Below the pieces are notes generated by a model. The model did no database searches. It worked only from the letters and a program-made list of their open reading frames with translations, and was not told the DNA's origin. Of a stretch of DNA of 44,983 nucleotides, positions 1-44,983 are shown piece by piece; position 1 is the first letter of the stretch, and the number at the start of each line of letters is the position of its first letter. Both the position numbers and the translations under genes were made by a program. The stretch comes from an uncultured Acidimicrobiales bacterium. GTDB lineage: Bacteria > Actinomycetota > Acidimicrobiia > Acidimicrobiales > SZUA-35. The stretch lies in contig CAKZXA010000008.1 of assembly GCA_937922045.1 (NCBI GenBank), positions 1-44,983 of the forward strand, in the 5' to 3' direction.

Positions 1-1950
1 GGGGGATCAATACCGGAGAACGGCGCCCCGGAGGCGTCAAGGTAATCGTCACCGTTGCTATCGGTTGGCGCTGCGGTAACGCTGGCGTTGTTGGTGTAGG
101 GACTCGTCACCAAATCAACCGGCAACGCAACCTCACACACAACCGACGCTCCCGGCGCAATCGGATCAGCCAACGCCGCACAAAGCGACGCGTCGATCAC
201 CACATCATCAGCCGCATCAGAAGGCGTACCGGCATCATCGGTGATCACCGCACCAGAGAGATACGTGCCACCGGTATTGGTCACAAGGTAGGTAAAGGAG
301 GTCATGCCCTCGGCGCCGACGAAGATGTCGCCATCCGTCGCGTCGCCCGCAGTCTTCACCAGAGCGATCCCCGGATACAGAGTGACCGCATCATCATCAT
401 CGGTGACATCATCAAACAAGGCCACACCACCAGCATCAACATAGGCAGCGCCGTCGGCATCCGTCGGCGAACCGACAACACCGGCACTGTTCAAATGTGT
501 GCTGTCGCCAACCTCGATGTCAGTCGAACACGTCACAGAATCACCAGGCCCAATCGGACCCGCCAACGCCACACACTCAACCGATGTCAACGTCACATCA
601 TCAGCCAAATCGGCTGGCGTGCCAGCATCATCGGTGATCACCGCATCCATCAGGTACGTGCCACCAGTATTCACAACCGTGTAGGTGAACAGCACCAGGC
701 CCGGCCCGGCCACAACAAAGGCATCACCATCACCAGCAGAACCCGCCGTCTTCACCAACGCAACCGCCGGCGGCAACACCACCATCGACGAATCATCATC
801 GACAGGGGGATCAATACCGGCAAAGGCGCTCCCAACCGCATCGGCTGGGGTGGCGGTCACGGCGGCCGTGTTGGTATAGGGGCTGTTTGTTAGATCCACC
901 GGCAAGTCCAACGTGCAGGTCACCGATGCGCCGGGCGCTATCGGCCCAGCCAGATCTGGGCATTCAGCTGCGCTCAGCGCCGCGTCATCGACCGCATCGG
1001 TTGGTGTGCCAGCATCGTCGATGATCAGCGCATCGGTGAGGTAGGTGCCACCGATATTGGTCACAACATAGGTGAAGGTCGTCGTTCCGGCAGCGCCGAC
1101 AAGAACCGTGTCATCGGTCGCAGTACCGGCAGTCTTCACGAGAGCGATGCTGGGGTAGAGCGTCAGAGCGTCGTCATCATCGGTGACATCGTCGAACAAC
1201 GCGACACCATCGCTATCGACGTACGGATCGCCGTTCTCGTCGGTCGGCGCTCCCGTCGTCGACGCTGTGTTCGTGTAGCTCGGTGTGTCGACGTAGATAT
1301 CGAGCGTGCAGGTGAGGGCGGCGTCAGGGGCGAGAGGACCGGCAAGGTCGGGGCACTCGGTTGCCGTCAACGTCACGTCATCAGCAGGATCGGTGACGGT
1401 GCCCGCATTGTCGACGATCGTGATGTCGCTGAGGTGGGTTCCACCGGTGTTGATGATGGCGAAGGTGAAGGTGACTGTGCCGTCACTGTTCATCACATAG
1501 ACGTCACCATCAGCCGCCGTCGCCGCTGTCTTGATGATGTCGATGGCGGGCGGCACCATCACCTGAGCATCATCGGCATCGGTCGGGTTGGTTAGGCCCG
1601 GGTACGGATCGCCGTTCACATCGATCGGCGTGCCCTGCGTAGAGGCGACGTTCAGGTAGGGACTGTCCTCGTTCTCGACGGGAAGGTCGAGGGTGCATAC
1701 AACCGAATCGGTTGGCGCAACGGGGCCAGCCAGGCCCGGGCATTCGACGGCGGTCAGCGTCACGTCGTCACCAAGGTCGATGGGTGTGCCGGCATCATCG
1801 GTGATGGTGATGTCGGACAGGTCGGTGCCACCGTCGTTTTTGACGGCGAAGGAAAAAGTGACCGTGCCAGCCGGGTCGTTGATGTAGAGCTCACCGTCGG
1901 CTGCTGTTCCTGCCGTCTTTGTGATCTCGATCGACGGGTCGGGCACGAGA
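1..1950 (-). repeat. Tandem ~130-residue DUF11/DUF7507-like repeats inside the surface protein
   Basis: Five units start near 1940, 1555, 1160, 780 and 380 (read leftwards). Each opens with a (S/A/G)I(A/E/D)(L/I)(V/I)K-T-A segment, has ITDDAGTP or a close variant in the middle, then ECP.LAGP.AP and a (S)PYTN-type end. Unit length is 382-398 bp. Units 2 and 4 share the ending GVALFDDVTDDDDA, whereas 1, 3 and 5 end differently. The array is therefore built from a two-domain block of about 780-800 bp and continues past the window edge. Confidence 0.8.
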
Positions 1951-4900
1951 GGCACCGGTACCCCAACTTCATCATCGTGGGTATCGGTGCCCGAATCGAG
2001 GCTCGGGTCTGGTTCTGGGTCGTCGGCATCGTCGCCCGACGTGTTGTCGTCGGGTTGTGAGTCGATGTCGGAGCCGTTGGTAGCGGAGCCGTCGTCGGTG
2101 ACCTCGGCGAAGTTGAAGGCCGGATCGAGCACCGAAGCGGCCGTGATCGTGTAGCTAAGGGTTAGGGTTTCGCTCTGCCCACTAGCGAGCGGCCCTACCG
2201 TCCAGACCGGATCGGCATAGGTGCCAGCTGAGGCTACCGCGCTTGCGTTGACCAGGGTCAGCCCGGTCGGCGTGTCGGTCACCTCAACATCGGGAGCGGG
2301 GTCAGGTCCGTTGTTGACCACGGTGAGACGGAAGTCCACCTCCTGGCCGAGGATGTATGGCCCAGCGGTGAGTAGCTCCTTGTCGAGTTCCACATCGAAC
2401 ACGGACAGTCGGTAGCCGAAGTCGGCATCGTCGACGTCTTCGACACCCGTGATGTTTCCTGTCAACGGATCAGCTTCCTGGCCAATCGTGACGATCGACG
2501 AACTATTGATGGCAGCCAATCCGTCGTCGGAATCGTAGGTTTGAATACCGACCGGGTCGATCACATCCACCCGATACGTTCCCGCGCCGAGATTGGCGAA
2601 CGCATAGTTGCCGTTGGCGTCAGTCGTCGTGGTGTAAGGATTCAAGGTGACACCCATCAAGGCCTCATACGTCGCGAGGTCAGCTTGGCTGACGACCGCT
2701 CCGGTTGCGGGATCGAGATAGAGCGGATCACCGGAGGCGTCGAAGATCTGCAGTATTTGGCCGACGATGGGAACGTCAGCACCGTTCACCAGACCGTCGT
2801 CGTCGTAGTCCCACCACACCAGGTCGCCGATGGTTCCGGCTACCGGGGTAACCGTAACGTCGTTGGAGATGACGTTCAACGAGATCTCGGAGATGCGTCC
2901 TCCAAACGAGTTGGTGTACACGTCGCCGATCGCCGGCGACGTGGCCCAGTCGACGATTTGGATCCCGTTGGCATCGGTGGTGTAGACGGGCTCGCCGCCA
3001 ACGTTGCCTGTAGGGTCGAGAGTGATCGAAACCGTCTTGCCTCCGTCGTTCGGTATCGTCGGCGCTTCGAAACGGATGGCGGTGATGTCTGTCGTTGCGA
3101 TCGGGCAGGAAGCGTCGACGACGAGCGGCGAACCCGAGGCGGCACAAGGCTGCCAGTTCGCTTCGTAGGTGCCAACAGCCACACCGTCGGGCAACACATT
3201 GCCGTTGTTGATGTAGTCCTGGTGGCAGAGATCACCGGGAACCGGCACGTAGCCGATTGGCTTGTTCGAGCTGGCGCACGGATCGATGTTGAGGGTGGAG
3301 GGGTCAACGTCGGTTACCCAAAAGGTTTCACCGTTGGAGAAGGCGATTTCGGTGAGCTCGTAGTAACCGTTGAAGTCGGTCTCGGGGTCGCGTTGGGATT
3401 GCTGCCCCCCGATGGTGGTCGAGGCGTCGCCGTTGAAGGGCAACACGTCGATGAACTCGCCGCCAGAGTAGCTTTCGCCACCCAGATTCTTGTAGGTGAG
3501 GTCGAACACAAACGGTTCGTCGACGTTGTAGACCTCTTGCGCCGTCTGCTTGAGCACGTCGAAGCCGAACTTGGGAAGAATCGTAAGTTTGTAGGTGGCA
3601 ACAACGTCATCGCCGACTCCATCGCCCGCATCGTTCACGCCGTCATCGTCGGTATCAGTGATCAGGAGATCGGCCGCGATGCCACTGGCCTGGAAGGTGA
3701 CGGTGTTCTTGAAGTTGCCACTCGTCAGCTCAGGATCGACCAGAACCTTGTAGCGGACCAATGGCATCTGCTCACCAGCGTCGATCGAAGCGAAGGTCCA
3801 AACGATCGGGTCCTGTGCTCCCGGCGTCGGACTGGACGTGAGCGTGACCGCCGGACCCGAAGCCAGGTAGGTGGCGTGATCCATCCACGTGGTGCCGCCG
3901 TCGACGCTGAACTGTTCCGAACCGGCGATGTAGGTAGTGCCGGCCGGGAGGTTATCGACGAGGCGAGCTGTCTCGGATCCGACCCAGAGACCAAACACAC
4001 TGGGCTGCAGATCGAAGGTCACGATGTCGCCACCCCGAACCACCTTGATGCCTGTCGGTGAGGTCGCCTTGGTCACCGTGATACCCGAGGGAACCAGGAT
4101 GTTGCGGTCGGCCGAGAAGAGGTTGTAGCTGAACGCCACGTTGTTCGGGTCTTGGACTTCAGTACCCGTGTTGTCCTGCCAGTCAGACCAATCATCACCG
4201 GACGAAGCGGTACGGCGAGCGTCAGCGTAGTTCGGGAGATAGTTCAGCGGACCGTAGCCGGTGGCATCGGACCTGACCTTCAGATCATACATTTGGGCGG
4301 CCATCACGTTGCCGTAGTCGGCAGCGCCGCTGAGCTCGGCCAGAACAAGATCTTCGTGGAGGTACTCGAACCGGATTTTCGTGACGCCGCTGGTTCCGTC
4401 AGCGGCCGCTGGCACCGCATCCGGATCCTCGTACCAATCGACGGGGGCGCCAGTGGCGGCGCCGGTTTCATCAACGACCGAACCGTCGGCGAGCTGGATG
4501 GCCACAAGACCATCGCCGGACACATCGTCTTCACAAACCGTGGTGTCGAGGTCGGCCAGGCTGCCCGTGCCGTTCGGCGTATCGGAGTAAAGACTTGTGG
4601 TGAAGGGTTCGACATCAAACATGTATGATTCGCCTGCACCACCACCCCAGATCCTGCCGGATGGGTTGTTCTTGGTTCCACCATTGACCCAGGTCGCGCT
4701 TACTCCTACATCGTAGAAGGCGACAGTATACGGTCCGGTCGGCTTTGCGTAGGTCGGGTACTTGTCCCATGCTGGCACGCCAGCAAACTCATACTGGGTG
4801 GTGTCGATCTTGTCGCAAACCTGCGATCGTGCGCCATCGATTCGTCGGTAGTCGTAGACCACCAACACAACGGGTAGCGTCTCACCTGCGGCGCGGAGCT

Positions 4901-6515
4901 GTTCGGCGATCTTCGGTGTATTCGGCGAGCCATCGGTAGTCCGTTGGAACGTCTTGCGGTACGACCAGATCCCGGGTGATGAAGCCACCAGGAGTCCGTT
5001 GGTGATGTTGTCGCTGTTCAAGGTCGATTGGGCCGTGCTGCCGATCCCTCCCGGCTCGGCTCCGACTCCGTAGTTATCGAGGTTGTTGCCAGAGGCATCT
5101 TCGGTCGACTGAGGTGAGAAGACCGTCGGTGTGTTCGTCGACGGATCAAAGGCTTCCGCCTCGTTGATGTAGAAAAACTGGCAGGCTCCAGAGCTACACG
5201 TCTGGTGGGTGTTGACGTCGGTCTGCGGAATCCAAACACCGACGCGAACGCTGAACAGGTTCGCATCTCCATCGGGGTCTCGCGTGTCGATGTTGTCGAG
5301 ATCGATGACGACGTTCGGGTCGTCGAAGGTGTCTGGGATGAGCGTTGGCCCGGTCCAGTCGATCGGATAGTCGGTCTGGCTGCAGGCAACGACGGCACCG
5401 TCCCCGTTATCTCCATTCAGCGAGCACGCGCTGTAGGTCGGATCCCAGTCGTAGAGTTTCGCTCCCGATGACAAGGGTGCATCGTTGGCCGTGCTGTCAT
5501 CGGTGAAGATGTCGATGAGGTCGAAGTCGGCGTCGAACAGGAAGCCGTCACCGTCGGTGTCAGCCGCCTCATCCGGCGAGTCGGCGATCATCGAACCGTG
5601 CTCATACGTGGCGATGATGTCGAACTCGGCGAGATAGCCGATCTCTCCCGACGGGCCGGGCTTCTCGTCGAGTTCTGGCCAGATCGGATTTCCGTCGGCG
5701 TCCAACGCAAAGCCGACCATCTCCTTCACAAGGTTCACCCGGAAGTCGGCAGTCACAAGCGCTTCGGCCGGCCCGTCGGCGCTTGGCGCCGAGGCGCCAT
5801 TATTGCCGGTGGCAGCCGAATCAGAGATGCCGGTAGCGGTGACGCTCGCGCCCACGATCGAGTCGTTGAGCGTTGCCGTTGTTCCGTCGGTCGACGAGCC
5901 CAAGACCTTGGCCGCGGGGAAGAACACCTTGTTGGTTCCTTCCCGCGCGAAACCCATATTGCAGAACAGCGTCTCGTTGAAGCCGTCGCCATCGAGATCC
6001 TGAAGAATCGAGATGGGGGTCACGAGGATCGGATCGGTCTCACAGCCCGACGGGACCTCGATCCACTCCTGATGAACTGTTCCGGTCGGATCAGGTAGCT
6101 GGGTTGTCGCGTTGTATGGATCGATCGTGACCGTCGCTGTCAGGTGGTCGACGTCGGAGTCGTTGTTCGACACCTCGATCTTGTAGGTGACCGAGTCACC
6201 CAGGCGGACCACATCGTTGTCAGAACAAGTGTCCTTGCCATCGAAACTGGGGCCGCTATTGCCATCGTCCACGGGGGACCCGTCACTGAAACTTCGATTG
6301 GAATCAAAGGTTGTGCCGTCGAGACAATCGTCGTCGCCGCCGCTTGTGTCAAAGGGCTCGGAGCCTGTCTTATTCAGCTCAATCGATACATCCGTGACGG
6401 GCACGGCGGCCGAGGCTGGCTCGGAGAACGTTAGCAACGATGCCAGCACGACAACGACAACGCCGATCCTCCGGCCTGATCTCCATACCCGGTCAATTCT
6501 CCACGCGCCTAGCAT
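1..6515 (-). CDS. Giant secreted repeat protein (SdrD-B / DUF11-like), 3' end beyond window
   Basis: One uninterrupted minus-strand frame runs from an ATG at 6515 to the left edge (about 2171 residues visible, C-terminus missing). The ATG has a good ribosome site, GAGGAGAACG, 3-12 nt upstream. Residues 1-35 form a signal peptide (Arg-rich start, hydrophobic VVVVLASLLTF, cleavage after ASA). About 1200 residues of Asp/Gly/Ser/Thr-rich beta-type sequence follow. An SdrD-B-like domain lies near residues 1219-1340 (GTIGDLVWWDYDDDG, ending NGNYAFANLGAGTYRV). A DUF11-like domain lies near 1370-1465 (VNNGPDPAPDVEVTDT). An acidic linker leads to at least five ~130-residue repeats. Family knowledge: such proteins are exported surface or matrix adhesins; the acidic loops probably bind calcium. 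Any LPXTG or other anchor would lie outside the window. The domain type is fairly sure; ligand and role are unknown. Confidence 0.85.
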   Translation of the reverse strand, partial: MLGAWRIDRVWRSGRRIGVVVVVLASLLTFSEPASAAVPVTDVSIELNKTGSEPFDTSGGDDDCLDGTTFDSNRSFSDGSPVDDGNSGPSFDGKDTCSDNDVVRLGDSVTYKIEVSNNDSDVDHLTATVTIDPYNATTQLPDPTGTVHQEWIEVPSGCETDPILVTPISILQDLDGDGFNETLFCNMGFAREGTNKVFFPAAKVLGSSTDGTTATLNDSIVGASVTATGISDSAATGNNGASAPSADGPAEALVTADFRVNLVKEMVGFALDADGNPIWPELDEKPGPSGEIGYLAEFDIIATYEHGSMIADSPDEAADTDGDGFLFDADFDLIDIFTDDSTANDAPLSSGAKLYDWDPTYSACSLNGDNGDGAVVACSQTDYPIDWTGPTLIPDTFDDPNVVIDLDNIDTRDPDGDANLFSVRVGVWIPQTDVNTHQTCSSGACQFFYINEAEAFDPSTNTPTVFSPQSTEDASGNNLDNYGVGAEPGGIGSTAQSTLNSDNITNGLLVASSPGIWSYRKTFQRTTDGSPNTPKIAEQLRAAGETLPVVLVVYDYRRIDGARSQVCDKIDTTQYEFAGVPAWDKYPTYAKPTGPYTVAFYDVGVSATWVNGGTKNNPSGRIWGGGAGESYMFDVEPFTTSLYSDTPNGTGSLADLDTTVCEDDVSGDGLVAIQLADGSVVDETGAATGAPVDWYEDPDAVPAAADGTSGVTKIRFEYLHEDLVLAELSGAADYGNVMAAQMYDLKVRSDATGYGPLNYLPNYADARRTASSGDDWSDWQDNTGTEVQDPNNVAFSYNLFSADRNILVPSGITVTKATSPTGIKVVRGGDIVTFDLQPSVFGLWVGSETARLVDNLPAGTTYIAGSEQFSVDGGTTWMDHATYLASGPAVTLTSSPTPGAQDPIVWTFASIDAGEQMPLVRYKVLVDPELTSGNFKNTVTFQASGIAADLLITDTDDDGVNDAGDGVGDDVVATYKLTILPKFGFDVLKQTAQEVYNVDEPFVFDLTYKNLGGESYSGGEFIDVLPFNGDASTTIGGQQSQRDPETDFNGYYELTEIAFSNGETFWVTDVDPSTLNIDPCASSNKPIGYVPVPGDLCHQDYINNGNVLPDGVAVGTYEANWQPCAASGSPLVVDASCPIATTDITAIRFEAPTIPNDGGKTVSITLDPTGNVGGEPVYTTDANGIQIVDWATSPAIGDVYTNSFGGRISEISLNVISNDVTVTPVAGTIGDLVWWDYDDDGLVNGADVPIVGQILQIFDASGDPLYLDPATGAVVSQADLATYEALMGVTLNPYTTTTDANGNYAFANLGAGTYRVDVIDPVGIQTYDSDDGLAAINSSSIVTIGQEADPLTGNITGVEDVDDADFGYRLSVFDVELDKELLTAGPYILGQEVDFRLTVVNNGPDPAPDVEVTDTPTGLTLVNASAVASAGTYADPVWTVGPLASGQSETLTLSYTITAASVLDPAFNFAEVTDDGSATNGSDIDSQPDDNTSGDDADDPEPDPSLDSGTDTHDDEVGVPVPLVPDPSIEITKTAGTAADGELYINDPAGTVTFSFAVKNDGGTDLSDITITDDAGTPIDLGDDVTLTAVECPGLAGPVAPTDSVVCTLDLPVENEDSPYLNVASTQGTPIDVNGDPYPGLTNPTDADDAQVMVPPAIDIIKTAATAADGDVYVMNSDGTVTFTFAIINTGGTHLSDITIVDNAGTVTDPADDVTLTATECPDLAGPLAPDAALTCTLDIYVDTPSYTNTASTTGAPTDENGDPYVDSDGVALFDDVTDDDDALTLYPSIALVKTAGTATDDTVLVGAAGTTTFTYVVTNIGGTYLTDALIIDDAGTPTDAVDDAALSAAECPDLAGPIAPGASVTCTLDLPVDLTNSPYTNTAAVTATPADAVGSAFAGIDPPVDDDSSMVVLPPAVALVKTAGSAGDGDAFVVAGPGLVLFTYTVVNTGGTYLMDAVITDDAGTPADLADDVTLTSVECVALAGPIGPGDSVTCSTDIEVGDSTHLNSAGVVGSPTDADGAAYVDAGGVALFDDVTDDDDAVTLYPGIALVKTAGDATDGDIFVGAEGMTSFTYLVTNTGGTYLSGAVITDDAGTPSDAADDVVIDASLCAALADPIAPGASVVCEVALPVDLVTSPYTNNASVTAAPTDSNGDDYLDASGAPFSGIDP

Positions 6516-6576
6516 CAAACGTTCTCCTCGACCCATTGCGATGACCCCCGTATCTGAACTCAATCGGTTCGACGTT

Positions 6577-6605
6577 GAAACTGTTAAGAGTTTCTGCCCT
6601 GTCAA
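6577..6605 (-). promoter_or_regulatory. Candidate promoter with overlapping palindromic operator upstream of the surface protein
   Basis: On the minus strand a perfect TTGACA (6605-6600) is followed at 17 nt by AGTTTC, a poor -10. The spacer and -10 position are covered by a perfect inverted repeat GAAACT-N6-AGTTTC (6577-6594). The pair lies 60-90 bp upstream of the ATG at 6515. The TTGACA and palindrome are seen directly; regulation is inferred. Confidence 0.35.
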
Positions 6606-6772
6606 CGCTTCCGGGTTCATGGTCGGTCCACCGCACGGCCACCGAACAAGCGCCTCGCGACGGGCCGCAAGGCACACATCACGGCGAAAGGTTGGCGAGC
6701 CGCCACCTCCCGGAGCCAGGAGTGCAGATAGTTTCGATTTACCGATGAACGCCCTTGTCGTACACTCCGACT

Positions 6773-6904
6773 ATGTCCACCAATCTTTCGATGCTGATCG
6801 ACGGTGACTGGGTTGGTGCTAGCAACGGCGCCACGTTCCCGAGCGTTGACCTGGCCACTGGCAGAGCGTGGGCGCTGGTTCCAGAAGCTTTCGTCCCGCG
6901 CTAG
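6773..6904 (+). pseudogene. Aldehyde dehydrogenase N-terminal remnant
   Basis: The frame encodes 43 residues and then TAG. It reads like the first ~35 residues of an aldehyde dehydrogenase: LIDGDWVGASNGATFPSVD, then LATGRAWALVPEA, matching the usual (I/L)xGxWV...G..F...(D/N)PATG opening. The rest of the ~480-residue enzyme is absent, and the next gene starts 34 bp later. A deletion that removed the body of the gene is the simplest reading. A short expressed peptide cannot be excluded. Confidence 0.6.
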
Positions 6905-6937
6905 CGCCTAGGTTTGTCAACACCGGAGATCCCAACG

Positions 6938-7972
6938 ATGAAGATGCACCTCGCTGTCAATATGGAGCGAATCTCGCCCGACACCGACATGGTCGCGGTG
7001 CGAGATCACACGCTGGCCATGGTGAAGACGGCCGACGAGGCTGGCTTCGACGTGGTGTGGGCGGCCGAACACCATGCCATCGAGATGACGATCGCCCCCA
7101 ACCCGTTTCAGATCCTCACCTGGTGGGCCGATCACACCAGCAACATCCGGCTCGGCTGTGGGGTGGCTAACACGGCCTACTGGCATCCGATCAACCTGGC
7201 TGGCGAAGCCGCCATGACCGACCTCCTCTCCGACGGTCGTTTGGAGATGGGCGTGGGGTCGGGGGCCTATCAACGCGAATTCGATCGCATGAAGCCCGGG
7301 CTCCAACAACCCGACAGCTACCGCTACATGAACGAGATGCTCCCCCTGCTCCGCGAGCTCTGGCAGGGCGACGTTGAACACGACGGGGAGTTCTGGCAGT
7401 TTCCAACCGCCACCTCCTGCCCGAAACCGGTTCAAGATGATGTGCCCATGTGGGTGGCGGCCCGGTCCCCCATCACCTTTGAGTATGGCGTAGCCAACGA
7501 CTGCAACGTCTTGAGTTGGCCGCTCACCATGCCTTTCTCCGAAGTGCAGGAGTACCGTCATCGGCTCGACAACGCCATCGCCGCCAACGGGGGTCGATTC
7601 GACGGCCGCTGGGCCGTGATGCGTCACGCCGCCGTGTACGACAACGACGCCGACCGGCAGGCCACCATCGAATCGGTACGCCATATTCTCGGCCTCTTCG
7701 GCAATCTGATGTTGAAGAAGGGTGACGTGGTCAATGGTTTCCCCGAGCACATCCCACCCGAAGAACTCGAAGGCAACTTCCGCTACGACCCCACCATGCT
7801 GGAGGAGAACCTTATCTTCGGTTCACCCGACGAGGTCGTGACCAAACTCAAGGCCTACGAAGCGCTCGGCATTGATGCCTTTATCTATTATGCGTCGATG
7901 GGCCTCGACCCGGCGGTCCAGCTACGGTCGCTCCAGCTCTTCATCGACCGTGTCATGCCTGAATTCGGCTAG
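6938..7972 (+). CDS. LLM-class flavin-dependent oxidoreductase
   Basis: 344 residues from the ATG at 6938 (GGAG 9 nt upstream). A TTG at 6914 is in frame but less likely. The sequence has the bacterial luciferase-like TIM-barrel pattern: MKMHLAVNMERIS, early acidic/aromatic segment GFDVVWAAEHH, RLGCGVANT, DLLSDGRLEMGVGSGAY, EFWQFP, and VPMWVAARSP. The family uses FMN or F420 to oxidise small organic substrates. It is the first gene of an operon: the next gene begins 10 bp downstream, followed by a hydrolase and a ThDP enzyme. This context suggests a monooxygenase or dehydrogenase step in catabolism of a small carbonyl, amide or sulfonate compound. The substrate cannot be read from sequence. 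Confidence 0.85.
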   Translation: MKMHLAVNMERISPDTDMVAVRDHTLAMVKTADEAGFDVVWAAEHHAIEMTIAPNPFQILTWWADHTSNIRLGCGVANTAYWHPINLAGEAAMTDLLSDGRLEMGVGSGAYQREFDRMKPGLQQPDSYRYMNEMLPLLRELWQGDVEHDGEFWQFPTATSCPKPVQDDVPMWVAARSPITFEYGVANDCNVLSWPLTMPFSEVQEYRHRLDNAIAANGGRFDGRWAVMRHAAVYDNDADRQATIESVRHILGLFGNLMLKKGDVVNGFPEHIPPEELEGNFRYDPTMLEENLIFGSPDEVVTKLKAYEALGIDAFIYYASMGLDPAVQLRSLQLFIDRVMPEFG

Positions 7973-7981
7973 GAGATCCTC

Positions 7982-8578
7982 ATGCCTGCAACGATCCGAC
8001 GCACGCTTGTCCACGTCCAGCGAACCTATGAGGAGGGCGGCAAGCCGGTCGACGATCCGACCTTGCTGGTGGCCGCCCTCGCCATCATCGTCAACCCCTG
8101 GTTTGGTCAAGGCTTTGTCGACGACCTACGCCCACAGATCCGCGACCACGCTCCCGGGCTGGGCAAGGTACTCACCGAGATGATCCTGGAGGTAACCGGC
8201 GATGAGCTCGAAGGCTACGGCAAGGCATCGGTGGTGGGCATGGGAGGCGAGATCGAACACGCCCAGGCCATGACCCATACCCTTTTCTTCGGCAACCAAT
8301 ACCGAGACGCGGTGCAGGCTAAGAGCTACCTCGCCTTCACCAACACTCGTGGTGCGGCGGGCACGCCACTCATGATCCCGCTCATGGACAAGGACGACGG
8401 CGGCCGCCGATCCCACTACCAAACCATCCACATGAACGTTCCCGACGCCCCGGCCGAGGACGAGATCATCATCGCCTTGGGCGCTTCGGTCGGTGGGCAT
8501 CCCCATCACCGGATCGGCAACCGTTACCTCGACTTGGAAGAGATGGGCGGCGACGTCGACAACCCAGCCGGTATCTGA
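7982..8578 (+). CDS. AA_synth (DUF1185) family protein
   Basis: 198 residues. The protein fits the 'amino acid synthesis' family (Pfam AA_synth, DUF1185): start MPATIRRTLVHVQRTYEEGG, VNPWFGQGFVDDL, GKASVVGMGGEIEHAQAM, then HMNVPDAPAEDEIIIALG and SVGGHPHHRIG. Despite the family name, its biochemistry is not established. It is often found next to LLM oxidoreductases and hydrolases, as here. It lies 10 bp after the LLM gene and its TGA is followed after 1 nt by the next ATG, so translational coupling is likely. Family assignment is firm; function is open. Confidence 0.85.
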   Translation: MPATIRRTLVHVQRTYEEGGKPVDDPTLLVAALAIIVNPWFGQGFVDDLRPQIRDHAPGLGKVLTEMILEVTGDELEGYGKASVVGMGGEIEHAQAMTHTLFFGNQYRDAVQAKSYLAFTNTRGAAGTPLMIPLMDKDDGGRRSHYQTIHMNVPDAPAEDEIIIALGASVGGHPHHRIGNRYLDLEEMGGDVDNPAGI

Positions 8579-8579
8579 C

Positions 8580-9407
8580 ATGGGCTCGGGGGTAGTGACG
8601 GAGTCGGGACGAACGTCTGATGGTACGGCCTACGAGGTTACTGGGCCGGCTGAGGGCCCGACGGTCGCGCTGATCCATGGGCTCGGGTTGTGCCGCCGCC
8701 TGTGGAGCGACCATCTCAGGCTCTACGCCGATCGCTACCGCACCATCACCTACGATCTGTATGGCCACGGCGAAAGCGCCCCCGTGCCAACTGAACTCCA
8801 GCCAGCGTCACTCACCACCTACGCCACCCAGCTCGTCGGGCTCCTCGACGAGCTGGCGGTGGCCCAAGCCCATCTGGTTGGCTTCTCCATCGGCGGCATG
8901 ATCAATCGCCGCTTCGCTCTCGATCAACCAGACAGAGCGGCCTCACTCGTGATCATGTCCTCGCCACACGACCGGGGAGCAGAAGGTCAGGCCGCGGTCG
9001 AGGCCCGAGCCGCCGCGGTTCGAGACAAGGGCGCCTTGGCCACCATGGACGCGGCCTTGATCCGCTGGTTCACCCCCGGTCACGTGACCGCTCATCCCAG
9101 CCATGAGGAGCTCGTGCGGACCTGGCGAGTTGGCGCCGATGCCGAGAGCTACGCCCAGGCCACCTGGGTTTTGGCCAACGGGGTACGAGAACTGATCAAC
9201 CCTGATCCACCCATCACCCACCAGGCTCTCGTGCTCACCGGCGAGAACGACACCGGCAGCACCCCGGCCATGAGCCACGCAATCGCAGCTGAGATCCAGG
9301 GTGCCGAAACCGTGATCGTGCCCCGCTATCAACATCTGGGTCTGATGGAAGAGCCGAACGCCTTCACCGAACCCGTCCTCGGCTTTCTCAAAAGGATTCA
9401 ATCATGA
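8580..9407 (+). CDS. Alpha/beta-fold hydrolase
   Basis: 275 residues from the ATG at 8580, which sits 1 nt after the previous stop. Canonical features: oxyanion/strand motif LIHGLGLCRRLW, YDLYGHGES, nucleophile elbow GFSIGG (Ser near residue 102), LVLTGENDTGSTPAM around the acid, and a late His in YQHLG (near 251). This resembles 3-oxoadipate enol-lactonase-like esterases and carbon-carbon hydrolases. It overlaps the ThDP gene start by 4 nt (ATGA), so it is within an operon. The substrate is unknown; an ester, lactone or vinylogous acid made by the upstream LLM enzyme is a reasonable inference. Confidence 0.88.
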   Translation: MGSGVVTESGRTSDGTAYEVTGPAEGPTVALIHGLGLCRRLWSDHLRLYADRYRTITYDLYGHGESAPVPTELQPASLTTYATQLVGLLDELAVAQAHLVGFSIGGMINRRFALDQPDRAASLVIMSSPHDRGAEGQAAVEARAAAVRDKGALATMDAALIRWFTPGHVTAHPSHEELVRTWRVGADAESYAQATWVLANGVRELINPDPPITHQALVLTGENDTGSTPAMSHAIAAEIQGAETVIVPRYQHLGLMEEPNAFTEPVLGFLKRIQS

Positions 9408-11194
9408 CACCGCCACCAAGCATGTCACCGGGTATGAGACTGCAATCGGGAGGCCAGGCTGCGGTCGAAGCGCTGCGAGCTGAGGGGGTTGGCCATGTCT
9501 TCGGTCTCATCGGTTCAGCCACGATGGAGCTATTCGATGCGCTCTACGACGTTGCCGACGACGGGATGCGATTCATCGGCGTGCACGATGAACGAACCGG
9601 AACCCACATGGCCGACGGGTATGCCCGGGCCTCGGGCAAGGCCGGGGTGATCGTGGCCGGCCAAAACGGTCCTGGCGCGGCCAACCTGGTCACCGGCCTA
9701 GCCCAGGCCAAGGCCGCCTACTCGCCGGTGATCGCCTTGGCGGGCGCTCTCGCTTCGGGCCATGTCTACCGCGATGCCTTCCAGGAGGTCGACCAGCAAG
9801 CCCTCTTCGCTCCAGTCACCAAGAAGGTGTGGACCGCGCCCTCGGTCGACCGGGTTCCCGAACTTGTGCGAGAGGCGTTTCGGGTGGCAATGTCGCCCCG
9901 CCGAGGACCCGTACAGCTGAACCTGCCGCGAGATGTTCTCTCGGCCCAGGCCGAGTTCGCACCGATGCAGGCCCCGACCCAGTACCGAAACCACAGCGCA
10001 CCCGGTCCGGACGCGGCGTCGGTGCGAGCAGCAGCCGAGATGCTCGTGCAGGCCGAGCGGCCCGTGATCGTGGCTGGCGGCGGCATCAAGAACAGCGTTC
10101 TCGAGCTAGGTTTGGAGGCGGCCGAAGCTGCGCTCGGGTTGGCCGAAGCTCTCGATTGCCCGATCGTGACCTCACCAGGCCATGGCGACGCCGTACCTCA
10201 CAGCCACCGATTGAACGGCGGGCAGATGGGGCCGCGAGGCAACGTGGTGGCATCACGCCAGGTGCAGGAAGCCGATGTGATCTTGGCTTTGGGCACCAGG
10301 CTCGGCTTCAACAGCACTTTCTATTCCTACGACAACGTGAACGCCGAAGCCAAGATCATCCACGTCGAGTTGGAACCGACGGCGATCGGCCGCTTCTTTC
10401 CCGTGGCGCTCGGCATCTGGGCCGACGCAGTGCAAACAGCGCAAGCTCTAACGAGCGCTCTGCCCAAGGCTCGGGACCGGCTTGCCATCAGCGCTCAAGC
10501 CGACGCTCAGAGAATGGCGTGGACAGCATCGTTCGAGGCCGATCGAGCGAGCCACCTCACCAACCGCGACGCAAATGCGGTAACCACCGATCCGGCCCAG
10601 CCCTCAGGCGTGTTCAAGGCACTGCGCTCGGTGCTTCCCGCCGACACCATCATCACCATGGACGCGGGCACGCTCTGCCTACAAGCCCATGACGCCCTCG
10701 ACTACCACACCCCCGGCAGCCTGTTCACCCCACTCGACTTCGGACTCGTCGGCTTCTCGTATGCCTGCGGGCTCGGGGCCAAACTCGCCCGCCCTGATCG
10801 CCCGGTGGTGAGCCTGATGGGCGACGGCGGTTGCGGTATGACCACCTCCGAGCTGTCGACAGCTGTCGACAACGACATCAAGACGGTGACGGTGGTGCTA
10901 AACAACAAATGTTGGGGAGCGGAGAAGGCCTACCAGCGAGACTTCTTTGACGGACGCTACATCGGCGCCGACGTTTCAAGCCCACCGTTTGACAAGCTGG
11001 CCGAGCTTTACGGTGCCAAAGGTTTCCGGGCCGAATCGGTGGCCGATGTGGCCGGGGCGGTCGAAGCAGCTCTCGCCTGCGATGCGCCCGCTGTTGTCGA
11101 CGTAGCCGTCGACCCCGATGCCCTCTACAGCTTCCGCCGCGATAGCTTTACCCACCGAATCGCTAACATCTCAGGAGCCGGTCGAGGGCGCTAG
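9404..11194 (+). CDS. ThDP-dependent enzyme, acetolactate-synthase/sulfoacetaldehyde-acetyltransferase-like
   Basis: 596 residues with the three-domain ThDP layout. The N-terminal Pyr domain has the catalytic Glu in HDERTGTHMADGYAR (near 62) and the loop GQNGPGAANLVTG. The central domain has ERPVIVAGGGIKNS and ALGTRLGFNS. The C-terminal PP domain carries the cofactor motif GDGGCGMTTSELSTA ... NN (near 472-500). The Pyr domain opening GLIGSATMELFDAL and PVQLNLPRD resemble acetolactate synthase and Xsc-type enzymes, but no regulatory subunit gene is near. This argues for a catabolic enzyme (2-oxoacid decarboxylase, or acyl/acetyl-phosphate forming) rather than branched-chain synthesis. It is the last gene of the operon; its stop lies in a 21-nt tandem repeat. 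Confidence 0.85.
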   Translation: MTPPPSMSPGMRLQSGGQAAVEALRAEGVGHVFGLIGSATMELFDALYDVADDGMRFIGVHDERTGTHMADGYARASGKAGVIVAGQNGPGAANLVTGLAQAKAAYSPVIALAGALASGHVYRDAFQEVDQQALFAPVTKKVWTAPSVDRVPELVREAFRVAMSPRRGPVQLNLPRDVLSAQAEFAPMQAPTQYRNHSAPGPDAASVRAAAEMLVQAERPVIVAGGGIKNSVLELGLEAAEAALGLAEALDCPIVTSPGHGDAVPHSHRLNGGQMGPRGNVVASRQVQEADVILALGTRLGFNSTFYSYDNVNAEAKIIHVELEPTAIGRFFPVALGIWADAVQTAQALTSALPKARDRLAISAQADAQRMAWTASFEADRASHLTNRDANAVTTDPAQPSGVFKALRSVLPADTIITMDAGTLCLQAHDALDYHTPGSLFTPLDFGLVGFSYACGLGAKLARPDRPVVSLMGDGGCGMTTSELSTAVDNDIKTVTVVLNNKCWGAEKAYQRDFFDGRYIGADVSSPPFDKLAELYGAKGFRAESVADVAGAVEAALACDAPAVVDVAVDPDALYSFRRDSFTHRIANISGAGRGR

Positions 11195-11229
11195 CCGCCA
11201 GCGGTAAAGCGATAGCCGCCAGCGGTAAA
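11188..11229. repeat. 21-nt tandem repeat at the ThDP gene stop codon
   Basis: Two copies of GC-G-(C/A)-TAGCCGCCAGCGGTAAA (11188-11208, 11209-11229; one mismatch). The TAG in copy 1 is the stop codon of the ThDP gene. A degenerate TAGCGGC pair (minus strand) continues to the stop of the convergent PBP gene. Confidence 0.85.
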
Positions 11230-11246
11230 ACCCAAGCCGCTAGCCG

Positions 11247-14200
11247 CTAACCGCCGCCTGCGTCGACGTCGACGTCAACATCGTCGTCAGCGACGAGCCC
11301 GTCACCGTCCACAGGGTTTGCGTCTGCACCATCTCGACCGTTGCCGCGACGTCGGCGCTTCTCTTCGGTCGTCGTCGACTGACCCACATCTTCATCAACG
11401 CCATCACCCGGCTGTGTGGTGTCGGTCGTTTCGGTGCTGCTGGTGTTGTTCGGATCGTTGGGATCGAGCGTGTCGGTGCTGCTGGTGTTGTTCGGATCGT
11501 TGGGATCGAGCGTGTCGGTGCTGCTGGTGTTATTCGGATCGTTGGGATCGAGTGTGGTCGGTGACGCAGGATCGATGGTGGTGGTCGAGACACGCTCATC
11601 CTCGGGAATGGTGCTTCCCTCCATGTCGATAGGAATACACGGCACCGTCGTTACCGGCGCAAAGCCGCCGCCGCCATTGTCGTTGCCTCCGCCATTGTCA
11701 CCATTGCCATTGCCGTTGCCGTTGCCATTGCCGTTTCCATTGCCGTTGTTGCCGTCACTGTTGCCTTGGAAGCCGACCCGGTAGCCCAGAATCGCCGACT
11801 CGCCGAGGGCGCCACCAAAGCCACCCGAACCTGAGCCGGAGCCAAGATCACCAGCTCCGCCAAGCCAGATCAGCGCTTCCTCATCCGAGCCTTCAGCACC
11901 CTCACCGTTTTGCGCGGCTTCGGCTTGCGCCTGCGCAACCAGCGCAGGGTCGGGCTCGGCGCAGGGCACCTGCGTGGTCAGCAGCTCCTGGCCGATGACC
12001 CTCAAGTCCGACGACGGTTGCTCCGAAGGCAAAGACTCGCAGGGCTCGTCGTTGGCGGTGACAGCGGTCATGAAGTCATGCCACATTTCGGCCGGGATGG
12101 AGCCACCCGCAACCTCTTCATAGTCTTCGCCGAAAAGATCGCTCGAACGCGGCTCAGCGAAGTCGCTCATCAACCACACGGGCCGGTTCTTGTCTTGTTT
12201 GAGCTCTTTCTCGGTCAGCGTCAACACCAGCGCTTCGTACTCCTCTGCCGTCATCTCGACACCATCGCGTACCGGGTAGTTCTTGTCCGGCTCGGGTGGA
12301 TCGGGGTAGCCCATCCACACCGAGGTCGTGTAACCACAGGTAAAGCCGGTGAACCAGGCGTCCTTGTAGTCGTCGGTGGTTCCGGTCTTGCCCATCACGG
12401 CCCGCTCGGTGCCGTCTTCGGCGATCAGCCGGGCGTTCTTGCCGGTTCCGCTCTGTACAACACCGCTCAGCGCGTAGTTGACCTGTCGAGCGACCGTGGG
12501 GTTGAGAACTTCCTCACCCTGACGCTGGGCGTTGCCCGTCGGGTTGCTACCAGAGCAATCGGTGCCTGCGGTTGGATACCAGCACAACACGTTGCCGTCA
12601 GCGTCCTCGATACGGTCGATGACCACCGGATCGAGCCGCACACCCTCATTGGCGAATGTGGAATACACCGTGGCCATCTCCAACGGCCCGACCACCTCAG
12701 GGCCGAGCGGCAATGAATCGACTGCCTTTATCGGTGCCGTGATGCCAAGTCGACGAGCCATATCGGCCACCTGCTCGTTGCCGACCTCTTGGCCCATCTT
12801 CAAGTAGATGATGTTCGACGAAAAGGTGGTGGCCTCGAGGACGGTTCGATGGTTAGGCCAGCTGTTGTCGAAACCTCGGTAGGTCTCGTCACTAAGCCTG
12901 ATCGTGCCCCGGTCGTAGTACGACAGAGGCGAGAAACCCTGCTCGATAAACTCGGCCAGCACAATCGGTTTCATGGTTGAGCCCGGCTGGAAGCCCGAGC
13001 CGCCACCGTCTCGTCCCGTGGCCAGGTTGACCTGGGGTGAAGGATTGTTGGCGGCACCGTTCCAATCGGAACCGCCCATCATGGCCACGACGCGGCCCTG
13101 ATCGTCGAGGGTGACGAGAGAACCGAGCGGCATGAAAACATTCGAGGGGTCTAGACGATCGTTCACCGTTTGATGAGCGAGGCGTTGAAGATCGGGGTCG
13201 AGCGTGGTGTAAACCCGGATGCCGGTGCGGTAGTACGACTCGTCGGGGAAGATCTCCTTCAGCCGCTTGCGCACGGTTTCCACGAAGTAGTCGGTGCCGA
13301 AGTCGCTGCCCTTCACGTTGCCGAGCCCTTTCGACTCGACCCCGGCGGAGACGGTGAGCCAGGGATCACTATTGGCTTGGTCCTGCTGCACCTCGGTGAT
13401 GTAGCCCACCTGGGTCATCAGTTCGAGGGTGATCGCTCGGCGACGATCGGCCTCCACGGGGTCACTGTTGTAGTCGGCGACCGGTGGGTTACGAATGAGA
13501 CCAGCCAGGTAGGCAGCTTCGGGCAAGGTGAGATCGACGGCGTCCTTGTCGAAGTAGTTTCGGGCCGCGGCCTGCACGCCATAGGCCCGACGACCAAACC
13601 AAACCCGGTTCAGGTAGCGCTCAAGAACATCTTGTTTGGCCATGAGCTTGGCGTCGATCCCTTCGGGGACAGCGCCGCCATAGGTGGCTTCCAACTCCTC
13701 GTCGAACTGTTCGGTCAGCTCTTGTTCGAACTTGATGGCACGCACGATCTCTCGACCCTTGCGAGCGAAACCGGCCGAGTCGAGGCCACGAGCGGTGTCT
13801 CTTGAGGAAAGCTTGATGTACTGCTGGGTGATGGTCGAACCACCCTGGATCGCGCCCCCCGAACCAAAGATCTTGTTCTTGACCCCCTGATACCCAGCGC
13901 GGCCTAGACCGACCGGATCGATACCGCTGTGCTCAAAGTAGCTCTTGTCTTCGGTGGCGATTACGGCCTGGATCAAGACATCGGGGATTTCCTCGTAAGC
14001 GATAAAGACCCGATCCTCACCGCCGAGCGATAGCTCGTTGGTCGCACTATCCACATCACAGTTGGTCTCGACCTCTGCGGTGCAGATATAGCTGGTGGCA
14101 ATGAGGTCCTCGAAGTCGTCCTCCGTCAGCTCGACCTGGCTGGCGAAGTTCCAGACGATGGCGAGCGCCACTCCGGCGAGAATGGCCAGAACGAAGAAGA

Positions 14201-14288
14201 ACCGCCGGAAACGCCAAAGAGGGTTCCGGCGCCTGTTTTTCATGGGGGCTGGCCCAGACAGGGGCCCATAGGAAAAGTTCGTAGCCAT
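11247..14288 (-). CDS. ponA: Bifunctional class A penicillin-binding protein
   Basis: 1013 residues. A short cytoplasmic Arg-rich start is followed by one membrane segment (about 30-50). The GT51 glycosyltransferase domain has EDKSYFEHSGID (near 112), GGSTITQQ (near 153) and KFEQEL. The transpeptidase has SxxK as GSTMK (near 436), SSN in TFSSNII, and KTG in MGKTGTTDDYK (near 633). It polymerises and cross-links peptidoglycan outside the membrane. The C-terminal ~250 residues are low complexity: Gly/Ser run, an alternating Asn-Gly stretch, and three copies of a 14-residue unit TLDPNDPNNTSSTD. This is the usual actinobacterial PonA neighbourhood, with DUF5318 directly upstream (44 bp). Confidence 0.95.
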   Translation of the reverse strand: MATNFSYGPLSGPAPMKNRRRNPLWRFRRFFFVLAILAGVALAIVWNFASQVELTEDDFEDLIATSYICTAEVETNCDVDSATNELSLGGEDRVFIAYEEIPDVLIQAVIATEDKSYFEHSGIDPVGLGRAGYQGVKNKIFGSGGAIQGGSTITQQYIKLSSRDTARGLDSAGFARKGREIVRAIKFEQELTEQFDEELEATYGGAVPEGIDAKLMAKQDVLERYLNRVWFGRRAYGVQAAARNYFDKDAVDLTLPEAAYLAGLIRNPPVADYNSDPVEADRRRAITLELMTQVGYITEVQQDQANSDPWLTVSAGVESKGLGNVKGSDFGTDYFVETVRKRLKEIFPDESYYRTGIRVYTTLDPDLQRLAHQTVNDRLDPSNVFMPLGSLVTLDDQGRVVAMMGGSDWNGAANNPSPQVNLATGRDGGGSGFQPGSTMKPIVLAEFIEQGFSPLSYYDRGTIRLSDETYRGFDNSWPNHRTVLEATTFSSNIIYLKMGQEVGNEQVADMARRLGITAPIKAVDSLPLGPEVVGPLEMATVYSTFANEGVRLDPVVIDRIEDADGNVLCWYPTAGTDCSGSNPTGNAQRQGEEVLNPTVARQVNYALSGVVQSGTGKNARLIAEDGTERAVMGKTGTTDDYKDAWFTGFTCGYTTSVWMGYPDPPEPDKNYPVRDGVEMTAEEYEALVLTLTEKELKQDKNRPVWLMSDFAEPRSSDLFGEDYEEVAGGSIPAEMWHDFMTAVTANDEPCESLPSEQPSSDLRVIGQELLTTQVPCAEPDPALVAQAQAEAAQNGEGAEGSDEEALIWLGGAGDLGSGSGSGGFGGALGESAILGYRVGFQGNSDGNNGNGNGNGNGNGNGNGDNGGGNDNGGGGFAPVTTVPCIPIDMEGSTIPEDERVSTTTIDPASPTTLDPNDPNNTSSTDTLDPNDPNNTSSTDTLDPNDPNNTSSTETTDTTQPGDGVDEDVGQSTTTEEKRRRRGNGRDGADANPVDGDGLVADDDVDVDVDAGGG
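11431..11556 (-). repeat. Three 42-bp tandem repeats in the PBP C-terminus
   Basis: Three almost identical 42-nt units (11431-11472, 11473-11514, 11515-11556) encode TLDPNDPNNTSST(D/E). The high nucleotide identity implies recent expansion and probable length variation between strains. The segment is extracellular and probably flexible. Confidence 0.9.
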
Positions 14289-14331
14289 AAATATCTAGCG
14301 CCTTAGCTGTCGTGCCATATCTCGGTCGAAA

Positions 14332-14748
14332 TCAACCTGAGACCGCGTAGGACTCCCGCAAATGATTCCACCAGCACTGACGACATACCTCAATCGTGTA
14401 GCAAGTTGAAGGTTTACCACGTTTCCGAAGCTTCTGGGCATCGGACAGCGTAGCGACCACGCGGCCGGACTTGGGCAAGCTGGCGCCGAAGGCGAACGTG
14501 ACAGAAACGAGGTCATCACCTTCACAAATCGGGCAACAATCATCCAGCGGCTGACCCCAGTTGTGCGCTACTCGGCGCAGCTCGGGTTGTGCATCGCACA
14601 TTTCGTGAGTGCTGCGATCGCCGCGTTTGTAGGCCTCAACCGCCCGCTGGCGGGCTAGCCGATAGCTGACCACTCCTTCCGCCGAACCAGTCGAAGCCTG
14701 GCTGCGTTGGAAGGTGGCGCCGGGCGGCGACTGATTTGTAGAGGTCAC
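14332..14748 (-). CDS. DUF5318 zinc-ribbon-like protein
   Basis: 138 residues with two Cys pairs, CCPIC and CRQC, spaced like a zinc ribbon, plus the conserved VSYRLARQRAVEAYKRGDRS opening and CDAQPELRRVA segment. This matches the small actinobacterial DUF5318 family, typically encoded directly upstream of ponA. Function is not known; the Cys arrangement suggests metal binding. It lies 44 bp upstream of the PBP gene on the same strand, so co-transcription is likely. Confidence 0.85.
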   Translation of the reverse strand: MTSTNQSPPGATFQRSQASTGSAEGVVSYRLARQRAVEAYKRGDRSTHEMCDAQPELRRVAHNWGQPLDDCCPICEGDDLVSVTFAFGASLPKSGRVVATLSDAQKLRKRGKPSTCYTIEVCRQCWWNHLRESYAVSG

Positions 14749-14787
14749 GAGGCACCACTCACCTCACCCAGGGTAGCGACGATCAAC

Positions 14788-16056
14788 CTAAGAGTCTTGT
14801 CGAAGCCATCGGCTCAGCAATTCGACCGCCTCCGAGTGGCTCATCGGCCCATGCTCTAACCGGTGGTTTTGCAGGTACTTTTGGGCCTCTCCGACCCTTG
14901 GCCCCGGCTCCAAACCGCCAATGGTAAGAATTTCGGCTCCAGAGAGCGGTGAGTCCAGATCGGAAAGATTTTCACTCGTCGACAATCGATCGAGCGTCGC
15001 CACCGCCTCTGCGTCACCCTGGTTGATGGCCAGCTTCCGCAGATCATCGACCAGGTCTTTGCCCACCAGAGCAGCCGCCCGCCGTACCGAAGCGTCGGTT
15101 GGTCCAGCCGATTGGATCATCTCAATCGCTGTGAGTAGCCGCACCGTGTCACGACGGTGCTGGTTCGAGTAGCGCAGGCTGCGCAGAGCCTCATCAGCGC
15201 CCTCGGAACCGAGACCGCTCAGGAGACCCGCTCGGCGAACCAGCGGGCCACCCTCGCTGGCCGCCAGCTCGAGTGTGCTGCGACCCACGTCGTCGGCGAG
15301 ATCGCGGCGGCCGAGAATCGCCTGGTCTAGAACACCGGTGCGATCGAGCAAAGCCAGGCCCGTCGACGGGTCAGGCAAGGCGAGGAGCCGCTCCAGCTCG
15401 CCGGCGACCCGCTCAGGCGACACGATCGATAGACGCGATGCGTGGTCGAACGCCGCCTGTTCAAGCCCTGGCTCCGGCGCCAGTTTGAATCGGGCTGCGA
15501 ACCGAGCGGCCCGCATCAGGCGCAATGGGTCGTCGTTGAACGACACGTCGGGAGACAGTGGGGTCCGCAAGATCGAGGCGGTGAGATCGGCGACCCCACC
15601 GTAGGGGTCGAGGATGACCGCGACGGCATCATTGGCCGTCACAGGCACCGGTAGCTCGATGGCGATGGCGTTGATCGTGAAGTCGCGGCGCGATAAGTCC
15701 TCATCGAGGTCATCCCCGAAGCTCACGCTCGGCTTGCGCGACTCGGGATCGTAGGCCTCTGCCCGATGGGTCGTGATCTCCAGGTCCCACGAGGCTAAAC
15801 GCACCCCGATCGTGCCGAAGCGTTCGCCCTGCGTCCACAAGGCTTCAACCTCGCGTCCGATACAGCGCTTGATGTCGGCAGGACGGGCATCGGTGGTGAG
15901 GTCGACGTCGTAGCCGGGCTGACCGAGCAGAAGGTCGCGCACGATGCCACCCACCAGGTAAAGGCGGAAGCCAGCGGCAACGAAACGCTCGGCCAAGGGA
16001 TTGACCACCTGAACGAGGGGTTGGAGACGCTGGGTTATCTCAGCTGAGCTGATCAA
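14788..16056 (-). CDS. pcnA: CCA tRNA nucleotidyltransferase / poly(A)-polymerase family, no visible HD domain
   Basis: 422 residues from a TTG at 16056, which overlaps the end of the deacetylase gene; an ATG at 16275 in frame only adds out-of-frame deacetylase sequence. Head domain: LYLVGGIVRDLLLGQ, catalytic acids in YDVDLTTDARP, RRDFTINAIA, DPYGGVADL, and FNDDPLRLMRAARFAARF. It adds or repairs the 3' CCA of tRNAs. Mycobacterial homologues are ~480 residues with a C-terminal HD motif; here no clear HD pair is visible and the C-terminal half is divergent. Its position next to ponA/DUF5318 and opposite DUF6049 is the standard near-oriC arrangement. Confidence 0.88.
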   Translation of the reverse strand: MISSAEITQRLQPLVQVVNPLAERFVAAGFRLYLVGGIVRDLLLGQPGYDVDLTTDARPADIKRCIGREVEALWTQGERFGTIGVRLASWDLEITTHRAEAYDPESRKPSVSFGDDLDEDLSRRDFTINAIAIELPVPVTANDAVAVILDPYGGVADLTASILRTPLSPDVSFNDDPLRLMRAARFAARFKLAPEPGLEQAAFDHASRLSIVSPERVAGELERLLALPDPSTGLALLDRTGVLDQAILGRRDLADDVGRSTLELAASEGGPLVRRAGLLSGLGSEGADEALRSLRYSNQHRRDTVRLLTAIEMIQSAGPTDASVRRAAALVGKDLVDDLRKLAINQGDAEAVATLDRLSTSENLSDLDSPLSGAEILTIGGLEPGPRVGEAQKYLQNHRLEHGPMSHSEAVELLSRWLRQDS

Positions 16057-17098
16057 GGTGGGCTCGCCTCGCGAGGTCGACGTACTCGGCGGCCTGGGTG
16101 TCGTCGACGTGAGCCCGCTCCGAGGCCGCTTCAGGCCGGAACTCCTCCCCGACCAGGGCAGCGGCCACGGCCCCTGCGCTGTCGGCCAGTGCCTGCAGGT
16201 CATAGCCACCTTCGAGGAAGACGAGGCGGTGGCCGGGCGGCACGATCTCCACGATCTGCGAGACCAGATCGGCATAGTCGGCCGACGTGAGCCCGAGGTT
16301 CGTCAGCGGGTCGGCTCGGTGCCCATCGAAACCGGCCGACACGAGCACCCAGGTCGGGGCGAAGGCTTCAATGATCGGGAGCACGACCGTGTCGAATGCA
16401 GCCCGGTAGGTAACACCTCCGGTGCTGGCCGGCACCGCAATGTTCACCGTCGAGCCGCTGCCTTCACCATCACCGGTCTCGTCGGGTCGCCCCGTGTAGG
16501 GGTACCACGGGAACTGGTGAAAGCTAACGAACAGCACATCGGGGTTCTGATAGAAGATGTCTTGCGTGCCGTTGCCATGATGAGCGTCGACATCGACGAT
16601 GACGACCCGCTCTCCTTCATCGGCCAACGACTGAGCAGCCACCGCAATGTTGTTGAACAGGCAGAAACCCATCTGCCGTTCGGCGGTAGCGTGATGACCC
16701 GGCGGGCGAACCACCGACCAACCAACGTCGGCCTCACCGGCTCGCAGGCGGTCGATCAGATCGAGCCCCGCTCCCGCGGCCCGAGAGGCGGCCTCGGCCG
16801 ACTCGGAACTCACCGTGGTATCGGCGTCGATAGCGCCGCCGCCGGCACTCGCTAACTCTTGCAGCCGGTCGTAAAGATAGGGGTTGTGCACCCGGTCGAT
16901 CTTGGTTCGGTCCACCAGCGGAGCCTCCACCCACCGCAGGGCCTCGCCTAGCTTGGCCGCCTCAAGACCGCGACGCACCGCCACCAGCCGCTGGGCGCTC
17001 TCGGGGTGGCCGGCTCCAGGATTGTGAAGCTCACACACCTCATGGGTGGCGATGATCAACCCAGAAGAGCCGGTGTGCGACCCGGTAGATACAGCCAT
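16040..17098 (-). CDS. Class II histone-deacetylase-like amidohydrolase
   Basis: 352 residues covering a complete deacetylase fold. Motifs: RPPGHHA with the catalytic His pair, zinc-site DVDAHHGNGT, SAGFDGHRADPL, and GGYDL near the C-terminus. In bacteria this family deacetylates acetylated lysines, polyamines or related amides (acetoin-utilisation AcuC/APAH group). It overlaps the pcnA start by 17 nt, so they are coupled. The gene is divergent from the GNAT acetyltransferase (90 bp between starts), an acetylase/deacetylase pairing that may or may not be meaningful. Confidence 0.92.
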   Translation of the reverse strand: MAVSTGSHTGSSGLIIATHEVCELHNPGAGHPESAQRLVAVRRGLEAAKLGEALRWVEAPLVDRTKIDRVHNPYLYDRLQELASAGGGAIDADTTVSSESAEAASRAAGAGLDLIDRLRAGEADVGWSVVRPPGHHATAERQMGFCLFNNIAVAAQSLADEGERVVIVDVDAHHGNGTQDIFYQNPDVLFVSFHQFPWYPYTGRPDETGDGEGSGSTVNIAVPASTGGVTYRAAFDTVVLPIIEAFAPTWVLVSAGFDGHRADPLTNLGLTSADYADLVSQIVEIVPPGHRLVFLEGGYDLQALADSAGAVAAALVGEEFRPEAASERAHVDDTQAAEYVDLARRAHLDQLS

Positions 17099-17188
17099 AT
17101 CTTCACGCTACCCCGTAGGGCCCCATCGGCGCTCGTCAAGGTCTGTGGCCGGTCCGCTGCCGCTGGCTCCAGCAATCAAGTAGGCTTG

Positions 17189-18001
17189 ATGACGGTGGAA
17201 AACGCCGCCGCGTTACAGCGCGCAAACGAGGGACCCATCCTCGGGAAGGGTCGAATGCCGCAGGGGTCTTGGCGGACCCGTCGGCGGCTTCGTATTGTCC
17301 CGTGGCGTGGAGATCCATCGTGCATGCTGCTTGGCCCAGCTCGTGGCGGCAGGCGACCGACCGCCGCCGACATCCGCCGCGCCGCCCTTGAACTGGAGAA
17401 AGCAGGGGTCCGGCGTCTCGTAACCCCCGCCATGAACCGCTTTGAGGCCGAGGCCTTCTATCAGGCCGGGTTCGCCCATCTCGAAGCCCTTCACCTTCTG
17501 CTTTGTCGTCTCAACCGAGTCGACCTTTCCGATCTCTCGGTAAAGGCCGACTCGATAGGTCTCGCCACCGGCAGACGGTGGCATCTCGACGGCATGCTCG
17601 ACGTCGACGCCAAAGCGTTCCACGGGTTCTGGCGGTTCGACCACCTCGCCCTGAAGGAGGCCAGAACCGCGACCCCTTCACAACTCACCCGCTTTGCCTA
17701 CCCGGTCAGGCGAGGGTTGGCACAAGGTGTAGCGAGGCGGCCCGTCGGCTATGCCGTCACCGGAAGGGCCGGCAACCGGGGCTACCTCCAACGCCTCGCT
17801 GTCGATCCAGACCACCAGGGGCAAGGCCTCGGCACCCTCCTGGTGCATGACGCCTTCCGATGGCTCCGACGACGCGGTGCCGATACCTGCCTGGTCAACA
17901 CGCAGGAATCCAACAAGCGAGCACTCGCCCTCTATGAACATCTCGGCTTCGAACGACAGAACGAGGGCCTCGTCGTGTTGCGTTGGGATCTAGCCCCATG
18001 A
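17189..18001 (+). CDS. GNAT-family N-acetyltransferase
   Basis: 270 residues from the ATG at 17189; the in-frame extension upstream to 17006 runs into the promoter region and the divergent gene. The C-terminal half has the GNAT acetyl-CoA site: YLQRLAVDPDHQGQGLGTLL, then NTQESNKRALALYEHLGF. The N-terminal ~130 residues are poorly conserved and may be a degenerate second GNAT fold. In mycobacteria this slot, between pcnA and DUF6049, holds a Nudix gene (mutT4); here an acetyltransferase takes it. The acceptor is unknown. Confidence 0.85.
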   Translation: MTVENAAALQRANEGPILGKGRMPQGSWRTRRRLRIVPWRGDPSCMLLGPARGGRRPTAADIRRAALELEKAGVRRLVTPAMNRFEAEAFYQAGFAHLEALHLLLCRLNRVDLSDLSVKADSIGLATGRRWHLDGMLDVDAKAFHGFWRFDHLALKEARTATPSQLTRFAYPVRRGLAQGVARRPVGYAVTGRAGNRGYLQRLAVDPDHQGQGLGTLLVHDAFRWLRRRGADTCLVNTQESNKRALALYEHLGFERQNEGLVVLRWDLAP

Positions 18002-18047
18002 GCCGCCGACATCATCTTCGCTCCGCCGCACCGGCCAGCGGTATGAC

Positions 18048-20150
18048 GTGACCGGGCGGTCCCGGCGGACCGCACCTCCACTCCACGGCGAAACCAGAAC
18101 CCAGATCACCCGACGACTCTTACTTAGGGTCTTTTTGGTGGCGGCAACGTTCGCTCTTTGTTCGCCTTCGGGCCCCGTGTCGCCGCACGCGGCAGGGGCG
18201 CAAAGGACGTCGATCGAAATCATCGACGTCACGTCCTATGTGCCGGCCGACGGTAGTTTCGCAGTCGAGATTAGGATTCGGCCAGCCAACCTCGTCCAGC
18301 AAAACGAGAGTTTCGAGCTGGCGGTCACTGTCTTTGAGCAACTGAACGACCAGGACTCCCTGGACCGGGCACTCACTCGGCCCCTCACTCGGATGGAGCC
18401 GGTTCGGCTGAGCGATCTGCCACCGCGCAACGATGGGCGATACCGGTTGGAGATACCGATTCGTTCCGGTGCTCAGTTCGACGACCAGACTCGCATCAGG
18501 GTTCCCGAGGCCGGCGTCTACCCGGTGTCGATCGACCTGAGGTCCGATTCTGGACTCTGGGCATCGACGCGCACCAACATGATTCGCCTGTCGAGCGACC
18601 CCGACGACGACGGTTCGAAAGCCACCCCGTTGCTACTGGCGGTCGTGCTGGCCGTGTCGCCAGCCGAAGGGCTCACAGTCGAGGAGGTGACACCGCTCCT
18701 GTCCCGCTACCCGAACCTGCCGCTCACCGTCTACCTCCAGGAAGGGGTGATGTCGCAGCTCTCATCGGATCCCACGCTGCTCGACCGATTCGCCCGTTCG
18801 GTTGCCAACCGACCGGTTCTCGCCGAGCCGAACCTTCGGCTCGACCCCTCCGCCCTAGCCGAGATTGGTCAAGGATCCCTCTACCAAGACGTGCTCACCG
18901 AAACCCATGGTCAGGTTCGCCAACTCGGGTTGGTGCCAGCCACCGAAGCCGCGGTGGTGGAGGCCAGGCTGACCGAAGGTGGGGCAAGAACACTGCTCGA
19001 CGCTGGCATCAAGGTCGTCTTGAGTCCCGACATCGTCACCGCATCCAACAGCTCGCTGGTGGTGGACGGCCGGTCGCTCGACGTTGTCAGCGTCGATGGT
19101 GCGCTAACAGCCTTCGCCACCGAAGACGGCTCAGGCGATGCCCGGGCCAACCGAATCCTGGCCCAACTCGCCCTCCGCGGCTCGACCGACACCACACCGG
19201 TGATCTTCGGCGGGCCCATGTATGGTCGAGCGCTTACCCACCTTTTCGACCCACTGTTCGCAGGGCTCACCCACCCTGGCTCGCCACAGCCAATAGCCCT
19301 GACCGACGCTGGAGGCGACGGCGTGGCGGTTCGTCCCGCTGAGCGCCCCTTACAAGACTTGGAGCCGATCGGTGATCTGCTAACGCTCACGCAAGCCCGC
19401 ACCGAGGCCTACGCCGGGTTCCACCAGGGCGACGGCACCAACCCCGACTACTTCCGGCGCGAGATGTTGTCTAGCCTTTCGCTAGCCCGCAACCCGGCCG
19501 ATCGAGAGCGGGCGCTAGGGTCGGTGGCCCGGCAGCTCGGCGGAGAGTTCACCAAGGTCGAGCTGCCCGACAGCCAGCCTCTAACCATGGCCGCTCAGTC
19601 CGCGGCGATACCTCTGATCGTTGAGAATAATGCTGAAGGGCCGAGGCGTCTGATGCTGCGGTTTACCAGCGACAAGCTCGTCGTCGCCCAGCACGGCGAG
19701 GTCGTGCTCATCGAGCCTGGTGTTTCGTCGATCGATCTCAACGTTGAAGCGCGCTCCCTCGGCGTGTCGACATTAGACGTGTCGCTGTGGACACCCGACG
19801 GTTCGGTACAGCTGGCTGAAAGCAGCTTTCAGGTGCGTTCCACCGCCATCCCAGGTCTCAGCTTGTTCATCACCTTGAGTGCTTTCACCCTGATGGGGGT
19901 GTGGTGGTGGCTGGACAGCAGGCGCCGGAAGCTCGCTCCAACCAGCGTTCCAGACCAAGACGAACTAGAGCCAGATCAGCTTCACGATCTAGAGTTGAAC
20001 GCTGGCTCGTTAAACCTTGATGAGCACGAAGCCAACCATGAGCAGGGAGATTCTCATGACCGACCAGAACACACAACTGTCCGGGAAAAGCGACGCAAGA
20101 TTTCAAGCGCTCGTCGACATCGTCGAGCAGCAGCTGGCGAACGGCTATGA
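18048..20150 (+). CDS. DUF6049 membrane-anchored envelope protein
   Basis: 700 residues from a GTG at 18048. Arg-rich start and hydrophobic LLLRVFLVAATFALC give an export signal; a large extracytoplasmic part follows; a membrane helix lies near 604-622 (LFITLSAFTLMGVWWWL) with a basic cytoplasmic tail. This matches the actinobacterial DUF6049 family (mycobacterial Rv3909 position), normally encoded immediately before murJ/mviN and thought to serve cell-wall assembly. Here murJ is absent. The last ~31 residues are encoded by DNA that is also the start of the serine hydrolase gene (overlap 20056-20150), so the native C-terminus has probably been replaced. Confidence 0.85.
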   Translation: MTGRSRRTAPPLHGETRTQITRRLLLRVFLVAATFALCSPSGPVSPHAAGAQRTSIEIIDVTSYVPADGSFAVEIRIRPANLVQQNESFELAVTVFEQLNDQDSLDRALTRPLTRMEPVRLSDLPPRNDGRYRLEIPIRSGAQFDDQTRIRVPEAGVYPVSIDLRSDSGLWASTRTNMIRLSSDPDDDGSKATPLLLAVVLAVSPAEGLTVEEVTPLLSRYPNLPLTVYLQEGVMSQLSSDPTLLDRFARSVANRPVLAEPNLRLDPSALAEIGQGSLYQDVLTETHGQVRQLGLVPATEAAVVEARLTEGGARTLLDAGIKVVLSPDIVTASNSSLVVDGRSLDVVSVDGALTAFATEDGSGDARANRILAQLALRGSTDTTPVIFGGPMYGRALTHLFDPLFAGLTHPGSPQPIALTDAGGDGVAVRPAERPLQDLEPIGDLLTLTQARTEAYAGFHQGDGTNPDYFRREMLSSLSLARNPADRERALGSVARQLGGEFTKVELPDSQPLTMAAQSAAIPLIVENNAEGPRRLMLRFTSDKLVVAQHGEVVLIEPGVSSIDLNVEARSLGVSTLDVSLWTPDGSVQLAESSFQVRSTAIPGLSLFITLSAFTLMGVWWWLDSRRRKLAPTSVPDQDELEPDQLHDLELNAGSLNLDEHEANHEQGDSHDRPEHTTVREKRRKISSARRHRRAAAGERL

Positions 20151-21204
20151 CTGTGGCGCCTCGCTGGCGGTAGCGGTAGACGGCGAAGTCGTCTGCGATG
20201 TGTGGGGCGGCTGGGCGGACGAGGCCAAGACCACCCCTTGGGAAGCTGACACCATCACAAACGTGTGGTCGACAACCAAGACGATGACAGCGCTCTCAGC
20301 CCTCATCGCCATCGACCGCGGCATCGTCGACCCCAACGAGAAGGTCGCAACCTACTGGCCTGAATTCGCGGCCGAAGGCAAGCAAGACATCGAGGTGCGC
20401 CACATCATGTCGCACACCTCGGGCGTGTCCGGATGGGCGATGCCGGTAACCCTCGACAACGTGCTCGACGATGAGGACGCCACCAGCCGCCTGGCCGCTC
20501 AGGCACCCTGGTGGGAACCGGGCAGCGCATCGGGCTACCACGCTCTCAACCAGGGCCACCTGGTGGGCGAAGTGATCCGCCGAGCCGATGGGCGAGGCCT
20601 CAAGCAGTTCTTCGCCGAAGAGGTCGCTGGGCCTTTGGGCGCCGATTTCACCATCGGCTCGCCGCCCGAGAACCACGATCGGATCTCGCCCGTCATCGCC
20701 CCGCCTCCTCTTCAGCTGCCGCCAGACCTCGATATGGACGGCGTCATGTTCAAGACATTCGCTGCGCCCCCAGCCGAGGCTTCGATGTCCTATAGCGATG
20801 CCTGGAAGGCCGCAACCATCGGTGCTGCCAACGGCCACGGCAACGCTCGTTCGGTGGCCACGGTGCAGGCCGCCGTTTCAAACGGAGGCGAAGCCAAAGG
20901 TGTTCGTCTGGCCTCGGCCGACACCCTCGAACGCATCTTCGAAGCCCAGTCGGATGGACCCGATCTCGTGCTCGGCTTGCCGTTCCGATTCGGTCTTGGT
21001 TACGCCCTTCCCGGCCCCAACGATCCGGCCGGCTTCACCGAGGGCCGTGTCTGCTACTGGGGCGGTTGGGGTGGTTCGATCATCGTCAACGATCTCGACA
21101 ACCGAATTTCCGTGGCCTACATGATGAACCGGATGCAAGACGGGCTGCTCGGCAACGACACCAGCCTCGCTCTTTGCGACGCCTACCGAACGAGCATCCG
21201 CTGA
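20056..21204 (+). CDS. Serine hydrolase, beta-lactamase/esterase family (class C-like)
   Basis: 382 residues from the ATG at 20056, with AGGGAG 6-11 nt upstream; a longer in-frame start at 20017 is possible. SxxK is STTK (Ser near 71), the Tyr motif is GYHALNQGHLVGEVIRR (near 161), and a late GGWGGSI corresponds to the KTG/HxG region. No signal peptide is visible, so it is probably cytoplasmic. Family members are EstB-like esterases and beta-lactamase-like hydrolases. It occupies the place where murJ stands in related actinobacteria and overlaps DUF6049 by 95 nt in another frame, suggesting a deletion or insertion joined the two. A substrate cannot be assigned. Confidence 0.88.
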   Translation: MTDQNTQLSGKSDARFQALVDIVEQQLANGYDCGASLAVAVDGEVVCDVWGGWADEAKTTPWEADTITNVWSTTKTMTALSALIAIDRGIVDPNEKVATYWPEFAAEGKQDIEVRHIMSHTSGVSGWAMPVTLDNVLDDEDATSRLAAQAPWWEPGSASGYHALNQGHLVGEVIRRADGRGLKQFFAEEVAGPLGADFTIGSPPENHDRISPVIAPPPLQLPPDLDMDGVMFKTFAAPPAEASMSYSDAWKAATIGAANGHGNARSVATVQAAVSNGGEAKGVRLASADTLERIFEAQSDGPDLVLGLPFRFGLGYALPGPNDPAGFTEGRVCYWGGWGGSIIVNDLDNRISVAYMMNRMQDGLLGNDTSLALCDAYRTSIR

Positions 21205-21210
21205 ACGCAA

Positions 21211-21247
21211 CCTCACCCGTTACGGCTGTCCGCCGTGAAGGGTGAGG
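21211..21247 (+). terminator. Strong hairpin between serine hydrolase and kinase genes
   Basis: An 8-bp outer stem CCTCACCC / GGGTGAGG (21211-21218, 21240-21247) encloses an inner TTACGGC / GCCGTGA stem with loop TGTCC. There is no T-run after it, so it may be a factor-assisted terminator or an attenuator. The next gene starts 22 bp later. Confidence 0.55.
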
Positions 21248-21269
21248 CCAGGGGCGCTAGCGTAGGGGC

Positions 21270-23114
21270 GTGGCCTATGGCTCCTCATCTGACGAGACCC
21301 AGCCGGTCGGGCACGATCTCGGCGCGGGATCTCAATCGACATCCGTCGTTGCACCTGTGATGGGGATGACGCTTAGCGACCGCTACCAGCTGCGATCCCA
21401 CATCGCCTCAGGTGGCATGGCCCAGGTATGGCGGGCCCAAGACATGGTGCTCAATCGTCCGGTGGCTGTGAAAATCCTGCATGCCCACATGACGACCGAC
21501 GCGGCCTTCGTCGCCCGGTTCCGGCGAGAGGCAGTGGCCGCGGCCCGCCTCTCCCACGCATCGATCGTGGCCATCTACGACACCGTCAGCCAGCCCGGCC
21601 TTGAGGCCATCGTCATGGAGCTGATCGACGGCCGCACCCTGCGTACCATCCTCGACGAGACCCAGGTACTGCCCCCGGCCACCGTGGCCGATCTCGGCAT
21701 ACAGATCGCATCAGCGCTCAGTGAGGCCCATCGGGCTGGCATCGTGCACCGCGACATCAAGCCAGCCAACATCATGATCTCGTCCGACAATCGCGTGCTC
21801 GTCACCGACTTCGGTATCGCCAAAGCGACGGCAGATGCCGACCTCACCAGCGTCGGCACCCTGCTGGGCACGGCCAAGTATCTCTCCCCCGAACAGGTGA
21901 GTGGCGAACCGGTCGACCCGCGCTCGGACATCTATTCCCTTGGGGTCGTGATGTTTGAGGCCCTCACCGGGCGGCCCCCGTTTCACGCTGAGAACGATGC
22001 AGCCACCGCTCTAGCCCGTCTCAACCAGGACCCTCCCCGTTGCTCACAGTTCCGAGGCGACATCCCCCGCTCGCTCGATGATGTCGTCCACACGGCTATG
22101 GCTCGTGACCGCAATCTGCGCTATGACCGAGCGATCGGCCTCAAGGCAGCATTGGGTGCCGTCGATTTGAACGAGGGCCCAGGACCAACCGGCCAGACCA
22201 CGACCGACTGGACCGCCGAGTCGCCCTACGCCCCTGGTCCTTCCCACGCTCCTCCCCCACCACCCATGGCGGCAGGCGGAGTTGACGGCACCGCCGTCAT
22301 GCCAAGCGACCTGGTCCACACACCGGTCACACGAACCGGCCGAGATCGGCGCGGTCGAGGCCGAAAGGGCGGACGTCGCGACGCCGAGTCGGTGGCCCAG
22401 CCGATGCAGGAAACGGTTCAGGCCACCCCACCGCCTCCGGCCGCTGGGCAGCCGGTCACCAACGGTCGAGGCAAAAGAGACAGGAAGACACGAAAAGGGC
22501 GCGGCTGGTTTTCACGCCTTGTTGTTGCCGCCGCTCTCCTCGCTGGGCTCTTCGTAGCCTTCGCCCTGCTCTCAAACTCGCTCCAAGGCACAGCATCCGT
22601 CGAAGATGAGGCCGAAGGCTTCAATCCCAACGCCGGGTTCCCGATCGAATCAGCGATCCCGATCGACCCGCTCGGCGGCGGCAAAGAACGTCAGGATCTG
22701 GGCGTAAATGCCATCGATGACGACGTCACCACCCGCTGGCAATCCGAAACCTACAAGCGTGCTGCGCTTGGCGGTCTGAAAGATGGGCTCGGCATCGTGT
22801 TCACCCTCGATGACGTTCACGATCTGAACCGTATTGCTCTTCTTACTGACAACACGGGGTGGACGGCCGACCTCTACGTGCTCGCCGACGATTTCGATCC
22901 TGATGCTGTCGGCGTTGATGCCGCCTTCGATCCAGATGCTGAAGGCGAAAAAATCGGCGAGATAAGCGATGGCGGCATCGAGGAACGCATCCCCGTCGAC
23001 AGCGCTGGTCAAAAGATCCTTCTCTGGATCACCGAGACCGGCACCACCGAGGATGACGAAGGTACAGGCGGGACCGCCTTCCGTCTCGAACTGTTCGAGG
23101 TAACGGTTTCCTAG
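21270..23114 (+). CDS. Transmembrane Ser/Thr protein kinase with discoidin-like ectodomain
   Basis: 614 residues from a GTG. Kinase domain near 33-300: glycine loop ASGGMAQVWRA, VAVKIL lysine, HRDIKPANIM (near 160), DFGIAK (near 180), SPEQ, and SDIYSLGV; all catalytic residues are present. A Pro-rich, then basic linker (RGRGRKGGRR) leads to a membrane helix near 414-436. The extracellular C-terminus, with VNAIDDDVTTRWQSE, resembles F5/8-type discoidin-like domains. In mycobacteria the same order (pseudokinase, TM, discoidin-like domain) is fused to MurJ (MviN, Rv3910) at this locus. Here the kinase half stands alone and looks active. It probably senses wall precursors or sugars; the ligand is inferred. 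Confidence 0.9.
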   Translation: MAYGSSSDETQPVGHDLGAGSQSTSVVAPVMGMTLSDRYQLRSHIASGGMAQVWRAQDMVLNRPVAVKILHAHMTTDAAFVARFRREAVAAARLSHASIVAIYDTVSQPGLEAIVMELIDGRTLRTILDETQVLPPATVADLGIQIASALSEAHRAGIVHRDIKPANIMISSDNRVLVTDFGIAKATADADLTSVGTLLGTAKYLSPEQVSGEPVDPRSDIYSLGVVMFEALTGRPPFHAENDAATALARLNQDPPRCSQFRGDIPRSLDDVVHTAMARDRNLRYDRAIGLKAALGAVDLNEGPGPTGQTTTDWTAESPYAPGPSHAPPPPPMAAGGVDGTAVMPSDLVHTPVTRTGRDRRGRGRKGGRRDAESVAQPMQETVQATPPPPAAGQPVTNGRGKRDRKTRKGRGWFSRLVVAAALLAGLFVAFALLSNSLQGTASVEDEAEGFNPNAGFPIESAIPIDPLGGGKERQDLGVNAIDDDVTTRWQSETYKRAALGGLKDGLGIVFTLDDVHDLNRIALLTDNTGWTADLYVLADDFDPDAVGVDAAFDPDAEGEKIGEISDGGIEERIPVDSAGQKILLWITETGTTEDDEGTGGTAFRLELFEVTVS

Positions 23115-23153
23115 CCAAAGACAAGGTGCCAGACTCGGGGCGCACCGTCGATC

Positions 23154-23166
23154 TATACTTCCGGCA
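23154..23166 (+). promoter_or_regulatory. Candidate -10 element TATACT and leaderless start site of the ECF gene
   Basis: TATACT at 23154-23159 is a near-perfect -10 box. Seven bases downstream of its last base (23166) lies the A of an AUC codon in frame with the sigma factor. No convincing -35 is seen at the usual distance. The element lies 40 bp after the kinase stop codon. Confidence 0.45.
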
Positions 23167-23753
23167 TCGCACCCAGTGAGCACACGCGCCAGGCGGATGA
23201 GGAGCTTGTTTGCCGCGCCCAGGATGGGGAGCGAGGCGCCTGCGATGAGCTCCTCCGACGCCACTACGACCGCATCTACGCCATCTGTCGCCGACTCGCA
23301 GGCAACGATGCTGACGCAGCAGACGGATGCCAGGAAGCCTTGATGGCCATCGTGAAGGGGGTGGATCGGTTCGACGGTCGATCCAGCTTCAAGACGTGGA
23401 GCTATCGGGTGGCGACCAACGCCTGCCTCGATGAGATGCGCCGTCGTCAGCGCCGACCTCAACCGAGCGAGTCGGTGGCCCAGGGGCTTCTAGGCACTCA
23501 GATAACCGAGGACGCTTCCGAGCGCATTGTTGAACACGACCGCCTCGCTACCGCACTGCGTCAGCTGCCTGAGGAGTTTCGCCTACCCGTCGTGCTGCGC
23601 GATGTTGGTGGTCTTGACTATGCCGAGATCGCTGAAACCCTGAGCATTCCGCCAGGAACCGTGCGCTCTCGAATAGCGCGAGGCCGGCGCCAACTTTCAA
23701 CCGCTCTGGGGAACCAGAAGGCCCCCGAAGATCGTCATAGAACTGAGCAATAG
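23166..23753 (+). CDS. sigM: ECF RNA polymerase sigma factor, SigM-like, non-canonical start
   Basis: About 195 residues if started at 23166. Region 2 is DEELVCRAQDGERGACDELL ... AADGCQEALMAIVKGVDRF ... FKTWSYRVATNACLDEMRR; region 4 is ALRQLPEEFRLPVVLRDVGG, then YAEIAETLSIPPGTVRSRIARGR. Between the in-frame stop at 23112 and the TTG at 23340 there is no ATG, GTG, TTG or CTG in this frame, yet conserved region 2 begins near 23195. The TTG at 23340 would delete most of region 2. The best available start is ATC at 23166, where a leaderless mRNA from TATACT would begin. An alternative is a sequencing error. It is followed 17 bp later by its anti-sigma gene. Confidence 0.8.
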   Translation: MAPSEHTRQADEELVCRAQDGERGACDELLRRHYDRIYAICRRLAGNDADAADGCQEALMAIVKGVDRFDGRSSFKTWSYRVATNACLDEMRRRQRRPQPSESVAQGLLGTQITEDASERIVEHDRLATALRQLPEEFRLPVVLRDVGGLDYAEIAETLSIPPGTVRSRIARGRRQLSTALGNQKAPEDRHRTEQ

Positions 23754-23770
23754 GAATCACGTACATCCCC

Positions 23771-24748
23771 ATGACCGAAGAAGAACTCGACAACCTAGCG
23801 TCTACCTACCTAGACGGTGAGGCCAGCGCCGAAGAGGTGGCGCTGGTCGAGGGTGATCCCGCGCTTCTGACTCGGGTCGAAGAGTTTCGCTCGCTGGCCT
23901 TGCTTACCGCCGCTGAGGTTCTGCCGGATCCTCAGCTTCGGGAGCGGCAGTTGGCCGCTGCCCTATCCGCCTTCTCAACCTCAGGCGACGGAGAGACCTC
24001 TTCGCCCACCGAGTCGCCGGCACCGGTTATCGATCTGACCGAACGCCGCAAATCTGCCCCAACAGTGGCTAGCCGCCAGCAGCACAACCGCCAGCAATCC
24101 CCTGATGAGCTGCGAAAGCGACGTACGATGCCAGCCTGGCTGGCCCCAGCCGCTGGGCTGCTGGTTCTTCTCGCTGGTGGTGGGTGGCTTCTTTCGAACA
24201 GCACCTCATCGAATGACACCGAGACCGCAGCCCTCGAAATCACCGATGACACGGCCGACGATGCGGTCGAAGAGGCAGGTGAGACGGCCGGTTCGATGGA
24301 CGAGTCCGCCGAGGATGGCGATGATGCCGCCCTGCGAGCGAGCAGCGCCGAGATGGTCGAAGAAGAGTCGGTCGACTACGACGCCGACGATCAAGACGCC
24401 ATGTCCGAGGCCATGGAAGATGACGCTGAAGAGAGCGACGCAGCGGCTGAAGATACCGGGTCTCAACGTCCACTACTTCCGGCCTATACCGAGTACGGCC
24501 CAGGCGGGGTGTTCGATCCAACCGGCTTGACGTCTACCGACCTGGTCGATGACGAGTCGATTCCATGGGGTGATCCAGCCCAGGCCCGGTGCCAGGTAAC
24601 AGCCGATGATCTCGGCTACATCCTGCTCGGCTACTTGCCGGTCGACGTCGACCAGAGGCCGAGCGAACTCCTCCTGTTCGACGACGGTGCCGGGCAGCGC
24701 ATAGTCGAGCGGGTTGACGAGAGCTGCACGATAGTTGCCTTGCCCTAG
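23771..24748 (+). CDS. Anti-sigma factor, membrane protein partner of the ECF sigma
   Basis: 325 residues. The N-terminus (EEELDNLASTYLDGEAS) is the short acidic helical anti-sigma type, without an obvious HxxxCxxC zinc motif. A basic stretch precedes one membrane helix (WLAPAAGLLVLLAGGGWLLS, near 123-142). The outside part is a very acidic Asp/Glu/Ala linker followed by a small domain of ~90 residues with two Cys (ARCQV, ESCTIV). Position right after the ECF gene matches the mycobacterial sigM-anti-sigma pair (Rv3911-Rv3912). It presumably holds the sigma factor at the membrane until an envelope signal arrives. Confidence 0.8.
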   Translation: MTEEELDNLASTYLDGEASAEEVALVEGDPALLTRVEEFRSLALLTAAEVLPDPQLRERQLAAALSAFSTSGDGETSSPTESPAPVIDLTERRKSAPTVASRQQHNRQQSPDELRKRRTMPAWLAPAAGLLVLLAGGGWLLSNSTSSNDTETAALEITDDTADDAVEEAGETAGSMDESAEDGDDAALRASSAEMVEEESVDYDADDQDAMSEAMEDDAEESDAAAEDTGSQRPLLPAYTEYGPGGVFDPTGLTSTDLVDDESIPWGDPAQARCQVTADDLGYILLGYLPVDVDQRPSELLLFDDGAGQRIVERVDESCTIVALP

Positions 24749-24757
24749 AATCGGCCT

Positions 24758-25645
24758 ATGGCTATCTGTGCGTTCATAGGACTGGGCAACATGGGGTATC
24801 CGATGGCGGGTCACCTGGTCGATGCGGGACACGAGGTGCGGGTATACAACCGCACCGAAGAAACGGCGCAGCGATGGACCGCCAAACATGCGGGAACGTC
24901 GTGTGCCACCCCAGCCGAGGCCGCCGACGGAGCCGACTTCGCCTTCGTTTGCGTGGGGGCCGACGACGATGTTCGCTCCGTCGTCTACGGGAACGACGAC
25001 AACGCTGGCGCTCTCAGCACCATGGCCGAGGGTTCTGTCCTCGTCGACCATACGACGGCTTCGGCCGCTCTGGCCCGTGAACTGTCCGAGGCCTGTAGCG
25101 CCAAAGGAGTCGGCTTCGTCGACGCGCCTATCTCCGGTGGTCAGGCGGGTGCTGAGAACGGCCAGCTGAGCGTGATGTGTGGCGGCGAACTCAACGATTT
25201 CACGAAGGCTCAACCCATCATCGACTGCTATGCCAAGGCCACAACACTCGTCGGTGGCCCAGGCTCAGGCCAGCTCACCAAGATGGTGAATCAGATCCTG
25301 TGCGCTGGCGCAATCCAGGGCGCAGCCGAGGCTATCTCCTTTGGTGAACAAGCCGGATTAGACATGGATCTTGTGCTTCAGGCCGTGACCCAAGGAGCGG
25401 CAGGCTCGTGGTATCTCTCGAACCGCGGCGAGACCATGGTGAAAGACGAGTTCGACTTTGGTTTCGCCGTTGATTGGATGGCTAAAGATCTCGGGCTGGT
25501 GCGAGACGAGGCTCGAAGCATTGGTGCACCAACACCTCTGGCCGACCTCACCGGTAGCTATCTCGCTGATTCTCAAACAGCGGGAGACAACCGACGCGAC
25601 GCCACGGTAATCGTTCGTCGTTATCGGGATCACCGGTCATCCTAA
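24758..25645 (+). CDS. NAD(P)-dependent beta-hydroxyacid dehydrogenase (HIBADH family)
   Basis: 295 residues. Nucleotide-binding GLGNMGYPMAGHLVDAGHEV at residues 8-27, substrate motif FVDAPISGGQAGAENGQLSV, and catalytic Lys in KMVNQILCAG (near 175) identify the 3-hydroxyisobutyrate / tartronate-semialdehyde reductase family. It oxidises a small 3-hydroxyacid with NAD(P). It starts 10 bp after the anti-sigma gene, where trxB/trxA stand in many actinobacteria, so the local order has been rearranged. The exact substrate is not readable. Confidence 0.9.
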   Translation: MAICAFIGLGNMGYPMAGHLVDAGHEVRVYNRTEETAQRWTAKHAGTSCATPAEAADGADFAFVCVGADDDVRSVVYGNDDNAGALSTMAEGSVLVDHTTASAALARELSEACSAKGVGFVDAPISGGQAGAENGQLSVMCGGELNDFTKAQPIIDCYAKATTLVGGPGSGQLTKMVNQILCAGAIQGAAEAISFGEQAGLDMDLVLQAVTQGAAGSWYLSNRGETMVKDEFDFGFAVDWMAKDLGLVRDEARSIGAPTPLADLTGSYLADSQTAGDNRRDATVIVRRYRDHRSS

Positions 25646-26097
25646 GCGACGACATTCGGCCCTGCAGCGCCGCCAGCGACGGGTTCACCGAGGCGTTCTT
25701 CACCGGTCTCATGGCATCCATCGGCTAACGGCGTTGAGCTGACCGTAACTACGTAGGACAACCTAGATCGGTAAGCAACACCGTAAGAAGTGCTGGCAGC
25801 GTCAACCTGATCACTGTATGTGGCTGGTTCCGCACAAGAATCTCCTAAAACCCCTACCTTCGGCCAGTTTTCTGCTTGCTCATCTGGAATTCACCTTGTA
25901 GGGTTCTGGACGTGGACGCGGAACCGTTACCTCGCTAAGAGGTGGTGGTGGGGCGACGGATCTGGTTCTATCGGATGCAAGCCCCTGAAAGTATCAAGCG
26001 GTTGATCGAAATGCCCTCCGGATCTGCCGTTTGAATTCATAGCAACCAGTTCAAACTCTGCTTGCTCCCCGCCGCAACAAAGTAGGAGTAGTCCGCC
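25646..26097. other. 452-bp non-coding interval before the methyltransferase pair
   Basis: No frame on either strand looks coding. A 6-bp pairing CCCTAC ... GTAGGG (around 25853-25905) encloses a ~45-nt loop. A ribosome site AGGAG lies at 26082-26086 before the GTG at 26098. The string CCCGCCGCAACAA near 26069 recurs near 27237 upstream of the paralogue. I see no known RNA element here. Confidence 0.5.
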
Positions 26098-27063
26098 GTG
26101 ACATGGAATCAACGTTCCGTCCCTTCCTCCGCGGGTGGGTTGTTTTCAACAACCCACCGCATCATCCCAACTCCTGTGGGATCCAGCACGACTCTCAACC
26201 GGGTCGATTCTCGGAAGATGCGACAGATTCGTTTGAAACCCGACCCCGCCAGGAATCGCATCGACCCTGGTATGCGAAATGTCCATCACCATAGTGACGG
26301 CACCGTCGCTGAAGCTCCCCGCCCACTCTCGCGTGTGGCTCGGCAAGGCCGTCTGCCGCTGCAGGACGAATGGGTCTTCGAATCAACGATCGCTGAACTG
26401 GCCAAGATCAAGCCCGGCCCAGGCACGATGGTCGATCTGGGCGCTGGGCCATCTCGAGCTCTCGAAATATTCATGTCGTCGACCGGCTGTGCCTACTCAG
26501 CAGTCGACAGCCACGGCCAGATGGTGGCGGCCCGAATTCGGGCTGGCGCAAACCCCCAGCGCAACCATGTGGCTCAGATGAGCGATTTGTCGATGTTTAA
26601 CGACTTCCACTTCGACCTGGCCTTTTCCCGTGCCACCCTTGGGTGGATACCAGACGGTGGCGCCAGGCGACAGGCGCTCGCCGAACACATCCGTGTCGGC
26701 TGGCGGTCGCTCATCTTGAACTTCGATTGGTCGACCGCTGCTGGCGGCGAAGCCTTCAACGAGCTCCGCGATGCCATGGCCGGCGTGCTTGAACCAATGG
26801 GCTTCGATCCCTTCTACGGAGCCGTTCAGCATGCTGAGGTCAAAGCCCACGCCCGGCCCGGTTCCAAAATTCAGACCACGGTAATCAAGAGTTTCTCGCG
26901 CCGCTTTCGCGGCGTGGTGTTGGCCTCGGCCAAGGGTGTTCTGAACTCGACCGGCAGCCGATATGTCGACACAGCTGATGATCTCATCTTGGAGGCCCAA
27001 CGGGAGATGGAGGGCGGAGCGAACTTCTCGCTTCCTGCAATTGTTGCCACCCAGTGCTACTAG
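26098..27063 (+). CDS. SAM-dependent methyltransferase-like protein
   Basis: 321 residues from a GTG with AGGAG upstream; the first ~80 residues are poorly ordered and an internal start is possible. The class I methyltransferase core begins with motif I MVDLGAGPS (near 112), then the acidic strand end SAVDSHGQMVAARI, and a motif IV-like FHFDLAFSRATLGWIPD. A distinctive block follows: ILNFDWSTAAGGEAFNELRD, GFDPFYGAVQHAEV, ending FSLPAIVATQCY. The same block is in the downstream gene. The substrate is unknown and I do not recognise a named family. Confidence 0.65.
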   Translation: MTWNQRSVPSSAGGLFSTTHRIIPTPVGSSTTLNRVDSRKMRQIRLKPDPARNRIDPGMRNVHHHSDGTVAEAPRPLSRVARQGRLPLQDEWVFESTIAELAKIKPGPGTMVDLGAGPSRALEIFMSSTGCAYSAVDSHGQMVAARIRAGANPQRNHVAQMSDLSMFNDFHFDLAFSRATLGWIPDGGARRQALAEHIRVGWRSLILNFDWSTAAGGEAFNELRDAMAGVLEPMGFDPFYGAVQHAEVKAHARPGSKIQTTVIKSFSRRFRGVVLASAKGVLNSTGSRYVDTADDLILEAQREMEGGANFSLPAIVATQCY

Positions 27064-27159
27064 AGCTAGCTCGCCATCAGGATCTGGTGCATTCAGCCCG
27101 CCATCATCGGCCGGTCGCCCTTGGCCGCCAGCCGAGGCTTTGTAAAGCCGCCGCCCAAA

Positions 27160-27198
27160 CCTGAGCGGTCGGGTCGGGTCTCCGACCCGACGCTCAGG
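27160..27198 (+). terminator. Long perfect hairpin between the methyltransferase paralogues
   Basis: CCTGAGCG (27160-27167) pairs with CGCTCAGG (27191-27198), and CGGGTCGG pairs with CCGACCCG inside, around a 4-nt GTCT loop. An outer AAACC/GGTTT pairing is possible. No T-run follows. It may terminate or attenuate transcription between the two genes, or protect the upstream 3' end. Confidence 0.55.
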
Positions 27199-27275
27199 CA
27201 AGGTTTCAGAACATCGTCGCGCCTCAAGCGCAACAAGCCCGCCGCAACAAGCAATCGAAAAGGTGCTCTGCACTC

Positions 27276-28040
27276 ATGTCACTCTCACTTTCTTCTTCAC
27301 GTTCATCATCTCCTTCGTCATCGTCATCGTCGCTCCATGCCGATTCTGAACCAAAGTCCGGACCTGCCTCAGCGCAAGACCGCTGGGTTCTCGCCGGCGT
27401 CAAGTCGGCCCTCGATCGGTTGACTGACACTCCCCAGTCCGTACTTGAGATAAGCACTCAGCCCGTACCCCAGCTCCATGAACATGCTCAGAGCGCTGGC
27501 ATCGACTTCAATTCGATCATGATCGAGCCCGATGGCAGCCTCGCCTCCATCGATGATCAGGACTACCACCTCGCGATCTCCATCGCCGTGCTCGGTTGGA
27601 TCACCGACGATCAGGCTCGGGCCATCGCCATCAAGGAACACCTTCGGACTGCTCAACGTTCGATTTTGGTCAACGTCGACTGGTCGGTCGCCGAGGGAGG
27701 GCCCGCCTTCAATCGGCTGCGCGACCTGATGTCGACCGCTCTCGGTCCGAAAGGCTTCAATCCCTACTACGGGCTCCTCCAACACTGCGAAATCTCCATG
27801 ATCGCAACCGCTCATGGTCGGGTCCTCACCGACACGATCGCCGTCGACTCATCGCTCCACCCAGATGTGATGCCCGAAGCCGCTGGCCAGATACTGGCCG
27901 ATCTGTGCGGGCGTGACCTAGAGTTCGCCACCCAACTGGCAGAAGCCACGCGGCGTGAGATCGAGGCCGGTGTGCGTTATCGCTTGCCCGACATTGTCGC
28001 CACAATTTTCACGCCAAACCTCGAAGGTTCCGCTGCTTGA
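27276..28040 (+). CDS. Degenerate paralogue of the upstream methyltransferase (pseudo-methyltransferase)
   Basis: 254 residues. A Ser-rich low-complexity start is followed by a domain that aligns along its length with the protein at 26098-27063: LGWITDDQARA vs LGWIPDGGARR, VNVDWSVAEGGPAFNRLRD vs LNFDWSTAAGGEAFNELRD, GFNPYYGLLQHCEI vs GFDPFYGAVQHAEV, and YRLPDIVAT vs FSLPAIVAT. In place of the glycine-rich SAM motif VDLGAGPS it has VLEISTQPV, so cofactor binding is probably lost. It may be a regulatory or structural partner of the upstream enzyme. No stop codons interrupt it, which argues for a functional gene. Confidence 0.65.
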   Translation: MSLSLSSSRSSSPSSSSSSLHADSEPKSGPASAQDRWVLAGVKSALDRLTDTPQSVLEISTQPVPQLHEHAQSAGIDFNSIMIEPDGSLASIDDQDYHLAISIAVLGWITDDQARAIAIKEHLRTAQRSILVNVDWSVAEGGPAFNRLRDLMSTALGPKGFNPYYGLLQHCEISMIATAHGRVLTDTIAVDSSLHPDVMPEAAGQILADLCGRDLEFATQLAEATRREIEAGVRYRLPDIVATIFTPNLEGSAA

Positions 28041-28087
28041 TTGCGCTGATTCGACCTGTGACCTCGCACATCGGCCTGTGTGTATTC

Positions 28088-28172
28088 GGTGGATAAACCC
28101 GTGGATAAGGGGTGGGGTTTCCGACTCTTTTTGGGGACATCTACGAAACTCTGGGGACAAGCCTGGGGATTT
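28088..28172. other. Cluster of DnaA-box-like motifs (possible replication-origin element)
   Basis: Read on this strand against TGTGGATAA: GGTGGATAA (28088-28096, 8 of 9) and CGTGGATAA (28100-28108, 8 of 9), 12 bp apart; TGGGGACAT (28132), TGGGGACAA (28152) and TGGGGATTT (28164), the last two again 12 bp apart. Actinobacterial oriC regions carry such families near dnaA, and the pcnA-DUF6049-sigM block to the left is usually close to oriC. No dnaA, dnaN, rpmH or parAB is visible here and no clear AT-rich unwinding element, so this is only a candidate. Confidence 0.4.
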
Positions 28173-28584
28173 GGGAAATCTCCTTGACCTCGAGATTGCC
28201 CTCCGAGCATGATTCTTCGTAGGCAACCGAACGCCACACCGAATGAGCGGAAACCGAAGCGGAGAATCGGGCAACCGAGGGCAACGCCCAAGGCCATCCA
28301 CTTGCACGGTGGTTCGATTGACAGAGATGGTTCCCCTTGGGACCTGAGGCGAACGAAACGGCTTCGGCCGAGAACTTCGTACCGCAGGAACCACGCCAGA
28401 CCCGCACGTCCTTTTGGAAAGCTGGAATGACGACAGGGAGCAGTCGGACTCGGAATCGTGCTCAACCAGCGGCAACGTTGGAGGACCGACATCGAATACG
28501 GCAAACACAATCGACCTGACGACGGACCGAGACGGCAACGTGGAGGAACGACCGATGGAAGAGTGTGTGCTCGCCAAAATGAGA

Positions 28585-28618
28585 ACTGCCCGCCAGACCG
28601 CAAGGCCTAACGGGCAGT
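28585..28618 (+). terminator. Hairpin ACTGCCCG / CGGGCAGT in the island
   Basis: Perfect 8-bp stem (28585-28592 with 28611-28618), loop of 18 nt that can itself form GCC/GGC pairs, followed by GAAAAA. On the minus strand the stem is followed by TCTCATTTT, so it could also act as a minus-strand terminator. Role uncertain. Confidence 0.35.
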
Positions 28619-28687
28619 GAAAAACTATCGAATTGCACAGTACACCTGAACAGCTCGATAGGGGTGGATCTATCTCGAATCTGACGA

Positions 28688-28739
28688 CGCCTCCGGGTTC
28701 GGCGCAAGCTGGCACCCGGGGGCGTTGAACGTTTTCTTT
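28688..28739 (+). terminator. Rho-independent terminator
   Basis: An 11-bp GC-rich stem CGCCTCCGGGT / ACCCGGGGGCG with one G-T pair (28688-28698, 28714-28724) is followed by a T-rich tail GTTTTCTTT (28731-28739). It points rightwards, yet the nearest plus-strand gene ends 650 bp upstream, so it may end a non-coding transcript from the island or a long 3' UTR. Confidence 0.65.
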
Positions 28740-28743
28740 GGCC

Positions 28744-28759
28744 GACCGACCGACCGACC
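28744..28759. repeat. Four GACC tandem repeats after the P450 stop codon
   Basis: GACC repeated four times directly beside the minus-strand P450 stop (CTA at 28761-28763 on this strand). It is one of several short tandem arrays lying at gene ends in this window. Confidence 0.8.
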
Positions 28760-28760
28760 G

Positions 28761-29951
28761 CTACGCCAGGGCCACCGGCAGGTTCACGAGGCCGCGAAAG
28801 GCCCAGCCCACAAACCTCGGAACTTCGGTGCCCTCAAGACGAAGATCAGGGAATCGTTCGCACAGCTTGGGCAAGGCAACCTCGCCGACCAGGCTCCGCG
28901 AGGCCGCCGCTCCGGCACAAAAGTGTGGACCAGCCCCGAAGGCGAGAGCGGCCGACGTGTCTCGGGTGATGTCGAACCGATCGCCGTTGGGGAAATGGGC
29001 TTCGTCTCGATTCGCTGATCCAAACATCAGGAACACCCGATCCTCCGATTCGAATCGAACCGGCGCCGCTCCGGCCATCACCGATCGGTACTCGAAGTCA
29101 GCGGCGATGCGGCGCGGCGACATGCCGATCGGAGAGATCCAGCGACAGTATTCTTCAAATGCCTGGAGCCAGCTCACCTCGCCCGAACGCAACCGATCGA
29201 GCTGGTCCGGGTGGGTGAGCAGGGCCCAGACCGCTCCGGCGATGGCATCTCGAGGCTCGTTCTGGCCGCCGGAGATGGTGAGCTTGATGTTGGCGCGCAC
29301 CTGTTCCAATGTCATACCCGAGGACAACATGACCACCATCAGGCTGGGGTCATCGGTCGATCCATCGAGCTGGGTTAACCGTTCATCGATGGCATCATCG
29401 ATGGCCTTGGTCGCTGCTCTACATATCGCTTCGACCTCCGGGTCTCCGCCATAGTTGGCTATGCCGTCGATCATGGCCTGGCTCCAGGCGTCCATCTGTT
29501 CAAAGGTGATGTTGGTCAGGCCGGTCATCACCTTCAAAGCCTCACCGCTCAACGCCGTGGCATAGGCGGGCACAAGATCGATGGCGTTCGAAGAACCCAG
29601 GGAATCGAGCACTTCATGAGCCAGCCGGGCGAACTCTTCGGCCCAGTACATCTTGACCTTGTTTGGGGAGATGGCCGGATAGTAGACAAAGCGTTCCTTG
29701 CGATGATCGTCACCATCTTTCCGCATCATGTTGTGGCCCATCAAGACGTTCATCAAACCTCCCGGCTGATGGGATGAGAACACGGCAACGTTCTTCTCGC
29801 AGGCGTGGATGTCGTCTCGCTTGGTCAGCAGGGTGGCGCCCAGTTCAGGCACGGTGCAGATCGGCGACTCGGCCCGCATCTGGGCGAGTGCCGGGTAGGG
29901 ATCGTTGAGGAACGATTCGACGTCGATATGGACGACCGGGGCGTCAGACAT
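28761..29951 (-). CDS. Cytochrome P450
   Basis: 396 residues from the ATG at 29951; the in-frame ATG at 29969 lacks support. Heme loop FGAGPHFCAGAAASR with the Cys ligand near 344; K-helix-type pairing region EEYCRW; C-helix HRKER for the heme propionate. The I-helix reads SGGQNEPRDAI instead of the usual (A/G)Gx(D/E)T, so the standard acid-alcohol pair for oxygen activation is replaced. No membrane anchor is present, as expected for a soluble bacterial P450; ferredoxin and reductase must come from elsewhere, since none is encoded nearby. The substrate is unknown. It lies 64 bp after a RraA-like gene on the same strand. Confidence 0.93.
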   Translation of the reverse strand: MSDAPVVHIDVESFLNDPYPALAQMRAESPICTVPELGATLLTKRDDIHACEKNVAVFSSHQPGGLMNVLMGHNMMRKDGDDHRKERFVYYPAISPNKVKMYWAEEFARLAHEVLDSLGSSNAIDLVPAYATALSGEALKVMTGLTNITFEQMDAWSQAMIDGIANYGGDPEVEAICRAATKAIDDAIDERLTQLDGSTDDPSLMVVMLSSGMTLEQVRANIKLTISGGQNEPRDAIAGAVWALLTHPDQLDRLRSGEVSWLQAFEEYCRWISPIGMSPRRIAADFEYRSVMAGAAPVRFESEDRVFLMFGSANRDEAHFPNGDRFDITRDTSAALAFGAGPHFCAGAAASRSLVGEVALPKLCERFPDLRLEGTEVPRFVGWAFRGLVNLPVALA

Positions 29952-30015
29952 ACCACGAGCGTGCCACACCAGCAGCGGCCGCGCCTCCTACGCCGACAGT
30001 GGTGACGCTTCGGGC

Positions 30016-30711
30016 CTAGTCGACGTAAACCACCCCGAGGTCGGTCAGCTGCTGGCGTAGCCCGTAGATATCGACGCCGAGTTCGCCGGCGGCGAGCCGA
30101 TCACGGGTGGCCGCCTCCTCGGCCAACCGGTCCTCGGCCTTGCTGAGCGCCGTGGCCGCCTCGGCTCGGGGCACGGCGACGACACCATCGTCGTCAGCGG
30201 TGATGACATCGCCTGGCTCGATGATGACCCCACCGATCGACACCGGCACGTTCACCGAACCGGGCACAGCCCTGACCGGCCCCTGGCACGAGACCCATCG
30301 GCTCCACACTGCAAAGCCCATCTCTCGCAGATCGGGCGTGTCTCGAACGCCGGTGTCGATCACCAACCCACGCACGCCACGAGTAGCCAGCGAGGTTGCC
30401 AACAGGTCGCCGAAGATGCCGTTCGATGATGGTGCGGTGGTGGCGACAACGAGAATATCGCCGGGCTGGCAAACCTCGACGGCGGCGTGGATCATGAGAT
30501 TGTCGCCAGGGTGGATCAGGACGGTGACCGCCGAGCCCGCGATACGTACGCCCTGTTGGATCGGGGTTATCTCAGCGCCGAGATAGCCGCGTTTTGCGAT
30601 GGCTTCGTGCACGGTTGCCGTGCCGATGGGGGCCAAAGCCTCGATCGTTGCAGCGTCGGCTCGTTCGATCGTGCGAACGACGGTTGGTTGTGAAGCGTCC
30701 ATAGCGTTCAC
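30016..30711 (-). CDS. RraA-like / 4-carboxy-4-hydroxy-2-oxoadipate aldolase family protein
   Basis: 231 residues (an ATG at 30702 is an alternative start). Core motifs: GDNLMIHAA, FGDLLATSLATRGVRGLVID, TGVRDTPDLREMGFAVWSRW, and PGDVITADDDGVVAVPR. The G-D...G-x-R-D pattern is that of metal-dependent HMG/CHA aldolases, which cleave 4-hydroxy-4-methyl- or 4-carboxy-2-oxoadipate to pyruvate plus a second acid. RraA proper inhibits RNase E but is usually shorter (~160 residues) without the C-terminal helix seen here, so an aldolase is favoured. Proximity to P450 and enoyl-CoA hydratase genes suggests catabolism. Confidence 0.82.
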   Translation of the reverse strand: MNAMDASQPTVVRTIERADAATIEALAPIGTATVHEAIAKRGYLGAEITPIQQGVRIAGSAVTVLIHPGDNLMIHAAVEVCQPGDILVVATTAPSSNGIFGDLLATSLATRGVRGLVIDTGVRDTPDLREMGFAVWSRWVSCQGPVRAVPGSVNVPVSIGGVIIEPGDVITADDDGVVAVPRAEAATALSKAEDRLAEEAATRDRLAAGELGVDIYGLRQQLTDLGVVYVD

Positions 30712-30754
30712 GGTAGCCGTCGACAGAGGGCAATGATCTGCCTAAACGCGAGAA

Positions 30755-30782
30755 GGGAGAAAGCGCCGAAGCGCTTCCTCCC
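30755..30782 (-). terminator. Terminator of the Flp pilin gene
   Basis: GGGAG-AAGCGC / GCGCTT-CTCCC stem with CGAA loop (30755-30782). On the minus strand it lies ~35 bp after the pilin stop and is followed by TTCTCGCGTTTA, moderately T-rich. Confidence 0.6.
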
Positions 30783-30815
30783 GTTCACGTGGGGTGATGA
30801 TGTGTGGGGTATGGA

Positions 30816-31001
30816 TTAGTTGGAGATCGAGTTACCGACGTCGCTCAGCTTGTCGCTGGCCGAACCGCCAAGGAACGTGACTGCACCGATACAAACAACC
30901 GCGATCAACGCAACCAACAGGGCGTACTCAACGAGCGAAGCACCACGCTCAGTCTTGGTCTGGGCCTTCATCCAAGCAGAAAGAAATTCATAGTGAAGCA
31001 T
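30816..31001 (-). CDS. Flp-type pilin prepilin
   Basis: 61 residues. A short basic leader is followed by ERGASLVEYALLVALIAVV, the class III (Flp/Tad) prepilin signature with the conserved Glu-Tyr at mature positions after the processing site, and one hydrophobic helix; the tail SASDKLSDVGNSISN is typical. It would be processed by a TadV-type peptidase and assembled into thin pili. No tad secretion genes are present in the window, so this is an orphan pilin copy or the machinery is elsewhere. It has its own terminator and a ~190-bp upstream region. Confidence 0.9.
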   Translation of the reverse strand: MLHYEFLSAWMKAQTKTERGASLVEYALLVALIAVVCIGAVTFLGGSASDKLSDVGNSISN

Positions 31002-31191
31002 TTTAGTTTGACTCCGTAAAAGGTATTTGGTTTGGACCCGGGAGACTCTTGTGAGCCAGTGGGTGGGGCCGGGCTGGCCTGTACCAACTTCTACGACGCA
31101 ACACCCCTGCTTCTACATAGGGCGCAAGCCACAACCGCTTGAGGTAGAAACACCCAAGCCCTCCCAGTTAGGGCCGTCCAAAGCGAAGCTG

Positions 31192-31941
31192 CTAGCGCAT
31201 CTGTGGGGCTGAGAGCAGTGCCGGACTCCCCGGACCGGCAAACCACTCTTCAGGATCGAGATCTTGTCGAGAGCGGATATCGGCCTTGATCTGCCGAGCA
31301 CTCCCCTCGGGGCAGCTGGCCAGCCGTTCTGCGTGGGCTTCAGCTGAGCGAGCAACGGCGTCGTCGGCCACGATGTCGTGGATCAGGCCCAGGCTTCGCA
31401 ACTCGCTCGCCACTACCCGATCACCGATCAAGGCCATTCGAGCAAGGACCGTTTCGCCCGCCTTCAGGCGTACCCAGGCCGCATTCATCGGCATGCGTGC
31501 TCCCATCACGATCTCGCCGATCTGGAGGAATGCGCCCTCACCAGCAACGACTAGGTCGCCGGAGAGCGCTAGCGCCGCGCTGCCATTGATGCCGTAGCGT
31601 TCAAGCGCAACCACGATGGGGCAGGCACAAAGGTAGAGGGCGATGTGGGCTCGACGCAGGCTGAGGTGAAAGGTCGACGCCCACGGGTGGCCAGCTTGCA
31701 GCTCGGTGAGATCGACGCCCGAGCTAAACGCCCCTTCGGCCCCTCGCAGCACGATGGCAGCAACATCGCCGTCGGCGCTGAGTTCATCGATGGCATCGGC
31801 GAGCGCGTCCATCATCGGGCCGGTTATGGCATTGCGCCGCTCGGGCCGGTTAAGGGTCACGGTGGCCCAGCCGTCGTGGCGTTCGATCAGGACAGGGGAT
31901 TCCGATGCGGGTGCTTCAGTGCTCGACATGTCGTCCATCAT
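31192..31941 (-). CDS. Enoyl-CoA hydratase/isomerase family protein
   Basis: 249 residues from the ATG at 31941 (31929 is an alternative; upstream frame to 32082 enters the repeat). Crotonase motifs: VTLNRPERRNAITGPMMDAL, oxyanion-hole GAEGAFSSGVDLTEL, and CPIVVALERYGINGSAALAL. In classic hydratases the second site reads AVxGxAxGGG; here it is ALERYGINGSAALAL, and the usual catalytic Glu positions are not clearly kept, so the reaction may differ (isomerase, hydrolase or decarboxylase of a CoA ester). It is divergent from the LLM gene at 32051. Confidence 0.85.
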   Translation of the reverse strand: MMDDMSSTEAPASESPVLIERHDGWATVTLNRPERRNAITGPMMDALADAIDELSADGDVAAIVLRGAEGAFSSGVDLTELQAGHPWASTFHLSLRRAHIALYLCACPIVVALERYGINGSAALALSGDLVVAGEGAFLQIGEIVMGARMPMNAAWVRLKAGETVLARMALIGDRVVASELRSLGLIHDIVADDAVARSAEAHAERLASCPEGSARQIKADIRSRQDLDPEEWFAGPGSPALLSAPQMR

Positions 31942-31981
31942 GTCGCAGAACGTCAACCGGGTACGAAATCGACACTTCTTC

Positions 31982-32025
31982 TTAGAACCCTGCCTGCTTA
32001 GACCCTGCCTGTCTAGACCCTGCAG
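31982..32025. repeat. Short TAGACCCTG tandem repeat between divergent genes
   Basis: Units TTAGAACCCTGCCTGC (31982-31997), TTAGACCCTGCCTGT (31998-32012) and CTAGACCCTGCAG (32013-32025). Each holds a TAG and the core TAGA(A)CCCTGC, related in style to the arrays at 35882 and 36351. It lies within the 109-bp divergent promoter region. Confidence 0.8.
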
Positions 32026-32050
32026 CGCGCGGCCGGTAGGCTCCTGAATC

Positions 32051-33106
32051 GTGCTGGTCGAATCACTACTTCCGTTGGGCAAGCTCGATCCGGGGATGCG
32101 AGAACCCGAAACCCCGCTCGATATTCGCCACTTCGCCGAGCTGGCGGCGGTAGCCGAACAGGTTGGACTCGATGCCGTTCTGGTCGAGGAAACAAAGGAT
32201 GACCCCTACCAACTTCTCGCCCTGGGCGCGACCACCACGTCGAGTCTGCAACTGGGCACGTCGGTAGCCATGGCCTTTCCTCGCTCCCCGACGGCCACCG
32301 CTATGTCGGCGTGGTCGTTGCAGAAACTCTCGGGCGGACGGTTTCTGCTCGGACTCGGCACTCAGGTCCGCGCCCACATCAACCGCCGTTATGGCCTGGA
32401 CTGGTCGGCCCCTGCCCCCTGGATGCGTGACTATGTTGGCGCCATGCGGGCTGTGTGGGACTGCTGGCAAAACGGCACAGTACTCGACTTCGAAAGCGAA
32501 CACTACAACCTGAACCTGATGGTGCCCTTGTTCAACCCCGGCCCGATCGAACACCCGACCATTCCCATTCACCTGGCCGCCATCGGCCCTAACATGTGCG
32601 CGGTGGCCGGCGAGCTGGCCGACGGGGTACGCCTCCACCCCGTTTGCACAACGGCCTTCATCGACGCCCAGGTTCTGCCCAACCTCGCCCGAGGCGCGGC
32701 TCGAAGCGGACGCGACGTCGATGAAGTCGAGGTGTGCATCAAGCCGCTGATCGGCACGGCGCCCGACGAAGAGCGGCTCGAAGCGGTGATGGCTACCGTG
32801 CGGGAGCGCGTTGGCTTCTACCTGTCGACACCTTCATACCGGCGCACTTTTGAGCTTCACGGGTGGGGCGACATCGCCCGCCAGGCGTCGGAGGCATCAC
32901 GGGCTCAACGGTGGGAGGAGCTACCCCGCCTGGTCCATGACGAGATGCTGCATACCGTGGCCACCATTGCCACCTACGACCACATAGCGGATCAGCTAAA
33001 CGAGCGGTACCGGGGCAGGGTCGATCGCATCGAGTTCTCCATTCCAGTGCACAACCCAGATGACGCCGCTCGCCTCGGCGAGATGCTGGACAAGCTTCGC
33101 GGCTGA
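32051..33106 (+). CDS. F420-dependent LLM-class oxidoreductase
   Basis: 351 residues from a GTG. TIM-barrel luciferase-like motifs: AELAAVAEQVGLDAVLVEET, LGTSVAMAFPRSPTATAMSA, LSGGRFLLGLGTQVRAHINR, PTIPIHLAAIGPNM, and ELADGVRLHPVCT. The GRFxLGLGxQVxxHxxRRYG segment is typical of the actinobacterial F420 subgroup (TIGR03617-like). It would transfer hydride between F420 and an unknown substrate. It lies upstream of a nitroreductase-SRPBCC fusion but 256 bp away. F420 use is inferred from subgroup motifs. Confidence 0.87.
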   Translation: MLVESLLPLGKLDPGMREPETPLDIRHFAELAAVAEQVGLDAVLVEETKDDPYQLLALGATTTSSLQLGTSVAMAFPRSPTATAMSAWSLQKLSGGRFLLGLGTQVRAHINRRYGLDWSAPAPWMRDYVGAMRAVWDCWQNGTVLDFESEHYNLNLMVPLFNPGPIEHPTIPIHLAAIGPNMCAVAGELADGVRLHPVCTTAFIDAQVLPNLARGAARSGRDVDEVEVCIKPLIGTAPDEERLEAVMATVRERVGFYLSTPSYRRTFELHGWGDIARQASEASRAQRWEELPRLVHDEMLHTVATIATYDHIADQLNERYRGRVDRIEFSIPVHNPDDAARLGEMLDKLRG

Positions 33107-33243
33107 CCACCGAAATGGACCGTCATCCGGCACGCCATCTAGTTTCGATACGCATGGAACCAAGCGCGGTCTACGCCCAAATCTGCCAGGAGTATGGGCA
33201 GAGCATCTCGCGGGATGGCGGGGGGTGAGAGACTTGGCGAACT

Positions 33244-33366
33244 ATGCGACAAGGTCGTGAGCAGCGCGAGTCCCCGGATTTCGAGGTACTGACATCGGAT
33301 GAACGAGCCGAGTTGAGGGTTCTGGCCAAAGCGGCCCGATCCCACGCCGAAGGAGTAGCCCAATGA
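33244..33366 (+). CDS. Small ORF, 40 residues, coupled to the nitroreductase gene
   Basis: From an ATG at 33244 to a TGA overlapping the next ATG (ATGA). The peptide is charged (SPDFEVLTSDERAELRVLAK), faintly like the LTSDERAEL segment of IS3-family OrfA proteins, so a transposase scrap is possible. The coupling and the ribosome site GAAGGAG inside it (for the next gene) could make it a leader ORF. Low confidence. Confidence 0.3.
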   Translation: MRQGREQRESPDFEVLTSDERAELRVLAKAARSHAEGVAQ

Positions 33367-34556
33367 CGATCGACAACCCCCTGATTCCCACCAACTCTAT
33401 CGATGTTGCCTCGGTCGACGAGGTGCTCAACACCACCCGAGCCGTTCGGCTTCGGCTCGACCTCGAACGCCAGGTCGATAACCAGATCATCTACGACTGC
33501 ATCGATATCGCCGAGCAGGCTCCGTCGGGTGGCAACCAGGGTTCCCGCCGATGGGTGGTGGTTCGTGACCCCGAGGTCAAGACGCAGATGGCCGAGCTGT
33601 ACATGGAGACCAGCGGCGACTTCATGCTGAGCGCTCGCGACAAGCTGGCCGGAACCGGCCATCCCCAAGAGCGGGTGATGGCATCGGCCGCCTACCTGGC
33701 CGAGCATCTGGCCGAAGTCCCAGCCATCGTGGTGCCCACCATCATCGGTGTTCACGATGGCAGTGGACGGCCCGGCCTTTTCGACTCCGTCATCCAGTCG
33801 GTGTGGAGCTTCTGTTTGGCGCTCAGAGCGCGCGGCCTGGGTACGGCCTGGACCACGGCCATCCTCGGCAAGCACGACGAGTTGGCCGAGACACTCGGCG
33901 TGCCGGCCGGCAACACCCAGATCGCCATGATCCCCGTCGCTTGGTACACCGGCGAAACGTTCCGCAAGGCGCCCCGGTACCCGGCCCGGGAGATCACCTT
34001 TATCGACCGTTACGCCCACACTTGGGAGACCGGTCCGAGCGATCCACCCCAGCTCAGCGACGGCCCCGGCACCGTTGTGGAGGTCGACATCAAGGCCCCA
34101 ACCGATGCTGTCTGGCCGATGGTGGCCGACATCAGCTTCGGCGCCGCGTTCAGCGAAGAGTTCGTGGGCGCTCGCTGGGAGGCCGACGATGAGCACCCGA
34201 TCGAGGGCCCAGCGCTTGGCGCTCGGTTTGTTGGCTCCAACGTGCATCCCGCCATCGGCGAGTGGGATGTGCCGTGCTTCGTTCACCGCTACGAGCATGG
34301 CAAGGAGTTTGGCTGGGTCACCTCCGATCCAGAGAATCCCGGTGCTCGGTGGTGCTTCGAGCTGGCGTCGATCGCTGGGGCGACCCGTCTTCGCTACTCC
34401 CTGAAGCTCGGACCCGGACCATCCGGCATCAGCCGGGTGATCGCTTCGATGCCGGAGAAAGAGCCCCGCATTATCGCTCGCCGGGTGGAGGAACATCGCG
34501 GCAATATGCAGAAGGTAGTCGACGGCATCAAAGGCGCGGTCGAAGCCAACGGCTAG
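33363..34556 (+). CDS. Nitroreductase-SRPBCC fusion protein
   Basis: 397 residues. Residues ~20-225 form a nitroreductase-type FMN enzyme: TTRAVRLRLDLERQV, EQAPSGGNQGSRRWVVVRD, SVIQSVWSFCLALRARGLGT, and QIAMIPVAWYTG. Residues ~239-395 start TVVEVDIKAPTDAVWPMVAD, the hallmark of an SRPBCC/polyketide-cyclase helix-grip domain, and continue as one (GTRLRYS-like ATRLRYSLKLGP). The stop-free join shows a true fusion. SRPBCC domains bind hydrophobic ligands, so the second half may deliver or bind the substrate of the flavin domain. GGAG lies 10-13 nt before the start. aroQ begins 18 bp downstream. Confidence 0.87.
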   Translation: MTIDNPLIPTNSIDVASVDEVLNTTRAVRLRLDLERQVDNQIIYDCIDIAEQAPSGGNQGSRRWVVVRDPEVKTQMAELYMETSGDFMLSARDKLAGTGHPQERVMASAAYLAEHLAEVPAIVVPTIIGVHDGSGRPGLFDSVIQSVWSFCLALRARGLGTAWTTAILGKHDELAETLGVPAGNTQIAMIPVAWYTGETFRKAPRYPAREITFIDRYAHTWETGPSDPPQLSDGPGTVVEVDIKAPTDAVWPMVADISFGAAFSEEFVGARWEADDEHPIEGPALGARFVGSNVHPAIGEWDVPCFVHRYEHGKEFGWVTSDPENPGARWCFELASIAGATRLRYSLKLGPGPSGISRVIASMPEKEPRIIARRVEEHRGNMQKVVDGIKGAVEANG

Positions 34557-34574
34557 GCGTACACTTAGGCCTTC

Positions 34575-35012
34575 ATGGGTCGCACAATTCTGGTCCTGAA
34601 CGGACCCAACCTGAATCTGCTTGGCACTCGAGAACCTGAGGTTTACGGGAACGACACCCTGGCCGACATCCTGGCTGAGCTCGGCCCTTTCGCGGCCGAA
34701 CGTGGCGCCGAGCTCGTCGACTTTCAGTCGAACGTCGAGGGCGAGCTGATCAATCGGTTGCACCAGGCCAGAGGCAATGTCGACGGGGTTGTGTTCAATC
34801 CCGGCGCCTTCACCCATTACAGCATCGCTCTGCGGGATGCCATTGCCGGCACCGAGCTGCCGGTTGTTGAAACCCACCTCTCGAACACCCACGCTCGCGA
34901 AGAGTTCAGGCATACCTCGGTGCTAGCGCCGGTCTGTGTAGGCGTGGTGATGGGATTCGGCCGCCACAGCTACTTCGCCGCCCTTGAAGCCCTGCTCCGG
35001 CATCTCGAGTAA
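34575..35012 (+). CDS. aroQ: 3-dehydroquinate dehydratase, type II
   Basis: 145 residues, the normal type II length. Motifs: [19 protein letters not shown] with catalytic Arg and Tyr, [26 protein letters not shown], and [17 protein letters not shown] with the catalytic His. It converts 3-dehydroquinate to 3-dehydroshikimate in aromatic amino acid synthesis. It is followed after 4 bp by aroK, so the two shikimate-pathway genes form an operon; aroB and aroC are not in the window. Confidence 0.95.
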
Positions 35013-35016
35013 GACC

Positions 35017-35538
35017 GTGGTCAGCAACATCATCCTCACCGGGTTCATGGGCACGGGCAAGACGACCACAGGTCGTCTCCTGGCCGACAAGCTAGGCATG
35101 GTGTTCGTCGACACCGACGCCATCATCGAGGAGCGACACGGCCTGATCAGCGACATCTTCCGCCTACAGGGTGAAGACGCCTTCCGAGCCATCGAGCGCG
35201 AGCTGGCAACCGAACTAGCCGATCAAGACGGGCTGGTGATCTCCACCGGCGGGCGCATGATGCTCGATCCGGCCAACATCGCCGCCTTGGGCCGAACCGG
35301 GCGGGTGTTCTGCCTGGTGGCCACCCCCGACGAGATTCTGGAACGGGTGAGCAAGGATGCGGCCAGGGTTGAGCGTCCGTTGTTGGCCGTGGCCGACCCC
35401 TACCAACGCATCGTTGAATTGCTGGACGAACGCAGCGAGGGCTACAGCCACTTCCCCCAGGTCGTCACGACCGGCGCAAGCCCTGAAGCCATCGTCCGCG
35501 ACCTGATCGACCTGGTGGCTGACGATGGCCCGGTCTAA
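35017..35538 (+). CDS. aroK: Shikimate kinase, variant GGR motif
   Basis: 173 residues from the GTG at 35017, just after the aroQ stop (an earlier in-frame TTG at 34984 would overlap aroQ). Walker A GFMGTGKTT, shikimate-binding Asp in FVDTDAIIEE, Arg in FRAIERELA, and lid region ERPLL. It phosphorylates shikimate with ATP. The third conserved motif, usually xTGGG, is STGGRMML, so the third Gly is Arg. Otherwise length and context with aroQ support a working enzyme. Its last 14 nt overlap the next gene's start. Confidence 0.9.
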   Translation: MVSNIILTGFMGTGKTTTGRLLADKLGMVFVDTDAIIEERHGLISDIFRLQGEDAFRAIERELATELADQDGLVISTGGRMMLDPANIAALGRTGRVFCLVATPDEILERVSKDAARVERPLLAVADPYQRIVELLDERSEGYSHFPQVVTTGASPEAIVRDLIDLVADDGPV

Positions 35539-35884
35539 TCCCATCAGGCTGGGCATCGTCGGAACAGGCGGCATCGGCCATATCCACGCCGAGTTGGCCT
35601 CAGCCAGCTCGGCGGTTGCCCGCTTCGCAGGAACCAAAGGATCGCTCAGCTTTCCCAGCCTCACGCTGTGGGGCTATGACGCAGCCAACCCCGATCCCGG
35701 CTGGTGGTCGCCGCTCCAATCCCACCGGGTGAACACGAAGCGTCGCGATCCCTATGCGCAACAGATCGAGCACTTCGCCCAGGTCATCCGAGGCGAGGCC
35801 GCACCCCTCGTGTCCGGCGAAGACGGCCTCCGCTCATTGGCCGTCGTCGCCATCGACATCGATACGGTCTTGCACGACAGTTAG
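35525..35884 (+). pseudogene. Gfo/Idh/MocA oxidoreductase with large internal deletion
   Basis: 119 residues. The first ~22 are a dinucleotide-binding start (IRLGIVGTGGIGHIHAE); the text then jumps directly to a Gfo/Idh/MocA C-terminal part (FAGTKGSLSFPSLTLWGYD, QQIEHFAQVIRGEAAPLVSG, EDGLRSLAVVAIDIDTV). The ~200 residues in between, which hold the Rossmann fold body and the EKP catalytic motif, are missing, but the frame is kept. The product cannot be a normal dehydrogenase. Its stop lies in a 12-nt tandem array. Confidence 0.7.
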
Positions 35885-35940
35885 ACCAATAGCTAGACCA
35901 ATAGCTAGACCAACAGTTAGACCAATACCTAGCCCGAACC
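35882..35940. repeat. 12-nt tandem repeat TAGACCAATAGC starting at a stop codon
   Basis: About 4.9 units: 35882-35893, 35894-35905, 35906-35917 and 35918-35929 (variants at the end of the unit), and 35930-35940 (degenerate). The first unit's TAG is the stop codon of the MocA-like remnant. Confidence 0.9.
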
Positions 35941-35961
35941 GGCCTATCCCGACTCGGTCCA

Positions 35962-36366
35962 ATGTCTTTGCGAAAGCGGTGGGCGCAGGTCTCGCCTGTC
36001 ACACCTCGTGGGCAGAGTCGCAAGATGCAACAGCCCATCCCTACCCATGAACTCCGGTACCTGCTCGTCGACCTGATCGATCGGGCCGGTCAACCGCTCA
36101 GTATTGCCGAGCTTGCTGCGGCACTAGACCAACTCGGCATCCCCGTCGCCGCTCCAGCCAACAAGACCGTGTCCGATGCACTCCGACGCCAGCTTGTTCG
36201 CGGGCGGGTGGTGAGAACGAAACGAGGCGTGTACGGGTCGGGATCAATGCCGAAGTCGACTCGCTACTACATTCGCAACCGGGCACGGCGAACACGCCAC
36301 GATTTCGCAACGACGTTGGACTCTGCCACGGTCGAAACTGTGCCACGGTCGAAACCGGGCCGCTAG
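35962..36366 (+). CDS. Small winged-helix-like putative DNA-binding protein
   Basis: 134 residues from 35962, or 113 from an ATG at 36025, which may be the real start because conserved-looking sequence begins at HELRYLLVDLIDRAG. Then comes SIAELAAALDQLGIP, KTVSDALRRQLVRGRVVRTK and GVYGSG, the pattern of a winged helix with a basic wing, followed by a basic Tyr/Arg tail. I do not recognise a named family. The last codons lie in direct repeats TGCCACGGTCGAAAC and a 15-nt array that spans the stop codon. Confidence 0.6.
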   Translation: MSLRKRWAQVSPVTPRGQSRKMQQPIPTHELRYLLVDLIDRAGQPLSIAELAAALDQLGIPVAAPANKTVSDALRRQLVRGRVVRTKRGVYGSGSMPKSTRYYIRNRARRTRHDFATTLDSATVETVPRSKPGR

Positions 36367-36396
36367 AAACCGAGCCGCTAGAAACCGGGCGAGCTA
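36351..36396. repeat. 15-nt tandem repeat GAAACCGGGCCGCTA across a stop codon
   Basis: Three units: 36351-36365, 36366-36380 and 36381-36396 (last one degenerate). The TAG ending unit 1 is the stop of the winged-helix-like gene; the array reaches the TAG (minus strand) of a short opposing frame. Confidence 0.85.
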
Positions 36397-36528
36397 GTCG
36401 TCGACGCCGACGAAGGAGACCACATCGTGTTCGCGGTGGATGCCCTGGTAACCGTGCTCGCTCATCTTGATCTCGCGATCGACCGAAGCGCCGGCCAACA
36501 TTCGATGATTTCGGGGAGGACGATACAT
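36394..36528 (-). pseudogene. Possible C-terminal gene remnant, 44 residues
   Basis: Minus-strand frame MYRPPRNHRMLAGASVDREI ... HREHDVVSFVGVDD then TAG. The residue mix looks more like real protein than the opposite frame, and it ends in the same repeat array as the neighbouring gene, like the other convergent gene ends here. No ribosome site is visible and I do not recognise a family. It could be the tail of a deleted gene or chance. Confidence 0.25.
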
Positions 36529-36576
36529 CAGGTCTTGGCCAAGCAACAGATGGAGACAAGCAGATAACATCGCATC

Positions 36577-36969
36577 ATGGCAGCTCTTAGTGATGAAAAG
36601 TACGTGAGCCTCACCACCTTCCGGAAAAACGGCACCCCGGTTGCGGTGCCTGTTTGGATTACCGACGTAGGAGACGGGAAGGTCGGCTTTACCACCGCTT
36701 CGTCGAGTTACAAGGTCAAACGGATCCGGAACAACCCAAAGATCACCCTGCAACCCTGCGACAGCCGTGGCAACGTGCGTGAGGGGTCTGCCGTCGTCTC
36801 CGGTACAGCGGAGATCCGCACCGGGAACGACTTCGAGCACGTCAAGGCAGCCATCAAGAGCAAATATGGAGTCCAGTACACGATGATCAACGTCGTCGGT
36901 CAGATGGCAAAGCTCATCGGTCGAGGAAGCGGCACCGACACCGCCCTGGTACTCACCCTCGACGACTGA
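36577..36969 (+). CDS. PPOX-class F420/flavin-dependent oxidoreductase
   Basis: 130 residues, a split-barrel flavin/F420 protein: YVSLTTFRKNGTPVAVPVWI, FTTASSSYKVKRIRNNP, ITLQPCDSRGNVREGSAVVS, and IKSKYGVQYTMINVVG. This is the 'PPOX class F420-dependent' (FDOR-B) pattern common in actinobacteria. It would reduce an unknown small molecule with F420H2. It stands alone, convergent with the kinase gene that ends 21 bp away. Confidence 0.88.
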   Translation: MAALSDEKYVSLTTFRKNGTPVAVPVWITDVGDGKVGFTTASSSYKVKRIRNNPKITLQPCDSRGNVREGSAVVSGTAEIRTGNDFEHVKAAIKSKYGVQYTMINVVGQMAKLIGRGSGTDTALVLTLDD

Positions 36970-36990
36970 CACGCACCACCCGTCAAGTCG

Positions 36991-38538
36991 CTAGGAGGCT
37001 CGCTCGATAACGACGAACTCGCCAACCGGGTCGCCCGACCCGGCGACGTCACGGGCCCAAGCTCGTAGTCGATACTTTCCCGGGGCGAGTTGATCGGCGG
37101 GGAAGACGTAGCTCCACGGGGTTTCAGTCTGGCCCACTTCGGCCACCGCCACTTCGAAACGTACGAACGCCGGTTGAAAACGTTCGACCGTCGGGTCCCA
37201 ATAGGCGTTGGTGTTCAGTTGTCGTAGCACGAGCTGCACCAAGGCAACACCGTCGGCGGCGCGCGCCGTACCCCGAACCTCAAGATCGCCCGCGACGAGT
37301 TCATCCTCCACCGGTCGCTCGATATAGGCACGAGGTGAGAAGGGGAACGGGTCGCTCGTCGTGGGACGAGCTTCGGTGGTCGTCGACGTCGACGTCGAGG
37401 CGGTTGTCATCGGGACGGTGGAGGAGACTGAGGTGCTGCCCGACATCGCCCCATCTGCCTCCGCCCTACTCGATTGAAGGCTCGATTGCGTGGTGATGGC
37501 TAGAGCAACCGAAGCGGTAACCGTCGTCGATGTCAGCTCCGTCTCGGGATCGAGCGCGTCCTGATCCAGGGCGAGCCGACGATCGGGCTCTGCAGCCAGC
37601 ACCGCCCAACCGGCCAGACCGGCCAGTAGCGCCCCGACCGCAGCAGCCCCCGCGACCAGAAGCCGCCGGCCGAAGAAGCGAGGAGGCCGAGGCCGCGCTT
37701 CGGGGTCCTCCAGCATCGCCCGGTGGAAGGCTTCGTACCACTCATCGATGGTCTGGTAGCGATCGTCGGGATCAACCGCAGTCCCCACGGCAACGAATCC
37801 GCTGAGACGATCGTTCAACGCTGAACCATCGGTCAACCAGCCGATGATGGCGCTGGCGCTGTAAAGATCGGCGCGCCGATCGACGATAGAAACCGAATCT
37901 CGTTGCTCAGGGGCAGCGAAGCCCTCGGTGCCACCTCCACGGGTGAGGCCTGAGGCATCCGCCAGCCGTTTAGCAAACCCGAGGTCGGAGAGCAGCAGTC
38001 GTTCATCAGGCTCGACAAGCGCCGCGTCCCCATCCTCGTTTCCCGGTGACGTCGGGCGGGCGGCTGCTCGATCGCCGCACAGCAAAATGTTTGATGGGGA
38101 GATATCTCGGTGCACCACCGCATGACGATGAAGTTCGCTCAGCGCATCGCGCAGATGTTTGGCCACCGTCCAGATGTCGTGCTCGCCAACGCGGTAACCC
38201 TGGCTAGAAAGATCCTTCACCCGGTCGTTGAGATCACCGCGATTAGCCAGCTCAAGCACCATGAACGGCTGGCCACCTTCCGTTTCGCCTACCTCATAGA
38301 TAGTGGCGATCGACGGGTGCCGAATCTGGGCAAGCAGTGTCCATTCCTCACTGAACCGGCGGCGGCTCTCAGCCACCATGCTGTGATTGTCGGCCAAGAG
38401 CTTGATCGCCACATGGAACGAATCGCCGGGCCGAACAGCCCGATAAACCGTGGAAGACGCACCAACCCCGAGGAGAGCAATAATTCGGTACTGGCCGATA
38501 AACCGAGCCGTGCGCGACGACCCGGCTGGATTAATCAT
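36991..38538 (-). CDS. Transmembrane Ser/Thr kinase with Ig-like ectodomain shared with GH26 neighbour
   Basis: 515 residues from the ATG at 38538 (GTG at 38547 is an alternative). Kinase: YRIIALLGVGASSTVYRA, VAIKLL, HRDISPSNILL (near 141; the Lys of HRDLKPxN is Ser), DLGFAK in place of DFG (near 184), and AAPEQ. A membrane helix lies near 291-312, then a Ser/Thr-rich stalk (TTASTSTSTTTEARPTTSD). The outer domain (~403-515) has DELVAGDLEVRGTARAADGV, AYWDPTVERFQPAF, WSYVFP and GKYRLRAWARDVAGSGD. It aligns with the N-terminal domain of the secreted glycosidase two genes upstream. The start overlaps the sigma gene end by 8 nt. Confidence 0.88.
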   Translation of the reverse strand: MINPAGSSRTARFIGQYRIIALLGVGASSTVYRAVRPGDSFHVAIKLLADNHSMVAESRRRFSEEWTLLAQIRHPSIATIYEVGETEGGQPFMVLELANRGDLNDRVKDLSSQGYRVGEHDIWTVAKHLRDALSELHRHAVVHRDISPSNILLCGDRAAARPTSPGNEDGDAALVEPDERLLLSDLGFAKRLADASGLTRGGGTEGFAAPEQRDSVSIVDRRADLYSASAIIGWLTDGSALNDRLSGFVAVGTAVDPDDRYQTIDEWYEAFHRAMLEDPEARPRPPRFFGRRLLVAGAAAVGALLAGLAGWAVLAAEPDRRLALDQDALDPETELTSTTVTASVALAITTQSSLQSSRAEADGAMSGSTSVSSTVPMTTASTSTSTTTEARPTTSDPFPFSPRAYIERPVEDELVAGDLEVRGTARAADGVALVQLVLRQLNTNAYWDPTVERFQPAFVRFEVAVAEVGQTETPWSYVFPADQLAPGKYRLRAWARDVAGSGDPVGEFVVIERAS

Positions 38539-39331
38539 CGGTGCCACCTAGCGGTCGCATCCCTGGGCGCCCGTTCGACGCATCCCAGATCTCGGTCAGC
38601 AAGTGGCGCCCGCGAGACAGACGCGACTTCACCGTGTTGATCGAAACATCTTGTCGTGCCGCGATCTCGCTGTAAGACAATCGCTCGACATCGCGGAGAA
38701 AGACCGTCTCGCGAAAGGCGACGGGTAGTTGGGCGACCGCCGACTCGATAAGTTGACGTTCGGCCACGAGAGAACTCATTCGGCGGGGCCACCAACGAGC
38801 CGAGCCGACCGATTGATCGGCGGTGTCAAAGCCCGTATCGACCCCCGCCGACGGCAAGGCGAGGGTCGGTCGAAGTCGGCGGGTCTCAGAGACGGCCACG
38901 TTGCGAGCTACCGAATAGAGCCAGGTCGTAAACTTCGATTCACTACGGAAACGATGAATGGAACGGGCGACGGCGATCAACACCGATTGCTCCACGTCTT
39001 CGCGGTTCGCACGCTCTACGCCAGCCGAGGCAATGGCGACCGCGCTCAGGTGAAAATCGTCGACGATGCTCAGCAAGACAGAGAGGGCGTAGGGGCAATC
39101 AGCGCTGGCTCGCTCGGCCACTGCGTCGATCAGTTCGGTCTGGAAATCGGCATCGGCCGACTCATAGAGCGTCAGCAGGCGAGCCTCGGCCACGGCGGCT
39201 CCCGTCGACAGCCAATCGAGCAGACCACCGAGCACAGAGTCGTCCGACCCACCGCCATCGATCGATTCTTGCCCACCCTCAGGAGCCCGCCGTCTGCTCA
39301 CTCGAACCACGCTAATGGGTGATGCCTCCAT
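38531..39331 (-). CDS. ECF sigma factor with N-terminal extension, kinase-linked
   Basis: 266 residues if begun at the ATG at 39331; a frame up to 39373 would pass through a terminator-like hairpin and is less likely. Region 2: EDVEQSVLIAVARSIHRF, ESKFTTWLYSVARNVAVSE; region 4: AVAQLPVAFRETVFLRDVER, then YSEIAARQDVSINTVKSRLS. Ahead of region 2 lie ~100 residues of unfamiliar helical sequence (LTLYESADADFQTELIDAVA). No anti-sigma gene adjoins it; instead the Ser/Thr kinase follows with overlapping reading frames. Several ECF groups are encoded beside Ser/Thr kinases and, in the Vibrio EcfP-PknT case, are activated by phosphorylation, so such control is a reasonable inference. Confidence 0.85.
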   Translation of the reverse strand: MEASPISVVRVSRRRAPEGGQESIDGGGSDDSVLGGLLDWLSTGAAVAEARLLTLYESADADFQTELIDAVAERASADCPYALSVLLSIVDDFHLSAVAIASAGVERANREDVEQSVLIAVARSIHRFRSESKFTTWLYSVARNVAVSETRRLRPTLALPSAGVDTGFDTADQSVGSARWWPRRMSSLVAERQLIESAVAQLPVAFRETVFLRDVERLSYSEIAARQDVSINTVKSRLSRGRHLLTEIWDASNGRPGMRPLGGTDD

Positions 39332-39338
39332 CACCAAG

Positions 39339-39376
39339 CGGGTGCCCAGATCGACCGGCCATGATCTGGGCACCCG
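39339..39376 (-). terminator. Perfect 14-bp hairpin between GH26 and sigma genes
   Basis: CGGGTGCCCAGATC (39339-39352) and GATCTGGGCACCCG (39363-39376) form a perfect stem with a 10-nt loop. It lies 13 bp after the GH26 stop and 7 bp before the sigma start. No T-run follows, so partial termination or attenuation that sets different levels of glycosidase and sigma/kinase is plausible. Confidence 0.6.
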
Positions 39377-39389
39377 GGCCGCCGTCTTG

Positions 39390-40883
39390 TTACTCCCAGG
39401 AGGCGACGAAGTTGGGGTCTTGGAGCAGGCGCCGGAAGGCTTCTAATGAATCGGTTGAACTGTCGAGTGCCCACTCACAGTACTGAACCGACCCATCGCT
39501 ACGGCGACCCTCGGTATCGAAGTAGACAGCCGCCTTGATCCGATCGAAGTTGACGGGCATGTCACGACGGGCATCGTCGAACCACTCGGCCTTCGATTGC
39601 GTGGAGTTGATGGCATTGTCGTTCTCTTCACTACCCCACTCGCCAACCATGAAGGGCTTGTCAAGGCCCGGACGGCCAGGGCCATCGGCTTCGAGCCAGG
39701 TGTAGAAGGGGCTGTAGACCTCGGCGAAGCTCGTCCACTTCGGCGAGTTTCCATGGTTGTCGCAGCCATGCCAGTTGTAGTTGTTGTAGGACACCCAATC
39801 GATCACGTCATCGCCGGGGTAGAGGCCGGCTTCGTAGAGGCGATAGTGGCCGCTCCAACCCATCACGTTCCACACCCACACAACGTTGTCGGCGCCGGCT
39901 TGCTCAAACCTGCGGTGAAGATGACGGAAGGCGGCGGCGTAATCGGTCACCAGCTGATCCTCGACCGTGATATCTCCATTGGCCGCACGTTTGATGTTGT
40001 CTTCGGGCTCGTGGAAGAAGGTGAGGAACACCGAATCGCCGAATCGCTTCACCTGTTCGGCCGCAATCTGAATATCAGCGTCGAACTCACCCGCTGCGAT
40101 ACGCCGCCAATCGGCGGGCGTACCCGAAGGCGATTTCCAGTTGGCGAAAATGATGTGACCAGAATCGGCGATGGCCTGCGTCTCGGGGTGAGGCCAACTC
40201 TTGGTTACCAGGTCGTTCCACTGGTTGTATTCGTGAAAGATGGCGAACCGTTCGCCGAGCCGTTCCTCTTGGCGCACGAAGTCGGCTCTGGCAGATTGCC
40301 AGGAACCATCGTCGGCCCGAAAGTCGCCGCTGCTGCCGACGAGGATGCCCTCGCACGGAATCAGCTTGTCACGATCGCCACACGGCTCCGGGTCGGGAGG
40401 CACAACGATCACCGACCGGTAGGAGAACTCGTTCAGATCGCCGCCAAAGGAATCACCGTTGCCATCCACACTGAAGGCGAAGCCACGGGCCCGATATCGG
40501 GCGCTGACCAGAACCTCTTCTGGAACCTGGTAGCTCCACGACACGCTCTTCGCTCCGGGCTTGTCCAGCTCGGCCAACACTCTCACGAACTCGGCCTGCC
40601 ATGACGCTCCGTTCCAGTACGTCGAGTCGTCGAGGTTTTTGACCACAAGCCTCACGCCGGCAACCCCTCGCTTGTGTTGGGCCCGACCAGCCACGAGCAG
40701 GTCACCTCCCTTGACCAACGTGTCTTGCTCGGGCGACAACACCGTTGTTTGTGGCGAGGTGCGACCAGCAGCCAACGCCGGCGCGGCCAAGCCAAACGAG
40801 ATAGTGGCGAGGGCAAGAAGTATCGCCAGCGCCCTCGTCACCCCTTTTGGCCTAGCTGTCTTGGGTTCTTCTCGGTCGTACAC
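39390..40883 (-). CDS. Secreted GH26-like beta-mannanase/endoglycosidase with N-terminal Ig-like domain
   Basis: 497 residues from a GTG (CGGAGAGC upstream). Signal peptide: basic start, then ALAILLALATISFGLAAPALA, cleaved near 39. Residues ~45-150 are an Ig-like domain (DTLVKGGDLLVAGRAQHKRG, YWNGASWQAEF, WSYQVP, ARYRARGFAFSVDGNGD). The catalytic (beta/alpha)8 part has acid/base Glu in FLTFFHEPEDN (near 291) and nucleophile Glu in FMVGEWGSEEN (near 415), with VWVWNVMGWSGHYRLYEAG and WVSYNNYN between. GH26 enzymes cut mannans or related glucans; exact polymer unknown. It leads a minus-strand set: glycosidase, sigma, kinase. Confidence 0.85.
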   Translation of the reverse strand: MYDREEPKTARPKGVTRALAILLALATISFGLAAPALAAGRTSPQTTVLSPEQDTLVKGGDLLVAGRAQHKRGVAGVRLVVKNLDDSTYWNGASWQAEFVRVLAELDKPGAKSVSWSYQVPEEVLVSARYRARGFAFSVDGNGDSFGGDLNEFSYRSVIVVPPDPEPCGDRDKLIPCEGILVGSSGDFRADDGSWQSARADFVRQEERLGERFAIFHEYNQWNDLVTKSWPHPETQAIADSGHIIFANWKSPSGTPADWRRIAAGEFDADIQIAAEQVKRFGDSVFLTFFHEPEDNIKRAANGDITVEDQLVTDYAAAFRHLHRRFEQAGADNVVWVWNVMGWSGHYRLYEAGLYPGDDVIDWVSYNNYNWHGCDNHGNSPKWTSFAEVYSPFYTWLEADGPGRPGLDKPFMVGEWGSEENDNAINSTQSKAEWFDDARRDMPVNFDRIKAAVYFDTEGRRSDGSVQYCEWALDSSTDSLEAFRRLLQDPNFVASWE

Positions 40884-41030
40884 GACGCTCTCCGCTCTTC
40901 GTTCATAGGTGATTTGTGGGTATGTCGCTCAGAGCCCCCGTAAATGTTCCCGCTAGGCAAACACTTCTTCGGCGACGAGGCACGGGTGGCAAAGTTCACA
41001 TCGCCATGAACGTGCCCGAGGAATAAATAG

Positions 41031-41047
41031 ATGACTAAGTTGGTCAT
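41031..41047. promoter_or_regulatory. 17-bp imperfect palindrome in the GH26/cysteine-synthase divergent region
   Basis: ATGACTAA-G-TTGGTCAT, symmetric at seven of eight pairs, sits in an unusually AT-rich patch between divergent genes (148 bp upstream of the GH26 start, 104 bp upstream of the other). This looks like an operator for a dimeric regulator. Nearby, GGCACG / CGTGCC with inner TTCA / TGAA (40977-41017) can fold. No riboswitch class fits clearly. Confidence 0.4.
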
Positions 41048-41150
41048 ATATGTCGTGATTGTGATTTTGTTGCCGATGAATCCGGCGAGACAAGATCGCT
41101 AGCACCCCTGTTTGGTCGCCAGCCGCCCGCCTATCGCTTTGGATCGCCCC

Positions 41151-42053
41151 ATGAAACCCGGAAACACACCCCTCGTCGAGTTTCGTAACCTCGCCCCCGC
41201 CGGAACCCGACTCTTCGCCAAACTTGAGTGGTACAACCCGACCGGATCGATCAAGGACCGCCCGGCATGGACCATGTTCGAAGCAGCCGTTCAATCCGGC
41301 GACCTGCGCCCCGGGATGCCGCTGATCGAAGCCACCTCCGGCAACACTGGTATCGGCCTCACCCGGCTCGCATCCCTCAACGGGCATGAGATGACGATCT
41401 GTCTGCCGTCACGGGCTACCGAAGAACGCAAGCAACTCCTTCGGGCCTACGGCGCGAACCTTATCGAGGTCGAAGGCGGACCCAATGACGCCATCGCCTA
41501 CGCTCGGCGCCTGGTCGAGGAAGGCGAGGGGTACATGTGTTACCAATACGGCAACCCCAACAACCCTGCGGCTCATGAGTTTGGAACATCGCTGGAGATC
41601 GTGCGCGATTGGACCCTCGACGCTCCACCCGACCATCTCTTCTGTGCCTACGGCACCGGCGGCACAATCACCGGCAACAGCCGCGGCATGAAACGAGCCT
41701 ACGGCGACATCAAGGTCCACTCGGTCGAGCCCTTCGTCGAAGACCCCATCGGGGGCATGCGCTCCCAAGACGACGCCTTCCAACCTCCCGTCGCCGACCT
41801 GTCGCTCGTCGACGGCCGCTACGAAGTCCCTCGGCAGACGGCTGAAGAGATGGTGCTCACCACCATGAAGAACGAAGGCCATTTCGTCGGCACCTCGTCA
41901 GGCGCGGTGATCCACGCTGCTCTAACCGAACTCGAAACCAATGGCGGTACCGGCGTGATGTTGCTGCCCGACGCAGGCTGGAAGTACATGTCGGGCAACC
42001 CGTGGCAAGAGCTTCCCGCCACCAGTCGAGTGGTACAACCGATTAGTGGCTGA
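41151..42053 (+). CDS. PLP-dependent cysteine synthase family protein
   Basis: 300 residues from the ATG at 41151 (a TTG at 41112 is in frame). Fold type II PLP enzyme: WYNPTGSIKDRPAW with the Schiff-base Lys, EATSGNTGIGLTRLAS for cofactor phosphate/substrate, GTGGTITGNSRGMK, and GTSSGAVIHAAL. It resembles cysteine synthase / CysM-like enzymes that replace the beta-substituent of serine derivatives with sulfide or another nucleophile. No thiocarboxylate carrier gene (cysO) or serine acetyltransferase is nearby. It is convergent with, and overlaps by 11 nt, the decarboxylase gene. Confidence 0.9.
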   Translation: MKPGNTPLVEFRNLAPAGTRLFAKLEWYNPTGSIKDRPAWTMFEAAVQSGDLRPGMPLIEATSGNTGIGLTRLASLNGHEMTICLPSRATEERKQLLRAYGANLIEVEGGPNDAIAYARRLVEEGEGYMCYQYGNPNNPAAHEFGTSLEIVRDWTLDAPPDHLFCAYGTGGTITGNSRGMKRAYGDIKVHSVEPFVEDPIGGMRSQDDAFQPPVADLSLVDGRYEVPRQTAEEMVLTTMKNEGHFVGTSSGAVIHAALTELETNGGTGVMLLPDAGWKYMSGNPWQELPATSRVVQPISG

Positions 42054-43551
42054 GCGTCGCTGCACCATAGCGTTCGATGGCGGCCAGAATGGCGTCGACA
42101 TCGTCGGTGCTTACCGCCGGGTTCATGAACAGCATACGGAAGGTGTTCAGCCCATGGATCGGCTGGTAGCCGATCATGCCGGTGCCTTCGGCCTGCATCT
42201 GCGCCTTGATCGTTGGCGGTAAGGCGTGGAGGCGATCCATCGTCTCCTGATCGAGCTGGGCTGCCGTTCCGTTGGCTAACTCGAGTGGACGCAGATCGGG
42301 TGGAACCCAGGCGAACACCACGTTGGTGAATGACCCGGGGACGACAACAGCGAAGGCGCCACCACTCTCGGTGATCCGAGATCGGGTGTAGGCAGCCATG
42401 TCGTAGGCATGCTCGACCCTGGCCGCGAAACCCTCGTCGCCCCGCACCTTCCAACTCAGCCAAAGCTTGAGGGCGTCGACCCGGCGAGCACACTGAAATG
42501 TGCGATCACCGCTGTCGTAGTCGGCGTTGAGCTTATCGGGCTGGAAGAGGTAGTCGGCGTGGCCGGCAAAACACGGCGCAAGCTGGCTCGGATCTCGTAC
42601 GAGCAGCGCCGAACACTGCTGGGTCATGCCCATCATCTTGTGCAGATTCCACACGAAGGAGTCTGATCGCTCCACCCCATCAAGAAGATGGCGGTGCTTG
42701 GGGGAAAACAGGGCCGACCCTCCGTAGCAACCATCGACGTGAAACCACAGATCGTGCTCGACGCAGACATCGGCCACCGCGTTCAGATCATCAAAGGCCG
42801 AGGTGACGGTGGTACCGGCCGTGCCGATCACAGCGAACGGTGTCTCACCGCGGCCCTTGGCCGCAACGACCGCATCGGCCAACGCCTCGGGCATGATCGC
42901 GCCTTCAAAATCGGAGGCAACCTTGATCACCGCATCGGTGCCGAGGCCGAGCATGGCTGCCGACTTGGTAGCTGCGTAGTGACCAGCATCAGACACAAAC
43001 AACACGAGGCGTTCAGTCCCGATCCCTGTGCGGACAACCTCAGGGTTGCGGCGGTGCCGGGCCAACTGTAAAGCGTAGAGCGTGGCCGACGAGCCTCCCG
43101 GGGCGAACAGCCCCGGGGGCAAGGCGGGCAGCGGCGACGCAGCGGCTGGCAGGTAGCCAGCGACGCGAGCCAGCTTGCTCAGGAGAGCGCTTTCCATCAG
43201 GGTAAAAACCGGGGCCGCCTCAAAGGTGGCGGCCGTCGTGTTCAGGGCAGCACCGAGCCAATCGCCAACCACCGAGACCGGGTCTGGTCCCGCGAAGTTC
43301 TGATTCATGAACCGGGGGTGGACGGTACGAACCGACGAATGCAGCACCTGGTCGACCGCAGCGAGAACGTGTTCGTCGGTCTCACCCGAGGCCACGGCAT
43401 CGAACCCGAGACCGGCATTGCCATCGAAGGCCGCAACCAGCTCGTCGGGCGACGACAGGTTGATCACCGCATCGTCGCCGCTTGGTGGTGCGAGCAAATA
43501 CTCTAGGGCTCGCTCCGCGACCTTGGCTTCGATGGACGATGGGTCAGGCAC
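42043..43551 (-). CDS. PLP-dependent decarboxylase (group II, DDC/glutamate decarboxylase type)
   Basis: 502 residues. Motifs: AAPVFTLMESALLSKLARV, FAPGGSSATLYALQLARHR, FAVIGTAGTTVTSAFDD, FHVDGCYGGSALFS, and the PLP lysine in FVWNLHKMMGMTQQCSALLV, with the late substrate loop HGLNTFRMLFMNP. The family decarboxylates aromatic amino acids, glutamate, diaminobutyrate or histidine. The specificity cannot be decided by eye. The final 11 nt overlap the convergent cysteine-synthase-like gene. The MerR regulator lies upstream on the same strand (77 bp). Confidence 0.9.
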   Translation of the reverse strand: MPDPSSIEAKVAERALEYLLAPPSGDDAVINLSSPDELVAAFDGNAGLGFDAVASGETDEHVLAAVDQVLHSSVRTVHPRFMNQNFAGPDPVSVVGDWLGAALNTTAATFEAAPVFTLMESALLSKLARVAGYLPAAASPLPALPPGLFAPGGSSATLYALQLARHRRNPEVVRTGIGTERLVLFVSDAGHYAATKSAAMLGLGTDAVIKVASDFEGAIMPEALADAVVAAKGRGETPFAVIGTAGTTVTSAFDDLNAVADVCVEHDLWFHVDGCYGGSALFSPKHRHLLDGVERSDSFVWNLHKMMGMTQQCSALLVRDPSQLAPCFAGHADYLFQPDKLNADYDSGDRTFQCARRVDALKLWLSWKVRGDEGFAARVEHAYDMAAYTRSRITESGGAFAVVVPGSFTNVVFAWVPPDLRPLELANGTAAQLDQETMDRLHALPPTIKAQMQAEGTGMIGYQPIHGLNTFRMLFMNPAVSTDDVDAILAAIERYGAATLSH

Positions 43552-43628
43552 GGCAACTCCCGGTTCGATGATGGCCCCTGCAGACGTTCTGCCGAGCGTA
43601 CCGGCCGATCGGCGCGCGTTCGCCGGAT

Positions 43629-44441
43629 CTAAGCCTTCGCCACTTCAACCTGAACTTCGGTCACATAGGTTTCGTTGTCCTGGGTGACCGGCGGGGTGCA
43701 CACCAGATTCCATTCATAGGCTGGCCCGGAGACGACGTAGTCGTTGGCTTCGACCCATTCAAGAAGCTGGGTGTGGGCTTCGTGCAGCCGGTTGAACGCT
43801 CCGTTGTGAACCAAACTGGCGACTTGGGCCGGTTCGATCACCCGGATGGCGGCAGGCGCCCCAACCTGCAGATCGTCGGGCACGGGTAAGACCGCTTCAA
43901 CGTCGATCGAGGTGCCATCGTCAGCGAAGTGATGATAGATGTTCCCCCCTGGTCCCTGTCCTGCCGCCGGATCGACGACGGAGAACAGTTTGGGGAACAT
44001 CGGTGCGATCTCCTCGACACCGCCAATCTGCTCTCGAACAAAGGCAATCGTTGTTCGTTCGGTGGTCTTGATCGTTACGTCTGGCATGGCTCTATCCAAT
44101 CTCTGGTCAAGTTGATGCAGCTGGGCGCGTGCCCGCTGCAGCTGCTCGGTGACCTCCACGGCCTGGCGTTCGAGCTCATCGACCTTGGTGGCCAGCAGTG
44201 CTCGAAAGCTCTCGTCGGTGAGTTGATCGTCTAACGCTTGTCCGATCTCGTCGAGCGAGAGTCCAATCGACTTCAGAGCGATCAGCCTCGACGCACGCCC
44301 GACCTGATCGACGCGATATCGCCGATACCCGGTCGAAGCATCGACCTCGGCCGGAGGCAGCAGACCAAGATCGCCGTAGTAGCGAACGGTCCTCACCGGA
44401 AGATTTGTCAGACGAGCAAACTCGCCGATCTGGAGCAACAT
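43629..44441 (-). CDS. MerR-family regulator with GyrI-like effector domain
   Basis: 270 residues. N-terminal MerR winged helix: IGEFARLTNLPVRTVRYYGD, GYRRYRVDQVGRASRLIALK. A coiled-coil dimer helix spans ~80-125. The C-terminal half (YEWNLVCTPPVTQDNETYVT; earlier IYHHFADDGTSIDVEAVLPV) is a GyrI-like / BmrR-type ligand domain. Such proteins bind hydrophobic cations or drugs and twist spaced promoters. The likely target is its own promoter or the decarboxylase downstream. Confidence 0.9.
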   Translation of the reverse strand: MLLQIGEFARLTNLPVRTVRYYGDLGLLPPAEVDASTGYRRYRVDQVGRASRLIALKSIGLSLDEIGQALDDQLTDESFRALLATKVDELERQAVEVTEQLQRARAQLHQLDQRLDRAMPDVTIKTTERTTIAFVREQIGGVEEIAPMFPKLFSVVDPAAGQGPGGNIYHHFADDGTSIDVEAVLPVPDDLQVGAPAAIRVIEPAQVASLVHNGAFNRLHEAHTQLLEWVEANDYVVSGPAYEWNLVCTPPVTQDNETYVTEVQVEVAKA

Positions 44442-44481
44442 AGGACGATTCTCACGTCTCCAGTTACTGGAGAGTCAAGGC

Positions 44482-44983
44482 TTATTCCTGTGTCCAGCCA
44501 GAAACCGACTTGACCTCGAGGAACTCTTCCAAGCCCCACACGCCACCTTCGCGGCCGTTGCCCGACTGGCCGTAGCCGCCGAATGGCGATCCGGCGCCGC
44601 GGGGCTGTCCGTTCATCTCCACCATTCCGGACCGAAGCTGACGCGCCACCCGGCGTGCCTTTTCGTTGTCGGTCGTCTGCACGTAGTTGGTGAGTCCGTA
44701 GGCGGTGTCGTTCGCGATGGCGATCGCTTCCTCTTCCGTGTCGAAGGGCATCATCGAGAGGACCGGGCCGAAGATCTCTTCCTTGGCGACCGTCATGTCG
44801 GGAGTGACATCGGCGAAGACGGTCGGCTTCACGAAGTAACCGCTGTCCAGACCTTCGGGGCGTCCCGTACCGCCGGCGAGCAGGCGGGCGCCTTCTGGTT
44901 CACCGGTGGCGATCAGCGCCTGGATCTTGTCGTACTGCACCTCGGACACGACAGGTCCGATGTGACGGCCCTGGCTTTCGGCG
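44482..44983 (-). CDS. Aldehyde dehydrogenase, C-terminal part, 5' end beyond window
   Basis: About 166 residues in frame to the right edge. Motifs: GPVVSEVQYDKIQALIATG, VKPTVFADVTPDMTVAKEEI, FGPVLSMMPFDTEEEAIAIA, YGLTNYVQT, and the end PFGGYGQSGNGREGG with LEVKSVSG. These belong to NAD(P)-dependent aldehyde dehydrogenases; the catalytic Cys and Glu lie outside the window. The substrate is unknown. Confidence 0.93.
   Translation of the reverse strand, partial: AESQGRHIGPVVSEVQYDKIQALIATGEPEGARLLAGGTGRPEGLDSGYFVKPTVFADVTPDMTVAKEEIFGPVLSMMPFDTEEEAIAIANDTAYGLTNYVQTTDNEKARRVARQLRSGMVEMNGQPRGAGSPFGGYGQSGNGREGGVWGLEEFLEVKSVSGWTQE

Follow-up and report, generated by a model that had tools for sequence, protein, structure and literature searches.

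Related systems

Two kinds of described systems come closest to the locus analysed here. In Clostridium thermocellum, as far as excerpts of PMC4711584 describe it, the membrane regulator RsgI has an external polysaccharide-binding part and controls the sigma factor SigI, the regulon of which consists of secreted polysaccharide-degrading enzymes. The same excerpts state that the GH10 module of RsgI6 is 57% identical to Xyn10D, a case of a sensor's outer domain resembling a target enzyme, and that SigI resembles ECF sigma factors to some extent (PMC4711584). The second kind comprises EcfK/PknS of Xanthomonas citri and EcfP/PknT of Vibrio parahaemolyticus, members of group ECF43, in which, according to the available parts of PMC13147305 and PMC8999054, the sigma gene adjoins that of a membrane-spanning Hanks-type kinase, which has an outer domain, and the sigma factor is activated by phosphorylation; EcfK is phosphorylated also in the linker between sigma2 and sigma4 (PMC13147305, in excerpt). 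As we read two reviews, the regulon or cue has been established for few kinase-paired ECF sigma factors. Judged by title and beginning of the abstract, a search of open-licence PMC text found no paper evidently on an enzyme–ECF–kinase layout.

In the window, i.e. the whole analysed stretch of 44,983 nucleotides from an uncultured Acidimicrobiales bacterium, one tight minus-strand operon (36991-40883) encodes an enzyme of GH26 type together with an ECF sigma factor and a Ser/Thr kinase of the membrane. With a rough probability of 0.6, we read the three genes as an autoregulated circuit for sensing an extracellular glycan, in which the kinase and its partner sigma factor would induce two matching secreted glycosidases. 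The best reading by analogy is that such a circuit would work on the logic of RsgI/SigI, a kinase taking the place of the anti-sigma factor.

Organization of the locus

The gene order on the minus strand is GH26-like enzyme, sigma factor, kinase, with the sigma gene between the other two (Table 1). A gap of 16 nt separates the enzyme and sigma genes, the listed start of the kinase gene lies 17 nt inside the sigma gene, and the flanking genes belong to the PNPOx and PALP families. The arrangement is that of kinase-paired ECF sigma factors (ECF-STK): the gene of a membrane Ser/Thr kinase adjoins the sigma gene, and there is no neighbouring anti-sigma gene.

Table 1. Features of the operon, its predicted promoter and the unlinked GH16-like gene.
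Feature	Position	Strand	Basis
GH26-type glycoside hydrolase, predicted secreted, 497 aa	39390..40883	-	phmmer to Endoglucanase H, Glu motifs
Enzyme N-terminal Ig-like domain, aa 38-155	40419..40772	-	BLASTP, profile comparison
GH26 catalytic region, aa 204-486	39426..40274	-	phmmer and alignment to Endoglucanase H
ECF sigma factor, 280 aa	38531..39373	-	PF04542, PF08281, sigma70-ECF TIGR02937
Ser200-Ser201 in sigma2-sigma4 linker (RRMSSLVAE), candidate phosphosite	38771..38776	-	serine pair kept
Triad-specific sigma residues S244 and K249 in region 4.2	38627..38644	-	sigma comparison
Membrane Ser/Thr kinase, 518 aa	36991..38547	-	PF00069
Cytoplasmic kinase domain, aa 20-241, with VAIK, HRD and DLG motifs	37825..38490	-	Pfam and motifs
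Transmembrane segment, about aa 295-320, the only one in the kinase	37588..37665	-	hydropathy
Kinase C-terminal Ig-like ectodomain, aa 399-517	36997..37353	-	BLASTP, profile comparison, AlphaFold2
Predicted ECF promoter GGGAACATTT-N13-GCGAC; -35-like 40942-40951, -10-like 40924-40928	40924..40951	-	motif comparison
Unlinked GH16-like gene	L022:7039-8895		phmmer and GEFDVAE motif

The catalytic region of the enzyme matched the solved GH26 enzyme Endoglucanase H in phmmer (E 1.5e-21). The conserved Glu motifs HEPE (291-294) and GEWGS (414-418), which have a catalytic role in GH26, are aligned as well, and by this sequence relation the protein is assigned to GH26; the Pfam GH26 model gave no match to it up to E 1. 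Of the entry PDB 2bv9, listed as Endoglucanase H and which we take to be CtLic26A, a GH26 lichenase, about 280 catalytic-region residues align with both Glu motifs in register, whereas the relation is distant (E about 1e-21), and the window enzyme has the extra Ig-like domain and lacks the Pfam GH26 match. The enzyme begins with a hydrophobic stretch of signal type. The AlphaFold model of the whole protein was poor (pLDDT 62) and was set aside.

The sigma factor matched PF04542 (E 1.7e-9), PF08281 (E 1.4e-12) and TIGR02937 (3.4e-18), having sigma2 and sigma4 regions and no sigma3 match in the Pfam results, as ECF sigma factors do. The kinase matched PF00069 with E 8.5e-28.

The Ig-like domain common to the kinase and the enzymes

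The ectodomain of the kinase and the N-terminal domain of the enzyme are homologous, with 40 identical residues over 107 aa (37%; BLASTP E 6e-15), an E-value that excludes a chance likeness. The earlier note had placed three genes of these kinds on one strand and aligned the two domains along their length; its coordinates and strand were correct, the alignment is borne out, and its residue ranges were right within a few residues (domain at 405-507 in the kinase and 44-145 in the enzyme). The AlphaFold2 model of the kinase ectodomain had a mean pLDDT of 97.

In a tree of 24 domain copies the kinase copies formed one group and the enzyme copies another (96/96 support), while 11 of the 21 inner branches were weak. 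The GH26 copies were nearest to the first GH16 copy, and kinase copies were on average about 27% identical to GH26 copies. Recent copying of the domain within the operon is excluded by this separation, and because of the separation and the low identity the ligands of the two groups may differ. Three sulfatase copies of G027, all L009 copies and the L008 copy were left out of the tree as more distant. The iterated domain profile strayed towards generic Ig repeats, those of L008 and L009, and therefore a hand-picked alignment of 18 rows (A2) was used thereafter.

The nearest solved folds were the Ig-like domains of sulfite oxidases, which are dimerisation domains, and not carbohydrate-binding modules. 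Foldseek placed a porphyran-binding module at rank 37, and the glycosidase modules CelAly B1, CbhA FN3-like and that of a mannanase (VIA Z 11.1, 9.9 and 9.6) were ranked after the sulfite oxidases. Pfam indicated a distant relative of Gmad2/Big_7, below the cut-off in the window proteins, whereas two GH16-like proteins passed the cut-off for Gmad2; the Pfam scans gave no CBM match. Among 395 sampled genomes of the class, in each of which no more than 11 candidates were scored, domain matches below 1e-30 were found only in the own family. The domain occurs also on metallophosphoesterase-type proteins of three genomes (G003, G012, G013).

Promoter and predicted regulon

The predicted promoter is followed by 40 nt before the GH26 start codon. 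The genome of 4.88 Mb contains exactly two exact matches to the pattern and none to the reversed-pattern controls. The second match precedes the unlinked GH16-like glucanase gene, the product of which itself has two copies of the domain, and thus all three domain-bearing genes found in the genome stand behind the two promoters. The GH16-like protein matched beta-1,3(4)-glucanase (9e-6) and laminarinase (4e-4) in phmmer and had no Pfam GH16 match at 0.01; its assignment to GH16 follows from this weak similarity and from GEFDVAE, which fits the ExDxxE motif of GH16 beta-glucanases.

The motif was first read by eye before four GH26 and three GH16-like genes (seven of seven regions) and tested afterwards. 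The pattern itself makes the boxes of the seven ATTT-N13 sites identical, while flanks and spacer are only 29-34% alike. The scan of the 39 family genomes gave 21 matches in 13 genomes and no reversed-pattern control in any. The motif was present in 12 of the 14 genomes with a close kinase (E 1e-60 or better, our own cut-off) as against one of the 25 without (Fisher p 3e-7, kinship ignored). A looser pattern added two matches against four control matches over 12 genomes and was set aside. Scanning the own genome with three mismatches allowed gave just the two exact sites; as a few chance matches are expected, this result is possibly incomplete and carries no weight here. With a shorter pattern, the window alone gave one extra 3-mismatch match.

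The type of promoter followed the sigma clade, ATTT-N13 occurring with the triad sigmas and TTTT-N12 with the related kinase-paired sigmas, also inside G024, G031 and G032, each of which has both kinds. Another sigma factor, such as either of this genome's two kinase-paired ECF paralogues (contigs C44 and C46; 38% identity), might read the promoter while the operon's own sigma serves other genes, and the GGAAC and GCGAC boxes common to the promoters of the related pairs fit this. We consider it very improbable, as the ATTT-N13 type was found in none but the four triad-sigma genomes (7/7 sites) and the sigma operon itself stands behind one; the pattern strongly suggests that the triad sigma reads GGGAACATTT-N13-GCGAC. 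A further ATTT-N13 site was observed in G024 outside the seven regions read by eye, at a contig end before a start resembling a GH16 signal peptide.

Occurrence in related genomes

The triad was present in all four genomes with a close GH26 relative among the 39 family genomes, in one of them with the kinase gene cut by the contig end. Its presence in three genomes besides this one excludes a one-genome accident, and the objection that the three genes might never occur together in relatives falls away. The ECF–kinase pair is more widespread, being present also in relatives lacking the triad. A domain-bearing kinase was found in nine genomes, in five of which (G001, G026, G027, G033, G034) the searches found no glycosidase with the domain; of these, G001 is only 87% and G026 83% complete. 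The sole promoter site of G026, G027 and G033, and one of the three sites of G034, precedes a structured RNA.

These five genomes count against a simple rule of a shared ligand, and they bear on the sensing circuit suggested in the earlier note: the homologous outer domains, the conserved triad and the promoter shared with an unlinked domain-bearing enzyme uphold it in part, whereas the five genomes with no such glycosidase found do not. Together, the first three make a set of enzymes with its own sensor a much stronger reading than gene order by itself did.

The domain might instead be a generic module of secreted proteins (spacer, dimerisation or cell-wall anchoring), the pair responding to something else, for instance envelope stress, and the glycosidases being mere output, e.g. 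for remodelling the own matrix. The sulfite-oxidase fold, the Gmad2/Big_7 relation and the kinases without a glycosidase found would agree with this, as would the metallophosphoesterase-type proteins, since no exact promoter match exists in G012 or G013 and the one in G003 lies on another contig and is chance-like. Against it, the domain-bearing genes found coincide with the genes behind the promoter in this genome and, where ATTT-N13 sites are concerned, also in G032 and in the assembled parts of G024 and G031, and we regard it as rather unlikely. It is still less probable that the kinase senses the enzyme and not the polymer, through pairing of the Ig-like domains, with free or substrate-bound enzyme altering kinase dimerisation and feeding back on enzyme supply. 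The domain family common to both proteins and the dimerising sulfite-oxidase domain as nearest fold speak for such pairing, and the five genomes in which the kinase has no domain-bearing glycosidase partner found speak against it.

Proposed circuit

The sensing circuit that we favour starts from gene order, domain homology, conservation, and the promoter motif with its tracking of the sigma clades, all evident at the sequence level. The kinase would display its Ig-like domain outside the cell and there meet the cue, perhaps a glycan or what is released from it, or else secreted enzymes bound to the glycan. Since the outer domains of the kinase and of both enzymes are of one type, sensor and enzymes may have a common target. 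On the model of EcfK/PknS and EcfP/PknT, the inner kinase domain would then activate the partner sigma factor, probably by phosphorylation. The activated sigma would read the promoter before its own operon, giving positive feedback, and the second copy before the GH16-like gene.

Like RsgI/SigI, as the excerpts present it, the locus combines a sigma-controlling membrane protein with an outer domain resembling the enzymes of a predicted secreted-glycosidase regulon; unlike RsgI, an anti-sigma factor, the membrane partner is a Ser/Thr kinase with a putative ligand-binding domain. No RsgI domain was found in the kinase (Pfam up to E 1), and the sigma is of the ECF type, which SigI is not. If the reading is true, the RsgI/SigI design, with one module common to a sensor and its enzymes, evolved a second time around a Ser/Thr kinase, and the sequence-defined promoter, two-site regulon and sensor domain common to the target enzymes form a complete, testable circuit.

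A wider proposal, to which we give somewhat less than even odds, is a polysaccharide-sensing circuit of a new type, with a Hanks-type kinase in the place of the anti-sigma factor and one outer domain family on the kinase and all regulated enzymes, by which the cell would sample the targets of its enzymes. In this proposal the genus has a parent system that controls a structured RNA, and this system would have split in the triad lineage. One copy would serve for sensing, with the outer domain on its kinase, enzymes and ATTT-N13 promoters, and the other would have a kinase without the outer domain, the RNA and TTTT-N12 promoters. The ATTT/TTTT split between two sigma clades, partly within one genome, offers a natural case of sigma specificity change.

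Sigma factor residues

Ten positions were specific to the triad sigmas, among them S244 and K249 in what we take from the domain layout to be the recognition helix of region 4.2; residue 249 is K in the triad sigmas and R in 14 others. Clade-specific residues are expected in any clade, and the two residues are therefore weak support for promoter specificity.

The triad sigma resembles EcfK and EcfP, in their available descriptions, in having a Hanks-type kinase, membrane-spanning and equipped with an outer domain, encoded beside it, and differs in the outer domain itself and in a predicted regulon of two glycosidases. It also differs at the position of the sigma2.2 DAED motif, which in group ECF43 has lost its acidic residues and has Ser/Thr instead (PMC8999054, in excerpt): the window sigma has NRED there, acidic and with no Ser/Thr, and three triad relatives have DLAD (placed by eye). 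All 18 sigmas in the tree set, as well as both paralogues of this genome, keep the serine pair of the linker.

The operon and its shared outer domain

The enzyme, sigma factor and kinase genes form one tight unit on the minus strand. Residues 204-486 of the enzyme match the GH26 enzyme 'Endoglucanase H' (E 1.5e-21), the two Glu motifs being in register, and the Pfam GH26 model gave no match to it up to E 1. The kinase has the VAIK, HRD and DLG motifs in its kinase domain, a Ser/Thr-rich linker (read by eye) and a single transmembrane segment at about residue 300, followed by the C-terminal outer domain.

Coordinates of the features discussed (window, unless another stretch is named)
Feature	Sequence	Position	Strand	Length
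Secreted GH26-type enzyme	window	39390-40883	minus	497 aa
ECF sigma	window	38531-39373	minus	280 aa
Membrane Ser/Thr kinase	window	36991-38547	minus	518 aa
Promoter motif before GH26	window	40924-40951		
Second kinase and ECF-like locus	window	21270-24748		
Large repeat protein gene	L030 (G030)	8899-14001		
Sulfatase	L094 (G027)	4419-6974		

The homology proposed in the earlier note between the kinase ectodomain and the N-terminal domain of the glycosidase was recovered with 37% identity over 107 residues (E 6e-15). The kinase copy was modelled by AlphaFold2 as an all-beta fold (pLDDT 97). Its best solved matches were sulfite-oxidase Ig-like domains (Foldseek TMq 0.67; VIA Z 12.6, rmsd 2.4, 100 residues), glycosidase modules ranking after them (CelAly B1, Z 11.1; CbhA, Z 9.9), and no function can be inferred for the domain from this match of a predicted fold.

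The domain profile search of the own genome (G000) identified four copies in three genes: the kinase, the GH26 and a GH16 gene. Two copies are present in a GH16-like secreted protein of G000, G024 (incomplete), G030 and G031, all of the own family; in G000 the GH16-like part matches beta-1,3(4)-glucanase (E 9e-6). A single copy occurs in proteins of G003, G012 and G013 that are of metallophosphoesterase type, a label whose Pfam basis was shown for G003 only. No copy was found on the contig stretches of the own genome's two paralogous ECF–kinase pairs. The sulfatase of G027 has three more distant Ig-like copies (weaker matches).

The tree of 24 domain copies, for which the tree program gave a long-branch warning, separated the nine kinase copies from the 15 enzyme copies (96/96), the first GH16 domain grouping with the GH26 copies (97/95). 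Kinase and GH26 domains are on average 27% identical, and 33% inside the own genome. Because the kinase and enzyme copies split, recent duplication of the domain within the operon is rejected, and the two copies of the operon are, as judged from the tree, old relatives.

Conservation of the triad

Close GH26 relatives (63-64% identity) were detected in four of the 39 family genomes, the own genome counted, and in all four the gene is followed on the same strand by the ECF and kinase genes, so that the genome survey suggested in the earlier note found the three together wherever a close GH26 was present. The contig of G031 stops within the kinase gene, and the outer domain there lies beyond its end. 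The ECF–kinase pair by itself is more widespread. ECF-paired kinases with the outer domain occur in nine of the 39 genomes, and a domain-bearing glycosidase was not found in five of these nine (G001, G026, G027, G033 and G034). The evidence throughout is comparative and drawn from related, fragmented assemblies; the counts are therefore interdependent, and a feature not found may have fallen into an assembly gap. Kinases lacking the outer domain end directly past the transmembrane segment (5/5 read), in the pairs of G028 and G029 and the second pairs of G024, G031 and G032.

In G030, the ECF gene and its domain-bearing kinase gene are preceded by a very large repeat protein gene, at the position of GH26 in the triad. 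Its product includes DUF11/DUF7507 in the 699 aa scanned and a C-terminal hydrophobic segment, and the gene runs off the stretch.

Promoter motif

GGGAAC(A/T)TTT-N12/13-GCGAC was found upstream of all seven genes compared by eye (four GH26, three GH16-like). In the own genome the exact pattern has two matches, one ahead of GH26 and the other ahead of GH16 (contig C12), against none for the reversed pattern. Across the 39 family genomes it gave 21 matches in 13 genomes and the reversed pattern none; seven of the sites scored are those in which the motif was first spotted. A G024 site outside the seven compared lies 88 nt from the contig end, ahead of a start resembling the GH16 signal peptide, and we infer that it belongs to the GH16 gene whose remainder is on another contig. 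Without the first G, the pattern gave 20 sites in 11 of the 12 genus genomes, with one control match. G025, the only genus genome without a site, also lacks a close kinase (E 1e-60 or better, our own cut-off; best E 2.9e-13).

The flanks and spacers of the seven ATTT-N13 sites are only 29-34% alike, so conservation of the boxes, whose identity follows from the pattern itself, does not simply reflect that of a longer conserved stretch. Independent support for the promoter comes from its specificity in the own genome, the lack of exact-pattern control matches, the additional sites and the way promoter type follows sigma clade.

Promoter types and sigma factors

The triad sigmas form a single clade in the sigma tree (100/100). 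All seven ATTT-N13 sites belong to genomes with a triad sigma. Four of them precede GH26 and two GH16 (G000, G031), and the seventh precedes the G024 start presumed to be that of GH16. The remaining genus sites have TTTT with N12, apart from a single site of G034 that has N13. TTTT-N12 is also the form before the GH16 gene of G030, a genome without triad sigma. G024, G031 and G032 each have sigmas and promoters of both kinds. Ten positions distinguish the triad sigmas from nearly all of 14 other sigmas, some of them incomplete at the N terminus. Of these positions, S244 and K249 belong to region 4.2, position 249 being R in 14/14 others. The sigma clade, the distribution of sites, the genomes with both kinds and the region 4.2 positions together point to the operon's own sigma as the probable reader of the ATTT-N13 promoter. 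An ATTT match with N14 in G003, a genome without a close kinase, looks like chance.

Proposed regulation and known systems

By analogy with EcfK/PknS, in which, according to PMC13147305, the kinase phosphorylates the sigma in sigma2.2 and the sigma2–sigma4 linker, the kinase should activate the triad sigma. The ECF43 mechanism is not reproduced here, because the DAED-type position stays acidic in the window sigma (NRED). The best candidate phosphorylation site is the linker serine pair (RRMSS in the window sigma), conserved in all 18 sigmas used for the tree and in the two paralogues. As both the GH26 and GH16-like enzymes have beta-glucanase-type relatives, beta-1,3/1,4-glucan is our guess for the outer cue of the kinase.

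In its logic the proposed circuit comes closest to RsgI/SigI from C. thermocellum, in which a regulator's external module can resemble an enzyme under its control (PMC4711584); the circuit's components are of the kind found in ECF-STK pairs (PMC8999054 and PMC8103513). A search limited to open-licence PMC text found no published description of this combination, in agreement with the earlier note, which knew of no system with this exact layout.

Structured RNA and other loci

In nine loci of related genomes (L104, L105, L106, L108, L109, L110, L113, L163 and L164) the TTTT-N12 promoter directly precedes a structured RNA of about 120 nt. Among seven sequences, 17 of the 39 predicted pairs had changes on both sides. 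Seven of the nine loci were scanned against Rfam, which gave nothing for the RNA up to E 1 in any of them; L113 had one unrelated sub-threshold match. A covariance model found the RNA in nine of the 12 genus genomes (E 4.2e-8 or better) and not in G000, G025 or G030; G023 gave a weak match (5e-4). The promoter is present in all nine RNA-bearing genus genomes, two with a different base for the first G. From these patterns it looks like an undescribed RNA under control of kinase-paired ECF sigmas. Several of the loci adjoin ABC-transporter-like genes (by eye).

Long hairpins (fold z -4 to -7) and no clear protein come after additional promoter sites of G001, G002 and G034 (L100, L101, L111 and L112); the L100 and L101 sites are on the strand opposite the kinase gene and point at its 3' end. 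In G030 (L114, contig C10), the gene downstream of one promoter site encodes a lipoprotein-like product that has an OmpA domain, and another kinase gene lies next to it. The second kinase and ECF-like gene of the window are followed by a possible anti-sigma protein, and this looks like an ordinary actinobacterial sigma/anti-sigma locus.
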